NCBI GenBank assembly: GCA_008080565.1
Contig: VIKE01000010.1
Span: 1-64,000 of the forward strand
Length of the DNA stretch: 64,000 bases
Reading direction: 5' to 3'
DNA from: Rhodocyclaceae bacterium
Lineage (GTDB): Bacteria; Pseudomonadota; Gammaproteobacteria; Burkholderiales; Rhodocyclaceae
A program made the translations under genes and the position numbers. The notes beneath the pieces were generated by a model. The model was not told the DNA's origin, did not search any database, and saw only the letters and a list, made by a program, of their open reading frames with translations. Position 1 is the first letter of the stretch; the number at the start of each line of letters is the position of its first letter. Below, one piece after another: positions 1-64,000 of the stretch.

Positions 1-24
1 CTTCGTCTGCAGCAGAGAGGCAAG

Positions 25-53
25 ATTATGAAGAACTTCTCACCTCCCGTCAA
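25..53 (-). promoter_or_regulatory. Strong sigma-70 promoter of rRNA type, reading out of the window
   Basis: Read on the minus strand there is TTGACG, 17 bases, then CATAAT, preceded by an A/T-rich stretch (about 54-90) that would serve as an UP element. The following leader-like bases (CTCTCTGCTGCAGACGAAG) resemble rrn operon starts of Betaproteobacteria as I remember them. I infer that an rRNA operon begins just left of base 1; the gene itself is not in the window. Confidence 0.6.
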
Positions 54-135
54 GCTTTTCAGAGAATTCCTGAAATATTTCTTTCAAACTCCAGAAACCT
101 TACGTTCAATTAAAACCACTAATCAAACTATTTTC

Positions 136-211
136 TGGTTGCGGGAGCAGGACTTGAACCTGCGACCTTCGGGTTATGAGCCCGACGAGCTGCCAACTGC
201 TCCATCCCGCG
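136..211 (-). tRNA. Initiator tRNA-fMet (anticodon CAU)
   Basis: On the minus strand a full cloverleaf can be drawn with encoded CCA. The acceptor stem is CGCGGGA/TCCCGCA with the C1:A72 mismatch that marks initiator tRNAs, and the anticodon stem has the three consecutive G:C pairs (GGG/CCC) needed for P-site entry. The anticodon loop is CTCATAA. The short ORFs that cross it in the ORF track are artefacts of this tRNA. Confidence 0.95.
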
Positions 212-279
212 TCCGTCAGAAGAGGGCGCATTATCCAGAGCTTGTTGCAGTGCGTCAAGGACAATCGTAAAAAAAGAGA

Positions 280-900
280 CTATTTCTTTTCGATCCACTC
301 GACCATGGACGACCACTGGTCAACATCTCGTCGATGCTTTGCTCGCGGAGGGTCAAATACCGTTGCACCAGCCGCAGCCACGTTTACGTAATTCTGTGTA
401 TTTCTCAAGTAGGCAACGATAGGAATATCGAAGTGCTTCAGAAACTCTTCAAGCATTGCTGCTGCCCGGGTACGCGGATCAACCCGCATCGCCACGATTC
501 CAACCTTTACCCGCTGGCCACGAATTTCGTTGCGGATTGAATTCAAGAAATCCTCTGTGGCGGCCATATCAAAAACTGATGGCACCAACGGCACAATCAC
601 CTTATCCACCGTTCGCAGATAGTCGGTCAACTTGTATCCCTGCAACCCGGCAGGCGCATCAACCACAACCCAGTCTGCCTCCTTCGGCAAACTGAGGGAA
701 ATCTGGTTCCCGGCAAAGTAACCGGTAATTGCCGGCAATGCCGGGTCGCGAAACGCCATCCAGCGCAGCGATGACTGTTGGCGATCAAGATCGCACAAGG
801 TCGTTTTCTTGCCTTTATTTGCAAAGTAGCCGGACAGATTCGTCGCCAGCGTTGTCTTGCCAGCCCCGCCCTTCGGATTTGCAACCAGAACTGCCCGCAT
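280..900 (-). CDS. ParA/MinD-type P-loop ATPase
   Basis: A 206-residue protein starting MRAVLVANPKGGAGKTT has the deviant Walker A box (KGGxGKTT, residues 10-17) of the ParA/Soj family, then the switch segment DLDRQQSS near residue 40 and VVVDAPAG near 80, matching the Walker B-like region. It is short and lacks an N-terminal HTH, like the ParF/VirC1 group. Such ATPases place plasmids, chromosomes or protein clusters by ATP-dependent dimerisation on DNA. No parB-like partner is adjacent, so its cargo is unknown. It is divergent from the IclR gene. Confidence 0.85.
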   Translation of the reverse strand: MRAVLVANPKGGAGKTTLATNLSGYFANKGKKTTLCDLDRQQSSLRWMAFRDPALPAITGYFAGNQISLSLPKEADWVVVDAPAGLQGYKLTDYLRTVDKVIVPLVPSVFDMAATEDFLNSIRNEIRGQRVKVGIVAMRVDPRTRAAAMLEEFLKHFDIPIVAYLRNTQNYVNVAAAGATVFDPPRAKHRRDVDQWSSMVEWIEKK

Positions 901-997
901 ATGACCTCCCCTTATATATTTGCGGGGTCATTATATTCGCCACCTCAAAGGGCTCATAGATGCATAAAATGGATGCTTTCCTTCCATCAGAACCATC

Positions 998-1798
998 ATG
1001 GCCACAAAAGCAGCTAGCGACCGTCAGGGCATTCAATCCATCGAGGTGGGATTTCGACTGTTGAACGTACTGGCGGCAACCAATCGCCCGATGATGTTGC
1101 GCGACATCGCCAAAGGCGCCGGGATGCCCGCGGCGAAAGCACATAGATATATGGTCAGCTTCCTCCGTATAGGGATCGTGGAGCAGGACAACAGTAGCGG
1201 TCGCTACGATCTGGGAGCCTATGCTCTGGAATTGGGGCTTTCCGGACTCGGGCGACTTGATCCGGTCCGCCTGGCCGGTCCTATTCTTGAGACGCTCTGC
1301 GAAGAGATTCAGGAGACCGTTGCTCTCGCCGTATGGGGCAACCACGGGGCGACCATTGTTCGAATCGTCGACGCCGGCGGCCCGATAACGATCACGCTGC
1401 GCGCCGGGACCGTCTTGCCGCTGTGCAACTCGGCAACAGGACGTGCTTTCGCCGCCTTCTACCGTTCGCCATTCCTAAAGAAAAAGCTCGACGAAGAGTT
1501 AAAGGAAATCTCCGACGCGAGCAACACAGCCATCACGACGGTTCGCAGACGGCTCGAGAAGAACCTGACAGAAATTCGTTCACACGGGATCAGCCGTGCA
1601 TCAGGTAGCCTGACCCCGGGCATCAACGGCTTTAGCGCCCCCGTATACGATCACACGGGTACTATGGTTGCCGCGATTACCTCGTTGGGTTCAATCGGTG
1701 AATTTAACGTGGAATGGGATAGCCCCGTAGCCAAGGCAATGCTTGAAGCCTCAAAAGCGCTATCGCACCGTCTTGGCCATGGCAGCCTGGCCGAATGA
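998..1798 (+). CDS. IclR-family transcriptional regulator
   Basis: This 266-residue protein has an N-terminal winged helix (about residues 10-75, including SIEVGFRLLNVLAATNRPM and AAKAHRYMVSFL) and a C-terminal effector-binding domain (about 85-260, with GISRASGSLTPGINGFSAPV typical of the family ligand pocket). IclR proteins usually control a nearby catabolic operon in response to a small acid or aromatic. The convergent neighbour is the aldehyde dehydrogenase operon of the amine block, which is a possible target, but no operator was identified. The start is the first ATG of the frame. Confidence 0.9.
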   Translation: MATKAASDRQGIQSIEVGFRLLNVLAATNRPMMLRDIAKGAGMPAAKAHRYMVSFLRIGIVEQDNSSGRYDLGAYALELGLSGLGRLDPVRLAGPILETLCEEIQETVALAVWGNHGATIVRIVDAGGPITITLRAGTVLPLCNSATGRAFAAFYRSPFLKKKLDEELKEISDASNTAITTVRRRLEKNLTEIRSHGISRASGSLTPGINGFSAPVYDHTGTMVAAITSLGSIGEFNVEWDSPVAKAMLEASKALSHRLGHGSLAE

Positions 1799-1883
1799 CC
1801 TGCCCGGACGATTGAGAGTGGATAGACCAACCGCTCAGTATCTACAGGCTGCATATATATGTAGATCAGAAATAAGCCACCTC

Positions 1884-1910
1884 AAAAAAACGGCCGCTCC
1901 AGGGCGGCCG
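1884..1910 (-). terminator. Rho-independent terminator of the aldehyde dehydrogenase operon
   Basis: The minus strand reads CGGCCGC-CCTGGA-GCGGCCG followed directly by seven T. A perfect 7-bp GC-rich stem with a 6-base loop and a T run is a textbook intrinsic terminator. It lies 30 bases after the stop of the aldehyde dehydrogenase gene and closes the DUF1329-to-ALDH operon. Confidence 0.9.
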
Positions 1911-1939
1911 AAAGACTCACAGAGGAAAAGTTCAGCAGG

Positions 1940-3370
1940 TTAGTGCTTCATGATTTTCAATGTCTGGATAGTGGTGTACTCCTCCAGACCATAGTGACCA
2001 AACTCGACGCCAATTCCCGATTGTTTGACGCCGCCGAAGGGCGCATCCGGCTGAATAGCGCCATGCTCATTAATCCATGCTGTGCCGCACTCAAGACGCA
2101 GAGCCAACTGCGAGGCCCTCGCCAGGTCATTTGACCAGACAGAGCCGCCAAGGCCGTTCGGATTGTCATTGGCCCGGCTGATGACTTCATCAATATCGGC
2201 GTACTTGATGATCGGCAGAATCGGACCGAACTGCTCTTCATCAACCACCCGCATACCGTCAGTGACATCGGCCAGCACAGTCGGCTCGTAAAAATAGCCT
2301 TTGCCTGAGCGCGGAGTTCCACCGGAAAGAACACGGGCACCGCGCGCCTTGGCGTCTTCGACCAGGGCGGCGACGTAATCAAGCTGCTTGCGGTTCTGCA
2401 CAGGGCCGAGTTGAGTTTCCGCCAGGAGGCCGTCACCGACCACGGCTTCGCGAGCCAGGCGTGCGAGTTCCTGGCAGAGTTCCTCGTAGATACTTTCATG
2501 CACATAGAGGCGCTTGAGACAGGCGCAGGTCTGACCATTATTATGGAAGGTCACGCCGAACAGTTTGGCGGCGACGCCTTTCGGATCGACATCCGGCAGC
2601 ACGATGCCTGCATCGTTGCCGCCCAGTTCCAGCGTCAGGCGCTTCAGGTTACCGGCAGCGCTTTCCATGATGCGGCGACCAGTCGGAGTCGAGCCAGTAA
2701 AGACAATCTTGTTAATATCCGGGTGCCTGGCAACGGCTTCACCCACTCCGGAATCGCGTTCGGCCGAAACAACGTTGAGGACACCGGCTGGCAAAACCGT
2801 GTTGGCAAGTTCGACAAAGTGCAGGGTAGCAACCGGGGTCAGTTCCGAAGGCTTGATGACGACCGTGTTGCCAGCGCGCAGGGCTGGCATGACGTGCCAA
2901 ATGGCGATCATCAACGGCCAGTTCCAAGGCGTGATGGAGGCGACGACGCCAAGCGGCTTGCGATGCACCTCGATGCGCGCGTCATCGTTGTCCTGAATGA
3001 CCTCGACCGGCAGTTCCAGGTCTGCCGTCACGTGCGTCCACGCAATCGATCCGCCGACTTCCATACCGGAGCCAACTCCGTTCAGGCCGTTCAGCGGCTT
3101 GCCGGTTTCCTTGGTTACCTGCTCCATCAGGGCCGGCGCGTTGGCTTCGAGCAGGCCGGCCAAGGCATGCACCAGTCTCTTCCGCTCGGCATCCGGGGTC
3201 CGGCTCCAGGCCGGGAAAGCGGCGCGAGCGGCGGCAACTGCAGCATCGAGATCGGCCACAGTACCGGCCGGCACGCTGGCGAAGGCTTCACCGGAGGCCG
3301 GGTTGATCACATCAAAAGTACTGACGGCCTGAACCTGCTTGCCGCCGATAGTCATTGAATATTTTTCCAT
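1940..3370 (-). CDS. NAD-dependent aldehyde dehydrogenase, likely arylacetaldehyde oxidising
   Basis: A 476-residue ALDH superfamily protein: cofactor motif SITPWNWPLM near residue 145, LELGG segment near 248, and catalytic cysteine in NNGQTCACLKR near 280-290. The loop after LELGG reads NDAG instead of the common KSP. It is the last gene of the DUF1329-DUF1302-RND-YCF48 operon, which shares an upstream element with the aralkylamine dehydrogenase operon. I therefore infer that it oxidises the aldehyde made by that enzyme (phenylacetaldehyde or 4-hydroxyphenylacetaldehyde) to the acid. The family assignment is firm; the substrate is inferred. A good Shine-Dalgarno (GAAGGAGACGAG) precedes the ATG. 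Confidence 0.88.
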   Translation of the reverse strand: MEKYSMTIGGKQVQAVSTFDVINPASGEAFASVPAGTVADLDAAVAAARAAFPAWSRTPDAERKRLVHALAGLLEANAPALMEQVTKETGKPLNGLNGVGSGMEVGGSIAWTHVTADLELPVEVIQDNDDARIEVHRKPLGVVASITPWNWPLMIAIWHVMPALRAGNTVVIKPSELTPVATLHFVELANTVLPAGVLNVVSAERDSGVGEAVARHPDINKIVFTGSTPTGRRIMESAAGNLKRLTLELGGNDAGIVLPDVDPKGVAAKLFGVTFHNNGQTCACLKRLYVHESIYEELCQELARLAREAVVGDGLLAETQLGPVQNRKQLDYVAALVEDAKARGARVLSGGTPRSGKGYFYEPTVLADVTDGMRVVDEEQFGPILPIIKYADIDEVISRANDNPNGLGGSVWSNDLARASQLALRLECGTAWINEHGAIQPDAPFGGVKQSGIGVEFGHYGLEEYTTIQTLKIMKH

Positions 3371-3398
3371 CTCGTCTCCTTCTTTGTTTTTGTGATGA

Positions 3399-4397
3399 TC
3401 AGTTTGCGCTCGTTGTCGTACCAGGCATAACCACGCCGCGCTTTGAAAAACCTACCAGTGATCCCTGCCCAGCACCTACCACAGCCGTCATCGACAGACG
3501 GTCATCACGCTGAGTCCAGACAAACGTTGCACCAAGATCTGCGCTTTCAATCTGTACGCCATCAAGACCGACCCCGAGAACCTTGTCGCCGACCTCAACG
3601 ATATCCGTGATCGAACTCTTGCTTCCCGTTACTACGTTAGTCCAGTTTTTGCCATCGTCGGTGCTGCGAAAAAGCGTTCCGCGCAAGCCGGCGACGATCA
3701 GCGTGCCGTTGGCCAAGGCCGTCCCCGACCAAAACGAACCCTTGTAGCCAGTATTCAGGTATTGCCAGCTCTGGCCGCGATCATCGCTGCGCAGGACAAG
3801 GCCGCGCTCGGCCGCAACGAACAGACTGCCTTTGGGCGAGGCAAATACCTTGAACAAGTTGCGGTCGGCCTTGCCGCCTTCCGGCGGTGCCGACAGATTG
3901 ATCGTTTCCCAAGTCTTGCCACCATCATGTGTACGCAACACCAGCGACCACAAACCAACAGCAATACCTTCGTTCGCATTGAAGAAATGTACCGAGAACA
4001 GCGGCCGGTCTTCGGCCGTATCGCTGCGCTGGATTGCCCAGTTGTCACCGCCATCGACGGTATGCATGATCACGCCCCAATGGCCGACGGCCCAGCCATT
4101 TTTGGCATCGGCAAAGGAAACTGCCGTCAGAGTTGAGGAGACCGGAACACCGGCTGCCTGACGAAAGGTTTTGCCCTCGTCATCGGAGAGCAGCACGATA
4201 CCGTAGTCGCCAACCGCGACGATGCGCTTGCCGGCTCGGGCCGCGCCCAGCATCGGGGCCAATGTTGCTGCGGTCGACTTGGCTGCAGCACGAATTTTCA
4301 GGACCGCCGGTTCGGCCAGCGCTTGTGCCTGGGCGGCGCAACTCAGCAGCATCAGCACAGCGAGGCCAAGGGAGAGTTTGATCTTGTTGAAAGCCAT
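3399..4397 (-). CDS. YCF48/BNR-repeat beta-propeller protein, exported
   Basis: The 332-residue product has an N-terminal signal peptide (KLSLGLAVLMLLSCAAQAQA) and repeated Asp-box-like units (SDDEGKTF, VDGGDNW, HDGGKTW, DDRGQSW, TDDGKNW) spaced about 45 residues apart, as in YCF48/photosystem assembly-factor-like propellers. In non-phototrophs such proteins recur beside RND/MMPL permeases with DUF1302 and DUF1329 proteins, as here. The 10-base spacing to the permease gene indicates one operon. Its role is probably periplasmic and accessory to the permease; it is not known. Confidence 0.85.
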   Translation of the reverse strand: MAFNKIKLSLGLAVLMLLSCAAQAQALAEPAVLKIRAAAKSTAATLAPMLGAARAGKRIVAVGDYGIVLLSDDEGKTFRQAAGVPVSSTLTAVSFADAKNGWAVGHWGVIMHTVDGGDNWAIQRSDTAEDRPLFSVHFFNANEGIAVGLWSLVLRTHDGGKTWETINLSAPPEGGKADRNLFKVFASPKGSLFVAAERGLVLRSDDRGQSWQYLNTGYKGSFWSGTALANGTLIVAGLRGTLFRSTDDGKNWTNVVTGSKSSITDIVEVGDKVLGVGLDGVQIESADLGATFVWTQRDDRLSMTAVVGAGQGSLVGFSKRGVVMPGTTTSAN

Positions 4398-4406
4398 AAT
4401 GTCCTC

Positions 4407-6803
4407 TCAGTGAGCCAGAATGCCAGGAGCACGAACCGGCGTCTTGCGCGGGAACAACTTTTCCAGCCAGACCGCGAAGGCTGGCAGTGCCGTCATCGCC
4501 ATGACCATGTTAACCATGAACATGAAGGCGAGCAGCTTGCCCATGTCAGCCTGGAACTTGAGATCGGAGAAGGCCCAGGTGGCGACACCGACGGCCAGCG
4601 TGATGGCGGTAAAGATGGTCGCCGTGCCGACTTCGAGGATCGAGTTCTCGAGCGCCTTGACGATATCCAGCCCCTCCGCCATGTGCATCTGCAGACGGTT
4701 ATAGATATAGAAGGCGTAATCGACGCCGATACCGACCGCCAGCACCATGACCGGCAAAGTGGCAACGGTCAGGCCGATTTCCAGTTCCTTCATGAACCAG
4801 TAGCCAATGAAAGTACCGACTGTCAGCGGCAGGCAGCAGGCGATTACGGCACGGAAGTCGCGATAGACCATGGCCACCAGGAAGATGATCGCGGCGTAGA
4901 CATAGAGCATCATCGGCATTTCGCTATGCTCAACCTCGTCATTGACGGCAGCCAGGACACCGGCGTTACCGGAAGCAAGGCGGATCGTGACCCCCTCCAT
5001 CTTGTTGGCGCTGCGGAAGGCCTTGACCTTGTCAATCACGCGATTGATCGTGGTCGCTTTGTGGTCATTCAGGAACAGGTGCACCGCCGTCATACTGCAG
5101 TCCTTGCGCATGTAGCCGCGCATCCGGCCGATCTCGGTGGACAGCGCCGCGTAGTTGCCCGGATCGATCGGGATGGCCGCCATCTTCGGATTACCTTCGT
5201 TGTAGCCCTCGTTGTAGGTGCGCAACTGGCCGGAATAGGAAATCGCCGATAACACACCTTCGGTGTTCTGGAGTTCCCAGACGAACTGATCCTGATAGAT
5301 GCCGAGCCCAACGTTCTCACAAGATTCCGGCGGCGCTTCGAAGACGACGGTCAGCCAGTCGAGGCCGGTATCGTAATTGTCGGCAATGGCCATCGCATCG
5401 CGGTTGAAGCGGGCTTCCGCGCGCAGCTCCGGCGCCCCCGGCTGCAGCGTGCCAATCACCCGATCGCTGCTCTGCCAGACCGACACGGCAAAAATACCCA
5501 GGGTCAGGCAAATTACCACCAGCGCATTTTTCGGCTCGGCAACCTTGGCCAACTGGCGCAACCAGCGGGCGCGCTTCTCCCGCTTGAGCATCGCCGTATC
5601 GGCGTAGGCCTTGGTGAATTCGAAATAGGAGGCAGCAATCGGCAGCATCGCCAGGTTGGTCGTGATCTTGAAAAAGACGCCGAGCGACGCGGTGATGGCC
5701 AGTTCGCGCACCATCGGGATCGGAATCATGATCAGCGTAATGAAGGAGACGAAGGCCGTGACCAATGCCAGTACGCCGGGAATAAGCAGCCCGGAAAAAC
5801 TGGCCCGGGCGGCCTCTTCTGTCGTCTTGCCCAGGGACAACTCGCGGACGATGAAGTTGATCTGCTGCACGCCATGGGAGACACCGATGGCGAAAACCAG
5901 GAAAGGCACGAGCACGGCCAGCGGATCGAGGCCGAAGCCGAGCAGGCGCAAGGCGCCAAACTGCCAGACCAGCGAGGTGAAGGAGCAGACGATAGGCAGG
6001 ATGGTGAACCGCAGCGAGTGGCAGTACCAGTAGACAGCCAGCGCAGTTAAAACCAAGGCGACGGCGCAAAACTCGAGCACCGACTCGGCGCCATTGGCGA
6101 TATCGCCGATCTGCTTGGCGAAGCCGATGATCTGGATGTCGAAATCGGCATCCTCGAACTTCTGGCGAATCTGCTCTTCAAGAATTTTGTTGTAGGCAAC
6201 GTAATCGATCTTGTTGCCGTCCTTGTCCACCTCGGCCAGCTCGGCGATGATCATGGCGCTGGTCTGGTCGCGCGAGACCAATGTACCAACGAAGCCGCCC
6301 TGGCTGGCCGAGCGCTGGATGCTGTTGATCAGTTCAGAGTTGAGCTGATCCGGCGTCACGGTACCGGGGATGATCGGGTCGGCGCGAAAGCCCTCTTCGG
6401 TGATTTCATTGACGAAGCTGTTGGGCGTCCACAAGGATTGAACACCGAGACGATCGACGCTGGGCAGGTAGATCACCGCCTGCGTCACCTCGTAAAGCCG
6501 CTTTAGGCCGGCTTGCGTATAGATGGTGTCGTTCTTCGCCTTGACGACAATGTTCAGGCGGTTGGCGCCGAGCACGTCATTGCGGTACTTATTGAAGGTC
6601 TCGATATATTCGTGACCGGTCGGCATCTGCTTCTCGAAGCCGGCCTCCATGCGCAGTTGCAGGGCAAAGTAGCCCATCACGGCCGTGAATACGGCCAACC
6701 AGATCAGGAAGGGCGTGCGAAATTTGAAACAGAAGTTTTCCAGGCCCTTGAGCGACCGGGTAAGCAGTTGGTCGACGGAATCGACACTAAAAAGGTTGAT
6801 CAT
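4407..6803 (-). CDS. RND/MMPL-family inner-membrane permease
   Basis: The 798-residue protein shows the RND layout: one N-terminal transmembrane helix (LIWLAVFTAVMGYFALQL, about 33-50), a large periplasmic loop, a six-helix block (about 235-440), a second periplasmic loop and a second helix block (about 625-780). It belongs to the HpnN/MMPL-like branch rather than the AcrB drug-efflux branch, being shorter and without a membrane-fusion partner gene. It is encoded with DUF1302 and DUF1329 envelope proteins, a set associated with movement of hydrophobic compounds. Direction of transport and substrate cannot be read from the sequence; an aromatic linked to amine catabolism is inferred from co-regulation. 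Confidence 0.88.
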   Translation of the reverse strand: MINLFSVDSVDQLLTRSLKGLENFCFKFRTPFLIWLAVFTAVMGYFALQLRMEAGFEKQMPTGHEYIETFNKYRNDVLGANRLNIVVKAKNDTIYTQAGLKRLYEVTQAVIYLPSVDRLGVQSLWTPNSFVNEITEEGFRADPIIPGTVTPDQLNSELINSIQRSASQGGFVGTLVSRDQTSAMIIAELAEVDKDGNKIDYVAYNKILEEQIRQKFEDADFDIQIIGFAKQIGDIANGAESVLEFCAVALVLTALAVYWYCHSLRFTILPIVCSFTSLVWQFGALRLLGFGLDPLAVLVPFLVFAIGVSHGVQQINFIVRELSLGKTTEEAARASFSGLLIPGVLALVTAFVSFITLIMIPIPMVRELAITASLGVFFKITTNLAMLPIAASYFEFTKAYADTAMLKREKRARWLRQLAKVAEPKNALVVICLTLGIFAVSVWQSSDRVIGTLQPGAPELRAEARFNRDAMAIADNYDTGLDWLTVVFEAPPESCENVGLGIYQDQFVWELQNTEGVLSAISYSGQLRTYNEGYNEGNPKMAAIPIDPGNYAALSTEIGRMRGYMRKDCSMTAVHLFLNDHKATTINRVIDKVKAFRSANKMEGVTIRLASGNAGVLAAVNDEVEHSEMPMMLYVYAAIIFLVAMVYRDFRAVIACCLPLTVGTFIGYWFMKELEIGLTVATLPVMVLAVGIGVDYAFYIYNRLQMHMAEGLDIVKALENSILEVGTATIFTAITLAVGVATWAFSDLKFQADMGKLLAFMFMVNMVMAMTALPAFAVWLEKLFPRKTPVRAPGILAH

Positions 6804-6885
6804 GCTGCTGAACTCCGCTGGGTATGGTCGTTTTTATAGGTGCTGCGACAGGAAGGAAGCCGAAGCCCCCTTCCCGTCAGACGAC

Positions 6886-8514
6886 TCAGAAATTGCGTGA
6901 AACGTAGGCGCCAACAAAGTCACGGTCGGCGTAAGGTTGATCAAAGACCCGCGAACCGCCCCAGAACTTGGCGTAATTAACGCCGAACTGCCAATTGGCC
7001 GGGTTCTGCACGAAGCTCACAATGAAATTGGCAGACTTAGCCCCTTCCATGAACAAGCCTGACGAGTTCGGCGTCCTGCCGGTGACGGCGTGGAAGAAAT
7101 AGACTTCCGGAATAACCTGCCAGCCCGGAATCAGACTTCCGTCGTAAACCCAGCTGAAGTCGAGGTTGTAACCGGCGGAAAGCTTGTCGCCGACAGCCTC
7201 GGCCGTGCCGCCGAGATTGTATTCCTGCCCCCAGCCCCAGACCCCGGCGCTGATTGGCTCGCCGTTGTAGAACTTCTTCAGTTTCGGGTAATAGGTGGCG
7301 ACACCTTCGACCATCAGGGTTGCCGTGGAGGCATTGCCCAAGGCCTTGAGGATGCCGCCGTAGTCACCCGGCGTCATGCTCAGGATACCGGTCAGGTGCC
7401 ACTGAAATTTCTTCTCGTCGACCCAGCACCGGCCGTTATTGAGCGCACAACCGTCCTGATTGGGATTGAGCGAAACGGCATCCTTGGGACGATAGGAAAG
7501 TTCGGTACCGACCGCCCAGTCACCAATTGGCATGTTGGCGGAAACGCCAAACATCTGCCTGTCCTCGGCGAAGACCCACTCCGGCCCATTCTGGAAACTC
7601 AACTGCGGCACCTTGTCGTGATAAGCCATCGCATAGAGACCCAGGTTCAACTGGGTTCCCGCTGGTTGCCAGCGCAAGGAAGCACCGTACTGGCCGGAAT
7701 CCTTGGCATTCCTCTTTGGCAATCCATAGGCGGCATCGCCCTTGCCTAAGCCATTGACCATCGACCAGTAGCTGCCGGTCGGCGGGAAATAGCTGTCGTT
7801 CCAGTTGGTCTGGATATAGGCTTCAAGATTGAAGCCATTGCCCAGGCCGGTGGCAAAGCTGACGATCGGCGCCGGCAGGAATACTTCCTTGAGCTGGGTG
7901 CCGGGTTGCGACAGGCGCATGATGTCCAGCGCATTGGTCTGATTCACGCCGCCCGGCAGGAAGAGGCTTTCCCCCCAGCTCACCACTTGATTACCGACAC
8001 GAACCCGCGCCCGCTGCTCGCCAATCGAAAATTCTTTGCTGACCCACAGATCGAGCAGACGCGCTTTGAACTCCAGGTCGTCTTGCGCGGCATCCGACAG
8101 CGATGTCGTATAGCCGTTCGGCCCCGTCGCAGCACTGACGAAACCGGTGGTGTTCGTGGCCGAAAAATCCCGCAGCCAGCTGACGCGGCCCATGAATTTC
8201 CAGTCGTCCGGCAACTTGAGCAGCAACTCGTGCGTACCTTTCAGATAAGTCGTGAAAGCGTCGCCTTTTGCGTAGTTGATATTGCCCTGATCACCCACCC
8301 CCGCGATGGTCGTGCACCCGGCCGGTGCGCCGCTGCCGCTTGCCCCGGCAACGACCAGACTGCAAGATGGGTCCTGGGCGCGAATGCCGAAGCCGAGGCT
8401 CACCGTCGAGTCGAAACTACCCGAAACGCTCTCTGTTTCAAACGTAAAGGCGGCAGCGCTCCCGGCATACGCAATCAGCCCGGCCAGAACGGTTTTCTTG
8501 AATATCGTGTTCAT
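6886..8514 (-). CDS. DUF1302 outer-membrane protein
   Basis: A 542-residue protein with a signal peptide (VLAGLIAYAGSAAAF, cleavage near residue 22) and, after it, alternating amphipathic strands rich in aromatic residues, ending in a terminal Phe (YVSRNF) as expected for an outer-membrane beta-barrel recognised by BamA. Features such as VRVGNQVVSWGESLFLPGGVNQTNALD match the DUF1302 family. It sits between DUF1329 and the RND permease genes. It probably forms the outer-membrane passage of this system; this is inference from topology and neighbours. Confidence 0.87.
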   Translation of the reverse strand: MNTIFKKTVLAGLIAYAGSAAAFTFETESVSGSFDSTVSLGFGIRAQDPSCSLVVAGASGSGAPAGCTTIAGVGDQGNINYAKGDAFTTYLKGTHELLLKLPDDWKFMGRVSWLRDFSATNTTGFVSAATGPNGYTTSLSDAAQDDLEFKARLLDLWVSKEFSIGEQRARVRVGNQVVSWGESLFLPGGVNQTNALDIMRLSQPGTQLKEVFLPAPIVSFATGLGNGFNLEAYIQTNWNDSYFPPTGSYWSMVNGLGKGDAAYGLPKRNAKDSGQYGASLRWQPAGTQLNLGLYAMAYHDKVPQLSFQNGPEWVFAEDRQMFGVSANMPIGDWAVGTELSYRPKDAVSLNPNQDGCALNNGRCWVDEKKFQWHLTGILSMTPGDYGGILKALGNASTATLMVEGVATYYPKLKKFYNGEPISAGVWGWGQEYNLGGTAEAVGDKLSAGYNLDFSWVYDGSLIPGWQVIPEVYFFHAVTGRTPNSSGLFMEGAKSANFIVSFVQNPANWQFGVNYAKFWGGSRVFDQPYADRDFVGAYVSRNF

Positions 8515-8549
8515 CGGATTACCCTCCGTATGTTGTTGTGGCGACCGGA

Positions 8550-9941
8550 TCAGCGTTCGCTGATCGAACGCAGGTTGTCGGAGGTATAGAAACCTTCCTT
8601 CAACTTCGGATCGTTGGCTTCGACAAACCAGCGCATGTCCTTGCCGCCGCCGAGAGAGCTCTGATCTACCAGATAGCGGTTGTCGATCAGGTTGTGCTGA
8701 ACGAAGGCCGGGTTGTCGCAGCTACCCGTTTCATAGACAGGAATGACGAAACCTTCGCGCAGTTTCCACAGCTTGCCCTGAGCGTCGTAGTCGTCGGCGA
8801 CGACGATGGCCCAGCTATCTTCATCGATATAGAAAGTGCGCTTCGGTGCGACGTGACGGACGCCTGCCTTGACGGTAGCCTCAACCACCCAGACACGGTG
8901 CGTTTCGTAGCGGCGGTTGGCACTGGCAATGCCGTCATCCTTGGCCACATCGTTAAACTTGACGCTCGGGTCATACATGCCGAAGGCGTTGTAGCCGACG
9001 ATCAGCTCCTTCTTGCCAACCAGCTTCCAGTCGAAACGCTCGATGGTGCCGTTGAACATACGCGGCTCGTCCATCGTGTATTGGTTTTCAAAGCCGATCT
9101 GCGGCGCATCGTAGGCGTAGGTCGGCATGCGTCGAACACGGCGCTGCCCCGGGAAGTAGTAATAAACTTCGTTGGTCTTGTCGAGGAAGTTGGTGATGGC
9201 CAGCGACTGACCGGCCAGCGCCGTCGGCGACTTGTACGAGAAGTAGGTGAAATACTCGACCGGCGGCAGTGAGGACAGCAGGGTCGAGCCCTTCTTGCCC
9301 CACGGGAAATAATAGGTCTGGGTCGACGTGGCGGCGATCCACTCGCTGGAACCCTGGCGCGGCGACAGCGCAGTGTACAAGGTCGGCCATTCAAAACCGA
9401 CGCCGGCGTATTTCATCTTGGCGTTCCACATCACCTCGGTACCGGTCTTCGGCACCGGGAAAGGAATACCGGGAACAATCGCTTCCTTGAGGCTCCAGCC
9501 ATCAGCACCGAGCTTGGCGGTAGTGACATTTTTCTTGGTGTTTTCGGCCACAAAGTCCGGGTTGCCGCAGGTCCGGCGTGACGGATAAACATCCATCTTG
9601 TAACCCTTGCCATGCTTGACCTGCTGGATCTGGCCCGGTGACAGCTTGTCGGCGTATTTATCGACGTTGCTCGCATCAATGGTGTACAGCGGCTTGTCGC
9701 CCTGGTACTTGAAATGTGCGGCTCGGCTCTTGCCATAGGACCAGCCGGCGGTCGGTGCTTCCGTGCCCTGCCAGGCCGGAATTGCGCCGTCCTTGTTGGC
9801 GCCCTTTTCCGCACCAAACGGCGTCAGTTCCTTGCCCAGCTTTGCGGCGTCGGCATCGGTGCCGGCGTTGACTGCAGATACTGCGAACAGCGCTGAAATC
9901 AGCGCGCCACACCCCAATGTGCGAACCTTGATCATGTGCAT
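8550..9941 (-). CDS. DUF1329 periplasmic/outer-membrane-associated protein
   Basis: A 463-residue protein with a signal peptide (LISALFAVSAVNAG) and the conserved start of mature DUF1329 proteins (AAKLGKELTPFGAEKGAN, then GAIPAWQG). The family has a LolA/LolB-like fold and almost always accompanies DUF1302 genes. It is the first gene of the leftward operon that ends in the aldehyde dehydrogenase. A second ATG two codons in (MIKVR) is an equally possible start. About 88 bp upstream is the element shared with the aauB promoter region. Confidence 0.87.
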   Translation of the reverse strand: MHMIKVRTLGCGALISALFAVSAVNAGTDADAAKLGKELTPFGAEKGANKDGAIPAWQGTEAPTAGWSYGKSRAAHFKYQGDKPLYTIDASNVDKYADKLSPGQIQQVKHGKGYKMDVYPSRRTCGNPDFVAENTKKNVTTAKLGADGWSLKEAIVPGIPFPVPKTGTEVMWNAKMKYAGVGFEWPTLYTALSPRQGSSEWIAATSTQTYYFPWGKKGSTLLSSLPPVEYFTYFSYKSPTALAGQSLAITNFLDKTNEVYYYFPGQRRVRRMPTYAYDAPQIGFENQYTMDEPRMFNGTIERFDWKLVGKKELIVGYNAFGMYDPSVKFNDVAKDDGIASANRRYETHRVWVVEATVKAGVRHVAPKRTFYIDEDSWAIVVADDYDAQGKLWKLREGFVIPVYETGSCDNPAFVQHNLIDNRYLVDQSSLGGGKDMRWFVEANDPKLKEGFYTSDNLRSISER

Positions 9942-10028
9942 CTCCTTGTAGTATTCCCCGCCGTTGCCGGCTCGGCCCTGTCGGTACTTCCTGTGTGAAT
10001 CAGTCTATGGACTGCGCCAATCCGTCGT

Positions 10029-10047
10029 TATCAAAAATCGGCAAATT
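10029..10047 (-). promoter_or_regulatory. Putative operator shared with the aauB promoter (DUF1329 operon copy)
   Basis: The minus strand reads AATTTGCCGATTTTTGATA. The aauB upstream region carries AATTTGCCAATTTTCGATA, identical at 17 of 19 positions, and at nearly the same distance from the first start codon (88 versus 83 bp). This fits an activator site just upstream of -35. The likely protein is the AraC-family product encoded next to aauB. Confidence 0.6.
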
Positions 10048-10185
10048 GACGTGGATCAACAACCGCCCCTCCAAAACATGCTCGTTCGGATGCACCGCCC
10101 CGTTACCCGCGGCAAGACAGCTGGCGCAGTGTGGGTGCTGATTTTTCCTGGTGCAGCCAGGCTCTGGGTGCGAAGAAACAGCCGG

Positions 10186-10608
10186 CTATGGCTTGGCCAG
10201 TTGCTCGAGAAGTTTCACCCGCACACCAGGGATATCCTCGGGGATCGAGGCCCGGTAACCGCGGACATCCTCGGCCGTGTAGCGCTGAAAATCGGGCGGC
10301 GTGCTGCTCCGCCCCAAATTGACGAGAACCCAGTTAAGGAGCTCCGCCGTGTCGCCGTCATTGAGCGGGGTATTCAGCGTGCCCGGCACTTGCGACAAAT
10401 AGGCCCTACCCTCGGGCAGGCGAAGAAAATGTCCAACTTCGTCGCGCATGGAGGGGATGCCGTTTTCGGGCGATCCGCTGCCATCAATCTGGTGGCAGCC
10501 CATGCAGTACAGGCGGAAGTTCTTCTTTGGGTTATCCGCTCCGGCTTGCACGGCCGGCACGATGCCGAGCAGGCACAAGCCGAGAAGGAGTGATCGAAAA
10601 TTGGCCAT
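10186..10608 (-). CDS. Class I monohaem cytochrome c, periplasmic
   Basis: The real product is 140 residues starting MANFRSLLLG; the longer ORF start (10734) reads back into the preceding cytochrome gene and lacks a leader. A signal peptide (LLLGLCLLGIVPAVQAG) precedes a single haem site CMGCH at residues 35-39, and PSMRDEVGHFL supplies a candidate axial Met. It is the last gene after aauBEDA and the first cytochrome, ten bases behind it. It is likely an electron carrier for the TTQ dehydrogenase or a step towards the terminal oxidase. Confidence 0.82.
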   Translation of the reverse strand: MANFRSLLLGLCLLGIVPAVQAGADNPKKNFRLYCMGCHQIDGSGSPENGIPSMRDEVGHFLRLPEGRAYLSQVPGTLNTPLNDGDTAELLNWVLVNLGRSSTPPDFQRYTAEDVRGYRASIPEDIPGVRVKLLEQLAKP

Positions 10609-10618
10609 AGCCGCTCCC

Positions 10619-11068
10619 TTACTCCAACTCGCTCCGCCAGGCGCGCAACTCTTTGCCAGTCGGCTTTTTGGCGCGCAGCGCGGCGAACTCGGCGGCTTCA
10701 TACGGCGTGTGCCCGGCGGCCAGTTCGGCTGCATTGAAAGCGGTCAGAACGTAGTTGATGACACCTGCCAGTTCGGCATCGGAAAACTGTTGCCAGTTGG
10801 GCATGATGCCGTTGTAGACGACGCCCTTCGATTCCATCTTGCCGGCCAGGCCGGCAATCACGATCCCAGGCACGTATTTGCGACCGACCGGCGAACCCAC
10901 CCGCTTGCCCAGCGTACCAGCCAGCGGCGGGGCCAGCCCGACGGCACCGGCGCCATCCGGCTGATGGCAGGCAGCACAGTTGGCGTCGTAAATTGCCTTG
11001 CCGTCCTGCGCCTGCGCGATTCCCACGGTCAACCCGAAAAAAAGGCCAAAAATGAAATGTCGAATCAC
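10619..11068 (-). CDS. Class I monohaem cytochrome c, probable electron acceptor of the amine dehydrogenase
   Basis: I place the start at GTG 11068 (VIRHFIFGLFFG), which overlaps the aauA stop as GTGA and has GGAGG seven bases upstream; the ORF-track start at 11203 lies inside aauA. The 149-residue product has a signal peptide ending QAQ, haem site CAACH at residues 31-35 and a likely axial Met in GIMPNWQQFSD. The homologous aau locus of Alcaligenes faecalis also has a small monohaem cytochrome gene after aauA. Oddly, most of the signal peptide is encoded by a copy of a dispersed 37-bp repeat. Confidence 0.85.
   Translation of the reverse strand: MIRHFIFGLFFGLTVGIAQAQDGKAIYDANCAACHQPDGAGAVGLAPPLAGTLGKRVGSPVGRKYVPGIVIAGLAGKMESKGVVYNGIMPNWQQFSDAELAGVINYVLTAFNAAELAAGHTPYEAAEFAALRAKKPTGKELRAWRSELE
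11022..11059 (+). repeat. Dispersed repeat, copy A (inside a signal peptide coding region)
   Basis: CCACGGTCAACC followed by an A-rich spacer, then GGCCAAAAATGAAATG. The same ends occur in copies near 21.66, 32.83 and 37.38 kb. Here the repeat reads, on the minus strand, as HFIFGLFFGLTVG of the cytochrome leader. Confidence 0.75.
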
Positions 11069-11607
11069 GACTTGGCCTCCTCGACGCCGACAATGATCGA
11101 CACCGTGCAGTGGTAAAGACTGCTCTGATTGGCCATGCACCAGTTCACATCGTTGTGCACGCCCATGCGATAGCCTGGCCGTTCGCGGATGTTGGTGTTG
11201 CACATGCAGCGGCCGCAGGTTGTCCGGCCGCAGCAGTCGTTATAGCTGACCAGATAGTCACGCCCGTCAGCCGGATTGCGGCAGGTGCCGACCCACGACA
11301 CAGCGGACGGCGTGGTACCCGGCGGGCAGGTCGTCATCGAGCCGCCGCAGCAGGTGCAGAGGAAGCCATCAACGCTGCAATAACGCCAGTAGTCGCAATC
11401 GGTGTCGGTCGGCTCTTTCTTTTTCGGCGCGCTGTGATTGGCGGCGTGCGCCGACGAACTGCGGTCGAATGGCAGGACCGGCAGCGTGAAGGCGCTGGCT
11501 ACCAGGAGCTTGCTGACGCCGACCAGGAAACCGCGCCGGGTCGAGTTGCTGGCGACCTGGCGGGAGCTTCGCTCGGTGAGCGAGTCAAACCATTTCAGGA
11601 GGTTCAT
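11065..11607 (-). CDS. aauA: Aralkylamine dehydrogenase light (beta) subunit, TTQ-bearing
   Basis: The 180-residue precursor (start MNLLKWFD, one base after the aauD stop) has a Tat-type leader (STRRGFLVG, Arg24-Arg25) and the Cys-rich mature chain DCDYWRYCSVDGFLC. The two tryptophans that become tryptophan tryptophylquinone are Trp105 (AVSWVGTC) and Trp156 (DVNWCMAN), and the catalytic Asp is Asp124 (YNDCCG). The VDGFLCTCCGG and RERPGY segments resemble aromatic amine dehydrogenase more than methylamine dehydrogenase. The enzyme oxidises primary arylalkylamines such as tyramine or phenylethylamine to aldehydes in the periplasm. The ORF-track start at 11676 is inside aauD. Confidence 0.93.
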   Translation of the reverse strand: MNLLKWFDSLTERSSRQVASNSTRRGFLVGVSKLLVASAFTLPVLPFDRSSSAHAANHSAPKKKEPTDTDCDYWRYCSVDGFLCTCCGGSMTTCPPGTTPSAVSWVGTCRNPADGRDYLVSYNDCCGRTTCGRCMCNTNIRERPGYRMGVHNDVNWCMANQSSLYHCTVSIIVGVEEAKS

Positions 11608-11608
11608 C

Positions 11609-12229
11609 TCAGGCCTTTCCGGAAATGATCTCGGCGTCAACCATGTTGCGGTCGAGGTGCGCCTGGACCGAGGCAACGCCGGTTTCGTAAGCGGTGAGCA
11701 GGCTTTCGATCTGCTCGCGGGAATTGACCAGACCCTTGGCGCGTACCTGCCCGGCGGCGTCGAGCAGCACGCAGTAGGGCAGCTTGGAAATCTTGAAAGT
11801 CATGCCCAGCGGCTGCGATAGCACGTAGCGAAAATCGCCGAGTTGGTGCTTTTCGCGGAAGGCGGCATGCTCAGAGCGGTCGCCATCGGAGGCCAGCACG
11901 ATGTCGAGCCAGGCGCATTCGCGGTTGCGCACCGAACGCATCATCGGCAGCAGCTTCTTGCACACCGGGCAGGTCGGCGACACGAAGAAGAGCAGCGTGC
12001 TTTTCGCCATGCCGGCGCCGATGGTCAGCGCTTCGCCGTCCCAGGTGGTGACGTCGACCGGCGGCGCCAGTTCGCCGACCTTCGGGCCGTGATCCATCAT
12101 CAGCGCGCCCATCGGGGCGACGCGCTCATAAAGGATACCGATCTGGCGGGACAGGGCGAGAACGCAGACACCAAGCGCGACGACGATAACCCAGAGGACG
12201 ACGATGGAAAGGACGAGGGGATCAATCAT
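11609..12229 (-). CDS. aauD: MauD-like periplasmic thiol-disulfide protein for light-subunit maturation
   Basis: A 206-residue protein with an N-terminal membrane anchor (LVLSIVVLWVIVVALGVCVLAL) and a thioredoxin-like domain carrying CPVC at residues 87-90. MauD is needed to form the six disulfides of the TTQ subunit. It overlaps the aauE stop as ATGA and ends one base before aauA, so the three genes are translationally coupled. Confidence 0.92.
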   Translation of the reverse strand: MIDPLVLSIVVLWVIVVALGVCVLALSRQIGILYERVAPMGALMMDHGPKVGELAPPVDVTTWDGEALTIGAGMAKSTLLFFVSPTCPVCKKLLPMMRSVRNRECAWLDIVLASDGDRSEHAAFREKHQLGDFRYVLSQPLGMTFKISKLPYCVLLDAAGQVRAKGLVNSREQIESLLTAYETGVASVQAHLDRNMVDAEIISGKA

Positions 12230-12783
12230 GATTGCAACTCCTTGAGCAGGGGCTGGTTGGCCAGCAACTGGTTAACACAGGCATAAAGGGCGAGCAGGCC
12301 GAGAATGGCGCCGGCTGCGCTGAAATAGTCGAGCAGCCCGAGGCTGCGGGCGGCGCCATCGCTGGCGCCAAGCACGATGGCGAGGGAGAGGACGACATTG
12401 CGGCCGACCAGCCCCCAGGAAATCCGCTGCCCACCGGTACCGCAACCGCATTCGATGGCAGTCAGGCCGCGCAGCAGGCTGATCTCCACGCCGGCGGTGG
12501 CCAGCACCATGGTCAGCAGGCCGAGCAACATGCCGACGGTGCGGGTCGTTTCAATGACGAGCAGGATGCCGGCAGCCAGTTCGAGCAGCGGGAAGACCCG
12601 GGCGAACAGCGTTGCCACCGGGCCGTTGAGCAGCCGGTAGTTTTCGACGGCGTAGCTAAACAGCTCGATGTCGCGCAGCTTGGCCAGAGCGCCGAGGATC
12701 AGGATGATGCCCATCGCCGCCGCCGTAGCATGGACGATGACCGGGTCAAAAAGCAGAGCGATTGAATCCATGTCCGCATTCAT
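12226..12783 (-). CDS. aauE: MauE-like membrane protein for amine dehydrogenase assembly
   Basis: I take the start MNADMDS at 12783, one base after the aauB stop, giving 185 residues; the upstream start at 12819 lies within aauB. Four or five hydrophobic helices (for example AAAMGIILILGALAKL, LELAAGILLVIETT, GMLLGLLTMVLATAGVEI) fit the MauE/DoxX-like fold, and ECGCGTGG supplies a periplasmic cysteine pair. MauE works with MauD in folding or export of the light subunit. Confidence 0.9.
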   Translation of the reverse strand: MNADMDSIALLFDPVIVHATAAAMGIILILGALAKLRDIELFSYAVENYRLLNGPVATLFARVFPLLELAAGILLVIETTRTVGMLLGLLTMVLATAGVEISLLRGLTAIECGCGTGGQRISWGLVGRNVVLSLAIVLGASDGAARSLGLLDYFSAAGAILGLLALYACVNQLLANQPLLKELQS

Positions 12784-12784
12784 T

Positions 12785-13945
12785 TCATTTGACCTCCATG
12801 AACATGGCCGTTTCGCCAACGCCCTTGATCTCGCGGACTTTCGGGTAGCCGGGAGCGATGCGGCGAACGTCGATCAGCGCTTTTTCCAGATTGAGCTGGT
12901 AAAGCAGCGGGTCGGCGCCCTGGCTGGCGATGATCGACACGGCATGATTCGACAGAATACGGGCGGTCCGCTTCTTGGTCAGCAGATCCAGCGCCCAGAC
13001 TTCCTTGGATGGATTCTTGTGCGAACCTTCGGCGCCCTTGTCGTGCATATTGACGAACAGCGTGCTGCTCGCCTTGTGCAGGGCACTGATCTGCAGGCCA
13101 CCCGGACGCCAGTTGGCCTTCTTGTCCCTGGCGTCGAGCATCGACCAGGCGGCTTCGAATTTCGGGGCATCGCCTTCGAGACGGACGCCATAGACGTTGC
13201 CGTTATACGACACAAAATAACGGGCATCGCCCTGCGCTTCGGCATGGGTATAGATCGGATCGCTGTCCGGGTCGAAGAACTTGGCGCTGCGGTTGCGCGT
13301 CGAGTTCTGGCCCGCCTCGTCGAAGTTGACGGTGAGCAGCGTGCCGTCACCGCAAACGGTAGAGAAGCGGTAACCCGCACTCCATGGATAGACCGCCCAA
13401 CAACCCGGCGTCTGGACTTCGCCAACCACCTTTTTGGCAGGCAAGTCGATGACCGTCACCGAGGTGGCTGGCGTCGCGTTCTGGACGTAAAGGAAACGGC
13501 CATCGGCGCTGGTCGTCAGCATGCCACGATAGGAAACCCCCTGCGCCTTGCGGGCCGGGATATCAATTTCGCCCTTGAGTTCCAGCGTCTGCGTATCGTG
13601 GATTTCGACCACGTCGGCACGGGCTCCACGCGACAGCCGCGGATAGTAGGTCGCCGCCAGGTAGATATTCTTGCCATCGGGCGAAACGGTCGACAAGGCG
13701 GCAAAGCCGGTCCCGATCATGCCGAGAAAGCGACCGCTACGGCCATCGATAACGTACATCCGGCCGTCGACCATGTGGCCGAAAGTCGGGTCGTTAACAT
13801 AGAGACGATTGCCGTCGGCCGGCTTCAGGCGCTCGACCGAAATTGATTCTTCGGGAAGCGGCTCGGGCACCGTCGGACTGGCTGCCGACGCCCCGAAATT
13901 GATGCCGAGCAGCAATGACGCCAAGCCCGCTGTCGATCTTTTCAT
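12785..13945 (-). CDS. aauB: Aralkylamine dehydrogenase heavy (alpha) subunit
   Basis: A 386-residue precursor with a signal peptide (LASLLLGINFGASAAS) and repeated beta-propeller blades, for example SPDGKNIYLAATYYPR and SADGRFLYVQNA. TPGCWAVYPW and STVCGDG hold the disulfide-forming cysteines typical of MADH/AADH heavy chains. It supports the TTQ light subunit as an alpha2beta2 periplasmic enzyme. The gene order aauB-E-D-A matches the described aromatic amine dehydrogenase operon of Alcaligenes faecalis, and no mauF, mauG or mauL homologue is present in the window. Confidence 0.93.
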   Translation of the reverse strand: MKRSTAGLASLLLGINFGASAASPTVPEPLPEESISVERLKPADGNRLYVNDPTFGHMVDGRMYVIDGRSGRFLGMIGTGFAALSTVSPDGKNIYLAATYYPRLSRGARADVVEIHDTQTLELKGEIDIPARKAQGVSYRGMLTTSADGRFLYVQNATPATSVTVIDLPAKKVVGEVQTPGCWAVYPWSAGYRFSTVCGDGTLLTVNFDEAGQNSTRNRSAKFFDPDSDPIYTHAEAQGDARYFVSYNGNVYGVRLEGDAPKFEAAWSMLDARDKKANWRPGGLQISALHKASSTLFVNMHDKGAEGSHKNPSKEVWALDLLTKKRTARILSNHAVSIIASQGADPLLYQLNLEKALIDVRRIAPGYPKVREIKGVGETAMFMEVK

Positions 13946-14027
13946 TGTTTGACCTCACTGTCCAAAATTGCTCTCTGCTGGCGAACCAGGGTGAGAAACA
14001 GTATTGAACAGGGCGGCAAACGGGCAG

Positions 14028-14047
14028 TATCGAAAATTGGCAAATTT
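14028..14047 (-). promoter_or_regulatory. Putative operator shared with the DUF1329 operon (aauB copy)
   Basis: The minus strand reads AAATTTGCCAATTTTCGATA. Nineteen bases downstream of its start TTTGCC recurs in TTTGCCGCCCTGTTCAATACTG, suggesting a pair of direct half-sites as used by AraC proteins. On the outer side GGCAAATT is mirrored by AATTTGCC (14056-14064), giving an inverted repeat around GC-rich bases. The AraC-family gene lies just upstream. Confidence 0.6.
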
Positions 14048-14179
14048 CGGCCCGCGCAATTTGCCTGCTACGTCGGCACCTGTTTTTCAGGCGTGACGAG
14101 GCCGCGATCCGAAAACAATCAGGGGGAAATCAGCGGAGCCGCACGGCCAGGCCCAAGCCCCGGCCCCGGCCGATACCAC

Positions 14180-15172
14180 TCAGTGCAGATGCGCCGAGGT
14201 CTGCGACGGCAGTTCGCCAAACAGGCGACGATAATCCTGAGCCAATTGGGAAAGGTGCCAGAAGCCCCACCGGGACGCCACGTCGCCGATCGACTCGCGG
14301 GCGGGATCGCGCTGCTTCAGTTCGCGCCGCAAGCCGTTGAGGCGAACCGCCTTGAGGTAATGCTGCGGCGAAACGCCGAGCACTTCCTGGGTCGCGTTCT
14401 GCAGCGTACGACGCGTCACGCCAACTTCGCGGCAGACATCGGATATGGTCACGGCCGAGTCATGAGAGCTATCCAGATAGACCCGAACGCGACGCACCAG
14501 GCGGTCGCGGTTCTCGCAAACCGACGGAGCCGAGGCATGGTTCTGCGGACTCAGGCAGGCAGACAGCAATTCATAGAACTCCTCGGCGATGCTGCGCACG
14601 TTCTCAGGACGCAGCATCAGCGCCGAATCCTCGCGCGCCGTTTCGAGCAAGCGAACAAGGAAGGACTGCAAGTGTTCGGTCTGGGGATTGTCGATGGTCC
14701 GGCCAGCCCGGTAGAGATCGCTTTCCAGTTCGCGGAAATCAATGCCCGGATCGTTGACGTAGGCGCACAGAATTTCCGGACTGAAGGCTGCGCCAACGAT
14801 CTCGAAATCCTCCGCCGTCCGCAATTCGAATTCACGCAGCGGATCGACCATGGCCAGACACTGCCGACGCAGGATGTCACCGCGAAAATAGGCATCACCG
14901 CTCAGCCGGGTTACAGCACCAACGGCAAACACGCCGGCCGGGGCACTACCGGCCTGATGAACGATCCGATTGCTGCATTCCTTGAGCACGGTGAACGGGG
15001 GCAATTCGAGTTCCTCGACACTGCCCTCGAAGCGGCCGGAGGAAAGCTGATCGTAGCGCTGCTTCCAGCGCTGGTAAATCAACGCAGCCGATTGAATGTC
15101 AGCATCTGCCGTATAACCGGAACGATAGCAATTCGACCTGGTGTTGCCTGCAGCGATGTTGGATAGATTCAC
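14180..15172 (-). CDS. AraC-family regulator of the aralkylamine dehydrogenase operon (proposed)
   Basis: The 330-residue protein has a long N-terminal effector/dimer domain and a C-terminal double HTH (about 220-325): DRLVRRVRVYLDSSHDSAVTISDVCREVGVTRRTLQNATQEVLGVSP, then SIGDVASRWGFWHLSQLAQDYRRLFGE. The unusual GFWHLSQLAQDYRRLFG ending resembles the EutR/FeaR-type group. It lies directly upstream of aauB in the same direction with 234 bp between, a place for its own operator. Aromatic amine or aldehyde as effector is inferred. Confidence 0.85.
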   Translation of the reverse strand: MNLSNIAAGNTRSNCYRSGYTADADIQSAALIYQRWKQRYDQLSSGRFEGSVEELELPPFTVLKECSNRIVHQAGSAPAGVFAVGAVTRLSGDAYFRGDILRRQCLAMVDPLREFELRTAEDFEIVGAAFSPEILCAYVNDPGIDFRELESDLYRAGRTIDNPQTEHLQSFLVRLLETAREDSALMLRPENVRSIAEEFYELLSACLSPQNHASAPSVCENRDRLVRRVRVYLDSSHDSAVTISDVCREVGVTRRTLQNATQEVLGVSPQHYLKAVRLNGLRRELKQRDPARESIGDVASRWGFWHLSQLAQDYRRLFGELPSQTSAHLH

Positions 15173-15586
15173 GGCTCGAAGCTTCCTCTATGTAAAACAC
15201 GTTCACTCAGTGATAATTATTAACATATTAACGATAATCCGCAAGTGGTTTCTTGCAGTGCTCGTCGAAATAGTTTTCCGGGCCAGAGGGGGCTATAAAA
15301 AACAGCCAAAGACAAGATTCCCCATGGCCACGGTGCTTAGTGATCTTGTTTAGCAGCAAGCATGCCAAAAAATAAATTTTCTATTATTCAAAGGCTTGCA
15401 AAATAGACAGACACAAAAATGGATGGTGCCATGCACCGGTTTGTAGCGAGACGCACCAGAATTGTGAGCATTCACTCACGGTTGGTGGTCGGCCGACAGG
15501 CAGCGGGTTCGCTCCTGCGGCTAGCCAAATTGACGATCAAATAGGACGGTCAGCGCCCATCCGGAAATATCAAACTTGGCGGGCGC
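15173..15586. other. Intergenic stretch without a gene
   Basis: About 414 bp between the AraC gene and the thioesterase gene. It is A/T-rich near 15205-15240 and 15365-15420. It holds an HpaR-like palindrome (15216-15238). I see no tRNA, clear terminator or credible ORF. Confidence 0.5.
15216..15238. promoter_or_regulatory. HpaR-like palindrome upstream of the AraC gene (weaker copy)
   Basis: ATTATTAACATATTAACGATAAT has the TTAACATATTA core seen in the operators near hpaA/hpaR and upstream of the TRAP genes, but its flanks match less well. It lies 44 bp upstream of the AraC start. Confidence 0.35.
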
Positions 15587-16045
15587 TCATCGGGCCGCAA
15601 TCATGGCAATCGGCGCCGTGGCACTGGCCAGCAACAAGCGCTCGGCGTCGTACAGGGAAGCACGGGCGTTGATCAGCGTCCGGCCGGTTTTTTCGAGTTC
15701 GGCCTCGACAATCAACTCGCCGACAAAAACCGGGCGAAAGTAATTGGTTGTCTGCGACACCGTCGCCACGCTGGCCTCGACCGGCGCTTTCGAGAAGGCC
15801 GCGAAAGTCATGCCGAAATCGAGCATGGCGGAAATGATGCCGCCCTGCACCACGCCGTTACCCTGCGTGAAGGCTTCCGGCGGGCAAAAACCAATGCGCA
15901 TACGGCCATCGCGCGCTTCGACGATGCGCATGTTGAGCGACACGGCGAGCGGATTGGTGGTCACCGGCAGGTCGGTCAGTTTCTGCTCGATGGCCCGGCG
16001 CACGAGGGCGCGCTCCGGGTGTTCCGGAGTCGCTCTCTGGCTCAT
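15587..16045 (-). CDS. PaaI-family hotdog thioesterase
   Basis: A 152-residue single hotdog domain with the active-site region TQGNGVVQGGIISAMLDFGMTFA (about 60-82), where the HGG of classical members is QGG, and the TVSQTTNYFRPV strand near 100. Family members hydrolyse acyl-CoA thioesters, and PaaI itself acts on phenylacetyl-CoA pathway esters. It follows the aminotransferase gene with a 3-base gap, so they are co-transcribed. The substrate is unknown. Confidence 0.85.
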   Translation of the reverse strand: MSQRATPEHPERALVRRAIEQKLTDLPVTTNPLAVSLNMRIVEARDGRMRIGFCPPEAFTQGNGVVQGGIISAMLDFGMTFAAFSKAPVEASVATVSQTTNYFRPVFVGELIVEAELEKTGRTLINARASLYDAERLLLASATAPIAMIAAR

Positions 16046-16048
16046 CTT

Positions 16049-17230
16049 TCAGCCCTGCAGCAGGGCGTCGAGCATGGCAATCATCTGATCGATCTCGACC
16101 TCGGTCACATTCAGCGCCGGCATGAAGCGCAGTAGATTGGGGCGTGGCGAATTGAGCAGCAAGCCCGTCGGGCCGCCTTCGAGCGCCCGGCGAACGATAT
16201 CCGGGCCGCGCTCGTCGGCCAGCACCAAGGCCCGCAACAGGCCGGAACCGCGTTCGCCCTGCAAGCCGTGTTTTGCCGACAGTTCGAGCAGGCGTTTCGA
16301 CAGATATTGCCCGCGCGCCTCGACGCCGGACAGGAAACCCGGGGACAGCAGGCGCGTCAGCACGGCGAGGCCGACGGCGGTCATCAACGGATTGCCGTTG
16401 TAGGTGCCGCCCTGATCGCCCGGCTCGAAGCAGCAGATTTCCTCGCGCGCCAGCAGCGCCGCGAGTGGGACGCCGCCGCCGATGCCCTTGGCCAGCGTCA
16501 TGATGTCCGGCGTGATGCCGGCGTGCTCGTAGCCGAACAGCTTGCCGGTGCGGCCCATGCCGGTCTGCACTTCATCGACGATGAGCAGGATGCCGCGCGC
16601 CGTGGTCAGTTCGCGCAGCGCCTTGAGGAATTCGATGTCGGCCGGAATCACCCCGCCCTCGCCCTGTACCGGTTCGAGCATGACGGCTACCGTTTTTGGC
16701 CCGATTTTCTCGTTGACTGTAGCAATGTCGTTGTAAGTCGCTTTCGGGAAGCCCGGCACCTGCGGCGCGTAGATCGTGTCCCAGCCAGCCTTGCCGGAAG
16801 CCGACATGGTGGCCAGCGTGCGGCCGTGGAAGGAATGGCCGAAAGTGATGATCTCGTAGGCGCCATCCTTGTGCAGCCGCCCCCACTTGCGCGCCAGCTT
16901 GATCGCCCCCTCGTTGGCTTCGGCGCCGGTATTGGCGAAGAAGACGCGGTCGAACACCGAGTTGGCGGTGAGCAGGCCGGCCAGTTCGATCATCGGCCCA
17001 TTGTAGAAAGCCGGGCTCGGGTTGATCAGCTTGCCCGCTTGCGCAGTCAGTGCCGCAGCGATTTCCGGCGGGCAATGGCCCAGCGTATTCACCGCCCAGC
17101 CCTGGATGAAGTCGAGATAGGCCTTGCCCTGATGATCGTACAGCCACGACCCCTCGCCGCGCTCGAAAACGAGGTCGGGGCGATTGGTGATGCTCATCAG
17201 GGAATCGGTACTGGCGGCGTGGTATTGCAT
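16049..17230 (-). CDS. argD: Acetylornithine/succinylornithine-type aminotransferase (class III)
   Basis: A 393-residue PLP enzyme: [19 protein letters not shown] (PLP phosphate site, about 100-118), [15 protein letters not shown] near 130, [13 protein letters not shown] near 218 and the Schiff-base lysine in [15 protein letters not shown] near 248. The length and motifs match ArgD, which converts N-acetylglutamate semialdehyde to N-acetylornithine. Other arginine genes are not nearby, so a related omega-aminotransferase role remains possible. Confidence 0.85.
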
Positions 17231-17509
17231 GGTCGGTTTTCCGTAGATGGGAGCTGGAATAATAAGTTCGCGATATTACCGAATTACGCGAGGCTGTAGC
17301 GGTTTCGGCAAATCGACTAAGCGCGCGCTCTCGAGAAACAGGTGCATTACCAACATCAGCTCTGTCCGGGTGAATGTTGATTGATGTGGCGACCCGCATC
17401 GGATAATCTCAATGTCATTCAAAAACTTACAGGCGATTCAATCGTATCCGTGTTATTTGCAACAACCTGGACGCTTCTTCGCCCGAAAAACTGTTAGCTG
17501 GCACCAAAT

Positions 17510-18418
17510 ATGACAACCGACAAGGATCTTGCGCAGGTAATTCAAGAGATGCAGGCTCTCGAGGTACGTTTCATTGACTCACGAACGCTCGGTCTGCACC
17601 TGTCAACTGACGATGAGGCGGAGTTCAAGCGACTAGTTGTTGAAGCCAAGGCAATGCTCAGTTCGGAGCTTGGACCACTAAACGAGTTCTCCTTTAATTT
17701 GTTACACGCGATCAATTCTGGCTCTGGTGGCTATTTAGGAGGCCCTTCTCTAGCCGCCGTAAAGAGCGCCAGAGCCATAGTAGAAGGCGGTCTTAATCAG
17801 ATCAGAAGGAAGTCTGCTCACTCCGGCTCCGCAACTAAAATTGCTGGTCCAGCCTATGTAGACACTTCTCGCCTCAGCGAACTTAGATCACAAACATCAT
17901 CATCGTGGGATGTAAGTCGCTTGGTAAGGCTCGCCGAAGAACTAAATGTTGCCGACGCAAATCGCTGCTATATGAGCGTAGCAATGCTAGTGCGAGCAAT
18001 TACAGATCATGTCCCACCGGTGTTCAGTTGCAAGACATTCGCTGAAGTTGCGAACAACTATCAGGGTGCAAAGTCTTTCAAAGGGTCTATGAGCAAGTTG
18101 AACTCATCACTTCGCCATATAGCTGATGCGCACCTACACGTGCAGATACGACGCAATGAAGTGCTGCCAAATCAAACGCAGGTCGACTTTCGCGCAGACC
18201 TCGATGCCCTACTCGCCGAAATTGTTCGATTGCTTAAAGGTGCCAACTACCCTTTCAACCTGAAGGGCGTCATCCGAAAAGCCGATAACCGCCTAGATGC
18301 GAGAAGCTGCGCGAGTCTGAACGCCACCGGCCATCGACCGGATGCCTCACCCGCCCCCAACCAACCCCGCCAGCGCCGCCTCGGCAAACGCCACATCCTG
18401 CGCCTCACTCCCACCTGA
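17510..18418 (+). CDS. Orphan protein of unknown function, AT-rich
   Basis: The predicted 302-residue protein has no fold I can name. The block MSVAMLVRAITDHVPPVFSCKTF, then VANNYQGAKSFKGSMSKLNSSLRHIADAHLHVQIR and a leucine-rich end, looks like a helical domain I associate with uncharacterised accessory proteins of defence-type loci, but I cannot name it. Codon use is A/T-richer than in the neighbours, suggesting transfer. The last 45 or so residues (from DARSCASLNATG) are Pro/Arg-rich and run antisense into the next gene, so the natural stop may have been lost. Confidence 0.6.
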   Translation: MTTDKDLAQVIQEMQALEVRFIDSRTLGLHLSTDDEAEFKRLVVEAKAMLSSELGPLNEFSFNLLHAINSGSGGYLGGPSLAAVKSARAIVEGGLNQIRRKSAHSGSATKIAGPAYVDTSRLSELRSQTSSSWDVSRLVRLAEELNVADANRCYMSVAMLVRAITDHVPPVFSCKTFAEVANNYQGAKSFKGSMSKLNSSLRHIADAHLHVQIRRNEVLPNQTQVDFRADLDALLAEIVRLLKGANYPFNLKGVIRKADNRLDARSCASLNATGHRPDASPAPNQPRQRRLGKRHILRLTPT

Positions 18419-18775
18419 AACGCCAATCGCCCCGACCAGCACGCCTTCGTGCTTGACCGGCAGGCCGCCGCCGAAGCCGATGAAGCGGTCGCGTTGCATC
18501 AGGCCGTGGCGGAGCATTTCTGAGCCTTTGGCCAGGCGGGCATCCCATTTGGCGGTGGCGGGGCCGAAGCTGACCACCGTGTAGGCTTTGTCGAGGGCGA
18601 TGTCGATGGAGTGGTAGGGCGCGCCGGGGTGGCGTTTGAAGACGAGCGGGTAGCCGGCGCGGTCGACGACGGCGACGCAGATTTTGACGCCGGCCCCAGA
18701 GGCGGCGGCGAGTGCCCGGTCGGCGAGTTGTTCGGCGCTGCCGAGGCCGAGCGAGGCGATCATTTCAATGTCCAT
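18347..18775 (-). CDS. GlcG/HbpS-family protein (DUF336)
   Basis: A 142-residue protein with the family motifs VKICVAVVDRAGYPLVFKR (about 30-48), DIALDKAYT near 60, FGGGLPV near 102 and a GAIGVSGG turn near 115. HbpS-type members bind haem or flavin-like ligands; GlcG has no assigned enzymatic activity. It overlaps the upstream MFS gene by 11 bases and overlaps the orphan gene tail-to-tail by 72 bases. Confidence 0.85.
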   Translation of the reverse strand: MDIEMIASLGLGSAEQLADRALAAASGAGVKICVAVVDRAGYPLVFKRHPGAPYHSIDIALDKAYTVVSFGPATAKWDARLAKGSEMLRHGLMQRDRFIGFGGGLPVKHEGVLVGAIGVSGGSEAQDVAFAEAALAGLVGGG

Positions 18776-20012
18776 GACTTTCTCCTTGCGCTGCCGAGAC
18801 TTGCGCCGTCAGGCGTTGGCGCAGGGTGAGCAGGAATATTGCGAAAACGGTGAGGGCGGCGCCTTCGACCAACATGGTCTGGCCGGCGCCGAGCGCGACG
18901 GCGACGAAGCCGGCGAGCAGGCCGCCGAGCGCGTCAAAGCCGAAGCGGGCCGAGGTGAAGAAGGAGACGATGCGGCCGCGCAGCTGCTCGGGGGCAGAGC
19001 TTTGCAGGATCATGTTGATGCCGACGTTGCACACCGAGATGCCGAAGCCGAGGCCGACCATGGCGGCCAGTGCGAGCGGCAGCCGGGTGGTCGCGCCGAA
19101 AACAAGCAAGGCGACGGCGCTGATGGCGACGCCGGCGACGACGGCGGCGATCAGGCCGGAGACGGTTTTACGGGTGGCGAGAAAGACCGTCGAGGTAAAA
19201 GCCCCGCAGCCGGCGGCGCCCCACAGCCAGCCCAGCGTCGTCGCATCGCCGGCGAAGACATCGCGGGCGAAGACCGGGAGCAGGACGGCGTAGGCCGAGG
19301 CGGTCAGGTTGAGCGCAATGAGCGTGATGATCAGCATGCGGATGACCCAGGTGTGCCAAGCGAAGAGGACGCCTTCCTTGAAGACCTGACCGACCGAGCC
19401 GGTGGCGCGTAGCGGCGGCTGGCTGCGGACGACCAGAATGGCGGCGATCAGGGCAAGAAATGAGAAGCCGTTGATGGCGAAGCAGAAGGCTTCAGAGGTC
19501 AGGCCGAGGAGCAGGCCGGCTATCGGCGGGCCGATGAAGCGGCCGGCGTTGAAGAGCATGGCATTGAGGGCCAGCGCGTTGGGCAGGTCGTCGCGGCTGC
19601 CGACAAAGCTGCCGATCAGCGATTGGCGGAGCGGCGCGTCGAAACTGCTCAAGACGCCGAGAACCAGCGCCATGAGCACGATGAAGCCGGGAGTTATCCA
19701 GTCCAGCCAGCACAGGCCGGCGAGCACGAAAGCCTGAACGGCCATCAGCGACTGAACGCCGATCAGCCATTTTTTCTTGTCATGCTTGTCGATCCATGCC
19801 CCGGCCAGCGGGCCGACGACGAGCTGCGGGATGAGGCCGCAGAAGGCCGTGATGCCGAGCAGCGCAGCCGAGCCGGTGAGCCGGTAGACCAGCCAGGCGA
19901 GCGCCACCTGCTGAATCCACGAGCCGAGAATGGAAATCGCCTGGCCGGTGAAATAAAGGCGGAAGTTGCGATGCGCCAGCGCTCGCATGCCGGCTGGCAA
20001 AGCCATGTTCAA
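18765..20012 (-). CDS. MFS transporter, EntS/MFS_3-like exporter
   Basis: The 415-residue protein shows twelve hydrophobic helices and starts MNMALPAGMRALAHRNFRLYFTGQAISILGSWIQQVALAWLVY, the N-terminus typical of the EntS-like (MFS_3) branch. The loop motif DKHDKKKWLIG follows helix 2-3. It sits between MAPEG (ATGA overlap) and GlcG-like genes, so all three are one transcript. The substrate is not predictable. Confidence 0.88.
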   Translation of the reverse strand: MNMALPAGMRALAHRNFRLYFTGQAISILGSWIQQVALAWLVYRLTGSAALLGITAFCGLIPQLVVGPLAGAWIDKHDKKKWLIGVQSLMAVQAFVLAGLCWLDWITPGFIVLMALVLGVLSSFDAPLRQSLIGSFVGSRDDLPNALALNAMLFNAGRFIGPPIAGLLLGLTSEAFCFAINGFSFLALIAAILVVRSQPPLRATGSVGQVFKEGVLFAWHTWVIRMLIITLIALNLTASAYAVLLPVFARDVFAGDATTLGWLWGAAGCGAFTSTVFLATRKTVSGLIAAVVAGVAISAVALLVFGATTRLPLALAAMVGLGFGISVCNVGINMILQSSAPEQLRGRIVSFFTSARFGFDALGGLLAGFVAVALGAGQTMLVEGAALTVFAIFLLTLRQRLTAQVSAAQGESHGH

Positions 20013-20410
20013 GCTCCTGCGAACATGGCCGCGCAGAGCGCAGTGCCGACTAAATAAGTGCCAAGCGCGCCGACGAATCGGGCCGGATTGGGCCGCCCCA
20101 GGCTGGGCCAGGCGATCAGCCCGATGACGAGCAGAAAGCGGCAGAAGGTGGCGGCGATAATCAGATTGACGACGAGGTCGGACGGCCCGCGCCAGCCGAA
20201 ATAGAGAAAGATCACGGCGAGGAATGGGGCAAATTCGGCGGTATTGGCATGCGCCCGGATCAGCCTGTTGAGCATGGAGTTACGCTCAGCCGAAGGACCG
20301 GAACCGGTACCCGTACGGAAGCGGAAGATGGAGACAGCCAGCCCGAGCAGAAAGAGCAGCATGCCGAGGGCAGCGGTGCAGTAGAGGGCGACGGGGTGCA
20401 TGTTGGGCAT
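20009..20410 (-). CDS. MAPEG-family membrane protein
   Basis: A 133-residue four-helix membrane protein with the MAPEG signature around residues 45-60 (LIRAHANTAEFAPFLAVIFLYF). Eukaryotic relatives are microsomal glutathione transferases and leukotriene synthases; the function of bacterial members is mostly unknown. It leads the small operon with the MFS gene and the GlcG-like gene. Confidence 0.87.
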   Translation of the reverse strand: MPNMHPVALYCTAALGMLLFLLGLAVSIFRFRTGTGSGPSAERNSMLNRLIRAHANTAEFAPFLAVIFLYFGWRGPSDLVVNLIIAATFCRFLLVIGLIAWPSLGRPNPARFVGALGTYLVGTALCAAMFAGA

Positions 20411-20430
20411 GGTATGTGAACGGTGGTCGG

Positions 20431-21630
20431 TTATCGGCGCGAAGCACGCCGGAAGAGCAGATAGCCGACCAGCGAGGCAGCGGACGTCGCCAGGATGACC
20501 CAGGCCATCGGCCGGCCGCTACCGTCGTGAGTGTAACTGACCGCGGCACTCGCCCACATGCCGAAGCCAAACTGGCTGGAGCCGAACAACGCGGCCGCCG
20601 CCCCGGCGTTCTGCGGATAACGCGCCATGAGCAGGCCGACGCAGTTGGCGCCGAGCAGACCGGTCATGCTGACGACGATGAAAAGGCCGCCGATGATCGC
20701 GGGAACGACATCGCCGAGACTCATCGCCAGCCACAGCAGCAAGGCCCCAGTCAAGCCCGAGGCGCTGCCGACGCCGGCCATCACCTCCGCCCCTTTGCTT
20801 TTGGCCAGCCGGCTGTTGAGGTAATTGGCGGCGAAGATGCCGACCGCGTTGGTGGCGAACAGCGCGCCATAGGCGGCCGGCGAGAAATGCTGGAGTTCGA
20901 TGAAATAGAAGGGGCTGGCCGTGATGTAGGCGAACATCGCGGCAAAGGACATGCCGCCGGCGAGCAGCAGACCGACGGCGACCGGATCGCGCAGCAGGTG
21001 GATATAGGCGGCAAAGGCGGCGCCCAGCGGCAACTGGCCGCGCCGCGCGGCCGGCAGCGTTTCGGGCAGATAACGCCAGACGACGACAAAACTCAGGACG
21101 CCCCATAGCAGCACGGCGGCGAAGGTGCCGCGCCAGCCGAAACCGGCCAGTAGCGCGCTGCCGAGCAGCGGTGCGACGAGCGGCGCGATGGCCGTAACCA
21201 TCGCCATCAGCGACAGCTTGCGGATCGCCTCGGTCGGCGTGTAAACGTCGCGGACGACGGCCCGGGCCAGCACCGAGGCCGCTCCGCCGCCGAGCGACTG
21301 GACGAAGCGGGCGGCGATCAGCTGCTCGACGCCGGTCGCCAGCATGCAGGCCAGGCTGGCCAGGGCGAACAGCGCGATACCGCTAAGCATCACCGTGCGC
21401 CGGCCGTAACGGTCAGAGATCGGCCCGTAGAACAGCATGCCAAGGCCGAAGCCGGCGAGGAAAACGGTGATCGACAACTGCACCGCTTCCGGCGTCGCCG
21501 CCAGACCGCTGGCGATGGCCGGCAAGGCCGGCAGGTAGAGGTCGATGGCGAGCGGCCCGAAAGCAACCAGCGCGCCGAGCAGCAAAACAAAACGGCCCTC
21601 GCGGGCCGCTTCGGGAGCGCTCTGGCTCAT
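20431..21630 (-). CDS. Bcr/CflA-family MFS drug-resistance-type exporter
   Basis: The protein has about twelve helices, with the family marks GPLAIDLYLPALPAIA (helix 1), GPISDRYGRRTVML (loop 2-3) and RAVVRDVY near residue 140. I use the start MSQSAPEAAREG (21630), giving 399 residues, because 21660 and 21774 begin within or before a dispersed repeat and the extra residues are not membrane-like. It lies downstream of the hpa operon, separated by repeat copy B; it may be read through from it. Confidence 0.82.
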   Translation of the reverse strand: MSQSAPEAAREGRFVLLLGALVAFGPLAIDLYLPALPAIASGLAATPEAVQLSITVFLAGFGLGMLFYGPISDRYGRRTVMLSGIALFALASLACMLATGVEQLIAARFVQSLGGGAASVLARAVVRDVYTPTEAIRKLSLMAMVTAIAPLVAPLLGSALLAGFGWRGTFAAVLLWGVLSFVVVWRYLPETLPAARRGQLPLGAAFAAYIHLLRDPVAVGLLLAGGMSFAAMFAYITASPFYFIELQHFSPAAYGALFATNAVGIFAANYLNSRLAKSKGAEVMAGVGSASGLTGALLLWLAMSLGDVVPAIIGGLFIVVSMTGLLGANCVGLLMARYPQNAGAAAALFGSSQFGFGMWASAAVSYTHDGSGRPMAWVILATSAASLVGYLLFRRASRR

Positions 21631-21656
21631 TGGGCGCCGCGCCGCCGTCCACCGGA

Positions 21657-21694
21657 ACATTTCATTTTTGGGCGAAATTTCCGGTTGACCGTGG
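21657..21694 (-). repeat. Dispersed repeat, copy B
   Basis: The minus strand reads CCACGGTCAACCGG, seven mostly A/T bases, CGCCCAAAAATGAAATG. It occupies the gap between the succinate-semialdehyde dehydrogenase gene and the Bcr/CflA gene. Ends match copies A, C and D. Confidence 0.8.
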
Positions 21695-21721
21695 GGATGG
21701 CGATTTGCGGGTGAAAAGCGA

Positions 21722-23176
21722 TCACAAACCGCCCAGCGCCAGGTACTTGGTTTCCATGTACTCGTCGAGGCCATGGCTGGAGCCTTCGCGGCCGATGCCT
21801 GACATCTTGACGCCGCCGAACGGGGCGACCTCGGTCGAAATCAGGCCGGTATTGACGCCGACCATGCCGTATTCGAGCTGCTTCGAAACACGCCAGACGC
21901 GGCCGTGGTCCTTGGAGAAGAAGTAGGCTGCCAACCCGAACTCGGTGTCGTTGGCCATGTGCACTGCTTCGGCTTCGGTCTTGAAGCGGAACAGCGGGGC
22001 GACCGGGCCGAAGATTTCTTCCTTGGCGACGGCCATGCCGGCGGCCACGTCGGCCAGGATGGTCGGCTCGTACCAGGTGCGACCAAGCGCGTGGCGCTTG
22101 CCGCCGGTGACGACGCGGGCGCCCTTGTCGATGGCGTCCTTGACCAGTTCCTCAACCTTGTTGATGGCGGCATCGTCGATCAGCGGGCCTTGCGTGACGC
22201 CCTCCTCCGTGCCGTGGCCGACCTTGAGCGCCGACACGGCGGTCGCCAGCTTGGCCGCGAAAGCGTCATAGACGCCATCCTGAACGAGGAAACGATTCGA
22301 GCAGACACAGGTCTGGCCTGCATTGCGGTACTTGGAAGCGAGCGCACCAGCGACGGCAGCATCGAGATCGGCGTCGTCGAAGACGATGAAGGGCGCATTG
22401 CCGCCGAGTTCCAGGGACATCTTCTTGACCGTGCCGGCGCACTGCTGCATGAGCAACTGACCGATCGGGGTCGAGCCGGTAAAGGTCAGCTTGCGGACGA
22501 TCGGGCTTGCCGTCATCACGCCGCCGATGGCGGAAGCCTTGCCGGTCACGACGCTGAACACGCCAGCCGGCACGCCGGCGCGCTCGGCCAGTTCGGCCAG
22601 GGCGAGTGCGGAAAGCGGCGTCTGCTCGGCCGGTTTCAAGATGATGGTGCAGCCGGCCGCCAGCGCCGGAGCGACCTTGCGGGTGATCATCGCCGACGGG
22701 AAGTTCCACGGCGTGATCGCGGCGCAAACGCCGACCGGTTCCTTGGTGACGACGATCTGGCGGTCCTTGAACGGCGACGGAATGACTTCGCCGTAGGCGC
22801 GCTTGGCTTCCTCGGCGAACCACTCGATATAGGCGGCGGCATAGGCGATTTCGCCCTTCGCCTCGGCCAGCGGCTTGCCCTGCTCGGCGGTCATCAGCGC
22901 GGCGAGGTCGTCCTGGTGGGTCATCAGCAGGTCGAACCAGCGGCGCAGGATGCGGGAACGCTCGGCAGCGGTGGTTTCGCGCCAGGTTTTGAGGGCAACG
23001 TCCGCGGCCTGAATGGCGCGCTCGGTTTCGGCGGCGCCGCAACGGGGGACGGTGGCGATGGTTTCACCGGTGGCGGGATTGGTGACCGGGAAGGTTTCGC
23101 CCGAATCGGCGCCAACCCAGGCACCATCTATGTAGCAGGCCTGACGCAGCAGGTTGGTGTCGTTCAATGCCAGCAT
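21722..23176 (-). CDS. gabD: NAD(P)-dependent succinate-semialdehyde dehydrogenase
   Basis: A 484-residue ALDH with AITPWNFPSAMITRK (about 150-165), LELGGNAPFIVFDDADLD (about 255) and catalytic Cys in NAGQTCVCSNRF (about 290). The overall sequence, including GLISTEVAPFGGVKMSG, resembles GabD. It is the last gene of the hpa operon. The homoprotocatechuate route ends in pyruvate plus succinate semialdehyde, so this enzyme delivers succinate to the TCA cycle. Confidence 0.92.
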   Translation of the reverse strand: MLALNDTNLLRQACYIDGAWVGADSGETFPVTNPATGETIATVPRCGAAETERAIQAADVALKTWRETTAAERSRILRRWFDLLMTHQDDLAALMTAEQGKPLAEAKGEIAYAAAYIEWFAEEAKRAYGEVIPSPFKDRQIVVTKEPVGVCAAITPWNFPSAMITRKVAPALAAGCTIILKPAEQTPLSALALAELAERAGVPAGVFSVVTGKASAIGGVMTASPIVRKLTFTGSTPIGQLLMQQCAGTVKKMSLELGGNAPFIVFDDADLDAAVAGALASKYRNAGQTCVCSNRFLVQDGVYDAFAAKLATAVSALKVGHGTEEGVTQGPLIDDAAINKVEELVKDAIDKGARVVTGGKRHALGRTWYEPTILADVAAGMAVAKEEIFGPVAPLFRFKTEAEAVHMANDTEFGLAAYFFSKDHGRVWRVSKQLEYGMVGVNTGLISTEVAPFGGVKMSGIGREGSSHGLDEYMETKYLALGGL

Positions 23177-23196
23177 GAGCTGTTCTCCTAAATGTT

Positions 23197-24000
23197 TTAG
23201 TAGGCGGCACCGGTCTTGCCGGACTCCGCTTTTTTGAATTTGTCGGCCAGAGCCACAGCCGAATTGCGCAGCAACAGGGCATCGACACCGACCAGCAGGA
23301 AACTGGCGCCAATCGCCTGATAGGCGGCGGCAGCGACCGGATCGGCCGAAAACACCCCGGCCGCCTTGCTGGCAGCCGAAATCTTCAGGATGGCTCCCTC
23401 GACGGCCGCTTTCACATCTGCATGCCCTGGGTTGCCAAGATGCCCCATCGAGGCGGCAAGATCGGATGGACCGATGAATACGGCATCGACACCATCGACC
23501 TTGAGAATGTCGTCCAGACCATCCAGCCCGGCAACCGACTCAATCTGGACGATCAGGCACATCTCCTGGTCGGCCTTGCCAAAATAGCCTTCGACGCCAT
23601 TCCAGCGCGCGGCCCGGGCCAGCGCTGTACCAACGCCGCGGATGCCGTGCGGCGGATAACGCATGGCGCGGACCAGGCTTTCGGCTTCGGTGGCTGTTTC
23701 GACCATCGGCACCATCAGCGTCTGGACGCCGCCGTCGAGAAGTTGCTTGATCCGTGCCGTATCGTGATCGACCGTGCGCACCACCGGTTTGACCGGATAT
23801 TGGCCAAGCGCCTGCAGTTGTCCGATGATCGATTGCAGGTCGTTCGGACCGTGCTCGCCATCAATGAGCAGCCAGTCGAAACCGGCCGTGGCAACCACTT
23901 CCGCGGCATAGGCGTTGGCCATGCCGAGAAACAGGCCAATCTGGGTTTCGCCGGCGGCCAGGGCGCGCTTGAATTGGTTGAGGGGCATATCCACGGTCAA
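23197..24000 (-). CDS. hpaI: 4-hydroxy-2-oxoheptane-1,7-dioate aldolase
   Basis: A 267-residue class II pyruvate aldolase of the HpcH/HpaI family: FDWLLIDGEHGPND (about 40-53), IVQIESVAGLDGLDDIL with a metal-binding Glu, and VFIGPSDLAASMGH with the metal-binding Asp. The Arg of VVRTVDHD is the substrate-binding residue of the family. It splits the 4-hydroxy-2-oxo acid to pyruvate and succinate semialdehyde. MPLNQFKRA (four codons in) is an alternative start. Confidence 0.93.
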   Translation of the reverse strand: MTVDMPLNQFKRALAAGETQIGLFLGMANAYAAEVVATAGFDWLLIDGEHGPNDLQSIIGQLQALGQYPVKPVVRTVDHDTARIKQLLDGGVQTLMVPMVETATEAESLVRAMRYPPHGIRGVGTALARAARWNGVEGYFGKADQEMCLIVQIESVAGLDGLDDILKVDGVDAVFIGPSDLAASMGHLGNPGHADVKAAVEGAILKISAASKAAGVFSADPVAAAAYQAIGASFLLVGVDALLLRNSAVALADKFKKAESGKTGAAY

Positions 24001-24009
24001 CGTCCTTTC

Positions 24010-24813
24010 TTAGATGAAACGGGCGCTGATGTTACCGAGCGGACCGTAATCGACGTGGATGGTATCGCCCGGCACGACCTTGACCGGACGCGTGAAGGAA
24101 CCAGCCAGGATGATCTGGCCCGGTTCGAGCGCCACACCGTGGGGCGCGAACTTCTTGGCCAGCCAGGCAATGCCGTTGGCCGGGTGATTGAGCACGCCGG
24201 CAGCGACGCCGGTTTCCTCGATCACACCGTTCTTGTAGAGCAGCGCCGAGACCCAGCGCAGATCGACGTCCATCGGCTTGATCGGACGACCGCCGAGGAT
24301 GATGCCGACGTTCGCAGCGTTGTCGGAAATGGTGTCCATGACCTTGCGCGGCCGCTTGGTCTCCGGGTCGATGCGGTGGCAGCGGGCATCGATCAGTTCG
24401 ACAGCCGGCACGACATAATCGGTGGCCGACAGCACGTCAAAAATCGTGACGTTCGGACCTTCGAGGCGATCCTTCAGGATAAAGGCCAGCTCGACCTCGA
24501 CCATCGGATCGATGAAACGCTCGCAGGGAATGTCGGACGCGTCCTTGTAGACCATCTCGTCGAGCAACGTGCCGAAATCCGGCTCATTGATCTGCGACGA
24601 CATCTGCATGGCACGCGATGTCAGGCCGATCTTGTGGCCGACGATCTTCTGCCCCTCGGCCAGCTTCATCTGGACCCATGCCTTCTGTACGGCGTAGGCG
24701 TCCTCGATGGTGATCTCGGGGTGATCCAGCGAAATCTGGCGCACGGCCTTGCGGGCCTTTTCCGCTGCATGCAGCCGCTCGGCGGCGGCTTGAATGAGTT
24801 CTTTGCTCAGCAT
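24010..24813 (-). CDS. hpaH: 2-oxo-hept-4-ene-1,7-dioate hydratase
   Basis: A 267-residue member of the hydratase/decarboxylase family: [10 protein letters not shown] near 60, the metal-binding [13 protein letters not shown] near 105-115 and [25 protein letters not shown] near the C-terminus. Length and order match HpaH, which adds water to the dienol product before aldol cleavage by HpaI. Confidence 0.93.
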
Positions 24814-24834
24814 TTTTGTTTCCTCTTGGTGGGG

Positions 24835-25224
24835 TTAATTCTTCTTGTAACGGACGTGAATATTGTTCTGCTTCCAGGTGCCGGCCTCGCTGAACTCGAC
24901 GATCTCGAGCGACAGCGCCAGCGTGCGTTTCTGGTAGATCGCAGCAAAGTGTTCACTGATCACCTTGAACAGGTCGTCGCCGATCTTCTTCTTGACCTCG
25001 TCGGAGCGCCCTGCCCCCATTTTGAGGACGGCGTGGACGAAGGCATCATCAACGCTGCCGTCGGCCACGCAGTAGTCGGTCAGGCGAGTCGCCCGCGAGC
25101 GAATGCCACCAATCGGAAGTACCCCACCCTGGGCGATCAACACCTGGTTGGATTTCAGCAACAGGCCCTTGATGTCGGCTTCGGCAGCGAGGTTGTCGGT
25201 GTATTCGTAAATCAGATGGGGCAT
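24835..25224 (-). CDS. hpaF: 5-carboxymethyl-2-hydroxymuconate delta-isomerase
   Basis: A 129-residue protein starting MPHLIYEYTDNL; removal of Met exposes the catalytic N-terminal Pro of the tautomerase superfamily. It has the CHMI length and motifs (LPIGGIRSRATR, HAVLKMGAGR). It isomerises the muconate after the semialdehyde dehydrogenase step. Confidence 0.92.
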   Translation of the reverse strand: MPHLIYEYTDNLAAEADIKGLLLKSNQVLIAQGGVLPIGGIRSRATRLTDYCVADGSVDDAFVHAVLKMGAGRSDEVKKKIGDDLFKVISEHFAAIYQKRTLALSLEIVEFSEAGTWKQNNIHVRYKKN

Positions 25225-25257
25225 TTTTTGGTCCTTTTGACGGTTGACCGCAGGATT

Positions 25258-26154
25258 TCAGGAAACCGGCATTTCGGCGCCGATGCCGCGGGCGGCCAGC
25301 GGAATACCGGCAACCGGCAGGCTGACGACGACCTGGCCGGTGCCCGAGCTTTCGAAGTAGGGGCAGACGATCTCGGCCTTGCCCTGGAACTTGTCCCAGC
25401 CGATGGCGCCGAAGAGCATGGCGGTGTCGTGCATCTTGCCTTCGCCGGTGCAGTACTGGGCGTACTCGGGCAGCATGCGCAGGAAGGTGGCCCACTGGCC
25501 TTCTTCCCAGAGTTGCAGGGCGCGCAGGTCGACCTGTTTGTTGAATTCGCGGCTGATCGAATTGAAACCTTCCTCGACCAGGCGGTTTTCCCAGATTTGG
25601 TGGGACATCGAGCCGCTGGCGACGATGGCGACCTTGCAGTTGCTGCGGGCGACGGCCTTGGCCAATGCTTCGCCGAGAATGCGCGATTCGTCGAGGCTGC
25701 CGAAGGTGCTCCAGCCGGCAATCGAGATGACGCGGATCTTGCCTTCCGGATTCATGTAGCGCATCGGCAGGATGGTGCCGTATTCGAGATCGAGCGAGGC
25801 GACCTGGTGGGCGCGCGTCTTGACGCCCATCGCCGTGGCTTCTTCGGCAATCATCGCGCCGAGTTCCGGGTTGCCGGGAAATTCGTAAGGCAAATCCTGA
25901 ATGAAATGCGGAAACTCGTGGCTGGTGTAATTGCCCTTGTGCACCGCATTGTTGTTGATGTGGTAACCGGCATTGACCAGCCAGTGTGTGTCGAAAACGA
26001 TGAAGGTATCGACACCGAGTTCGACGGCGCGACGACCGACTTCGCGCTCGGCGTCGATCGCCGCCTGACGACAACCGTGGGCCGGCCCGGGCTGCTCGGA
26101 AATAAGCATCGAAGGAACATGCGTGGCCTTGATGGCCATGACGATTTCACCCAT
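25258..26154 (-). CDS. Second class III extradiol dioxygenase, HpaD paralogue
   Basis: The 298-residue protein parallels its upstream neighbour HpaD throughout: ATHVPSMLISEQPGPAHGCRQAAID, FDTHWLVNAGYHIN, LEYGTILPMRYMN, SGSMSH and GEGKMHDTAMLFG, so the metal-binding His/His/Glu positions look intact. It differs in the exposed middle and has an extra C-terminal stretch (AGIPLAARGIGAEMPVS). I read it as an active ring-cleavage enzyme with changed substrate range or properties. It may be a recent in-operon duplication with divergence. Confidence 0.85.
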   Translation of the reverse strand: MGEIVMAIKATHVPSMLISEQPGPAHGCRQAAIDAEREVGRRAVELGVDTFIVFDTHWLVNAGYHINNNAVHKGNYTSHEFPHFIQDLPYEFPGNPELGAMIAEEATAMGVKTRAHQVASLDLEYGTILPMRYMNPEGKIRVISIAGWSTFGSLDESRILGEALAKAVARSNCKVAIVASGSMSHQIWENRLVEEGFNSISREFNKQVDLRALQLWEEGQWATFLRMLPEYAQYCTGEGKMHDTAMLFGAIGWDKFQGKAEIVCPYFESSGTGQVVVSLPVAGIPLAARGIGAEMPVS

Positions 26155-26219
26155 GAATCTGTCTCCTGAAGATTTGTTTGATGGTTTCTCTATGGGGATT
26201 CGGATGGCTTTAAGCTCTT

Positions 26220-27068
26220 TTAAATCGGGAAAACTACGTTGATCTGGCCGGTGCCGGACGAACCGAAGTAAGGCGTCACGACTTCGGCCTTGCCTTCGTA
26301 TTGGTCCCAGCCCAGCACCCCGAGCAGCATCGCCGTGTCGTGCATCATTCCTTCACCGTGACACTTCACGGCGTACTCCGGCAACATGCCGCAGAAGGTT
26401 CTCCAGTCGCCCTTCTGCCACAGGTCGACAACATGGTGATCGACCGTTTCGAGGAACGGGTCCCAGACCTTGTGCATGAACTGCTCGGAAACACCATTCT
26501 GGGCGAAGCGGTGCGACAGAGAGCCGGAGGCCAGCACGGCGACGTTACCGTCGTAGTCTTCCTCGATTGCACGACGCACGGCGCGGCCGAGTTCAGCCGA
26601 ATCCATGAGGTTATGCACGGTGCACAGCGCAGAGACCGAGACGACCTTGAACTGCTTGTCCTCGTTCATGTAGCGCATCGGGACCAGCGTGCCGTATTCC
26701 AGCGCCAGGCTGGTCGCGTCGTGGGCGCGGGTGAACACGCCGGCAGCCGTGGCCTGCTCGGCGATGGCCTTGCCCAGTTCCGGGTTGCCCTGATACGAGA
26801 ACGGCATGTTCTTGATGAAGTGCGGCAGCTCGTTGGAGGTATAGATGCCTTCCCAGCTCGGCGCGCAATTGATGTGGTAGCCGGCATTGACCAGCCAGTG
26901 CGTGTCGAAGACGACGATGGTGTCGACCTTCAGCTCACGCATGCGGCGAGCGATTTCCTTGTGACCGTCAATGGCGGCCTGGCGGCAGCCCTTGTGCGGG
27001 CCATCCTGTTCCGACAGGTACATCGACGGAACGTGGGTGATCTTGGCGGCGAGAACGAGTTTGCCCAT
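26220..27068 (-). CDS. hpaD: 3,4-dihydroxyphenylacetate 2,3-dioxygenase
   Basis: A 282-residue LigB-type extradiol dioxygenase. Blocks such as MGKLVLAAKITHVPSMYLSE, HKEIARRMRELKVDTIVVFDTHW, YTSNELPHFI and LEYGTLVPMRYMNEDK resemble enterobacterial HpaD closely, as I recall it. It cleaves homoprotocatechuate meta to the hydroxyls to give 5-carboxymethyl-2-hydroxymuconate semialdehyde, the substrate of HpaE encoded 3 bases upstream. Confidence 0.94.
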   Translation of the reverse strand: MGKLVLAAKITHVPSMYLSEQDGPHKGCRQAAIDGHKEIARRMRELKVDTIVVFDTHWLVNAGYHINCAPSWEGIYTSNELPHFIKNMPFSYQGNPELGKAIAEQATAAGVFTRAHDATSLALEYGTLVPMRYMNEDKQFKVVSVSALCTVHNLMDSAELGRAVRRAIEEDYDGNVAVLASGSLSHRFAQNGVSEQFMHKVWDPFLETVDHHVVDLWQKGDWRTFCGMLPEYAVKCHGEGMMHDTAMLLGVLGWDQYEGKAEVVTPYFGSSGTGQINVVFPI

Positions 27069-27071
27069 GAT

Positions 27072-28526
27072 TTATACCCCCCAGCGCGGGATATGGTGGC
27101 TACCGTAGGAAACCGCGATGTTCTTGGCTTCGCAGAACACTTCGAAGCTGTAATGGTTGCCTTCACGGCCAGTACCCGATGCCTTGGAGCCGCCGAAGGG
27201 CTGGCGCAGGTCGCGGACGTTCTGGCTGTTGACGAAGGTCATGCCCGATTCGATGGCCTTGGCCAGACGGATGGCGCGGCTGGTGTTGTTGGTCCACAGG
27301 TAGGACGACAGGCCATAGGGCGTGTCGTTGGCGATCTGCACGGCTTCTTCTTCGGTCTTGAAGCGGATGATGCAGGGCACCGGCCCGAAGATTTCTTCCT
27401 GGGCGATACGCATCTTGTTGTCCACATCCGCGAAGACGGTCGGCTGGACCCAGAAACCGTTCTTGAACTTGTCGGCGACGACCGGTGCACCGCCCCCGGC
27501 GACGACCTTGGCGCCTTCCTGCTTGCCGAGTTCGATGTAGTAATTGACCTTGTCCATGTGGCCCTTGGAGATCATCGGGCCGATGATGGTGTTCGGGTCC
27601 ATCGGGTCGCCCACCGTCAGGCGCGAGGCGCGGAGGGCGAAGTCGGCGACGAACTTGTCGTAGATGCCTTCCTGGACAATGATCCGCGAACCGGCGGTGC
27701 ACCGTTCGCCGTTATTAGAGAAGATCATGAATATGGCGGCGTCGAGGGCGCGTTCGTAGTCGGCGTCGTCGAAGATGACGAAGGGCGACTTGCCGCCCAG
27801 TTCCATCGAAAACTTCTTGAGGCCGGCGGCCTTGACGATGCGGTTGCCGGTCATGGTCGAACCGGTGAAGGAGATCGAGCGGACATCCGGGTGCGAGACG
27901 AGCGGCTCGCCGGCTTTGTCGCCAAAGCCATGGACGACGTTGAAGACGCCAGCCGGAATGCCGGCTTCGAGGGCCAGTTCGCCGAGGCGGTTGGCGGTCA
28001 GCGGCGACAGTTCGGACATCTTCATTACGGCCGTGTTGCCGAAAGCCAGGCAGGGCGCGGTCTTCCAGGTGGCGGTCATGAACGGCACGTTCCACGGCGA
28101 GATCAGCGCGCAGACGCCGACCGGCTGCCACAGCGTGTAGTTCAGGTGGCCGGTATCGGAATCGTAGGTTTCGCCGTGCATGTGCTGGATCAGCTCGGCG
28201 AAGTAGTTGAAGTTGTCCGAGGCGCGCGGAATCAGCACGCGCTTGGTCTGGTTGGTGACCTGGCCGCAGTCGGCGGTTTCCATGTCGGCGATCGGCTCGA
28301 CATTGGCGGCGATCAGTTCGCCCAGCTTGCGCACCAGACGGGCGCGTTCCTTGACCGGCGTTGCCGCCCAGCCCGGGAAGGCTGCCTTGGCGGCAGCCAC
28401 TGCGGCGTTGATTTCGTCCGACCCGCCGCTGGCGACAGTGTCGATGACTTCGCCGGTCGCCGGGTTGATGGTTTCGAAGGTTTCCTTGCTGCCGACCTTC
28501 TGGCCATTGATGATGTGTTGAATCAT
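27072..28526 (-). CDS. hpaE: 5-carboxymethyl-2-hydroxymuconate semialdehyde dehydrogenase
   Basis: A 484-residue ALDH with ALISPWNVPFMTATWK (about 145-160), MELGGKSPFVIFDDADYE (about 255) and catalytic Cys in NNGERCTAGSRI (about 290). The 2-hydroxymuconate-semialdehyde-type motifs (YPNFAELIQH equivalent, TLWQPVGVCALISPWN) and the position between hpaG and hpaD support HpaE. Confidence 0.93.
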   Translation of the reverse strand: MIQHIINGQKVGSKETFETINPATGEVIDTVASGGSDEINAAVAAAKAAFPGWAATPVKERARLVRKLGELIAANVEPIADMETADCGQVTNQTKRVLIPRASDNFNYFAELIQHMHGETYDSDTGHLNYTLWQPVGVCALISPWNVPFMTATWKTAPCLAFGNTAVMKMSELSPLTANRLGELALEAGIPAGVFNVVHGFGDKAGEPLVSHPDVRSISFTGSTMTGNRIVKAAGLKKFSMELGGKSPFVIFDDADYERALDAAIFMIFSNNGERCTAGSRIIVQEGIYDKFVADFALRASRLTVGDPMDPNTIIGPMISKGHMDKVNYYIELGKQEGAKVVAGGGAPVVADKFKNGFWVQPTVFADVDNKMRIAQEEIFGPVPCIIRFKTEEEAVQIANDTPYGLSSYLWTNNTSRAIRLAKAIESGMTFVNSQNVRDLRQPFGGSKASGTGREGNHYSFEVFCEAKNIAVSYGSHHIPRWGV

Positions 28527-28542
28527 GCTGTTCTCGCTTTCT

Positions 28543-29307
28543 TTATACGGTGGCGAAATAGGTCTGGTCGTCGACGATGGTGTTGATCAGGCAGCAGACG
28601 CCCTCGACTTCGGTCTCGATCACGTCGCCAGCCTTGACGTCAGCGAGGCCTTCCGGCGTGCCAGTCAGGATGATGTCGCCGGGGTTCAGGGTCATGAAAG
28701 ACGTCAGGTATTCGATCAAGGTCGCGATGTCGAAAATCATGTCGGACGTCGTGCCCTGCTGCGTCGTCTTGCCGTTGACCCGGGTCGTCAGCTTGAGTGC
28801 CATCGGGTTCGGCACATCGGCCGCATCGACCAGCCAAGGGCCGAGCGGCGTGCAGCCATCGCGGTTCTTGACGCGCAGGTTCGGGCGGTAATAGTTCTCG
28901 AGGTAATCGCGGATGGCGTAGTCGTTGGCCACGGTGTAGCCAGCCACCATCTCCATCGCCTCGGCCTTGGAAACCTGATAACCGGTCTTGCCAATGACGA
29001 CGGCCAACTCGCACTCGTAGTGCATGTAGGTGGCGTCAGCCGGGCGACGGGTCTTTGCTCGGTGGCCGACGATGGTGTTCGGCCCCTTGAGGAAGGCGAG
29101 CGGCACTTCCGGTGCCTTGAAAGCCAGTTCCTTGGCGTGGTCGGCGTAGTTGAGGCCGAGTGCGAAGACGGCACCGGGAACAACCGGCGGCAGCCAGCTG
29201 ACCTCGGCTTCGTTGAGCCAGCGGCCATCGGCCAGTTGGACACGGCCGTCAGCCGCCTGCGTCACTTCATGGATGGCGCCCTGGAATGCTATGCGACCGC
29301 GCTTCAT
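28543..29307 (-). CDS. hpaG2: HpaG C-terminal-type isomerase/decarboxylase subunit
   Basis: A 254-residue fumarylacetoacetate hydrolase-fold protein: FALGLNYADHAKEL (about 50-63), YECELAVVIGKTGYQVSK with the metal-binding E-x-E (about 105), and GDIILTGTPEGLADVKAGDVIETEVEG near the end. In E. coli HpaG is one fused two-domain protein; here the two halves are separate genes overlapping as ATGA. It decarboxylates or isomerises the 5-oxo-pent-3-ene-1,2,5-tricarboxylate intermediate. Confidence 0.9.
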   Translation of the reverse strand: MKRGRIAFQGAIHEVTQAADGRVQLADGRWLNEAEVSWLPPVVPGAVFALGLNYADHAKELAFKAPEVPLAFLKGPNTIVGHRAKTRRPADATYMHYECELAVVIGKTGYQVSKAEAMEMVAGYTVANDYAIRDYLENYYRPNLRVKNRDGCTPLGPWLVDAADVPNPMALKLTTRVNGKTTQQGTTSDMIFDIATLIEYLTSFMTLNPGDIILTGTPEGLADVKAGDVIETEVEGVCCLINTIVDDQTYFATV

Positions 29308-29948
29308 GCCTGCGCTCCTTGAATCGAGAATTGAATACTGCCGACGCCCTCGGCACTGATCTTGACCTGACTGCCGGCAGCGGCCTGCGGCGCCATGTAG
29401 CTGACGCCGACGAGCAGGACGTCGCCCTGGCTCAGGGTCATGAACTCGGTGACATCGACCAGCAGTTGGGCCGGGTCGCGGACCAGATCGGCCAGCGAAC
29501 GCTGTTCGACAACCTTGCCATCGATCTCAGTCGTAATGACCAGTTTGGCCAGCTCGATCAGCGGCTTGACCGAGCTGATTGGCAGTGAGCCGTCGAAGCA
29601 CTTCTCGCGAATGGCCGGGCGGTAGTAGCTGTCGTGCGGCAGGCTAAGATCGCCGGCCAGCACGACGCCGGCCACGGCGTCCAGCGCCTTGGCGCGGGTC
29701 AGGCGAGCCGCAGCACGGCCCATGACCAGACCGATGGTGGCGCCAACCTCTACCGTTTTTGCCCCTTTTGGCAGGTTGACCGCAGCACCGCAGCAAACCC
29801 GGGTGTTGGCCGGTTTGATGTACATCGCCGGGGCTTTCGGGGCGCCTTTGTAGGGTGCCGCTTCGAGCGCATCGCCAATCTTGCGGAGCGAGGTGTGGTC
29901 GTTGAGGACGACGCCGAAAACCGACCCACTGACTTTCTGTTTAATCAT
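29304..29948 (-). CDS. hpaG1: HpaG N-terminal-type isomerase/decarboxylase subunit
   Basis: A 214-residue FAH-fold protein (SVFGVVLNDHTSLRKIG at the start, MYIKPANTRVCCGAAVNLP, VEVGATIGLVMGRAA and SQGDVLLVGVSYMAP). It matches the N-terminal half of HpaG, which in E. coli is fused to the second half. It begins the catabolic part of the operon, directly after the TRAP permease gene. Confidence 0.88.
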   Translation of the reverse strand: MIKQKVSGSVFGVVLNDHTSLRKIGDALEAAPYKGAPKAPAMYIKPANTRVCCGAAVNLPKGAKTVEVGATIGLVMGRAAARLTRAKALDAVAGVVLAGDLSLPHDSYYRPAIREKCFDGSLPISSVKPLIELAKLVITTEIDGKVVEQRSLADLVRDPAQLLVDVTEFMTLSQGDVLLVGVSYMAPQAAAGSQVKISAEGVGSIQFSIQGAQA

Positions 29949-29963
29949 TTATTGAGACTCCAA

Positions 29964-31292
29964 TCAGCCGAGATAATGAACCAGGCCGAGGCACAGGACA
30001 GGGAAGAAAACGAGGCAGATGATGCGGATGAAATCAGAGGCCAGGAAGGGCATGACACCCCAGGCGGTCTCGCTCATCGGCACATCCTTGGCAATCTTGT
30101 TGATGACGTAGAGGTTCATGCCGACCGGCGGATGAACCAGACCGATTTCGACAACCATCAGCGCAAGGATACCGAACCAGATCGATTTGTCCTCGACAGC
30201 CATGCCGAAGAAATCGAGGCCCATCACCATCGGATAGAAAATGGGAATGGTGAGCAGGATCATGGCCAGCGAATCCATCACGCAGCCGAGCAGGATGTAG
30301 ATGACGAGGATGGAAAACAGCACGACCAGAGCGGGCAAACCGCTGTTCTGAACCCAGGTTGCCAGCTCGGTCGGCATTTGCGACAAGGCCAGGCTGGAGT
30401 TGAGCAGGTCGGCGCCGATCAGGACCATGAAGATCATGCCGGTGGCGTGCGCCGTGCCATAGACGCTCTGCAGGAAGTCCTTGGTGCGCATGCCGCCGGA
30501 GACGGCGGCGATGATGCCGCAGGCTGCGGCGCCAATCGAGGCGGCTTCGGTCGGGTTGGCCCAGCCGCCATAGATGCCGACGATGACGACAAGGAAGACG
30601 CAGAGCACGGGAATGATGTTGATCTGGGCCTTGATCATCTGGGCGAACGGCACCTTGACGCCAGCCGGCCCGGCCGACGGATCGCGGCGAACGATGATGG
30701 CAATGACCAGGATGTAGCCCAGCGCAGCGATGATGCCGGGGATGACGGCGGCGACGAAGAGCTTGCCGATTGATTCCTGGGTCAGCACGGCGTAGATGAC
30801 CAGCGGCACCGACGGCGGAATCATGATGCCGAGCGTGCCGGACGCGGCCAGCGTAGCGGTGGAGAGTTTGCCGGAATAACCGGCTGCCTTGAGTTCAGGC
30901 AAAGCGACCTGCCCCATCGTCGCGGCGGTCGCCAGCGAGGAACCGCAGATGGCGCCGAACGCCGCACAGGCTGCCGTCGAGGCCATGGCCAGACCGCCGC
31001 GCCAGTGGCCGATCAGCGTGCCGGCCGCCTTGAACAGCGCCTTGGACAGCCCGCCGTGGGTGGCGAACTGCCCCATCAGGATGAACAGCGGAATGACTGC
31101 CAGGTCGTAATTGGAAACCCGGGCATAGACCAGGTTATTGAGGGTGTACAGCAGGCCTGATGTTTCGCCGCTATTCATGACGAGGTAGATGCTGCCCCCC
31201 GTGATGAACATGGCCATGGTGATATGCACCCGAACGGCGAGCATGCCGAGCAGGCAGGCGAAGCCGATGAGACCGATTGCGGTACCGCTCAT
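29964..31292 (-). CDS. dctM: TRAP transporter large permease
   Basis: The product starts at MSGTAIGLIGFACLLGMLAVRVHI (31292), where ATG overlaps the dctQ stop (ATGA); the ORF-track start at 31403 lies inside dctQ. It has 442 residues with about a dozen hydrophobic segments, including GAICGSSLATAATMG and SGTLGIMIPPSVPLVIYA, DctM marks. It forms the transporter with DctQ and DctP; by position the substrate is 4-hydroxyphenylacetate or a related acid. Confidence 0.93.
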   Translation of the reverse strand: MSGTAIGLIGFACLLGMLAVRVHITMAMFITGGSIYLVMNSGETSGLLYTLNNLVYARVSNYDLAVIPLFILMGQFATHGGLSKALFKAAGTLIGHWRGGLAMASTAACAAFGAICGSSLATAATMGQVALPELKAAGYSGKLSTATLAASGTLGIMIPPSVPLVIYAVLTQESIGKLFVAAVIPGIIAALGYILVIAIIVRRDPSAGPAGVKVPFAQMIKAQINIIPVLCVFLVVIVGIYGGWANPTEAASIGAAACGIIAAVSGGMRTKDFLQSVYGTAHATGMIFMVLIGADLLNSSLALSQMPTELATWVQNSGLPALVVLFSILVIYILLGCVMDSLAMILLTIPIFYPMVMGLDFFGMAVEDKSIWFGILALMVVEIGLVHPPVGMNLYVINKIAKDVPMSETAWGVMPFLASDFIRIICLVFFPVLCLGLVHYLG

Positions 31293-31831
31293 TTGTGGGC
31301 TCCGGGAATGTTCTTGGTCGGGTGAAAGTGGGCGTAGGCCCGGTAGGCTGCGCAGATCATCATGAGAAACAGGCCAGGCACGAGCAGCGCCGTCGGAATC
31401 CACAACGGCAGCGAAACCAGTGTCGTGACTTCCTCCGATTCATGCGTGGCGATGGCCGACAGGATGGTGCGCCAGACGAGAATGCCCGAAACGATGGCGA
31501 AGAGCACTTCGGCCATGCCATCGATCGGACGTTTCAGGGAATCACGCATGTTTTCAGTGAAGAAATCGACCTTGATATGTTCGCCGAGCAGCGTGCAGTA
31601 CGGCAGGAAAGCAGTCGCCGCGACCGCCGTGCCGGCCTGCATCAACTCGATATCGCCATTGACCGAGCCAAAGCCCAGCTTGCGGCCGATGATCGAGACC
31701 AGCGACATGGCAATCAGGGCGATGAACAATACACCGCCTGAAATCGCCATCGTCTTGCCGGCCATGATCAGGTAGTGCTCGACCCTGTCGTGCTCTACCA
31801 GTTCATGGGGTATCCCCATCGGATCTTGCAT
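31289..31831 (-). CDS. dctQ: TRAP transporter small permease
   Basis: A 180-residue protein with four hydrophobic segments (about 28-48, 65-85, 108-128, 145-163) and the DctQ pattern AFLPYCTLLGEHIKVDFF between helices 2 and 3. It is encoded between the solute-binding protein and the large permease. Confidence 0.92.
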   Translation of the reverse strand: MQDPMGIPHELVEHDRVEHYLIMAGKTMAISGGVLFIALIAMSLVSIIGRKLGFGSVNGDIELMQAGTAVAATAFLPYCTLLGEHIKVDFFTENMRDSLKRPIDGMAEVLFAIVSGILVWRTILSAIATHESEEVTTLVSLPLWIPTALLVPGLFLMMICAAYRAYAHFHPTKNIPGAHK

Positions 31832-31855
31832 GCTGTTCCCCTTTTCCTGATCTTT

Positions 31856-32731
31856 TTATTTGTTGGTGCCGGTCAGTTCGCGGGCCGAAGCGATCAGCTT
31901 CTTGCCGTCCAGACCTTTTTCGCCAACCTGCTTGGCCCATTCGTCCTCGACACTGGCCGTCGCCTGCTTCATGGCCGCCACCTGGGTGGCGCTGAAAGTG
32001 GTGATCTTGTTGCCCTGAGCAGCGATGCGCTTGCGGGTATCGGCCGCAAAGTCGTCGAACATGGCGCCGAATTTGCCGACCATGACTTCGCCGGTCGTCT
32101 TGTCGACGATGGCCTTGAGGTCAGCCGGCAGGCCGTCGTACTTGGCCTTGTTCATGAGTACGGTGAGCACGGTGGCGGTCGGGTGAGCGACGCCGGCAGC
32201 CGGTTGGGCGTGGAATTTGGTGACTTCGGAAAGCTTGGTCGGGAAAACCAGTTCCCAGGCGCCGAGCGAACCGTCAACGACGCCCTTGGCGATAGCTTCG
32301 GTGACCTGGGCCGGCGGCATGGCGACTGGCGAGCCACCAAGGGCAGCCAGGGTCTTGGCACCGACGCGGGTCGAGGTGCGCAACTTCATGCCGGCAAAAC
32401 CGGTCAGGCCGACGATTTCCTTCTTGGCGGTATGTACCGGGAAGCGACCGGCCGAGTAACCCGGGCCGGTCCACACCACGTCGGCGACGCCGTTCTTGAC
32501 CTGATCAACCAGTTGGGCCGGCGTGCCGCCGAGCTGCATGGCCGGGTAGAACTGGCACTTGATGCGGCCATTCGACTGCTTGCCCATCTCGTCACACCAC
32601 GGCTGCAGGACTTTTTGCTGGGTCGGCGCAGCGGAAGGCAGGAAGTGCGCGATCTTCAAGGTCACTTCCTGGGCAGCGGCCGGCAGCGCAACGGCCAAGG
32701 CAGCAACGGCAATCAGGTTACGGTAGTTCAT
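31856..32731 (-). CDS. dctP: TRAP transporter solute-binding protein, DctP type
   Basis: A 291-residue protein with a signal peptide (NLIAVAALAVALPAAAQE) and a mature start KIAHFLPSAAPTQQKVLQPW that is typical of DctP proteins. The ligand-binding Arg of the family is plausible in MKLRTSTRVGAKTLAALGG. First gene of the TRAP-hpa operon; two HpaR-like palindromes lie 40-85 bp upstream. Confidence 0.92.
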   Translation of the reverse strand: MNYRNLIAVAALAVALPAAAQEVTLKIAHFLPSAAPTQQKVLQPWCDEMGKQSNGRIKCQFYPAMQLGGTPAQLVDQVKNGVADVVWTGPGYSAGRFPVHTAKKEIVGLTGFAGMKLRTSTRVGAKTLAALGGSPVAMPPAQVTEAIAKGVVDGSLGAWELVFPTKLSEVTKFHAQPAAGVAHPTATVLTVLMNKAKYDGLPADLKAIVDKTTGEVMVGKFGAMFDDFAADTRKRIAAQGNKITTFSATQVAAMKQATASVEDEWAKQVGEKGLDGKKLIASARELTGTNK

Positions 32732-32770
32732 TCGACATCTCCTCGATGAGTGTGGGTGAGCCCACGTTTA

Positions 32771-32787
32771 TTAACATGTTAGTGATT
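32771..32787. promoter_or_regulatory. HpaR-like operator, TRAP-hpa operon, proximal half
   Basis: TTAACATGTTAGTGATT lies 40 bp upstream of the dctP start. It shares the AACATRTTAGTGATT core with the site between hpaA and hpaR read on its other strand. Position overlaps where a promoter should lie, which fits repression. Confidence 0.65.
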
Positions 32788-32793
32788 AAATTA

Positions 32794-32815
32794 AATCACT
32801 ACTATGTTAGTGAGT
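32794..32815. promoter_or_regulatory. HpaR-like operator, TRAP-hpa operon, distal half
   Basis: AATCACTACTATGTTAGTGAGT is a palindrome (ATCACTA-N6-TAGTGAG). Centre-to-centre it is about 25 bp from the proximal site, so two MarR-type dimers could bind on similar faces of the helix. Confidence 0.65.
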
Positions 32816-32827
32816 CAATGGGTGAAG

Positions 32828-32864
32828 CATTTTATTTTTGGGCTTTTTTTCCGGTTGACCGTGG
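32828..32864 (-). repeat. Dispersed repeat, copy C
   Basis: The minus strand reads CCACGGTCAACCGG, eight A-rich bases, GCCCAAAAATAAAATG. It lies after the phenol-hydroxylase reductase gene and before the TRAP operators, again in an intergenic space. One G-to-A difference is seen in the ATGAAATG end. Confidence 0.78.
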
Positions 32865-32904
32865 AAGTCTCTTTCCGACTCCGACGGCCAACCTGATGTA
32901 CCGC

Positions 32905-33966
32905 TCAGACGCGCTTGAACAGCGGGCTGCGCACCTGTTGTGCATCGGCGGCCGAGAAGAATTTTTCGGTGTAGATGTCGCGCTCGAACAGGCGGCCCTG
33001 CATGAGCGTCGTGATGCAGGCGTCGATCATGACCGGAGGGCCGCACAGGTAGGCCTTGTTGCCGCGGAAGTCGTTGTCGAAATGGGCCTTGGCCGCCTCG
33101 TGAACGAACCCGCGGAAACCCGTCCACCCACTGTCGACCGGCTCGTCGTTGAGGGCCGGGACGTAGGTGAAGTTGGCGTGCTTGGCCGCCAGATCGACGA
33201 ATTCCTGATGATAGTAAAGCTCACCCTGGTTGCGCGCGCCGTAGACCAGCGTGATTGGCTGTTCGCTGCCCTCCTCCAGCAGATCGAGCAGCATCGAGCG
33301 CGGGCTGGACAGACCGGAACCGCCAGCCATGAACAGCGACGGGACATTGGCCGACTTGTGCACGAAGAAACGACCGTAGGGGCCTGACACGGTGATCTTG
33401 TCGCCGACCTTGAGTTCGTTGTGAATCCAGGCCGTACCGGCGCCGCCGGGGACGATGCGGATATTCAGTTCGATCTCGTTGCCGGTCGACGGCACGTTGG
33501 CCAGCGAGAAGGCGCGATGGCCGAGGCCGTTCGGCAGGTTCATGTTGATGTACTGGCCGGCCTGGAAGTCGAGCACTTCGTCGTTGTCGAGCTTGAGCCA
33601 GATGCCTTTGATGGTCGGCGTCAGGTTCTCGATGCGGCTGACCACACCGGGGAAATCGCGCACGGGAATATCACGCGCATCCTCGTCGGTTTCCATCTCG
33701 ACTTCGATGGTCATGTCGGATTCGAGCCTGGCGCAGCAGGCCAGCGCCAGCCCTTCCTCGCGCTCGAAATCCATCAGGGCAAAACTGGAAGAACTGCCGT
33801 GGTCAACTTCCCCATCGGTGATACATACCTTGCAGGTGGCGCAATAGCCCTGGCCGCAGGCGTGCGGCAGGTAGATGCCGGCGCGCAGCGCGGCATCAAG
33901 GATGGTCTGGCCGTCTTCGACCTCGATGGTCCTGCCAAGGGGCTCGATACTCAGTTCGTAGCTCAT
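32905..33966 (-). CDS. dmpP: Phenol hydroxylase-type reductase component (FAD, 2Fe-2S)
   Basis: A 353-residue reductase: plant-type 2Fe-2S domain with CGQGYCATCKVC (about 36-47) and a distal Cys near 77, FAD motif HRAFSLANVPS (about 145-155) and NAD-binding GGSGLSSPRSMLLDL (about 225). It passes electrons from NADH to the diiron hydroxylase. It is the last gene of the dmp-type operon. Confidence 0.93.
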   Translation of the reverse strand: MSYELSIEPLGRTIEVEDGQTILDAALRAGIYLPHACGQGYCATCKVCITDGEVDHGSSSSFALMDFEREEGLALACCARLESDMTIEVEMETDEDARDIPVRDFPGVVSRIENLTPTIKGIWLKLDNDEVLDFQAGQYINMNLPNGLGHRAFSLANVPSTGNEIELNIRIVPGGAGTAWIHNELKVGDKITVSGPYGRFFVHKSANVPSLFMAGGSGLSSPRSMLLDLLEEGSEQPITLVYGARNQGELYYHQEFVDLAAKHANFTYVPALNDEPVDSGWTGFRGFVHEAAKAHFDNDFRGNKAYLCGPPVMIDACITTLMQGRLFERDIYTEKFFSAADAQQVRSPLFKRV

Positions 33967-34006
33967 TTTTTTATCCTGTTCTTGTCTGGTGGGCTGATGC
34001 CTCTTT

Positions 34007-34093
34007 AACCCCCCCTGCCCCCCTTGTCAGGGGGGAGTCGGCTTATCGTGACCGGGCAGCCCCTCCCCTGACAAGGGGAGGCTGGGAGGGGTT
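34007..34093. repeat. REP/MITE-like palindromic element
   Basis: An 87-bp element with outer ends AACCCC and GGGGTT. Inside are two hairpins, CCCCCC-TTGTCA-GGGGGG and CTCCCC-TGACAA-GGGGAG, that are inverted copies of each other. It sits inside the dmp-type operon, between the components O and P, where it may stabilise or attenuate the mRNA. Similar G/C-rich palindromes are common in Proteobacteria. Confidence 0.75.
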
Positions 34094-34115
34094 GCCTTTC
34101 GCCTTCAACGGCCAA

Positions 34116-34478
34116 TCAGTACCCCGTACCGGCAATGCCATCCAGACCCGGCGTCCGGAAACGGATCAGGTCCTTGTGGCCGATGCCGTTCTCTTTGAGG
34201 CTCTTGTTGCGATCCGGCGTGAAGGGCGTGTTGCCGTTCTGCCAGACGACCGTGTTCCAGTCGATCTGCTTCCAGTCCGGGTGATAGCTGAAGCAGTCGG
34301 TCATGTACTGGTCGACGATCACCGAGAACGGCGTTTCCGGCGGCAGTGCGAGCACGAAGGGGCGCGAGAACATGCGGTGACGCTCCCAGTTTACGTACAG
34401 CAACTGTCTGCCCTTGTAGTTCTCGAGGGCATCGCTCGATTTGAACTCGTACGGCGCGAGGGTTTTCAACATCGTCAT
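34116..34478 (-). CDS. dmpO: Phenol hydroxylase-type component O (small hydroxylase subunit)
   Basis: The real start is MTMLKTLAPYEFKSSDALENY (34478, Shine-Dalgarno AGGAG), giving 120 residues; the ORF-track start reads back into dmpN. The sequence, with NYKGRQLLYVNWERHRMFSRPFV, matches the gamma subunit of the phenol hydroxylase oxygenase. It forms the (LNO)2 hydroxylase with the L and N proteins. Confidence 0.92.
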   Translation of the reverse strand: MTMLKTLAPYEFKSSDALENYKGRQLLYVNWERHRMFSRPFVLALPPETPFSVIVDQYMTDCFSYHPDWKQIDWNTVVWQNGNTPFTPDRNKSLKENGIGHKDLIRFRTPGLDGIAGTGY

Positions 34479-34488
34479 TGCTGTCTCC

Positions 34489-36033
34489 TTAGTTCTTGGT
34501 GGCCTGTTCGCGCCAGGCTGCGAAGTTCTTCTGATCGTCCGAACCATTGAAGTCACCGGTCGCCCGCTTGTCGAGCCTCCAGTAGTCGAGCATCTGGCTG
34601 CCCGGCTGGTAGTCCGGCGCATTGACATCGACGCCATCCGGCTCGCAGTTGCCCTGCAGGGCCTGGTGCGAGGAGATGAAGGTCTGGACATACTTCTCCG
34701 GCTCGTTGTCGAAGATTTCCTTGCAGTGGTCGGAACAGGTGTGGAACTTCTCGCCCTTGTACACCGACTCGCGGAAGCACATTTCCATCGGGTCGCCCGG
34801 CTCGTTGAACTTCATGGTGCTGACACAGACCTGGCAGTTCATCGGCTGCGTCTTGTTGTTGAAGCGATTGCCGGCCTTTTCCTGGGCATCGAGATGCTCG
34901 AGCACCGGACGGTAGTACTTGTCGAAGGTGTTGGGATACTTCTCGGACAGCCAGTCCATTTCGTCGGGCGACGGAATCCAGGTGTGGAACGGGGTCGCGT
35001 CGGGCTTCATATAGAAACCTATCCACGACTGGTGGGTGACGTGTTCCTTTTCCTCGATGGTCTGGCCGAAGCACTTGGGAATGGTGATGCCGTAACGGGC
35101 GAGGTCCTTGAACAGCGAGCCGCCGTTGTCCTCGACGTACATTTCCCAGGCTTCCTTGAAGCTCATGATGCGCTTGGGCAGCATGTAATCCATCATCATG
35201 CCGACAGAAGCCAGCTTGCGCGTGCCGCGCCAGGTCCATTTGTCGATCCAGCGCTGGACGATGGGCAGGTTGTCCGGGTCCTGTTCGAGCATGAACTTGA
35301 TGCATTCGAGGCCGAGCGTCATGTGCCGCGCTTCGTCGGACTGGGCCGAGAAGCCGACGGTCATCGCCGCCATGTCGCCGTTGTAGGCGGCGCCGGAGAT
35401 GAAGGGGACGAACAGGATGTTGGTCAGCACGTATTCGAAGGCGAAGCCGATGGCGACCATGAATTCGAAGGGGCCGGCGGTGATCGCGTCGTCGAAGAAG
35501 GACTTGCCGTCGGACAGGTACCACATGCGGGATTGCTGATGGGCGAACTCGTCCATCCCGTTGTAGTACTTGTTGTAGTTGGAGATCGAGTGGATCTGCG
35601 TCTGGAAGTGACGGTACTCATCGACCGCCTGCATCTGACAGGCAACACGCGGACCGGCGCCGTTCATCTGCCGGCCCATCATCGAGAAGCCGCGGGCGGC
35701 CATCAGCTCGAGCGGCGGCGTCGAGCCGAGGAAGAGCTTCAAGACATTGATGTAGCGGGCGTCGGTGACCGAGAGGTGGCCGTTGTTCTGGTTGAAACCG
35801 TCGAGAATGGCGTACAGCTTGCGCTCCTTCTCGGACTGGTACTTCCAGTAGGCGTCCATGGTCAGGCGGAAGGGGTCTTCCCACTTGTCCCAATCGTGAA
35901 TCTTGATGCCTTCATAGGTGGTCTGCGGGAAAATCTCTTCCGTCTTGTGGAAGGTCGGCTCCCAGGCCAGATCGCGGGTCATCAGGCTGTAGCGCTCTTT
36001 GAGGCCGAGCTTCTTGGCAACTTTCATATCCAT
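34489..36033 (-). CDS. dmpN: Phenol hydroxylase-type large subunit with diiron site
   Basis: A 514-residue protein, the usual DmpN length. Two E-x-x-H ligand pairs of the carboxylate-bridged diiron centre are visible: VDEYRHFQ (about 135-142) and QSDEARHMTLG (about 228-238). It hydroxylates phenolic rings ortho to the OH. Because the neighbours degrade homoprotocatechuate and no HpaBC is seen, its likely substrate is 4-hydroxyphenylacetate; this is inference, since DmpN-type enzymes normally prefer phenol and cresols. Confidence 0.93.
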   Translation of the reverse strand: MDMKVAKKLGLKERYSLMTRDLAWEPTFHKTEEIFPQTTYEGIKIHDWDKWEDPFRLTMDAYWKYQSEKERKLYAILDGFNQNNGHLSVTDARYINVLKLFLGSTPPLELMAARGFSMMGRQMNGAGPRVACQMQAVDEYRHFQTQIHSISNYNKYYNGMDEFAHQQSRMWYLSDGKSFFDDAITAGPFEFMVAIGFAFEYVLTNILFVPFISGAAYNGDMAAMTVGFSAQSDEARHMTLGLECIKFMLEQDPDNLPIVQRWIDKWTWRGTRKLASVGMMMDYMLPKRIMSFKEAWEMYVEDNGGSLFKDLARYGITIPKCFGQTIEEKEHVTHQSWIGFYMKPDATPFHTWIPSPDEMDWLSEKYPNTFDKYYRPVLEHLDAQEKAGNRFNNKTQPMNCQVCVSTMKFNEPGDPMEMCFRESVYKGEKFHTCSDHCKEIFDNEPEKYVQTFISSHQALQGNCEPDGVDVNAPDYQPGSQMLDYWRLDKRATGDFNGSDDQKNFAAWREQATKN

Positions 36034-36058
36034 GGTGTTTGCTCCTTGGCGGCTGGAA

Positions 36059-36328
36059 TCAGGAATTCCAGCTCAGGGTGAATTCGTCGTCGGTCTCGTC
36101 GAGGTGGCCGGAGATGGTGATCAGGTGCAGTTGCAGCTCCTGCAGGTCGAAGCTGCGGCCCATCTTCTCCTCGACGGTCTCGCGCTTGATGACCAGGCGG
36201 TTCGGCACGTCGATCTTCACCATGGATGGCTGATCGTCGACCATCGCCCCCGGGTTGTCGTCGAGAATGGCTTCGACGATGCAGCGGGATTCGTCATTTT
36301 TCTGGAATGCGATAAAAGCGTTTGACAT
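36059..36328 (-). CDS. dmpM: Phenol hydroxylase-type coupling/effector protein M
   Basis: The start MSNAFIAFQKNDESRC (36328) gives 89 residues, the usual length of the cofactor-less MmoB/DmpM effector; the ORF-track start extends into dmpL. It is required for efficient coupling of reductase and hydroxylase. The gene lies between L and N as in the classical dmp operon. Confidence 0.92.
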   Translation of the reverse strand: MSNAFIAFQKNDESRCIVEAILDDNPGAMVDDQPSMVKIDVPNRLVIKRETVEEKMGRSFDLQELQLHLITISGHLDETDDEFTLSWNS

Positions 36329-36338
36329 GCAGCTTCCT

Positions 36339-37331
36339 TTACAGGGCGACACCGGCCTTGGCGGCGCGGGCATTCAGGTTCTGGACCAATTCGTCCATGA
36401 TGGAATCAGCCTCAGCACCGAAGGCCAGCTTGGCGACCGGCTTCAGGGCGACGACGGCACGGTCGCGCCAGTGCTTGATCCACTCGGCCAGTTGCGCCTT
36501 GTTTTCGGCGTTGTCGGCAGCGGTGGCCTTGAGCACGGAATCCATCCACTTCGTCGTTTCGCCGAACCATTCGCGCTGGAAGCGGGTCAGCATCGAGAAG
36601 ACCGGGCCGTAGGCGGCGTTGAGCTTTTCATTGAAGCGCTCGTAGATCAGCGGATAGAGCAGGCCTTCGAGGGCGAAGTCCTGGGCGACCAGGACCTGAT
36701 ACCAGTCCTTTTCGACCATCAGATCTTCGACGTAATGGCGCAGCTCGTTCCATTCGGCGCCGTCCATCCAGGCCGTCTTGGCGTCTGCCAGGGCGTCGAG
36801 ATCGTTGAAGGCCATGCCGAGACGGGTCACGTACTGGGCAACGCCGAGCTGATCCATCGAGGCGTAGCAGGCCGCCTGCGAAATGGCGATGCCGTAGCCG
36901 TAGGAGGAAACGTAAGCCTTGTTGAGATTGGAGCCCCAGGCGACGTGGCGCAGCGGCAGGAAAACCTTGAGCGCTTCGTCCTTGCCGGCAGCCGGATAGG
37001 CGGCAGCCAGACCGAGTTCATCGACCAGATCGAAATCGCCTTCGGCGATTTCCTGCATCCGGCCGCGCGCCAGCGTCCAGGCGCCGTAATAGTACTGGCG
37101 CGGGTCTTTCAGCGCGTACCAGTCCTTCATCGTGATCTTGGTCCGCTTGGTATCGAAGATGTCGTAGTGCGGCTCCCAGGTCGGACGGTAGTGATAGTTC
37201 TCGACCGGCTGCAGGTCCATGGTCGCTTCGAGATAACGCGAAGCCGGCTTGTCGGCGCCCATGCGGCGGGCCAGGTGGCCAAAGGTCTGGCGCAGCGGTG
37301 TGATGCTGACCGTCCTCAAATCAATTGCCAT
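36339..37331 (-). CDS. dmpL: Phenol hydroxylase-type beta subunit L
   Basis: A 330-residue protein starting MAIDLRTVSITPLRQTFGHLARRMG, with length and pattern of DmpL (RYLEATMDLQPVENYHYRPTWEP near 35-55). It has the same overall helical fold as the N subunit but no diiron ligands. It is structural in the (LNO)2 hydroxylase. Confidence 0.93.
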   Translation of the reverse strand: MAIDLRTVSITPLRQTFGHLARRMGADKPASRYLEATMDLQPVENYHYRPTWEPHYDIFDTKRTKITMKDWYALKDPRQYYYGAWTLARGRMQEIAEGDFDLVDELGLAAAYPAAGKDEALKVFLPLRHVAWGSNLNKAYVSSYGYGIAISQAACYASMDQLGVAQYVTRLGMAFNDLDALADAKTAWMDGAEWNELRHYVEDLMVEKDWYQVLVAQDFALEGLLYPLIYERFNEKLNAAYGPVFSMLTRFQREWFGETTKWMDSVLKATAADNAENKAQLAEWIKHWRDRAVVALKPVAKLAFGAEADSIMDELVQNLNARAAKAGVAL

Positions 37332-37377
37332 GCTTGTCTCCTTGTTTGCAGGCCATTTCCACGGTCAACCGGGCTTG

Positions 37378-37414
37378 CTACGGTCAACCGTAAAAAATGG
37401 CCAAAATTGAAATG
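37378..37414 (+). repeat. Dispersed repeat, copy D, with an adjacent partial copy
   Basis: CTACGGTCAACCG, then TAAAAAAT and GGCCAAAATTGAAATG. A truncated second copy (CCACGGTCAACCGGG, 37359-37373) lies immediately before. Both are between dmpL and dmpK, inside the operon. Confidence 0.78.
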
Positions 37415-37415
37415 C

Positions 37416-37682
37416 CTAGCGAAAGCGCTGGTGCGTTGCCTGATGCAGATTCCAGTGAAAATCGGCGTCCGATGCCTCGGCATCGAGCGGGGCAGCCTTT
37501 TCGGTGGTCAGCAGCTCAACCTGATTGGCCGCGCAGAACTCATCAAATGCCGCCTTGGGCATGACCAGCTCGGCCGCCACATCCGGATCGCCGATGGCGA
37601 ACTCGAATTCGATCAAACCGTTGGGCAGGGTGCGCATGACGCGAACGAATTTGCGCGTGATGTCGAAATTGCTTTCTGCCAT
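37416..37682 (-). CDS. dmpK: Phenol hydroxylase-type assembly protein K
   Basis: An 88-residue protein, DmpK-like in size and position (first gene of the K-L-M-N-O-P order). DmpK is thought to help assemble iron into the apo-hydroxylase. The start ATG has GAGGAGTGAG upstream, and a perfect 12-bp palindrome AACGGCGCCGTT lies at 37700-37711, just before it. Confidence 0.9.
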   Translation of the reverse strand: MAESNFDITRKFVRVMRTLPNGLIEFEFAIGDPDVAAELVMPKAAFDEFCAANQVELLTTEKAAPLDAEASDADFHWNLHQATHQRFR

Positions 37683-37740
37683 GTCGTCTCACTCCTCGTA
37701 ACGGCGCCGTTGATACCGCGCTCTGATGAGACGTATTAAG

Positions 37741-37766
37741 CCATTCGCTAAGATGTTAATGAATGG
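37741..37766. promoter_or_regulatory. HpaR-like operator upstream of the dmp-type operon
   Basis: CCATTCGCTAAGATGTTAATGAATGG is a palindrome with outer arms CCATTC/GAATGG and inner CTAA/TTAA, sharing the CTAANATGTTARTGA pattern of the other sites. It is 59 bp before dmpK. Confidence 0.62.
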
Positions 37767-37826
37767 ACGTTTGGGGAAATGACTTGTACTTTTCGTAACC
37801 CCCTGCCCGCTTCGGCAGAAATTTGA

Positions 37827-38753
37827 TCAAGCCTGACCGGTCAGCCGGAATTGACTGGGCGGCGTCCCGGTGCGCTTGGCGAAAAAGCGCGAGAAGTAGG
37901 CGGGATCGACAAAGCCGAGCTGGTAGCTGATTTCGCTGACCGGCACGGCAGAGTAACGAAGCAGGCGCCGCGCCTCCTGGAGCAGGCGTTCGTGCACTAC
38001 CTCTTTGGACGGCAGATTGGCCATGCGCCGGCAAATATCATTGAGCCGCGCTTCGGTCACTGACAGGCGGCCAGCGTATTCGGTCAGCGTCAGATGGTCG
38101 CGGAAATGCGCTTCAACGAGATCACAGAAGTTGAGGAAGAGCCGTAAGTCCTCACTACGCTCCGAACGCTGTGCAGTTGCCGGTTCGCGTGCCAACAGCA
38201 GGCGGCTCAGATGAATGAAGGCGCACTCGCCCAGCGCCAGCAACAAGGCAGAATGACCCTTGGCATCCTTGTCGAACTCGCCTTGCAGCAGTTCAACCGT
38301 TTGCAGCAGCGCGGCAAAATCAGTGGCACTCCCGGCCGGCAGGCTGCTCAACTCGAAAAAGACCGGCTCGCGCAACAAGGCATCCGGCCACTGCCCCGGC
38401 ATTTCGCGATACCAGCTGCGCACGACCTCCTGGCGCACTGTCAGCACGTGGCCGTCGGTGTCTTCCTCGGAATAGAAGGAGTGCGGAATGGTCGGCGGCG
38501 TGAAGATCAGCAAGGGCGCATCACCGCCATAGACCTGGCCGTCCAGGCTCAGGCGGACACTGCCACGGACCAGCAGGTGAATCTGATAAAAGCAGTAGTG
38601 CCGATGCGGCGGCGTATTGCGGCCGAAGAAATCGGCCAGCCGACCGAAGGTCTCGTAGTGGATTTCGCATTCCGGATCGCGCTGGTCGTAGACCCGCCCG
38701 ATGTGGATGTCCGGTATGGCCTGCAGCGGCGCTGAGTTCATTCCACTTTCCAA
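37827..38753 (-). CDS. hpaA: HpaA-like AraC-family activator of homoprotocatechuate genes
   Basis: The 308-residue protein has an N-terminal cupin-like sensor (FGRLADFFGRNTPPHRHYCFYQIHLL, PTIPHSFYSEEDTDGHVLTVR) and a C-terminal double HTH (LTEYAGRLSVTEARLNDICRRMAN; VSEISYQLGFVDPAYFSRFFAKRTG). These motifs match the E. coli HpaA activator, which responds to 4-hydroxyphenylacetate. MNSAPLQ four codons in is an alternative start. It is divergent from hpaR. Confidence 0.9.
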   Translation of the reverse strand: MESGMNSAPLQAIPDIHIGRVYDQRDPECEIHYETFGRLADFFGRNTPPHRHYCFYQIHLLVRGSVRLSLDGQVYGGDAPLLIFTPPTIPHSFYSEEDTDGHVLTVRQEVVRSWYREMPGQWPDALLREPVFFELSSLPAGSATDFAALLQTVELLQGEFDKDAKGHSALLLALGECAFIHLSRLLLAREPATAQRSERSEDLRLFLNFCDLVEAHFRDHLTLTEYAGRLSVTEARLNDICRRMANLPSKEVVHERLLQEARRLLRYSAVPVSEISYQLGFVDPAYFSRFFAKRTGTPPSQFRLTGQA

Positions 38754-38803
38754 TCCAATTCACGCAAAATAGGACCAGACCCTGGCCCGAAGCGTTCTGA
38801 TTC

Positions 38804-38825
38804 AATCACTAACATATTAGCCAGT
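38804..38825. promoter_or_regulatory. HpaR-like operator between hpaA and hpaR
   Basis: AATCACTAACATATTAGCCAGT carries CTAACATATTAG, a near-perfect palindrome. It lies 51 bp from the hpaA start and 70 bp before the hpaR start, so it could control both, including autoregulation of hpaR. Confidence 0.65.
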
Positions 38826-38894
38826 CAAATGGTATCATTTCACCCATGCATTCCCGTTGGATGCATTCAAACCACGTCCAGAGAGCGTCTGTTC

Positions 38895-39374
38895 ATGTCG
38901 CGCAAGCTAGCTTACAGAAACCTGCCGCAACTTTTCCTGAAAGCCCGGGAAGAATTACTCTGCCACTTCCGCCCGATCATTTCGCACTTCGGACTGACCG
39001 AACAGCAGTGGCGGATTTTGCGTACGCTCAGCGAAATGGAGCAACTGGAGCCGCGGGAAATCTGCGAGCACTGCCACATTCTGAGCCCGAGTATGACCGG
39101 CGTCCTGTCGCGCATGGAAGAAATGAATTTGGTCACCCGCGTGCGCATGCCGGAAGACCAGCGCCGGGTCATCGTCCGCCTGACGCCGAAGAGCGAACAA
39201 CTGGTGTCTGAACTCGGCCCGCTGATCGTCGAACAATACAAAATCATCGAACAGGCCTTTGGCCCGGAACTGATCAAGGAACTCTACGACGTGATGGACC
39301 GGGTGATTGCGGCCGAACGCGGCCCGATTGCCCGAGTCGCCCTGCCGCCCAAGAAGGACTGGTCGGCAATTTGA
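38895..39374 (+). CDS. hpaR: HpaR, MarR-family repressor of homoprotocatechuate catabolism
   Basis: The start is MSRKLAYRNLPQLFLKAREELL (38895), giving 159 residues; the longer ORF lacks the family N-terminus. The winged helix is visible around residues 45-105 (HFGLTEQQWRILRTLSEMEQLEPREICEHCHILSPSMTGVLSRMEEMNLVTR). HpaR in E. coli represses the meta-cleavage operon and is relieved by 4-hydroxyphenylacetate or homoprotocatechuate. The palindromic motif near this gene recurs before each hpa-related operon. Confidence 0.92.
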   Translation: MSRKLAYRNLPQLFLKAREELLCHFRPIISHFGLTEQQWRILRTLSEMEQLEPREICEHCHILSPSMTGVLSRMEEMNLVTRVRMPEDQRRVIVRLTPKSEQLVSELGPLIVEQYKIIEQAFGPELIKELYDVMDRVIAAERGPIARVALPPKKDWSAI

Positions 39375-39428
39375 TCGGCCACGCCTCCGTCGCCTTGACG
39401 ATTGCGCCCCGGCAAATCGACTGACGGC

Positions 39429-39659
39429 CTACGACAGACGAACGTTAAGTTCGTCGATGACCCCGGCCCAGTCTGCATCCTCGATGATTTCCTCCTTCAG
39501 GAATGCGCGCTGGGCGGCCGTCCAGAACGGGGCGCGATATAGCGCTACGCCGTGCGCCAAGGGACGATGGCTGGCGATGAAACTATCAATCGCCACTGGA
39601 TCGTCCGGCAATCCAAGCTGGGCAAACAGATTGTCCATCGTGTGCAGGCTGGCATCCAT
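39429..39659 (-). CDS. DUF2789 family protein
   Basis: The start MDASLHTMDNLFAQLGLPDD (39659, Shine-Dalgarno AAAGGAA) gives 76 residues; the ORF-track start at 39857 is inside a neighbouring gene. MDASLHTMDNLFAQLGLP and FIASHRPLAHGVALYRAPFW are hallmark stretches of DUF2789. Function unknown; a small soluble protein common in Proteobacteria. Confidence 0.85.
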   Translation of the reverse strand: MDASLHTMDNLFAQLGLPDDPVAIDSFIASHRPLAHGVALYRAPFWTAAQRAFLKEEIIEDADWAGVIDELNVRLS

Positions 39660-39748
39660 GTGAATTCCTTTCCCGACTGTCCATGCGATATCCGCATGCT
39701 GGTTCGATGAAATGAAATCAAAACAGTTCCGGAAGAAAGTCACTCCAC

Positions 39749-40612
39749 CTAGATCAGGATATAACGATGGCAGCGAGACTCGCTGGCCAGCGCATCCATG
39801 GCTTCCTGAACGGAGATCTGAACCAGACTGACCAGCCAATGGCGCCGGTCGGCACAACGCATTACCGGCAACTCGGCCCGGCCGAGCCGTGGGTCGGCAA
39901 CGGCAATATTGCTCGATTCCAGCCGCAAATGATTTTGGGGGGTCTCCAGCCAGGCGACCAATCCTTTCAACAGATTGTCAGGCTGCAACTCCCGTTCGGC
40001 CAGAACATACTCGGGAGCCTGGCCATCTTTCGGTGTTGGAGCGGGCGCTCCGTTTTCAATGTCCCACTCCGACTTAAGGAGCCGCCCCTTGTTCCGCAGA
40101 ATCTCGACATGCTCACGGAACTGCCCGAGGAGACGATGCAGACAAGAGTTGCGCAGACTTTCCCGGCAATACTCTTCGCTATATCCAATGCTGCGGATGG
40201 TGTGGTCAGCGAATTGCAGGCCAAGCTCATTGCCCAACCCCGCCCTCTCGCGAAAACCGAGGAGCCCGAAGAACTCGAGCTTGCCCTCCCTGGCCAACGG
40301 CGGCAAGAAATCCCGGATCTCGATGCTTCTCCCCAGCGCAACCTGGACATCAGCAGGTTCGGGAAAAACAGTCTGGAAAAACGAATTGTGGCAAGAAGCG
40401 CTGGCCGAAATTTCGAACGGGCCGGGGATACCCTTGATCTGCTGATGGTAGTACTCCTCTGCAGAGTGCAAGGCCTGCGCCAGGATGGGTTCGAAGTTGT
40501 TCGCCTCGGAAATCGATTCGCCCAGGGCTGCGACCACCTTCTCGACAAACCGATGGGTCGGAGACATGGCACGTGGGCCATGAACAAGCCCATTGAGTTT
40601 ATTGAAAAACAT
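39749..40612 (-). CDS. Hypothetical protein, unrecognised
   Basis: A 287-residue soluble protein with mixed helical content and no signal peptide. I cannot assign a family. Readable features are RFVEKVVAALGESI, EEYYHQQIKGIPGPFEIS, NSCLHRLLGQFREHVEIL and, near the C-terminus, a segment with alternating strands (DRRHWLVSLVQISV). The start has a Shine-Dalgarno-like GGGAG. The antisense ORF of similar length (39767-40627) has biased composition and is rejected. Confidence 0.55.
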   Translation of the reverse strand: MFFNKLNGLVHGPRAMSPTHRFVEKVVAALGESISEANNFEPILAQALHSAEEYYHQQIKGIPGPFEISASASCHNSFFQTVFPEPADVQVALGRSIEIRDFLPPLAREGKLEFFGLLGFRERAGLGNELGLQFADHTIRSIGYSEEYCRESLRNSCLHRLLGQFREHVEILRNKGRLLKSEWDIENGAPAPTPKDGQAPEYVLAERELQPDNLLKGLVAWLETPQNHLRLESSNIAVADPRLGRAELPVMRCADRRHWLVSLVQISVQEAMDALASESRCHRYILI

Positions 40613-40823
40613 CCGGACGCTCCCTAGATTTAGACCAATGGAATATTACCCCTATTTTAAGTATGGGTAAGCAGATTGACCATGGCTGGTGTGAAACAGC
40701 GTCAGGATTGCATCAAGTCACTCAACAGGGTGTCGCTGTGCAGGTATGATTCGGAGAGCTTACGACCGGCTACCTTGAGACACATTAATGGCCAAACCCC
40801 TTTGGGTTCCTGCACGGCACCCG

Positions 40824-40855
40824 AAAAACAAAAAAGCCACTCCGAAGAATGGCTT
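40824..40855 (-). terminator. Rho-independent terminator with UUCG loop
   Basis: On the minus strand AAGCCATTC-TTCG-GAGTGGCTT followed by TTTTTTG and more T. Nine paired positions (one G:U) close on a UUCG tetraloop, 17 bases after the tRNA 3' end. It terminates the tRNA transcript. Confidence 0.85.
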
Positions 40856-40871
40856 AACTGTTTGATTTTAC

Positions 40872-40945
40872 TGGTGCCCCCGAACGGAATCGAACCGCTA
40901 CCTGATGATTACAAATCAACTGCACGACCTTCATGCTACGGGGGC
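40872..40945 (-). tRNA. tRNA-Thr (anticodon UGU), atypical
   Basis: The minus strand gives GCCCCCG/CGGGGGC acceptor arms (perfect 7 bp), encoded ACCA, T arm GGTTCGATTCC and an anticodon loop TTTGTAA with UGU. The D arm is short (GCA/TGC, loop with GG) and the anticodon stem GTTGA/TCATC has one U:U mismatch. It is 74 nt. The terminator behind it suggests it is transcribed, but the mismatch leaves function uncertain. Confidence 0.72.
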
Positions 40946-40990
40946 CCAAGTGATGGGGCGCGATTATAGCTTGAACATTCAAATTTCGAC

Positions 40991-42748
40991 ATGAGCACTC
41001 TCACCAATCCCTTCGAGATCGCCCGGGAAACCCTGCGACTTCTGGCCGTGCGCCGTATTCCGCCATCGCCGGAGAACTACCAGACGCTTTATCACGAGAT
41101 CGCCGGAACCAAACCGGCCGGTGCTTCATTTCCGGAAGTGCAACTGCGCTCACTCGCCGCCGCCCTGCCCAAAGCGTCGCCCGACCAGTTACGTTTAGCA
41201 CGGCAACTCGAAGAGGCTGTCAAAGCGGCCAATTGGGAAGACTACAAGAAGTATCTGAGCGATTTCGTTGCTGGCCTTGCCGAATCGCAAAAACTGGCCT
41301 GGTCAGAGTTGATAACCGATCTGCTGCGTTTGTGGGATGCCAAACATCCGGGGCTGACCTCCGCCCGCAAACGCGAGTCGCTCGAACACGTGTTGACGAG
41401 CAACGCCGCCAATCCCGACACGCTGTACACCCGCTTGCAGAGCCTGTTACGCTCGTGGGGACAAGGCAAGGAGGCGGAGGCCGTCAATCCCGCCGAAGCC
41501 GGCAATATCGAAATTAGCCCAAATTCCGGGTTGACCGTAACAACGGCCGACCTGCTGCCCGAGCTGCGCGAATTGTTTGCTTTTACGCTCGAAACCGCGA
41601 TGGCCACTCAACTGATCGAAAGCCCGCAGCTTTCCACCGATGCCAAGGCGCTGGCCAAGGACATCCGCAGCGCGACGAGTCCGGCCCAGTTGCAGGAATT
41701 TCTCGTTCGCCTGAAGCGCTTCGCCTTCAAGCTCGAACTACTGGCCGAAGATCAGGCAGAACTCCGCCAAAGTCTCCTTGGTCTGCTTCGTCTGCTGGTC
41801 GGCAACATCACCGACCTGGTCCTCGATGATCACTGGCTGCACGGACAGATAGAGGTGGTCCGGGAAATCATCGACAAGCCGCTGTCACAGCGCGCCCTAG
41901 ATGACGCCGAACGGCGGCTGAAGGAAGTCCTCTACAAGCAAAGCCAGCTCAAGGCCAGCCTGTCGGAAGCCAGGGATGCCATCAAGAGCATGCTGGCCGG
42001 CTTTGTCGATCACCTCGCTGACTTTGCCGAGGCGACCTCGGACTACCACGACAAAATTGAAAGTTGCGCCGGGAAAATCAGCTCCGCCACCGACATCTCC
42101 GAACTGGAAAGCGTGCTGGGTGAAGTCATGCGCGAAACCAGGACGATCCAGATCAATGCCCAGCGCTCCCGCGACGAACTGCGAATAACTCAGCAAAAGG
42201 TGCAGGAATCGGAAGCGCGTATCAGCGAGCTCGAACGCGAACTCGAAACCACCAGCGAACTCGTCCGCCACGACCAACTGACCGGCGTCCTCAACCGCCG
42301 TGGCCTGGAAGAGATCTTCACCAAGGAAGCCGCCCGGGCAACGCGCCATGAAACCTCACTGTGCGTTGCGTTGATCGACATCGACAACTTCAAGAAACTG
42401 AACGACTCGATGGGGCACGAGACCGGCGATGAAGCGCTCATCCATCTGGCGACAATCTGCCGTGAAACGCTCCGGCCGCAAGACACTGTCGCCCGTTATG
42501 GCGGTGAAGAATTCATTGTCCTGCTCCCGGATACTCCGCTCAATGATGCGGTGAGCGCGCTCACCCGCCTCCAACGCGAACTGACCAAAAAATTCTTCCT
42601 GCATGCCAATGAGAAGGTGCTGATTACATTTAGTGCGGGGGTTACGCAAATGAATTCAGAGGACAACCAGGCTACCGTGATTAAACGGGCTGACGAAGCG
42701 ATGTACCAAGCAAAACAGACAGGCAAAAACCGGGTGGTCAGCATATGA
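40991..42748 (+). CDS. Diguanylate cyclase (GGDEF)
   Basis: A 585-residue protein without clear membrane segments. A long helical N-terminal part (to about 400, with coiled-coil-like stretches such as AQRSRDELRITQQKVQESEARISELERELE) is followed by a GGDEF domain (about 415-580): DQLTGVLNRRG, ALIDIDNFKKLNDSMGH and active site RYGGEEF. An RPQD I-site lies five residues before GGEEF, so product inhibition by c-di-GMP is expected. Its stop overlaps the start of rfbF (ATGA), tying c-di-GMP synthesis to the glycan operon. No clear ribosome site precedes the ATG. Confidence 0.9.
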   Translation: MSTLTNPFEIARETLRLLAVRRIPPSPENYQTLYHEIAGTKPAGASFPEVQLRSLAAALPKASPDQLRLARQLEEAVKAANWEDYKKYLSDFVAGLAESQKLAWSELITDLLRLWDAKHPGLTSARKRESLEHVLTSNAANPDTLYTRLQSLLRSWGQGKEAEAVNPAEAGNIEISPNSGLTVTTADLLPELRELFAFTLETAMATQLIESPQLSTDAKALAKDIRSATSPAQLQEFLVRLKRFAFKLELLAEDQAELRQSLLGLLRLLVGNITDLVLDDHWLHGQIEVVREIIDKPLSQRALDDAERRLKEVLYKQSQLKASLSEARDAIKSMLAGFVDHLADFAEATSDYHDKIESCAGKISSATDISELESVLGEVMRETRTIQINAQRSRDELRITQQKVQESEARISELERELETTSELVRHDQLTGVLNRRGLEEIFTKEAARATRHETSLCVALIDIDNFKKLNDSMGHETGDEALIHLATICRETLRPQDTVARYGGEEFIVLLPDTPLNDAVSALTRLQRELTKKFFLHANEKVLITFSAGVTQMNSEDNQATVIKRADEAMYQAKQTGKNRVVSI

Positions 42749-43515
42749 AGGCCGTCATCCTGGCCGGGGGACTTGGCACCCGCATCAGCGAAGAATCGCA
42801 CCTCAAGCCCAAACCCATGATTGAAATTGGTGGAAAGCCAATCATTTGGCATATTTTGAAAATTTACTCCGCACACGGAATAAATGACTTCGTCATCTGC
42901 CTGGGCTACAAGGGCTACGTCGTCAAGGAATACTTCGCGAACTACTTCCTACACAACTCCAACGTCACATTCGACCTGACGAACAACCAAATGCAGGTGC
43001 ACCAGCGACATGCGGAGCCTTGGAAAGTGACACTGGTCGATACCGGCGAACACACCCAAACCGGCGGCCGACTTCGGCGAATTAAGGATTTTCTCGTTCC
43101 CAACGAGCCTTTCTGCTTCACCTATGGTGACGGGGTTGCAGACATCAACGTCACAGCACAAATCGCTTTTCACAAGCGCCACGGACTGGCTGCAACGGTC
43201 TGCGCAGTAACCCCCCCCGGGCGATTTGGCGCGCTCGACATCGACGGTTTTCAGGTCAGTCGTTTCCAAGAAAAGCCAATCGGCCAGGGCGGCCTGATCA
43301 ACGGTGGCTTTTTCGTTCTGCAACCGGAAGTCGTTGACCTGGTCGAAGACGACGCCCAGCCTTGGGAAGCGGAACCGATGCGCAACCTGGCCAGTCGCGG
43401 TGAATTGGCTGCATGGATGCACGAAGGCTTCTGGCAACCGATGGATACCCTGCGCGACAAGATGCATCTGGAAGAGCTCTGGCAACAAGGAAAAGCCCCC
43501 TGGAAAACATGGTGA
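42745..43515 (+). CDS. rfbF: Glucose-1-phosphate cytidylyltransferase
   Basis: A 256-residue nucleotidyltransferase starting MKAVILAGGLGTRISEESHLKPKPMIEIGGKPI, the RfbF signature with the pyrophosphorylase loop and the CTP-specific features. It makes CDP-glucose, the starter of CDP-3,6-dideoxyhexoses. It overlaps the diguanylate cyclase stop and the rfbG start. Confidence 0.94.
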   Translation: MKAVILAGGLGTRISEESHLKPKPMIEIGGKPIIWHILKIYSAHGINDFVICLGYKGYVVKEYFANYFLHNSNVTFDLTNNQMQVHQRHAEPWKVTLVDTGEHTQTGGRLRRIKDFLVPNEPFCFTYGDGVADINVTAQIAFHKRHGLAATVCAVTPPGRFGALDIDGFQVSRFQEKPIGQGGLINGGFFVLQPEVVDLVEDDAQPWEAEPMRNLASRGELAAWMHEGFWQPMDTLRDKMHLEELWQQGKAPWKTW

Positions 43516-44561
43516 ACCAACAGTTCTGGCAGGGCCGACGGGTTTTTCTGACAGGGCACACCGGCTTCAAAGGTAGCTGGCTGTCGATCTGGCTGCACGA
43601 ACTGGGCGCTGAACTCAGTGGTTACGCCCTGGCGCCACCAACCACCCCGGCGCTCTATGACATCGGACGGGTAGGTGAATGCCTCTCCTCCACCATAGGC
43701 GACATCCGTGATGCTGCGCAACTGGCCAACACGATGCGCGCGGCTGCGCCGGAAATCCTGTTCCATCTTGCCGCCCAACCGCTGGTCGGTGAAGGATATC
43801 GCAACCCGGTCGACACCTACGCGACTAACGTCATGGGGACCGTCAATGTTCTGGAAGCGGCACGATGCCTACCCAGCCTGCGCGCCATTGTCGTCATCAC
43901 TACCGACAAGTGCTACACCAATCACGAGACCGGCCGAGCCTTTAAGGAATCCGATCCACTGGGCGGTCACGACCCCTACAGCAGTAGCAAGGCGTGCACC
44001 GAACTGGTCAGCCATGCCTATCGCCAATCCTTCCTGAATCAGAATGGTATCCGTCTGGCCACCGCTCGGGCAGGCAACGTCATTGGCGGTGGCGACTGGG
44101 CTGCCAACCGCTTACTACCCGATCTCCTGCGCGCCTTCTCTCGGGGCGAGACTGCTCGGTTGCGCCATCCGCAAGCCATTCGCCCCTGGCAACACGTTCT
44201 GGACCCACTCTCCGGATACATCATGCTCGCAGAGCGGTTATGTGCAGGATCGGTGGCTGAACGGGCCTGGAACTTCGGGCCAGAGACCGCAGACTGCGTC
44301 ACCACCGGCGAGCTTGCCACGCGACTGTCAACCGCCTGGGGTCCGCAAGCCAGCTGGGCGCCCGACGAGGCAGCAGATTTCCCGCACGAAGCAACCTTGC
44401 TGAGTCTCGATGCCAGTGATGCAAAGAATATTCTCAAGTGGCGTCCGAAATGGCCGTTAACAGTGGCCGTTGAGCAAACCACCGCGTGGCATAAGGCGTG
44501 GCTTGCCGGGCATGACATGCAAGCGATCTGCCGCCGGCAGATCACCGAATACGCAGATTGA
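43509..44561 (+). CDS. rfbG: CDP-glucose 4,6-dehydratase
   Basis: The start MVNQQFWQGRRVFLTGHTGFKG (43509) overlaps the rfbF stop; the product is 350 residues. Rossmann motif GHTGFKGSW, catalytic ITTDKCYTNHE loop and the YSSSK triad (DPYSSSKACTE) are intact. It converts CDP-glucose to CDP-4-dehydro-6-deoxyglucose, the substrate of RfbH. Confidence 0.94.
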   Translation: MVNQQFWQGRRVFLTGHTGFKGSWLSIWLHELGAELSGYALAPPTTPALYDIGRVGECLSSTIGDIRDAAQLANTMRAAAPEILFHLAAQPLVGEGYRNPVDTYATNVMGTVNVLEAARCLPSLRAIVVITTDKCYTNHETGRAFKESDPLGGHDPYSSSKACTELVSHAYRQSFLNQNGIRLATARAGNVIGGGDWAANRLLPDLLRAFSRGETARLRHPQAIRPWQHVLDPLSGYIMLAERLCAGSVAERAWNFGPETADCVTTGELATRLSTAWGPQASWAPDEAADFPHEATLLSLDASDAKNILKWRPKWPLTVAVEQTTAWHKAWLAGHDMQAICRRQITEYAD

Positions 44562-44565
44562 CACC

Positions 44566-45802
44566 ATGACGTTAAACGAAGAACGACAAGATATCCTTCA
44601 GAGAGTGCGCGCATACGCCGCGCGCACGACTGCTGCGCCGGATTTCGCCCCAGGACAGAGCGTCATTCCACCCTCCGGCAAGTTGCTGGGGCCGGATGAG
44701 TTTGTGAATCTGGTTGACGCAGCGCTGGACGGCTGGCTGACCACCGGACGCTTTAATGCCGCGTTCGAGCAAAAGCTGGGCGACGCAACTGGGCAAACGC
44801 GCGCTGCGTCCCGGCGACGAGGTAATCACCGCCGCTGCGGGCTTTCCAACCACTGTCAATCCGATACTGCAAAACGGTCTGATCCCGGTCTTTGTCGACT
44901 CTGAAATTCCGACCTACAACCCGTCGCCAGCCAGCATCGAGGCCGCCATAACACCTAAAACTCGGGCAATCATGCTCGCGCATACACTGGGCAATCCGTT
45001 CGACGCTCATGCCTTGCGTGAACTGGCCGACCGCCACGGATTATGGCTGGTTGAGGATTGCTGCGACGCCCTTGGATCGACGCTCAACGGGCGTATGGTT
45101 GGCACTTTCGGGCACGTCGGCACGCTCTCCTTTTATCCGGCGCACCACATCACCATGGGCGAAGGCGGGGCAGTTTTCACGGTCGACCCGAAATTACGGC
45201 AAATTCTGGAATCCTTCCGTGACTGGGGCCGCGATTGCTGGTGCGCCCCGGGCTGTGACAACACCTGCGGCAAGCGCTTCGACTGGCAACACGGCGAACT
45301 GCCGGCCGGCTACGACCACAAGTACGTCTATTCGCACCTAGGCTACAACCTGAAGATCACCGATATGCAGGCGGCGATCGGGCTTGCCCAACTGGAACGC
45401 GTCGACCACTTCATCGCCACACGCAAACGCAATTTTGCCGATTTATTGAGTCAACTGTCCGGCTTGCATGAGTTCCTGGTTCTCCCGGAAGCCACTTCTG
45501 GCAGCGACCCATCCTGGTTCGGCTTCCCGCTGACGCTGCGCGACGAGGTGCCTTTCGACCGCGTCACGCTGCTGCGCTACCTTGATCAGCACAAGATCGG
45601 TACGCGCCTACTGTTTGCCGGCAACCTGACGCGCCAACCGTACATGGCCGGCCGACACTACCGTGTGGCCGGCCCGTTGGACAACGCCGACCGCATCATG
45701 AAAAACACCTTCTGGCTCGGGATTCACCCTGCCTTGGACCCGCACATGATCTCCTACGTCGCTGACCGGATCAGAACCTTTATCGGGGTAGATTTCGCAT
45801 GA
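44566..45802 (+). pseudogene. rfbH: Broken CDP-4-dehydro-6-deoxyglucose 3-dehydratase gene (rfbH)
   Basis: Frame 1 from ATG 44566 (MTLNEERQDILQRVRAYAAR...) runs to [11 protein letters not shown], then loses homology. Frame 2 resumes at [25 protein letters not shown] and continues to 45802. About 30 residues that should link the parts, including the SGSSAN motif that holds the PLP phosphate, are absent. The rest keeps the diagnostic features: His in place of the PLP lysine (HHITMGEGG) and the 2Fe-2S cysteines ([11 protein letters not shown]). The junction lies near 44800 beside two copies of CTGGGC. As written the gene cannot make a functional enzyme; a sequencing or assembly error is the alternative. 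Confidence 0.85.
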
Positions 45803-47658
45803 CCGGTCACCTGCGCGTTGCCGATTACATTGCGCAGCGCTGCGCCGAAGCCGGTGCACGCCATGTGTTTCTGGTCACGGGTGGTGGTGCAATGCACCTG
45901 AACGATGCATTTGGTCGCCATCCACAGCTTTCGCCGATCTGTTTCCACCACGAGCAGGCAGCAGCCATGGCAGCTGAAGGTCATTATCGTACCTCGCGCC
46001 GCCTTGCCGTACTCAATGTGACCACCGGCCCTGGTGGAATCAACGCATTGAACGGAGTCTATGGCGCCTATGTCGACTCCATCGCCATGCTCGTTGTTTC
46101 AGGACAGGTCAAGCGCGAAACCTACCTCCGTAACTACCCGCAACCCTTGCGGCAACTGGGCGACCAGGAAGTCGACATCGTCAGCATGGCGCGCCCGATC
46201 ACCAAGTACGCCACGACGGTCCAGAACCCGTGCGAGATTCGGCGCGTCATGGACAAGGCGATATTCCTGTCTACGCACGGCCGCCCCGGGCCAGTCTGGA
46301 TAGACGTTCCGGTCGACGTCCAAAGCACGCAAATCGATCCGAGCGACCTGCCAGGCTGGGATAGTGCCGATCACGAGAGCCTGCTCGACGACCCCGAACT
46401 TTGTCCAAATACACGCGCCTGGCTAGCGCAGCAGCCGACGACGACCTTCGATACGGCCCTGGACGCCTTGCTGGCAGCCCTAAAGGAGGCCAAGCGGCCG
46501 GTGCTGATGGCTGGTACCGGCATTCGCCTGTCTGGCATGCAGGAGGCGTTCATCACCCTGTGTCTCCGTCTCGGGATACCTGTAGTTACCGGCTGGAACG
46601 CCCACGACTCTCTGACCGACGACCATCCCTGCTATGCCGGCCGCCCCGGTACCGTCGGCGACCGCGCCGGCAACTTCACGGTCCAGAATGCGGACCTGCT
46701 GATCGTACTCGGTTGCCGCCTGAATATCCGCCAGATCAGTTACAACTGGCAAAGCTTCGCCGCCGGCGCCCGTAAGTTTATGGTCGACATTGATGCCGTC
46801 GAAATGGACAAGCCAACGCTGTCGATCGACTACAAGATCCACGCCGATCTAGCCGACTTCATTCCGGCACTGCTCAAGCGCCTCGATGGCTACACGCCAG
46901 CCAGGGAACACCAAGACTACCTTCGCTGGTGCCGCGACCGGGTTAGCCGCTACCCCGTCGTTAGCACTGCACAAAGAACAACAAACCGGCCACTCAACCC
47001 CTACTATTTTGTCGAACTGCTGTTCGCCAAGCTGGATGAGGATGCGGTGGTTGTCACCGGCAACGGCTCCGCCTGCGTCATGGGCTTCCAGGCGGCTCGC
47101 CTGCGGGCCGGGCAGCGTCTATTTACCAACTCCGGCGATGCCTCGATGGGGTACGACCTGCCGGCTGCAATCGGCGCCTGTATCGCACGCAACAAGCAAC
47201 GGGTGATCTGCCTCGCCGGCGACGGCAGCCTGATGATGAACCTTCAGGAGTTGCAAACGCTCGTTGGCTATCAGCTACCAGTCAAGGTCATCGTCCTGAA
47301 CAACGCCGGTTACCTCTCCATCCGCCAAACCCAGTCTGCCTACTTCCAAGACAACATGTTCGGCATCGGCCCGGACAACGGCGTCAGCCTGCCCGATTTT
47401 GTCGCCGTGGCGCACTCTCTGGGACTGCCTGCGCACCGCGTCGCAAGCGCGGAAGACTGGCTATCGCAAGCAACCGAAGACTTGCTTTCAGCCCCGGGAC
47501 CGGCGCTCATAGAGGTCGTTGTCGACCCCGCACAAGGATTTTCTCCAAAACTAGCCTCAAGAAAACTCCCCGATGGGTCGATGAGTACACCAGCGCTGGA
47601 TGACATGTCTCCGTTTCTGGATAGAGATGAGCTTGCAGCAAGCCGTTTCTCAGACTGA
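45799..47658 (+). CDS. Thiamine diphosphate-dependent acetolactate synthase-like enzyme
   Basis: A 619-residue ThDP enzyme: catalytic Glu in [17 protein letters not shown] (about 50-65), [13 protein letters not shown], and the ThDP/Mg site [29 protein letters not shown] near 475-505. The tail [21 protein letters not shown] is typical of copies found in O-antigen loci. In Yersinia YerE, a relative, adds a two-carbon unit from pyruvate to a CDP-keto-dideoxysugar to make a branched sugar. That role fits the CDP-sugar neighbours but is inferred. It overlaps rfbH by 4 bases. Confidence 0.88.
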
Positions 47659-47664
47659 GAACTC

Positions 47665-48306
47665 ATGTACTCAACAATTGTTTACGACCTCGATGGAACG
47701 CTGATCGATAGCGCGGCGACGGTAGCAGGGCTGCTGAATGACCTGCGAGCCGAACGCACTTTGCTGCCACTGGCAAGGGAAGATTTAACGCCATGGCTAA
47801 GTGTTGGAGGCAAGACCATGGTTGCCGCAGCACTTAACATTGCCAAGGACGAGGCACAAGCCTATCTTGATATATTTCGTGCTCGTTACCTCGCGTTGCC
47901 AACCAATCCGGCAACACTCTACCCTGACGTACACAAAACATTATCAACACTGAAATCCAGAGGTATCCGGCTTGGCCTTTGCACCAACAAGCCAAGGCAA
48001 CTCACCGAAAAAATCCTCGCCGAAACGGGGCTTAATATATATTTTAATGCCGTTTGTGCGGGTCTAGACTTGCCCACCAGCAAACCCCATCCGGATAACC
48101 TGCATGCGTGCTTGAATGGATTGGGCAGCTCCCCGGACGAAACTCTCGTAGTCGGCGACAGTTGCGTTGATCAAGCCATAGCAAAGGCATGTGGCACCGG
48201 ATTTGTATTCTTCAGCGGTGGCTACGATGACGGCGTTAGTCAGGAAAACCGCACCCTAACAATTCAGCACCATGCTGAGATATTCAATCTGATCCAATTC
48301 CAGTAA
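47665..48306 (+). CDS. HAD-family phosphatase
   Basis: A 213-residue HAD hydrolase: motif [11 protein letters not shown] (residues 7-16), motif II LCTNKP near 105, motif III Lys (TSKPHPDN) near 135 and motif [18 protein letters not shown] near 160. Phosphoglycolate-phosphatase-like size with an alpha-helical cap. In a glycan cluster it probably removes phosphate from a sugar or sugar acid phosphate. Confidence 0.88.
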
Positions 48307-48316
48307 AGGTTCCATC

Positions 48317-49126
48317 ATGAATGTTTGCGAACGCAAGATGCTGAGTCTGCTCAAAGCACTCAAGAACGATTATGGCTGTGTTGCGGTCAAAGCAGAGTTT
48401 GAAGCAGAGGGCACTCGCGTGGACGAACTGCTTCGCCTCATGGAGATCGCCCGCAAAGCCGATTTGAAAATTGGACTGAAAGTCGGTGGTTGCGAAGCGA
48501 TGCGCGATCTCATCGAGAGCAAGCAATTTGGCGTGGAGTACATCATTGCCCCGATGGTCGAAACCCCATACGCATTAAGCAAATTCATTCAGGCCAAGGA
48601 TCATGTTTACACCCAAGATGAGCAGATTGACACCGAATTCCTTTTCAACATGGAGACCCACACGACCTTTACGTCGATTGCCGCAATGTCCGATATGGCT
48701 GTAGCAGGGGGCTTGGCTGGCATTGTCTTGGGCCGTGTCGACTTTGTGGGTTCGCTAGGCTGGGGCCGCGAGGCAGTCAATTCCCCCAGCATGGCAGAGT
48801 TTTGTCAGGTAGCGGCCCAGCACTGCCGTGACAAGCATCTTGACCTTGTCATTGGTGGTGGCGTATCGGCTGACGCAATCCCATTTCTGACGGAGGTCCG
48901 TAAAACGCATTTGACTCGCTTCGAGACGCGTAAGGTTATTTTCGGCGCCAACGCTCTAGACATCTCTGAAATCCGTGAAGGCCTGCGCGTGGCGGTGCAT
49001 TTCGAACTGTTGTGGCTGCAGAACAAGCGTGATTATCATGGCTTCATCCATCGGGAAGACAATGCTCGAATCGAGATGCTTGAAAAGCGCTGGCAAGTGC
49101 TATCCGAAACCATACCAAATTACTGA
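48317..49126 (+). CDS. HpcH/HpaI-type aldolase-like protein
   Basis: A 269-residue TIM-barrel-like protein with the features of the HpcH/HpaI/citrate lyase family: [40 protein letters not shown] and [15 protein letters not shown]. It is distinct from the catabolic hpaI at 23.2 kb. Position between a HAD phosphatase and radical SAM genes suggests a role in making an unusual sugar or acid substituent, not catabolism. Confidence 0.8.
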
Positions 49127-49150
49127 CATCCCCCAACAAAGGCATCCGTC

Positions 49151-50230
49151 GTGAGCGAAAAAAGCATTGCCGCCGTCATCCAGCCGCGCATCCACTCCGC
49201 AGCCAAAGTCCCCCTGGAGGATCAGGTGCCGTTGAGCACACCGTTCTCTGTCCATATAGACGTATGTAGTGTCTGCAACTACAAATGCAGCTTCTGCTTT
49301 CAGGCTGATAGCCACGCAATGAAAGCCGTCGGCCTTAAGCGCGGCATGATGTCGCTCAGCCTGTTCAAGAAGATCGTCGACGACCTCAAGGCTTTCGATC
49401 AAAAAATCAAGAAGATCAAGATTGGCAACCACGGCGAACCCACCTTGCATCCGGATCTACCGGCGATGATTCGCTATGCCCGCGACAGTGGCACCGCCGA
49501 AATCATCGAACTGTTCACCAACGCCTCCCAACTTGAGCCCGCACTCAACAGGGCGCTGATCGACAGTGGCCTGCAACGCATCAACATTTCGCTCGAAGGC
49601 TTGTCAGACGAACGTTATCAACAGGTTGCCGGCATCAAGCAAAGCTTCCCAGCGATTGTTGAAGGGGTCAGACATCTTTATTCCATTCGTGGCGACTGCA
49701 AGATCTATGTCAAGATTGCGGATCAGACCAGCGCCCTATCTAGCAACATCACACACAAATTCGTCCTAAGCGATGCCGAGCGTGAATATTTTTACGACAC
49801 CTTCGGCAATATTTGCGACGAGATATTCATTGAGAAGGTTGTCCCGCAGTGGGCCGAGGTACAGCTTGACAAGCAAAATCAGGTCTCAGAAACAGGCATG
49901 TATGCCCAGAAGGTCAATGTAGACAAGGATGTCTGTCCCTTTATCTTCATGTACCTGCATTTCAACTGTGACGGCACAACCAGCCCCTGCACACTGGACT
50001 GGCCACGCAAGGTCGTTATCGGTAATGTCGAACAGCAGTCCGTCAAAGACATCTGGAATGGCCAGCAATTGCGGGCGCTACAGGTCGCAATGCTCGAAGG
50101 CAAGCGTTGCGACATCAATTTTTGCAAGAACTGCACCGCTCCCGTCGTTTGTGTCGAAGAAGATCTCGACCCGCACAAGACCAGCTTGCTGGAGAAAATC
50201 CGCCCCCTGCTGGCTGAGGTATCGCGTTGA
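49151..50230 (+). CDS. Radical SAM protein with SPASM-like C-terminus
   Basis: Starting at GTG 49151, the 359-residue product has CSVCNYKCSFCF (about 37-48) with the CxxxCxxC cluster motif and a C-terminal Cys set (CPFIFMYLHFNCDGTTSPC and CDINFCKNC) typical of SPASM auxiliary clusters. The substrate is unknown. Two more radical SAM genes follow in the same operon. Confidence 0.87.
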   Translation: MSEKSIAAVIQPRIHSAAKVPLEDQVPLSTPFSVHIDVCSVCNYKCSFCFQADSHAMKAVGLKRGMMSLSLFKKIVDDLKAFDQKIKKIKIGNHGEPTLHPDLPAMIRYARDSGTAEIIELFTNASQLEPALNRALIDSGLQRINISLEGLSDERYQQVAGIKQSFPAIVEGVRHLYSIRGDCKIYVKIADQTSALSSNITHKFVLSDAEREYFYDTFGNICDEIFIEKVVPQWAEVQLDKQNQVSETGMYAQKVNVDKDVCPFIFMYLHFNCDGTTSPCTLDWPRKVVIGNVEQQSVKDIWNGQQLRALQVAMLEGKRCDINFCKNCTAPVVCVEEDLDPHKTSLLEKIRPLLAEVSR

Positions 50231-51069
50231 TGAAAATACTGATTCTTGGTTCCAACGGCTTCATTGGCAGGAACTTGGTGCATTACCTGACTACCCGCAA
50301 CTATGAGGTTCTCGCGCCGAAACGCGCCGAGCTTGACCTACTCGACCAGGAGGCGACCGAAGCCTACCTGCGCGAACAACATCCCGACGTGGTGATCAAC
50401 AGTGCAATCAACATCCACTCGGCTGAAGCCAACCTGAACATCTACTACAACCTCGAACGTTGCGCAGCCAACTTTGGTCGACTGATCAACATCGGCTCGG
50501 GTGCCGAATATGCTGCCCGCTTCTACACGCCACTGATGGCCGAATCCTATTTTGGCTGCAATATTCCAGCAGACACCTATGGCATTTCCAAGTTCTGCAT
50601 CGCCAAGGATATCGAGCGCTCACCCCACGATTTCGTCAATCTGCGAGTTTTCGCCATCTTCGGCGAGCACGAGGACCATAGCCGGCGCTTTATCTCGAAC
50701 AATATCTGCGCCTCGATCCGCAACGGGACAATCACCGTCAATCGCAATTCGATCTTTGATTACCTCGATGTTCAGGACTTCGTCAGAATCATCGAAAAAT
50801 TTCTGACCTTGCCAACAGCATTCAAGTCCTACAACGTCTGCACTGCAACCCAGCACAGCCTGACCGATCTGGCTGGCGTCATTGACCACGAAAGTGGTCG
50901 CGACAACACGCTGACTATCATTAATAGCGACATCTACTCGACCTACACTGGCGACAACCGTCGCCTGCTAGATGCCATCGGCGATTTCCGTTTTACCCCG
51001 ATCGAGGACTCCGTCAAGCGTCTGTTCGCGTGGTACGAAACGGAATTCGCTGCAGGCAGGATTGCATGA
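50230..51069 (+). CDS. NAD-dependent epimerase/dehydratase (SDR), intact triad
   Basis: I use ATG 50230 (MKILILGSNGFIGRNLV), which overlaps the previous stop by one base; the ORF track uses the TTG before it. 279 residues. The Rossmann GxxGxxG and YGISK catalytic Tyr/Lys motif (DTYGISKF) are intact. It is a clear paralogue of the gene at 55.3 kb. Confidence 0.87.
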   Translation: MKILILGSNGFIGRNLVHYLTTRNYEVLAPKRAELDLLDQEATEAYLREQHPDVVINSAINIHSAEANLNIYYNLERCAANFGRLINIGSGAEYAARFYTPLMAESYFGCNIPADTYGISKFCIAKDIERSPHDFVNLRVFAIFGEHEDHSRRFISNNICASIRNGTITVNRNSIFDYLDVQDFVRIIEKFLTLPTAFKSYNVCTATQHSLTDLAGVIDHESGRDNTLTIINSDIYSTYTGDNRRLLDAIGDFRFTPIEDSVKRLFAWYETEFAAGRIA

Positions 51070-52373
51070 ATCCCCGGCAGGCAGAGCTGCTGACGCAACT
51101 AACCGGCGCTCCGGTTCTGATCTGGGGCGCCCGGATGACCGGACTGGGGCTGGTACGCCTGTGCAGGACTCATGGCATTGAAATCCAGGGCTTCATCGAT
51201 TCTGATCCGGCATTTTCCGGCAAGCGGATCGCGGGACTACCCTGCCATCCGCCAACGGCCCTGCCCGAAATCCACTCACAGCACCCCTCACTGAAGATCG
51301 TTGTCGCCGCATCTACAAAGGAACAGGAAATCAACCAGCTGTTGTTGCAGTACGGCGTTTCAGCAAACAACTTCATCAACTACTCGCGTTACTGCGATCT
51401 GTTTTACACCGTCGATGTCATGGGCACCTGCAATCTCAAGTGCCTTTCCTGCGCCCATGGTGCCGGTGGCGAACAATATCCGCGCGGCCTGATGACGCTC
51501 GATGCCTATCACCAGGTTATCGACAAGATCGTTGCAGAAAATGATCTGGTAACGCACATCAGCCTGTACAGCTGGGGCGAACCCTTTCTTAACCCGTCGC
51601 TGCCAGAGATGGTGGCCTACCTGCACCAACGCGGCATTGCCGCCGCGCTATCGAGCAATCTCTCGATAAAAAACGAGACCTTGTTGCACAAGGTCATGCG
51701 CGAGAACCCCGAATACCTGAAAGTCTCCCTGTCCGGGTTTTACCCCGAGGCCTACAACGACACGCATAGCGGTGGCGACATCCATCTGGTCCGCTCCAAT
51801 ATGCTGCGGCTCAGGTATTACATCGACAAATACCGCCTCGATACTGTGATCGATGTAAATTATCACCTGTACAACAACAACAACCGCCGAAATCTGGACA
51901 AGATGCGGGAGTTTTGCGATGAACTTGGTTTCTTCCTGTCGACCACCTACGCCTTGGTAATGCCCCTCGAACGCGTCATCGAAAAGCTGGAAGGGCGTCC
52001 CAGTCCGACAACGCTGGCTCTGGAAGACAAGCTGCTTGTTAGCGTCAAGGAGGGCATCGCGGCTGCCACGGTCAACGGCAAAAATGGGCAAAATTCAGAA
52101 GCGGGATGCCCCTTTCTGGAGAACCAGACCATCATTAACTGGGATCTGAGCGTGCCGGTTTGTTGCACGACCTTCAACCGTGGTCCGAATATCATCGCTG
52201 AAAACTTCCTGGCGGCCAGCAAGGCAGAAATCAGCACCGCCAAACAACAAGCTGCAATTTGTGAAACCTGCCAGCGCCATGGTCTCCCAGCCTACAATCT
52301 CGGCCTGAACCGCAGCCGCTGGGAAGCCATCGCGGCAACCAAGCCCAGCTTCGACGCCCCGCTCGAATCATGA
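51066..52373 (+). CDS. Radical SAM protein with N-terminal Rossmann-like domain
   Basis: Start MNPRQAELLTQLTGAPVLIWG (51066), overlapping the previous stop; 435 residues. The first 110 residues form a nucleotide-binding-like domain (VLIWGARMTGLGLVRLCRTHG, FIDSDPAFSGKRIAGLP). The radical SAM motif is CNLKCLSC near 130; the C-terminal Cys cluster (CPFLENQTI, VCCTTF, ICETC) suggests auxiliary iron-sulfur sites. A copy-E-like repeat sequence lies within the gene near 52066. Confidence 0.86.
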   Translation: MNPRQAELLTQLTGAPVLIWGARMTGLGLVRLCRTHGIEIQGFIDSDPAFSGKRIAGLPCHPPTALPEIHSQHPSLKIVVAASTKEQEINQLLLQYGVSANNFINYSRYCDLFYTVDVMGTCNLKCLSCAHGAGGEQYPRGLMTLDAYHQVIDKIVAENDLVTHISLYSWGEPFLNPSLPEMVAYLHQRGIAAALSSNLSIKNETLLHKVMRENPEYLKVSLSGFYPEAYNDTHSGGDIHLVRSNMLRLRYYIDKYRLDTVIDVNYHLYNNNNRRNLDKMREFCDELGFFLSTTYALVMPLERVIEKLEGRPSPTTLALEDKLLVSVKEGIAAATVNGKNGQNSEAGCPFLENQTIINWDLSVPVCCTTFNRGPNIIAENFLAASKAEISTAKQQAAICETCQRHGLPAYNLGLNRSRWEAIAATKPSFDAPLES

Positions 52374-53512
52374 TCCCCACGGCCACTGCCGCAGCACACC
52401 ACTGCCGTTTGTGTCGTCAGCCTCTGGCGATTGCTGACGCCATTTCCATCGGCCCCTTTCCCAAGGCGGCGCAATACTATCCCGAACCCGACGAATTCGC
52501 TGCTGACCAAGGCGTCGTGCTGCAAATTACGGAATGCCCAGGCTGCGGCTTGACGCAATTGATGAACGAACCGGTCGACTATTTCAAACAGGTCATCACA
52601 GCAGCGTCGTTATCCCCCGTCGTCCGCGAACAGCGGTTGGCTCTGTTCAAGCAACTTCGCAAAGAGTTCACCGAACAACCCCGCGCCATGGAGATAGGTT
52701 GCGCCAGCGGAGAAAATCTGCCCCTGCTCCGAGAAGCCGGCTACGTCGCCAGCGGTATCGAGTTTTCGCCACCGCAAATAGAAGCCTTCTCGATGCCGGA
52801 AGGTGTCGCGAATCGCTACCTCCTTGACGTTGGCTCCGAAGAACATGGCCAATACGACTTGTTGATCTCGTTCAACTATCTGGAACATCAACCGGATGCC
52901 AGGACATTTTTACAAAAATGCCGCGCCTTGCTGGCGGATGACGGCAAGCTGCTATTGACAGTGCCCAACCTGGATTTTCTGCTGGCCAGCCAGTCGGCCC
53001 ACGAATTCGTTGCCGACCATCTGGTGTACTTCACTGCAGACAGTCTCGAAACCGCCTTGCGGCTGACCGGCTTTTCGTTGATAGATATACAGATCATCAA
53101 CAACCAATACGACATCCAGATCATTGCTCAAAAGCGCAGCGTGGGTGCCATCGCAAGCAGCAAATTGGCGCTCGACGCGCTGGTTGCCCGCTTCAACGAA
53201 ACATTGCGAAACTTCACCGACCGTGGCCAGAAAGTTGCCGTATGGGGAGCAGGGCACCGCACGCTCGCCCTGCTTTCGCTATCGGAATACCACCGGATCG
53301 AATGCATCATCGACTCGGCGAAATTCAAGCATCACAAATTTGCGCCAATATCTCATCTCAGGATACTGCCGCCGGAAACCCTGCTGACCCCGGGCTGCAA
53401 CATCGACGTCGTTCTAGTCATGGTCCCCGGGATTTACCCGAAGGAAGTGATCGCCACGATTAACGCCTTACCAGTTCATTACCATGCAGAGCAGTTTCCC
53501 CCCGAAGCGTAA
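52370..53512 (+). CDS. Sugar C-methyltransferase-like protein (zinc-binding, SAM-dependent)
   Basis: A 380-residue protein in three parts: an N-terminal zinc-binding unit (CRLCRQPL and CPGCGLTQL), a SAM-binding core (AMEIGCASGENLPLLREAG) and a C-terminal Rossmann-like domain (KVAVWGAGHRTLALL). This is the layout of NDP-hexose C-3 methyltransferases that act on keto-sugars. The overlap with the preceding gene is ATGA. Confidence 0.88.
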   Translation: MIPTATAAAHHCRLCRQPLAIADAISIGPFPKAAQYYPEPDEFAADQGVVLQITECPGCGLTQLMNEPVDYFKQVITAASLSPVVREQRLALFKQLRKEFTEQPRAMEIGCASGENLPLLREAGYVASGIEFSPPQIEAFSMPEGVANRYLLDVGSEEHGQYDLLISFNYLEHQPDARTFLQKCRALLADDGKLLLTVPNLDFLLASQSAHEFVADHLVYFTADSLETALRLTGFSLIDIQIINNQYDIQIIAQKRSVGAIASSKLALDALVARFNETLRNFTDRGQKVAVWGAGHRTLALLSLSEYHRIECIIDSAKFKHHKFAPISHLRILPPETLLTPGCNIDVVLVMVPGIYPKEVIATINALPVHYHAEQFPPEA

Positions 53513-53581
53513 TTGCCGGGCACATGGCAAACGACCATTTGGAAACAAGCAGTAGCAGGACAAAAACAACAGGAGCCCCCG

Positions 53582-55288
53582 ATGGTCAGTGCGCCCAAAA
53601 AAATATTATTTCTCGTTCCCGTCCATATTTCCTACGAGTCCTACGTCTCGCCCCCTAAAAATGCGCGGACAGTCCTCAAGAACGGGCGGATTCTGAACAG
53701 CCTGGCCACTGACCTGCCGCTCGGACTGCTCTCAATGTCCGCCTACCTGAAAAAACATTACGAGCTCGACGTCAGACTGGTCGATTTCAACGTTGAAGTC
53801 AGCGCCTTGAATGACTTCGACTTTCCCAACTTTGCATCGTTTGCCATGCACTACCTGACGGAAAATTTCGATGCCGACTTCACACCAGACATCATCGGCA
53901 TTTCCAGCCTGTTCAGCCCTTCCTATCAGAACTTCATCGAACTAGGGCAGACCATAAAAACCATCTGGCCAGAAGCCTTTCTCGTCGGCGGAGGCAATAT
54001 CCCGACGAACTCCTACCAACACATTCACCGGACAGGTGGCTTCCGCTTCTATGACGCGCTGTGTTTCGGCGAGGGAGAAAAACCGATGCTGGGGCTCATT
54101 GGTGCAGAATCCCCGGAAGGCTACGCCAACCAGTCCGAATCCTGGATTACGGCCCGGAAGCTGGACAATTTATTCGTTCCCAAGCATGACTTTATCGTCG
54201 ATCTGGATGAAATCCCCTTCTACGATTACGCCCTCTGCGATCATGGACGACATAGCCTGAACCCAGTCATGACATCCTATGCCGCCCACTCGGACAGCAT
54301 GGGCTACCACATCATGACCTCGCGTGGCTGCCCCTTCCATTGCACCTTCTGCGCTTCGCACCAGGTTCATGGGCGGAAAATGCGGTACCACTCGACCGAG
54401 CGCGTATTTGCGGATATCCATCGCCTGGTCGACGAATACGCGGCAAGAACCCTGATTTTTCAGGACGACCACTTCATGGCGGACAAGGCAAGAGTCTTGA
54501 AAATTCTCGAGTTCATCGAACAGGAAAAGCTGAATGCTATCTTCCAGAATGGTCTGACGCTTTACTCGCTCGATTACGAAACCCTATCTGCCTTCAAGCG
54601 TGCGGGGGTCAACCAGCTCGTGCTCCCGATCGAAAGCGGCAGCGAAAAAGTCCTTAAGCACCAGATGAAAAAGCCGCTCAAGATGAGCATCTCAAGACAA
54701 GTCGCCAAGGATTGCCGAAAACTGGGCATTTACTCCAATGCCAACGTTCTCATCGGTCTCCCCGGTGAAACTTGCCAGGATATTGAGGAAGCGCGACTCA
54801 ATTTGCGGAGCATTCCGGCAAACTGGTACCACGTCGTCTGTGCCAGCCCTGTTGTCGGCAGCGAAATACATAAGATCGCCTCGGAAATGGGCTATATTTC
54901 CGGCGATGTCTTGGGGGCTGACTATCGGATTGCCGTTATTAACACCCCCGACTTCAGTGCCGACTACATTCAGGACATGCAATATGTTTTCAATCTCGAA
55001 CTGAACTTTCTGTACAACAGCGATCTGCGCCTGGGCAATCTATCACTCGCGGAAACCGGGTTTCGCAACGTCCTTAACCTGCGACCGGATCACCTGATGG
55101 CCAATCTCTGCTTGGCTTACGTACATGCAAAACGGGGGGACGACGACAATGCCGCCGACTGTCTGGCCAAGTGCCATCATTACCACGGTACAGGTGGCTG
55201 GGAAAAATACCTGAAGATCATGGACTTGAGCGTACCGCCATCAATTGATGACATCATCGTAACCATTGAGCAAAAATGGGCTCATTAG
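53582..55288 (+). CDS. B12-binding-type radical SAM protein with C-terminal TPR-like repeats
   Basis: I use the ATG at 53582 (MVSAPKKILFLVPV), because it has a good ribosome site (CAGGAG) and the earlier start lacks one; 568 residues. Residues 1-190 form a cobalamin-binding-like domain (LDVRLVDFN, DFTPDIIGISSLF, FLVGGGNIPTN). Then comes the radical SAM core with CPFHCTFC, and at the C-terminus a TPR-like pair (SLAETGFRNVLNLRPDHLMANLCLAYVHAKRG). I see no DxHxxG base-off motif. Such enzymes often methylate unactivated carbons. Confidence 0.85.
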   Translation: MVSAPKKILFLVPVHISYESYVSPPKNARTVLKNGRILNSLATDLPLGLLSMSAYLKKHYELDVRLVDFNVEVSALNDFDFPNFASFAMHYLTENFDADFTPDIIGISSLFSPSYQNFIELGQTIKTIWPEAFLVGGGNIPTNSYQHIHRTGGFRFYDALCFGEGEKPMLGLIGAESPEGYANQSESWITARKLDNLFVPKHDFIVDLDEIPFYDYALCDHGRHSLNPVMTSYAAHSDSMGYHIMTSRGCPFHCTFCASHQVHGRKMRYHSTERVFADIHRLVDEYAARTLIFQDDHFMADKARVLKILEFIEQEKLNAIFQNGLTLYSLDYETLSAFKRAGVNQLVLPIESGSEKVLKHQMKKPLKMSISRQVAKDCRKLGIYSNANVLIGLPGETCQDIEEARLNLRSIPANWYHVVCASPVVGSEIHKIASEMGYISGDVLGADYRIAVINTPDFSADYIQDMQYVFNLELNFLYNSDLRLGNLSLAETGFRNVLNLRPDHLMANLCLAYVHAKRGDDDNAADCLAKCHHYHGTGGWEKYLKIMDLSVPPSIDDIIVTIEQKWAH

Positions 55289-55289
55289 C

Positions 55290-56207
55290 ATGAAAAAAAT
55301 CTTTCTGACCGGCTCCGAAGGCTTCGTCGGTCGCAATCTGCTGGAAGTACTGAGCCAGCGCAACGATTTTGTACTTTGCTCCCCGAGGCAATGTGACGTC
55401 GATCTGACGGACAGTACCGATGTCGCCCGGTGCGTAGATGCCTTCCAACCTGACCTGATTATCCATTCAGCAACCTCGAATACAGTTGGCAAGGGTTACG
55501 ACAGCAACGTGTGCGAACAGAATCTGCGCATGTTCTTCAATCTATTGCGCCACCGACCGCAAGGCTGCCTTATTTATACGCTATGTAGTGGATCGAGTTA
55601 CAACCGCGAGAACTGGGCCGAGAAGATGACCGAGGATTACCTAGGCGTTCACATTCCAGCGGACAGCCAAGGATTCTCAAAATTCGTCATCGCAAGCTAC
55701 GCAAAACATCTCGAGGACGTGGTCACCTTGCGATTATTTGGCATTTTCGGCAAATACGAGGATTATCGGTACAAGTTCATCTCCAACACGATTGCCAAAC
55801 GTCTTGCCAATATCGATGTGACACTGTTCAGAGATGCCATTTATGACTATCTGGACGTAACCGATTTTTGCAACATTATCGAGCAGTTATTTGACCGAAA
55901 CGTGCGCACAGGCGATTTTAATGTGACACCAGATGATTCGATCAAACTATCGCAAGTCATTGAAACAGTAGATCATTGCTTGAGAATCAACAAAGGTTAC
56001 CAAATCGTAAATCCTGGTCTTGGAAAAACCTATACTGGTTGCAACAAAAAACTCCGCGCAATACTCGACAACTTCCAATTCTCACCAATCGAAGTATCCA
56101 TCCGGCGACTGGCCAACCATTACACAAACAACAGACAGGAAATCGATTGCGATTCATTGAAGCAGGACCAATTGTTGCAATACGCAAAATCGATTAATAG
56201 CCCATGA
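55290..56207 (+). CDS. SDR epimerase/dehydratase paralogue lacking the catalytic tyrosine
   Basis: The start MKKIFLTGSEGFVGRNLLEV (55290) follows the radical SAM stop by one base; 305 residues. It mirrors the 50.2-kb epimerase along its length, but the YGISK motif is replaced by QGFSK (DSQGFSKF), so the catalytic Tyr is Gln. It may have lost epimerase activity, act as a binding protein, or use another residue. Confidence 0.85.
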   Translation: MKKIFLTGSEGFVGRNLLEVLSQRNDFVLCSPRQCDVDLTDSTDVARCVDAFQPDLIIHSATSNTVGKGYDSNVCEQNLRMFFNLLRHRPQGCLIYTLCSGSSYNRENWAEKMTEDYLGVHIPADSQGFSKFVIASYAKHLEDVVTLRLFGIFGKYEDYRYKFISNTIAKRLANIDVTLFRDAIYDYLDVTDFCNIIEQLFDRNVRTGDFNVTPDDSIKLSQVIETVDHCLRINKGYQIVNPGLGKTYTGCNKKLRAILDNFQFSPIEVSIRRLANHYTNNRQEIDCDSLKQDQLLQYAKSINSP

Positions 56208-57259
56208 TTTCAAGCACGATGTACGAAGACTTTTCCCTTCTGGCCGCAGAAAATGAAAATTACGCATTTTTGCAGGGTAAACGGCTTTACATCACGGGGG
56301 CCACGGGTCAGATCGGCTGGTACCTCATCCGCTTCATATCTTTTCTCATCGACTCCGGAGATTTGCAATGTCAGCTAAGCGCTCACGTTCGCAACCAAGA
56401 GCGGCTTAGCGAGAAATACCCCGATCACGGGTCCCTACCCTGTCAATTCGTGGTCGCGGACGATGCGGCTCAGCATTTGGCAAAATACCCTTGCGACGTG
56501 CTCATTCATTGCGCTAGCAAAGCCAGCCCCAAATATTTCGCAGCAACGCCTGTCGACGTCATGGAGGCCAATGGAATTGTCACTCAAAGGCTCCTCGAGC
56601 AATTGCGCCTGCACAACCCGACATGTCGATTCGTATACCTCAGCACCACCGGTGTGACCGGCTTCATCCCCGATGAACAACGCCCGACATCTGAATCGGA
56701 TTACGGCCCCCTCAGTTGTACGGACTTGGGAAACTGCTATTTGGAATCGAAACGTTTTGGCGAAATGCTTTGCTTGGCCTATTTCCGCCAATATGGCATA
56801 CCCACTCTCGTAATACGCCCCTCGATTACTTATGGCCCGGGGTTCGATCTGGACGACGGACGCTCATATGCAGACTTTGTCCGTTCCCTGTTGTTGAAAA
56901 AGCCAATCAAACTCACGAGCGATGGCAGTGCAATTAGAAACTTCTTATACATTACCGATTTTATTTCCGGACTATTGCTTGTTCTAAACAAAGCCCCATC
57001 GGGGTCGGTATTCAATGTTGCGTCGCCTCACCCAGTAAGCATCCTCGAACTCGCAACCCTGCTCAACGACTCAGGACTTGATGAATCTCTGGGTCCGGTA
57101 GCGCATGCGCTACCAGAAGAAAATCGGATGATGCGGGTCAACTTTAAAAGCACAAACGCATCAGTCGACCAACTGAGCGGATTGGGCTGGCAGCAGAAAA
57201 TCCCCGTTCTTGCGGGTTTTAGAAAAACAATATTGCATTATGTGGAACAACAATCATGA
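56204..57259 (+). CDS. NAD-dependent epimerase/dehydratase (SDR)
   Basis: A 351-residue SDR: ITGATGQIGWYLIRF Rossmann, VYLSTTGVTGF and YLESK catalytic motif (GNCYLESKRFGEML). It starts with an ATGA overlap on the previous gene. It is not a close paralogue of the other two and has a longer middle. It likely completes the CDP-sugar series. Confidence 0.87.
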   Translation: MISSTMYEDFSLLAAENENYAFLQGKRLYITGATGQIGWYLIRFISFLIDSGDLQCQLSAHVRNQERLSEKYPDHGSLPCQFVVADDAAQHLAKYPCDVLIHCASKASPKYFAATPVDVMEANGIVTQRLLEQLRLHNPTCRFVYLSTTGVTGFIPDEQRPTSESDYGPLSCTDLGNCYLESKRFGEMLCLAYFRQYGIPTLVIRPSITYGPGFDLDDGRSYADFVRSLLLKKPIKLTSDGSAIRNFLYITDFISGLLLVLNKAPSGSVFNVASPHPVSILELATLLNDSGLDESLGPVAHALPEENRMMRVNFKSTNASVDQLSGLGWQQKIPVLAGFRKTILHYVEQQS

Positions 57260-58197
57260 CCATTGACGAACTCAAACAATCTTTTTCCAATGGACATATT
57301 GGAAAGCCAGAATTTATCGAAACCGCGTATGAAAAATTCCATAAAATTCTGTTTGAATACGCATCCAACATTAACAATATCGACATCAAGGAAATCTGCA
57401 TTGACGGAACCGGTGTCATATTTACCATAAGAAGTACCGGAATCAAGATTCGTTGCCAGCTCGGCGACCATCGATCCCCACCGATTGAAACGTTCAATTT
57501 TTCCGACTTTGAACCCGCCGAATCGCGGATGATGGAAAAAATGTTTGATGGCCACAAGACTTTTTACGATATTGGAGCGAATATTGGATGGCATTCGCTC
57601 AATATTTCTGCCAAATCACGAAACGCCAATTTTTATTGTTTCGAACCCATTCCAAAAACTTACGGGCAACTCACTGACAACATCCGTCTCAATTGCGCGG
57701 ATAAAATATCGGCGTTTAATATTGCACTTTCCGACAAAGTCGGCGAACAGAAGTTTTACTACTACACAGCCTGCTCTGGAAATGCATCTGCGACCAACGT
57801 CTCCGATCGCGCAGATGTCGACGAAATTGTTTGCCAACAGACAACGCTTGACACATTTGTTCACGACAATTTATTACCCCCCCCTGATTTCATTAAATGC
57901 GATGTTGAGGGCGCTGAGCTAATGGTAATTAAAGGCGGGTTAAAAACAATAAACACACACCGTCCAATAATTATGGCCGAAATTCTCAGAAAATGGTCAT
58001 CCAAATTCAATTACAATCCAAATGAGATATTTGAGCAGCTCTACTGCGCTGGTTATCTTGCCTTTACGACGGATGGCACCGATCTCTTTGAATTTGAAAA
58101 AATGACCGACTCCACCAAGGAAACCAATTTTTTCTTTTTGCATTCAAACCAGCACAAAAGACTTATACATCAATACAAGAACGAAGCAAAACAGTAA
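57256..58197 (+). CDS. FkbM-family SAM methyltransferase
   Basis: A 313-residue protein with SAM-binding motif TFYDIGANIGWHSLNIS and FYCFEPIPKTYGQL, the FkbM signature. Codons are much A/T-richer than upstream, which suggests separate acquisition. O-methylation of a glycan sugar is the likely role. Confidence 0.87.
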   Translation: MTIDELKQSFSNGHIGKPEFIETAYEKFHKILFEYASNINNIDIKEICIDGTGVIFTIRSTGIKIRCQLGDHRSPPIETFNFSDFEPAESRMMEKMFDGHKTFYDIGANIGWHSLNISAKSRNANFYCFEPIPKTYGQLTDNIRLNCADKISAFNIALSDKVGEQKFYYYTACSGNASATNVSDRADVDEIVCQQTTLDTFVHDNLLPPPDFIKCDVEGAELMVIKGGLKTINTHRPIIMAEILRKWSSKFNYNPNEIFEQLYCAGYLAFTTDGTDLFEFEKMTDSTKETNFFFLHSNQHKRLIHQYKNEAKQ

Positions 58198-58237
58198 TAA
58201 CCAAAAAAATCTTTGGCATATTCCGCGCTAAAAATAA

Positions 58238-61200
58238 ATGAAGCCTATACAAAACACTGGTAATTTCTGCTTTTCGGCAAATCGTCCACGGTCCATAAGC
58301 CAAAGTGCCGGCATGCCGTTTTATATATTTGCCCCAGACTACCGAGAGACATCGGGTGGAATTCGAGTTTTACACTATCTCTGCCACATATTGAACGAAT
58401 TGGGAGAAGAGGCATATATACTCAATGCAAAAGAAGTCTCAAAAACTCTTCGCACTCCCCAGCTGACCTTTGCCAAGCTTGAAGAGCATTATGCTGCCGG
58501 TAGAAACCCAGTAACCGTCTATCCTGAAATCATCCATGCGAACCCGGCCAGTACTCCGGTAGTTGTTCGCTGGTTACTGAATGTTCCAGGTCACTTGGGT
58601 AAGCCCATCGAATTCGAAGAAAAGGACCTGATCTTCTTTTATGAGGCTTGGTGCCTCCCCAAGGGTAAAGAAGGCTTACCGCTTTTTATTCATCCGGTGG
58701 TCGATGCTGTTTTTAATAACGCAGACAATCCTGAAGACTCCAATCGTGAATTTGAGTGTTATTACGCCAACAAATACCATCTTGGCCGCAAACCGATTCT
58801 GCCTGAACACAGGAACTTGATCAGCTTAGGCCAAGAGATTAAACGTACGCCAGAAGAAATTGCAGGGATTTTGCGCAAAGCCAAGGTGCTCTATTGTTAT
58901 GAGCCGTCGGGCATCATCAGCGAAGCACAGGCTTGCGGCTGCCCAGTCCTATTGATTCAATCCCATTATTTCCCCCTCCCATCGGACGACACCCATCATC
59001 GGATTCCGGGTCTCGCAATTTATGGTGAAGAAAATGCGTACGAAAAGGCGTTATTAACCCTTCCCCAGATTACTGAACGGCATTCTCGAAACCGGGCCGA
59101 CTCTTGGGAAATGGCAATTCAGCTCATTCAAAAAGTGTACGAGGCCCAACGCGATCTGGAAGAGAGTGGCAAGCCACTCGTAAATAATGGCCAAAAACTA
59201 TGGACATTGAGCAAAGATGAACGCGTATCCGCTTTAGATCAGCTTAGGGAGTTTTATTTAGATAGCGGTCTTTATTTCAAAGACATCAACGACTCAGAAC
59301 CGCTGAGCCCGGGTCTGGAACAAAGCCACGTACGCCGATCATCCGTTTCCAAAACCCAACTGGACCGTGCGCACCAAGTTTGGCTCGACAAGCGTGGATT
59401 TATTGAAACCGACACCCTTTTTCTGGAGGTCCCGCACAACGCGAACGGTTCCTTGCACAGCGAATTCAAGCTTTTGATTCGCCTTGGCGCCTCTGATAAT
59501 GCCTTACTTGCTGACACGCTAGATGCGCTGTCGCAGCAAATTGATGAGCGTTGGATACTTGACGTTGTTACCGAGTTACCAAGCCCAGACGGTATTGACG
59601 AGGTTCCGAATATTCGCTGGCACACAGTGGAATCTCTCAGCTTGGCAAAGCAGCGTATAGATGATCTGGTTGCCGCCTCACCGTGTAAATGGGTAATTGA
59701 ACTTCCCGCCGGGGTCCGTCCAGATATTTTGTATTTGGCACGATTAGTCAAAGAAATAGAACGTTCACCGGATACGTTGGCGTTTTATGTCGATGACGAT
59801 TGTTGCGATGAAACAGAGACTCGCGTTTCCCCTCGCTACAAACCTCGGGTCAATCCTGCCTACTTGCAGTCAGTCGATTTGGCAGGACCTTTGTGCGTAA
59901 GCAAAAAATGCTGGATGGCCTCAGGGGGTGCAAGCACTGAGTCCACGAGTCCTTGGTATGGCCAATTAATCCGTATTGCAGACAGATTTGGTTGGCAGTC
60001 AATCGCCCATGTTCCCGACATATTGCTCACGTATTACAAGAACTTCCCCAGCAACCCCGAATCATGTACTAGCGCCCTAGCTGAATCACTCAAGGCCAAG
60101 GGGATTGCTGCCGATGTTCAGTACCTGACCAATGACAGCTGGGAGATTCACTACAACCCGGCAACATACCCGGCAATTACAGTCGCTGTATTATCACAAG
60201 GACAACTAGAGTTCATTATTCGTTGTGTTAACAGCCTTATTAAAAACACTCAGTATCCTGATTTTGAAATAGTAATCGTCACCCAACCCCTCGCAGGAGA
60301 CCCCGATTACTACAGCTGGCTAAAAGCCGTTCAGGAACGCGCAGATGCCCCCCGTATCAGGGTGGCATTTACGCTTGGTGGCTCAAATTATGCTGCCCTT
60401 TGCAACCAGGCAATTGCTGCGGCTGCACATGAATTGGTGGTATTGCTACGCGAAGAAGTCGTCATTGTGCAGGACCGTTGGCTGGACGAACTTTCACGAG
60501 CATCAATGTCTGAGAGCGTTGCTGCCGTTTCACCGCTAATCCATCATGCAGGGAATGCGCAGATCGCCGCTACCGGTTGCGTATTTGGCATGATGGGCGA
60601 GTTTGGATCACCCTTCGCCAGTTCGGCCGCACTCGGTGACGATGGTTACCTGAATTACCTGAAGGTCACTCGAGATGTCGCGGCCCCTCCATCGTCGTGC
60701 ATGTTGGTTCGCAAAGGGAGCTATCAGAAAGTTGGAGGCATGGACGATGAAGCCTATGGAGACTATTGCGGCGAAATTGACCTCGGTCTCAGATTTCGCA
60801 ATGAAGGATTGCGATGCTTGGTTCATCCGAGAGCTAGCGTGGTATTTGGGGGCGAAACAAGCCACTACGACCTTGGCAAGCGCCTGCTTGCACTTTCATT
60901 CAAGCGAGAGGCCAGTCGAACCCTTCGGAAGCGCTGGGGAACGCGCTCAATCAAAGACCCCTATTGGAACCCCAACCTCTCACTACTTTCGCCCACCCCG
61001 CTTCCTGAGACGGAGTTTCGTGCCCAATGGCAGTATATGCCAAGTGATAAACCACGAATTTTGGCCAACCCTCTAGGGAACGGACAAGGGGATTTCCGGG
61101 TTACATCGCCATTGACTGCTGTCCGTAAGGCAGGATTGGCAATGGAGTGTGTTTGGCGACAAAAAATCAGTGGCGTTGCGCGCTACTTCACTGCCGCCGA

Positions 61201-62050
61201 AATTGCCCAACTTGACCCAACCACAGTAATTATCCAGAACTATATCCATGATATTTCCTTGGCAGCACTGGATGATTGGCGTGCATCTAGCACGCGGCCA
61301 TTTATTGTTTACACGTTGGATGACCTAGTCAATGACTTGGATCTCACCAACCCATTCCGTAAACACATTCCGCCAAATGCTCGATCTCGCTTCAAGTACG
61401 CCCTTGAACGATGCGATCGACTGGTGTTGTCAACCGAATACCTTGCCGACACCTACCGACATTTCATTGCCGATATCAAGGTTGTTCCTAACCGACTGCA
61501 AAAGGAGGTATGGCTTCCGCTCACTAACCAGAAACGAACGGGAGACAAACCTCGCATCGGATGGGCCGGTGGCTCAACCCACCAAGGTGATCTTATTTTA
61601 TTGAAAGAAATCATTGAACAGACTCGAAGCGAGGCCGATTGGATATTTTTTGGCATGTGCCCCGACGAGATCCGCCCACTCTTGGCCGAATATCACGATC
61701 TGATCCCCTTTGACGACTACCCCGCCTATCTGGCCTCACTCAATCTCGATATCGCCGTTGCACCACTAGCCCAAACCCCATTCAATCAAGGCAAGAGCAA
61801 TCTACGCCTGTTGGAATATGGCGCGCTTGGCATTCCCGTCGTTTGCACAGATATCGACCCTTATCACAACAGCCCGGCCTGTCGTGTAGCTAATACCCCA
61901 AACGCGTGGATAGCAGCGCTACGCGAGAGAATCCACGACCCGGAAGCACGTGAACATGAAGGGAAGGCAATGCGCGAATGGGTGCTGCGCCACTACATGC
62001 TTGAAGATCATCTGGAAGAGTGGCTAAAGGCTCATCTACCAAGCCAATAG
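58238..62050 (+). CDS. Large multidomain glycosyltransferase
   Basis: 1270 residues with several glycosyltransferase units. The N-terminus (about 25-330: IFAPDYRETSGGIRVLHYL, YEPSGIISEAQACGCPVL) is GT4-like. A middle segment (about 510-600, FYVDDDCCDE and KPRVNPAYLQS) and another (about 640-900, ITVAVLSQGQLEFIIRCVNSL) resemble GT2 domains, the second with LLREEVV where a DxD-type motif is expected. The C-terminus (about 1090-1260, RIGWAGGSTHQGDLILL, SNLRLLEYGALGIPVVC) is GT1/GT4-like. It lies 150 bp before the flagellin gene, so flagellin glycosylation is likely but unproven. Confidence 0.85.
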   Translation: MKPIQNTGNFCFSANRPRSISQSAGMPFYIFAPDYRETSGGIRVLHYLCHILNELGEEAYILNAKEVSKTLRTPQLTFAKLEEHYAAGRNPVTVYPEIIHANPASTPVVVRWLLNVPGHLGKPIEFEEKDLIFFYEAWCLPKGKEGLPLFIHPVVDAVFNNADNPEDSNREFECYYANKYHLGRKPILPEHRNLISLGQEIKRTPEEIAGILRKAKVLYCYEPSGIISEAQACGCPVLLIQSHYFPLPSDDTHHRIPGLAIYGEENAYEKALLTLPQITERHSRNRADSWEMAIQLIQKVYEAQRDLEESGKPLVNNGQKLWTLSKDERVSALDQLREFYLDSGLYFKDINDSEPLSPGLEQSHVRRSSVSKTQLDRAHQVWLDKRGFIETDTLFLEVPHNANGSLHSEFKLLIRLGASDNALLADTLDALSQQIDERWILDVVTELPSPDGIDEVPNIRWHTVESLSLAKQRIDDLVAASPCKWVIELPAGVRPDILYLARLVKEIERSPDTLAFYVDDDCCDETETRVSPRYKPRVNPAYLQSVDLAGPLCVSKKCWMASGGASTESTSPWYGQLIRIADRFGWQSIAHVPDILLTYYKNFPSNPESCTSALAESLKAKGIAADVQYLTNDSWEIHYNPATYPAITVAVLSQGQLEFIIRCVNSLIKNTQYPDFEIVIVTQPLAGDPDYYSWLKAVQERADAPRIRVAFTLGGSNYAALCNQAIAAAAHELVVLLREEVVIVQDRWLDELSRASMSESVAAVSPLIHHAGNAQIAATGCVFGMMGEFGSPFASSAALGDDGYLNYLKVTRDVAAPPSSCMLVRKGSYQKVGGMDDEAYGDYCGEIDLGLRFRNEGLRCLVHPRASVVFGGETSHYDLGKRLLALSFKREASRTLRKRWGTRSIKDPYWNPNLSLLSPTPLPETEFRAQWQYMPSDKPRILANPLGNGQGDFRVTSPLTAVRKAGLAMECVWRQKISGVARYFTAAEIAQLDPTTVIIQNYIHDISLAALDDWRASSTRPFIVYTLDDLVNDLDLTNPFRKHIPPNARSRFKYALERCDRLVLSTEYLADTYRHFIADIKVVPNRLQKEVWLPLTNQKRTGDKPRIGWAGGSTHQGDLILLKEIIEQTRSEADWIFFGMCPDEIRPLLAEYHDLIPFDDYPAYLASLNLDIAVAPLAQTPFNQGKSNLRLLEYGALGIPVVCTDIDPYHNSPACRVANTPNAWIAALRERIHDPEAREHEGKAMREWVLRHYMLEDHLEEWLKAHLPSQ

Positions 62051-62078
62051 CCATGAGCCAAAATTTCCAAAATTTTTC

Positions 62079-62105
62079 TAAAGTTATGCCTAGCCTTGCC
62101 GTAAT
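62079..62105 (+). promoter_or_regulatory. Sigma-28 (FliA) promoter of the flagellin gene
   Basis: TAAAGTTA, 11 bases, GCCGTAAT matches the FliA consensus (TAAAGTTT-N11-GCCGATAA) in most positions. It lies about 100 bp upstream of the flagellin start, as is usual. Confidence 0.9.
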
Positions 62106-62202
62106 GGACTTGTCAGCGAAATAAATCGCCGTACAGAAAGGGTCGGCGGAAAGCCTGACCGCCAGTAACCGACCTAAAGTACATTGCCATCAGGAGATCA
62201 AA

Positions 62203-62889
62203 ATGTCACAAATCAACACCAACAACTACTCGCTCAACGCACAAAAGAATCTGGCCAAGAACTCCCTAGGACTTTCTTCCGCCCTTGAGCGTCTCTCGTC
62301 CGGCCTGCGAGTTAACTCTGCCAAGGACGATGCATCAGGCCTCGCCTCCGGCATTCAAATTGATGCAGCAGCACGTCAGACAGTGGTTCAAATCCGCACA
62401 TTGGGCGACACCATTTCTGCGGCTCAAATCGCAGACGGTGCGCTCGCCGTTGTAGGCGATATCATGGCGCGCGTTATTGAATTGAATGCGAACTCAGCCA
62501 CTTCTGCCTCAACTTCAGCCGAACGTAATTTGCTGTCGGCTCAAGCAACGGCCATTCAAACAGAAGCCAATGCCGCGATTGCCGTTTTCGGCGGGACAAC
62601 TTTCACCTCAGTCGCCGTCACAGGTTCTGAAGCCGCAAGCAGCTCTCTCGCAACGGTTGCAAATGCACGGATCACTCAGGGTGCTACCATTAATAATGCT
62701 CAGTTTTCGATCCAGGCAAAACAAGCTGCCTACGAAAATCAAAAGGCTGCTCAAAGCCGCATCATGGATGCTGACTTTGCTCAAGAAACTTCAAATCTGT
62801 CACGCTTCCAGATTCTCCAGCAGGCTGGTACCGCCATGGTCGCTCAGGCCAATGCGATCCCGCAAAATGTGCTGACTCTGTTGCGTTAA
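62203..62889 (+). CDS. fliC: Flagellin, short form
   Basis: A 228-residue flagellin with the conserved N-terminal D0/D1 region (SLNAQKNLAKNSLGLSSALERLSSGLRVNSAKDDASGLA) and C-terminal D1/D0 region (QSRIMDADFAQETSNLSRFQILQQAGTAMVAQANAIPQNVLTLLR). The variable D2/D3 domains are nearly absent, with only a Ser/Thr-rich middle (NSATSASTSAERN, SEAASSSLATV). Such short flagellins are often glycosylated. The adjacent glycan genes make that plausible. Ribosome site CAGGAG precedes ATG. Confidence 0.93.
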   Translation: MSQINTNNYSLNAQKNLAKNSLGLSSALERLSSGLRVNSAKDDASGLASGIQIDAAARQTVVQIRTLGDTISAAQIADGALAVVGDIMARVIELNANSATSASTSAERNLLSAQATAIQTEANAAIAVFGGTTFTSVAVTGSEAASSSLATVANARITQGATINNAQFSIQAKQAAYENQKAAQSRIMDADFAQETSNLSRFQILQQAGTAMVAQANAIPQNVLTLLR

Positions 62890-62913
62890 ACGGCTGCTGC
62901 CTCAATCTCGTAG

Positions 62914-62949
62914 AAAGGTGCGGTGGCTTGCAAAGGCCTCTGCACCTTT
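62914..62949. other. Inverted repeat between fliC and flaG
   Basis: AAAGGTGC and GCACCTTT flank a 20-base loop. The 8-bp stem could be an RNA hairpin that partly ends or stabilises the flagellin message, but no T run follows, so I do not call it a terminator. Confidence 0.5.
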
Positions 62950-62966
62950 GTCGTTAGGAGCAGAAA

Positions 62967-63344
62967 ATGAACATAGACACAACTAATGCGAGTTCGACTC
63001 CACGAGTCGCGTTGCCGGAGTTTGCCGCGACTGAAGTACGCCAGCAAGGCGTTCAGGCAAAAGCACCTGAAGCAGCAAAAACCTCTCAGGCAATAGAAAA
63101 TACGGACAAAAAAGCGCCAGACAAACTTGAGGTCAAGCGAGCCGTTGAAAAGATTTCTGATTTCATCTCATCAAGGCAATCTGAGCTCAATTTCTCAATT
63201 GACGACGCCTCAGGTTCGCAAATTGTTAAGATCATGGATACCCAAACCAAGCAGGTGATCCGGCAGTTTCCATCGGAAGAGGCCGTGGCAATCGCCCATG
63301 CGCTGGACAAACTTCAGGGCCTTTTGATCAAAGATAAGGCTTAA
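62967..63344 (+). CDS. flaG: FlaG family flagellar protein
   Basis: A 125-residue protein with a disordered N-terminal half and a conserved C-terminal half (LNFSIDDASGSQIVKIMDTQTKQVIRQFPSEEAVAIAHAL) typical of FlaG. FlaG affects filament length in other bacteria. It lies between fliC and fliD with a good ribosome site (AGGAG). Confidence 0.88.
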   Translation: MNIDTTNASSTPRVALPEFAATEVRQQGVQAKAPEAAKTSQAIENTDKKAPDKLEVKRAVEKISDFISSRQSELNFSIDDASGSQIVKIMDTQTKQVIRQFPSEEAVAIAHALDKLQGLLIKDKA

Positions 63345-63374
63345 CCACTAACTACCTGAGAGAGGAAAGTCGCG

Positions 63375-64000
63375 ATGGCCACCTCCAGTTCGCTGGGAAT
63401 CGGTACAGGTATTGATTTGAATACCATGCTGACCAGTATCATTACTGCCGAGCGAGCGCCAATAACCGCGCTGAATACCAAGATTTCGGCGACCAACAAC
63501 ACGATTTCCCTCTACGGCACTCTTAAATCCAAGCTGGATGCACTGCAAACTGCGGCAGACACCTTGCAGTACCCTTCCCGGCTTTCTGCTCTAAGCGCCA
63601 CTTCGAGTGACACCACTGTACTCAATGCCAGCGCTGCGTACACCGCGTCAGTAGGCAGTTATGGACTGGAAGTAACCCAACTGGCAAGTGCGCAAAAAGA
63701 CTTCACTGCCGCTTATGTATCAGGCACGACCTTTGGCCCCGGCGACCTTAATTTCACAGTTGGAGGAGTTGCCGCAACCACTATAAGTCTCACCAGTTCG
63801 AGCTCTTCGTTACAGGAAGTTAGCGACGCCATCAATAATGCAAAAGTAGGCGTGACAACGACCGTTATCACCGATTCAACAGGCAAGCAGCGCATGGTGC
63901 TTACCGGTGATAAATCGGGTGCTGGAAATGATTTTTCTCTAACTTCGACGTTGACTGCATCGGGTAGCCAAGCGTCTCTGGCGAGCTTTGACACGACAAC
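63375..64000 (+). CDS. fliD: Flagellar hook-associated protein 2 (filament cap), partial
   Basis: Reading from ATG 63375 gives MATSSSLGIGTGIDLNTMLT, typical FliD N-terminus (GIGTGIDL), followed by LYGTLKSKLDALQTAADTL and the D2-D3-like beta region. The gene is cut by the right edge after about 208 residues. Ribosome site AGAGGAAAG. The cap protein guides flagellin assembly. Confidence 0.9.
   Translation, partial: MATSSSLGIGTGIDLNTMLTSIITAERAPITALNTKISATNNTISLYGTLKSKLDALQTAADTLQYPSRLSALSATSSDTTVLNASAAYTASVGSYGLEVTQLASAQKDFTAAYVSGTTFGPGDLNFTVGGVAATTISLTSSSSSLQEVSDAINNAKVGVTTTVITDSTGKQRMVLTGDKSGAGNDFSLTSTLTASGSQASLASFDTT

Follow-up and report, generated by a model that had tools for sequence, protein, structure and literature searches.

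A phenol-hydroxylase-type diiron monooxygenase as the probable 4-hydroxyphenylacetate 3-hydroxylase of a Rhodocyclaceae hpa island

To our knowledge, the described bacterial enzymes for the first step of 4-hydroxyphenylacetate (4-HPA) catabolism use flavin and no iron. HpaBC (TIGR02309/TIGR02310) is a two-component flavin enzyme, and the Acinetobacter-type enzyme C1/C2 (PDB 2JBR) is an acyl-CoA-dehydrogenase-like flavin enzyme. In E. coli, repression by HpaR is relieved by 4-HPA. Diiron monooxygenases form a separate family, typified by DmpKLMNOP and the Pseudomonas stutzeri OX1 phenol hydroxylase. Among the related toluene monooxygenases, position I100 of T4MO (V106 of TOM) has been engineered to accept tyrosol and phenylethanol, and with small residues at this position of T4MO (I100S/G/A) the hydroxylation of p-tyrosol increases 34- to 36-fold (PMC3962191).

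We propose, with a probability of about 0.8, that a diiron set of this family (KLMNOP) in a Rhodocyclaceae genome is specialised for hydroxylating 4-HPA at C3 to homoprotocatechuate (3,4-dihydroxyphenylacetate), a substrate and regiochemistry that we infer from genomic context and comparison. We favour this reading because of the set's linkage to hpa genes, the absence of HpaB, the HpaR-like sites, the distinct clade of its N subunit tied to hpaR and hpaA, the co-occurrence of HpaD, the mutual exclusion with flavin enzymes, a Thr at the active-site gate and the separate phenol clusters of the host. The same evidence supports the original prediction that a diiron enzyme stands in place of HpaBC. 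On the best reading, KLMNOP is a non-orthologous replacement of both HpaBC and C1/C2, sharing with each the proposed reaction, and with HpaBC the proposed pathway position and predicted HpaR control as well, while being unrelated to them in protein family and cofactor.

The gene set is complete and embedded among hpa genes. The window, a 64,000-nucleotide stretch of contig VIKE01000010.1, comes from a Dechloromonas-like Rhodocyclaceae bacterium with a 5.2 Mb draft genome of 152 contigs that is 96% complete; its estimated contamination of 6% was counted against the best explanation. Pfam profile searches identified six intact genes in the conserved phenol-hydroxylase order on the minus strand, from 37682 to 32905: K, a DmpK-like subunit (37416..37682; Phenol_hyd_sub PF06099, 85.5 bits); L, the beta-type hydroxylase subunit (36339..37331; Phenol_Hydrox PF02332, 178.4 bits); M, the effector or regulatory protein (36059..36328; MmoB_DmpM PF02406, 101.5 bits); N, the diiron catalytic subunit (34489..36033; PF02332, 227.3 bits, plus YHS); O, a DmpO-like subunit (34116..34478; Phenol_monoox PF04663, 85.9 bits); and P, an NADH reductase with 2Fe-2S, FAD and NAD domains (32905..33966; Fer2, FAD_binding_6 and NAD_binding_1). 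Gene order and domains, diiron ligands and the NADH reductase place the set among phenol-hydroxylase-type multicomponent monooxygenases, and N matches the crystallised OX1 subunit PhN (2INN) with 682 bits. It shares with DmpKLMNOP and the OX1 enzyme all six genes, their order, the ligands, the effector and the reductase. Unlike in the dmp cluster, neither a DmpQ ferredoxin gene nor a DmpB-type catechol 2,3-dioxygenase gene lies 3' of P, where a TRAP-hpa operon is found instead, and the neighbours include no XylR/DmpR sigma-54 activator but the AraC-type hpaA and MarR-type hpaR. The original prediction had read the locus this way, as a full set between hpa regulators and TRAP-hpa operon with no dmpB-type gene following.

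The flanking genes encode regulators, transport and the lower pathway. On one side are hpaA, an activator gene of 4-HPA catabolism (37827..38741, minus strand; TIGR02297, 310.9 bits, cut-off 274.65), and the divergent repressor gene hpaR (38895..39374, plus strand; MarR domain; TIGR02337, 139.6 bits, cut-off 121.2). On the other side, all on the minus strand, TRAP carrier genes come first: dctP (solute-binding protein, 31856..32731; NF037995, above cut-off), dctQ (small permease, 31289..31831; PF04290) and dctM (large permease, 29964..31292; TIGR00786, above cut-off; PF06808). They precede hpaG1 and hpaG2, the N- and C-terminal subunits of HpaG (29304..29948; TIGR02305, 216.8 bits, just below the cut-off of 228.65; and 28543..29307; TIGR02303, 369.7 bits, cut-off 276.4), the CHMS dehydrogenase gene hpaE (27072..28526; TIGR02299, 719.5 bits, cut-off 638.35), and two copies of the homoprotocatechuate 2,3-dioxygenase gene hpaD (26220..27068 and 25258..26154; TIGR02298, 489 and 445 bits, cut-off 316). 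The operon continues with the CHM isomerase gene hpaF (24835..25224; PF02962, 171.6 bits), the hydratase gene hpaH (24010..24813; TIGR02312, 463 bits, cut-off 351.5), the aldolase gene hpaI (23197..24000; TIGR02311, 351.5 bits, just below the cut-off of 368.8), and a succinate-semialdehyde dehydrogenase (SSADH) gene for the last pathway step (21722..23176; TIGR01780, 747 bits, cut-off 646).

HpaR-like sites suggest common control of the island. The strict pattern, a CTAA/TTAA-N4-TTAR palindrome, occurs five times in the genome and only within the window, and a reversed-pattern control gave zero matches genome-wide. One site lies upstream of K (37745..37761, minus strand; TTAA-CATC-TTAG), as originally predicted; the others are in the hpaR/hpaA intergenic region (38807..38823, plus), upstream of dctP (32796..32812 and 32768..32784, minus) and upstream of an AraC-type gene of an aromatic amine dehydrogenase (AADH) set (15218..15234, plus; TTAA-CATA-TTAA), the last with counterparts at two other loci (L117 and L123). 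Their form agrees with that of the footprinted site, TTAA-N4-TTAA (PMC7180172). The K promoter region has such a putative operator, and KLMNOP falls in the predicted HpaR regulon. Similar sites number 17 in the window against 3.6 +/- 2.1 in shuffles. Among relatives, the site upstream of K is kept in 23 of 25 near-clade loci; near loci have 116 matches in 471 kb, and far loci have 5 in 938 kb.

The AADH set (10619-15172), overlooked by the original prediction, lies on the minus strand. It comprises an AraC-type regulator gene (14180..15172), the AADH large subunit (12785..13945; AADH matches at 280 bits, methylamine dehydrogenase structures at 149), a MauE-like protein with an approximate 5' end (12226..12768; 68% identical to MauE of locus L014), a MauD-like thioredoxin-fold protein (11609..12229; 79% identical to MauD of locus L004) and the small, TTQ-bearing subunit (11065..11676; AADH matches at 200 bits, MADH chains at 107-161), whose listed start is possibly too far upstream. 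We rejected a methylamine dehydrogenase assignment for 12785-13945, as the scores favour AADH.

This neighbour brings up an alternative that we consider improbable: KLMNOP would act on the amine, turning tyramine into dopamine, or on the aldehyde, 4-hydroxyphenylacetaldehyde, and the route to homoprotocatechuate would be the dopamine branch. The AADH set does share the predicted HpaR regulon with KLMNOP, and in seven clade loci an AADH set also lies downstream of KLMNOP. AADH, however, resides in the periplasm whereas the NADH-dependent diiron enzyme is cytoplasmic, and dopamine would therefore need re-export. Moreover, in at least five relatives, as in the window, KLMNOP adjoins the TRAP-hpa operon, and HpaR is a 4-HPA-responsive regulator (PMC2791445).

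The N subunit defines a clade of its own that travels with hpa genes. Its 32 sequences group with SH-aLRT 100 on a long stem (0.64) apart from phenol hydroxylases, with an identity gap of 82-95% against at most 70%. The clade is widespread, in Dechloromonas/Azonexus, Zoogloea, Leeia and others, and 29 of 77 genomes of the host genus carry it at 92-100% identity. With genes called by codon usage in this GC-rich DNA, hpaA adjoins the clade set in 25 of 27 loci and hpaR in at least 20 of 27, several contigs ending early. HpaD was present in all 15 clade genomes tested versus 25 of 300 genomes of the order. Clade sets without adjoining hpaR/hpaA or HpaR sites occur in Leeia (L015/L125) and in G220 (L127), the latter beside a PaaX-type regulator; we counted these against the main reading. 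The phenol hydroxylases outside the clade include two paralogues from the host's own genome, likewise overlooked before: one cluster has a ferredoxin, a catechol 2,3-dioxygenase and an XylR_N/Sigma54 regulator (L119), the other a catechol 2,3-dioxygenase (L120).

Flavin-type 4-HPA hydroxylases appear to be replaced. The originally noted lack of hpaB in the window extends to the whole 96% complete draft, which has no match to HpaB (PF03241/PF11794). Nor was an orthologue of C2 found in the host genome (best match 26% identity, to a protein whose nearest structure is Rv3094c) or in diiron-clade genomes (best 31%). Two host candidates were rejected: the best PF08028 match (L130) is an ordinary acyl-CoA dehydrogenase, and a flavin monooxygenase (L131) is nearest the Rv3094c structure, with only 85 bits to HPAH C2. 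In the order-wide sample, the 25 HpaD genomes divide without overlap into 6 with the diiron clade, 5 with C2 orthologues, some of them near the hpa operon, and 7 with PF03241 proteins, among others. The hypergeometric p for exclusion is about 0.01 if all PF03241 proteins are counted as hydroxylases and about 0.07 with the stronger ones only, and kinship weakens both values. Counting against the main reading, a PF03241 protein occurs in 5 of about 20 clade genomes; the three that were scored all fall short of an HpaB cut-off, but that of G014 (649 bits, cut-off 885) may be a genuine hydroxylase of 4-HPA or of chlorophenol.

The active site keeps the diiron machinery and differs at its gate. The ligands E109, E139, H142, E200, E234 and H237 of N are intact in all 32 aligned clade members. 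Known pocket positions match those of phenol hydroxylases with one clade-specific exception, the gate residue (T105 of the host N), where all 32 clade members have Thr and all 57 other sequences have Ile, Val or Phe. This position corresponds to T4MO I100 and TOM V106; whereas the changes there are laboratory variants of toluene monooxygenases, the clade's Thr is natural and fixed. About 50 positions of N are clade-specific overall, including the lysines K273, K343 and K408 (32/32 versus 0/57), candidates that may bind the substrate carboxylate.

Likeness to phenol hydroxylases also permits a reading that we regard as quite unlikely: KLMNOP would be a common phenol or alkylphenol hydroxylase of broad substrate range, located by chance among the hpa genes, and homoprotocatechuate would come from another enzyme. 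Gene order and ligands are the same, the pocket is nearly so, and related diiron enzymes take many phenols. Yet the separate long-stem clade, its fixed gate change, the HpaR-like sites and the missing ferredoxin and catechol 2,3-dioxygenase all argue otherwise, as do the other phenol hydroxylase clusters in a genome where no flavin-type 4-HPA hydroxylase was found. Least probable of all, given that phenylacetate is usually degraded by the paa CoA route and that the predicted regulon includes a tyramine-type AADH, which suggests a compound hydroxylated in the para position, is another phenylacetate as substrate (mainly 3-HPA, or phenylacetate hydroxylated twice) with homoprotocatechuate still the product, even though E. 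coli HpaBC also takes 3-HPA (PMC3053370) and toluene monooxygenases can hydroxylate one ring twice (PMC3962191).

A diiron 4-HPA 3-hydroxylase would likely constitute a third, independently evolved enzyme type for this step, a fixed and widespread clade derived from phenol hydroxylases with a natural gate Thr. We found no prior report of such an enzyme in the open-access literature searched. If true, it would be a clear non-orthologous replacement within a textbook pathway and a hydrophobic-pocket diiron monooxygenase adapted to a charged substrate; 'phenol hydroxylase' annotations in many Rhodocyclales genomes would need correcting, and the enzyme would offer a natural starting point for hydroxytyrosol and catechol-acid synthesis.

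With KLMNOP as 4-HPA hydroxylase, the island may work as follows. Periplasmic AADH would convert tyramine-type amines to the aldehyde and a dehydrogenase would yield 4-HPA, with the TRAP carrier probably taking up external 4-HPA in addition. P would relay electrons from NADH to the diiron centre of (L,N,O)2, M would serve as effector, and HpaD, E, F, G, H and I with SSADH would then lead from homoprotocatechuate to pyruvate and succinate. HpaR and HpaA would control the island, presumably as repressor and activator. We rejected the aldehyde dehydrogenase at 21722 as a 4-hydroxyphenylacetaldehyde dehydrogenase, since it is the SSADH (TIGR01780); the one at 1940, though below every family cut-off shown, is the better candidate.

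The phenol-hydroxylase-type genes K, L, M, N, O and P (37682 to 32905, minus strand) encode, with roughly 80% probability, the 4-hydroxyphenylacetate (4-HPA) 3-hydroxylase of the homoprotocatechuate pathway. We infer this reaction from gene context, regulation, distribution and the gate residue. The minus strand carries, in order from 38741 to 21722, hpaA, K to P, dctP, dctQ, dctM, hpaG1, hpaG2, hpaE, hpaD, a second hpaD, hpaF, hpaH, hpaI and a succinate-semialdehyde dehydrogenase gene, and hpaR (38895–39374) diverges from hpaA. The original prediction of a complete set between the hpa regulators and the TRAP-hpa operon agrees with this gene order and was exact in its coordinates. K to P also contain the six Pfam domains typical of phenol-hydroxylase-type multicomponent monooxygenases, and N, the diiron catalytic subunit, is a full-length relative of the crystallised PhN of P. 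stutzeri OX1 (682 bits); the enzyme belongs to this family. HpaA, HpaR, HpaE, both HpaD proteins, HpaG2 and HpaH exceed NCBIfam cut-offs, HpaG1 and HpaI fall slightly under them, and HpaF clearly matches CHMI. The tandem hpaD pair (25258–27068) recurs in many relatives, and the second copy may be specialised.

HpaR-like palindromes mark the island. One copy of the 17-bp pattern CTAA/TTAA-N4-TTAR lies at hpaR/hpaA, one precedes K as originally noted, two precede dctP, and a fifth, at 15218, precedes an AraC gene. These are its only five sites genome-wide, and a reversed-pattern control found none. Footprinted HpaR sites in Yersinia read TTAA-N4-TTAA, resembling E. coli W (PMC7180172), and E. 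coli HpaR is relieved by 4-HPA, according to work cited in PMC2791445. Of 25 related loci, 23 share the predicted site upstream of K, and palindrome matches number 116 per 471 kb in related loci versus 5 per 938 kb at ordinary phenol hydroxylase loci.

N sequences of this kind form a distinct clade that in most loci travels with hpa regulators. Among the best 80 loci found across 84,980 species genomes, 27 share 82–95% identity and the next ones 70% or less. Of these 27, 25 have hpaA beside or near the set and at least 20 have hpaR, several contigs ending early. In a maximum-likelihood tree, 32 near sequences group as a single clade (SH-aLRT 100, stem 0.64) that excludes the paralogues from this genome. 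The genus shows a bimodal distribution, with 29 of 77 genomes matching at 92–100% and all other matches at or below 74%. Two clade sets lack hpaR and hpaA, one (L127, genome G220, 7244–8095) adjoining a PaaX-type regulator and the other (L125, Leeia oryzae) near AstE/AspA-like and solute-binding protein genes.

No recognisable flavin-type 4-HPA hydroxylase is present in the source genome, a 5.2 Mb draft (152 contigs, 96% complete, 6% contamination). The expected absence of hpaB held genome-wide, with neither PF03241 nor PF11794 found in the draft. The best match to an Acinetobacter-type C2 oxygenase, represented by a protein from a relative's hpa locus (685 bits to PDB 2JBR), reaches only 26%. 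Further diiron hydroxylase genes comprise two sets on contig C98 and pieces on C18 and C150. One C98 set has a divergent XylR/sigma-54 activator, a 2Fe-2S ferredoxin and catechol 2,3-dioxygenase; the other adjoins catechol 2,3-dioxygenase. Hence the genome seems to hold conventional phenol hydroxylases besides KLMNOP, and because the bin is partly contaminated, C98 might come from a different organism.

Among the genomes sampled from the order, those with HpaD carry at most one of the three hydroxylase types. HpaD is present in 15 of 15 clade genomes tested versus 25 of 300 genomes sampled across the order. Those 25 include six with the diiron clade, five with C2 orthologues and seven with a PF03241 protein, with zero overlap (hypergeometric chance about 0.01, or about 0.07 with weak PF03241 proteins discounted, shared ancestry ignored in both). 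The other seven (L138–L140, L142, L144–L146) have none of the three, so additional routes to homoprotocatechuate may exist.

An amine dehydrogenase branch accompanies the pathway. A complete TTQ aromatic amine dehydrogenase (AADH) set, with large and small subunits, MauE, MauD and cytochrome c (10619–13945, minus strand), follows its AraC-type regulator gene (14180–15172, minus strand). Its subunits score 280 and 200 bits to solved AADH structures, well over methylamine dehydrogenase. The set lies downstream of P in seven relatives (L002, L003, L004, L008, L012, L014, L026), and in some cases the hpa operon comes after it on one contig (L117–L118, L123–L124). Tyramine-type amines probably enter the hpa pathway through this AADH set, which has an HpaR-like site at 15218. 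AADH and hpa genes form a tyramine-to-succinate island in which KLMNOP is the sole candidate for ring hydroxylation. AADH is a periplasmic enzyme and acids are the usual cargo of TRAP importers, so a cytoplasmic hydroxylase would most naturally act on the acid. Beside the AADH set, 8550–9941 and 4407–8514 encode a DUF1329 protein, kept there in relatives, a 542-aa protein matching no NCBIfam family, and an RND/MMPL-type transporter.

The active site of N differs from phenol hydroxylases at one known pocket position. All six diiron ligands match those of phenol hydroxylases, as do the known ToMO pocket positions that were checked, save one: residue 105, which corresponds to T4MO I100 and TOM V106. 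It is Thr in 32 of 32 clade members, and the 57 other sequences all have Ile, Val or Phe there. The alcohol corresponding to 4-HPA is p-tyrosol. T4MO I100S/G/A variants hydroxylate p-tyrosol to hydroxytyrosol 34- to 36-fold better (PMC3962191). Three lysines, K273, K343 and K408, are also clade-specific and are candidates for holding the substrate carboxylate.

A 2024 review defines 4-HPA 3-hydroxylases as two-component flavin enzymes (PMC10816480), and we found no report of a diiron one in the open-access full texts searched. Excerpts of the Dechloromonas aromatica genome paper describe toluene- and phenol-type clusters, then catechol genes, and no KLMNOP-hpa arrangement (PMC2907700).

The 149-bp O–P gap (33967–34115) contains a G+C-rich imperfect inverted repeat, with arms CCCCTTGTCAGGGG at 34020 and CCCCTGACAAGGGG at 34065. 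Loci in other genomes lack this repeat, which resembles a short REP- or MITE-type insertion, and at loci L095 and L096 the gap measures about 65 bp. An unrelated surface polysaccharide region starts with CDP-sugar genes at 42745–45802 (glucose-1-phosphate cytidylyltransferase, CDP-glucose 4,6-dehydratase, RfbH-like).
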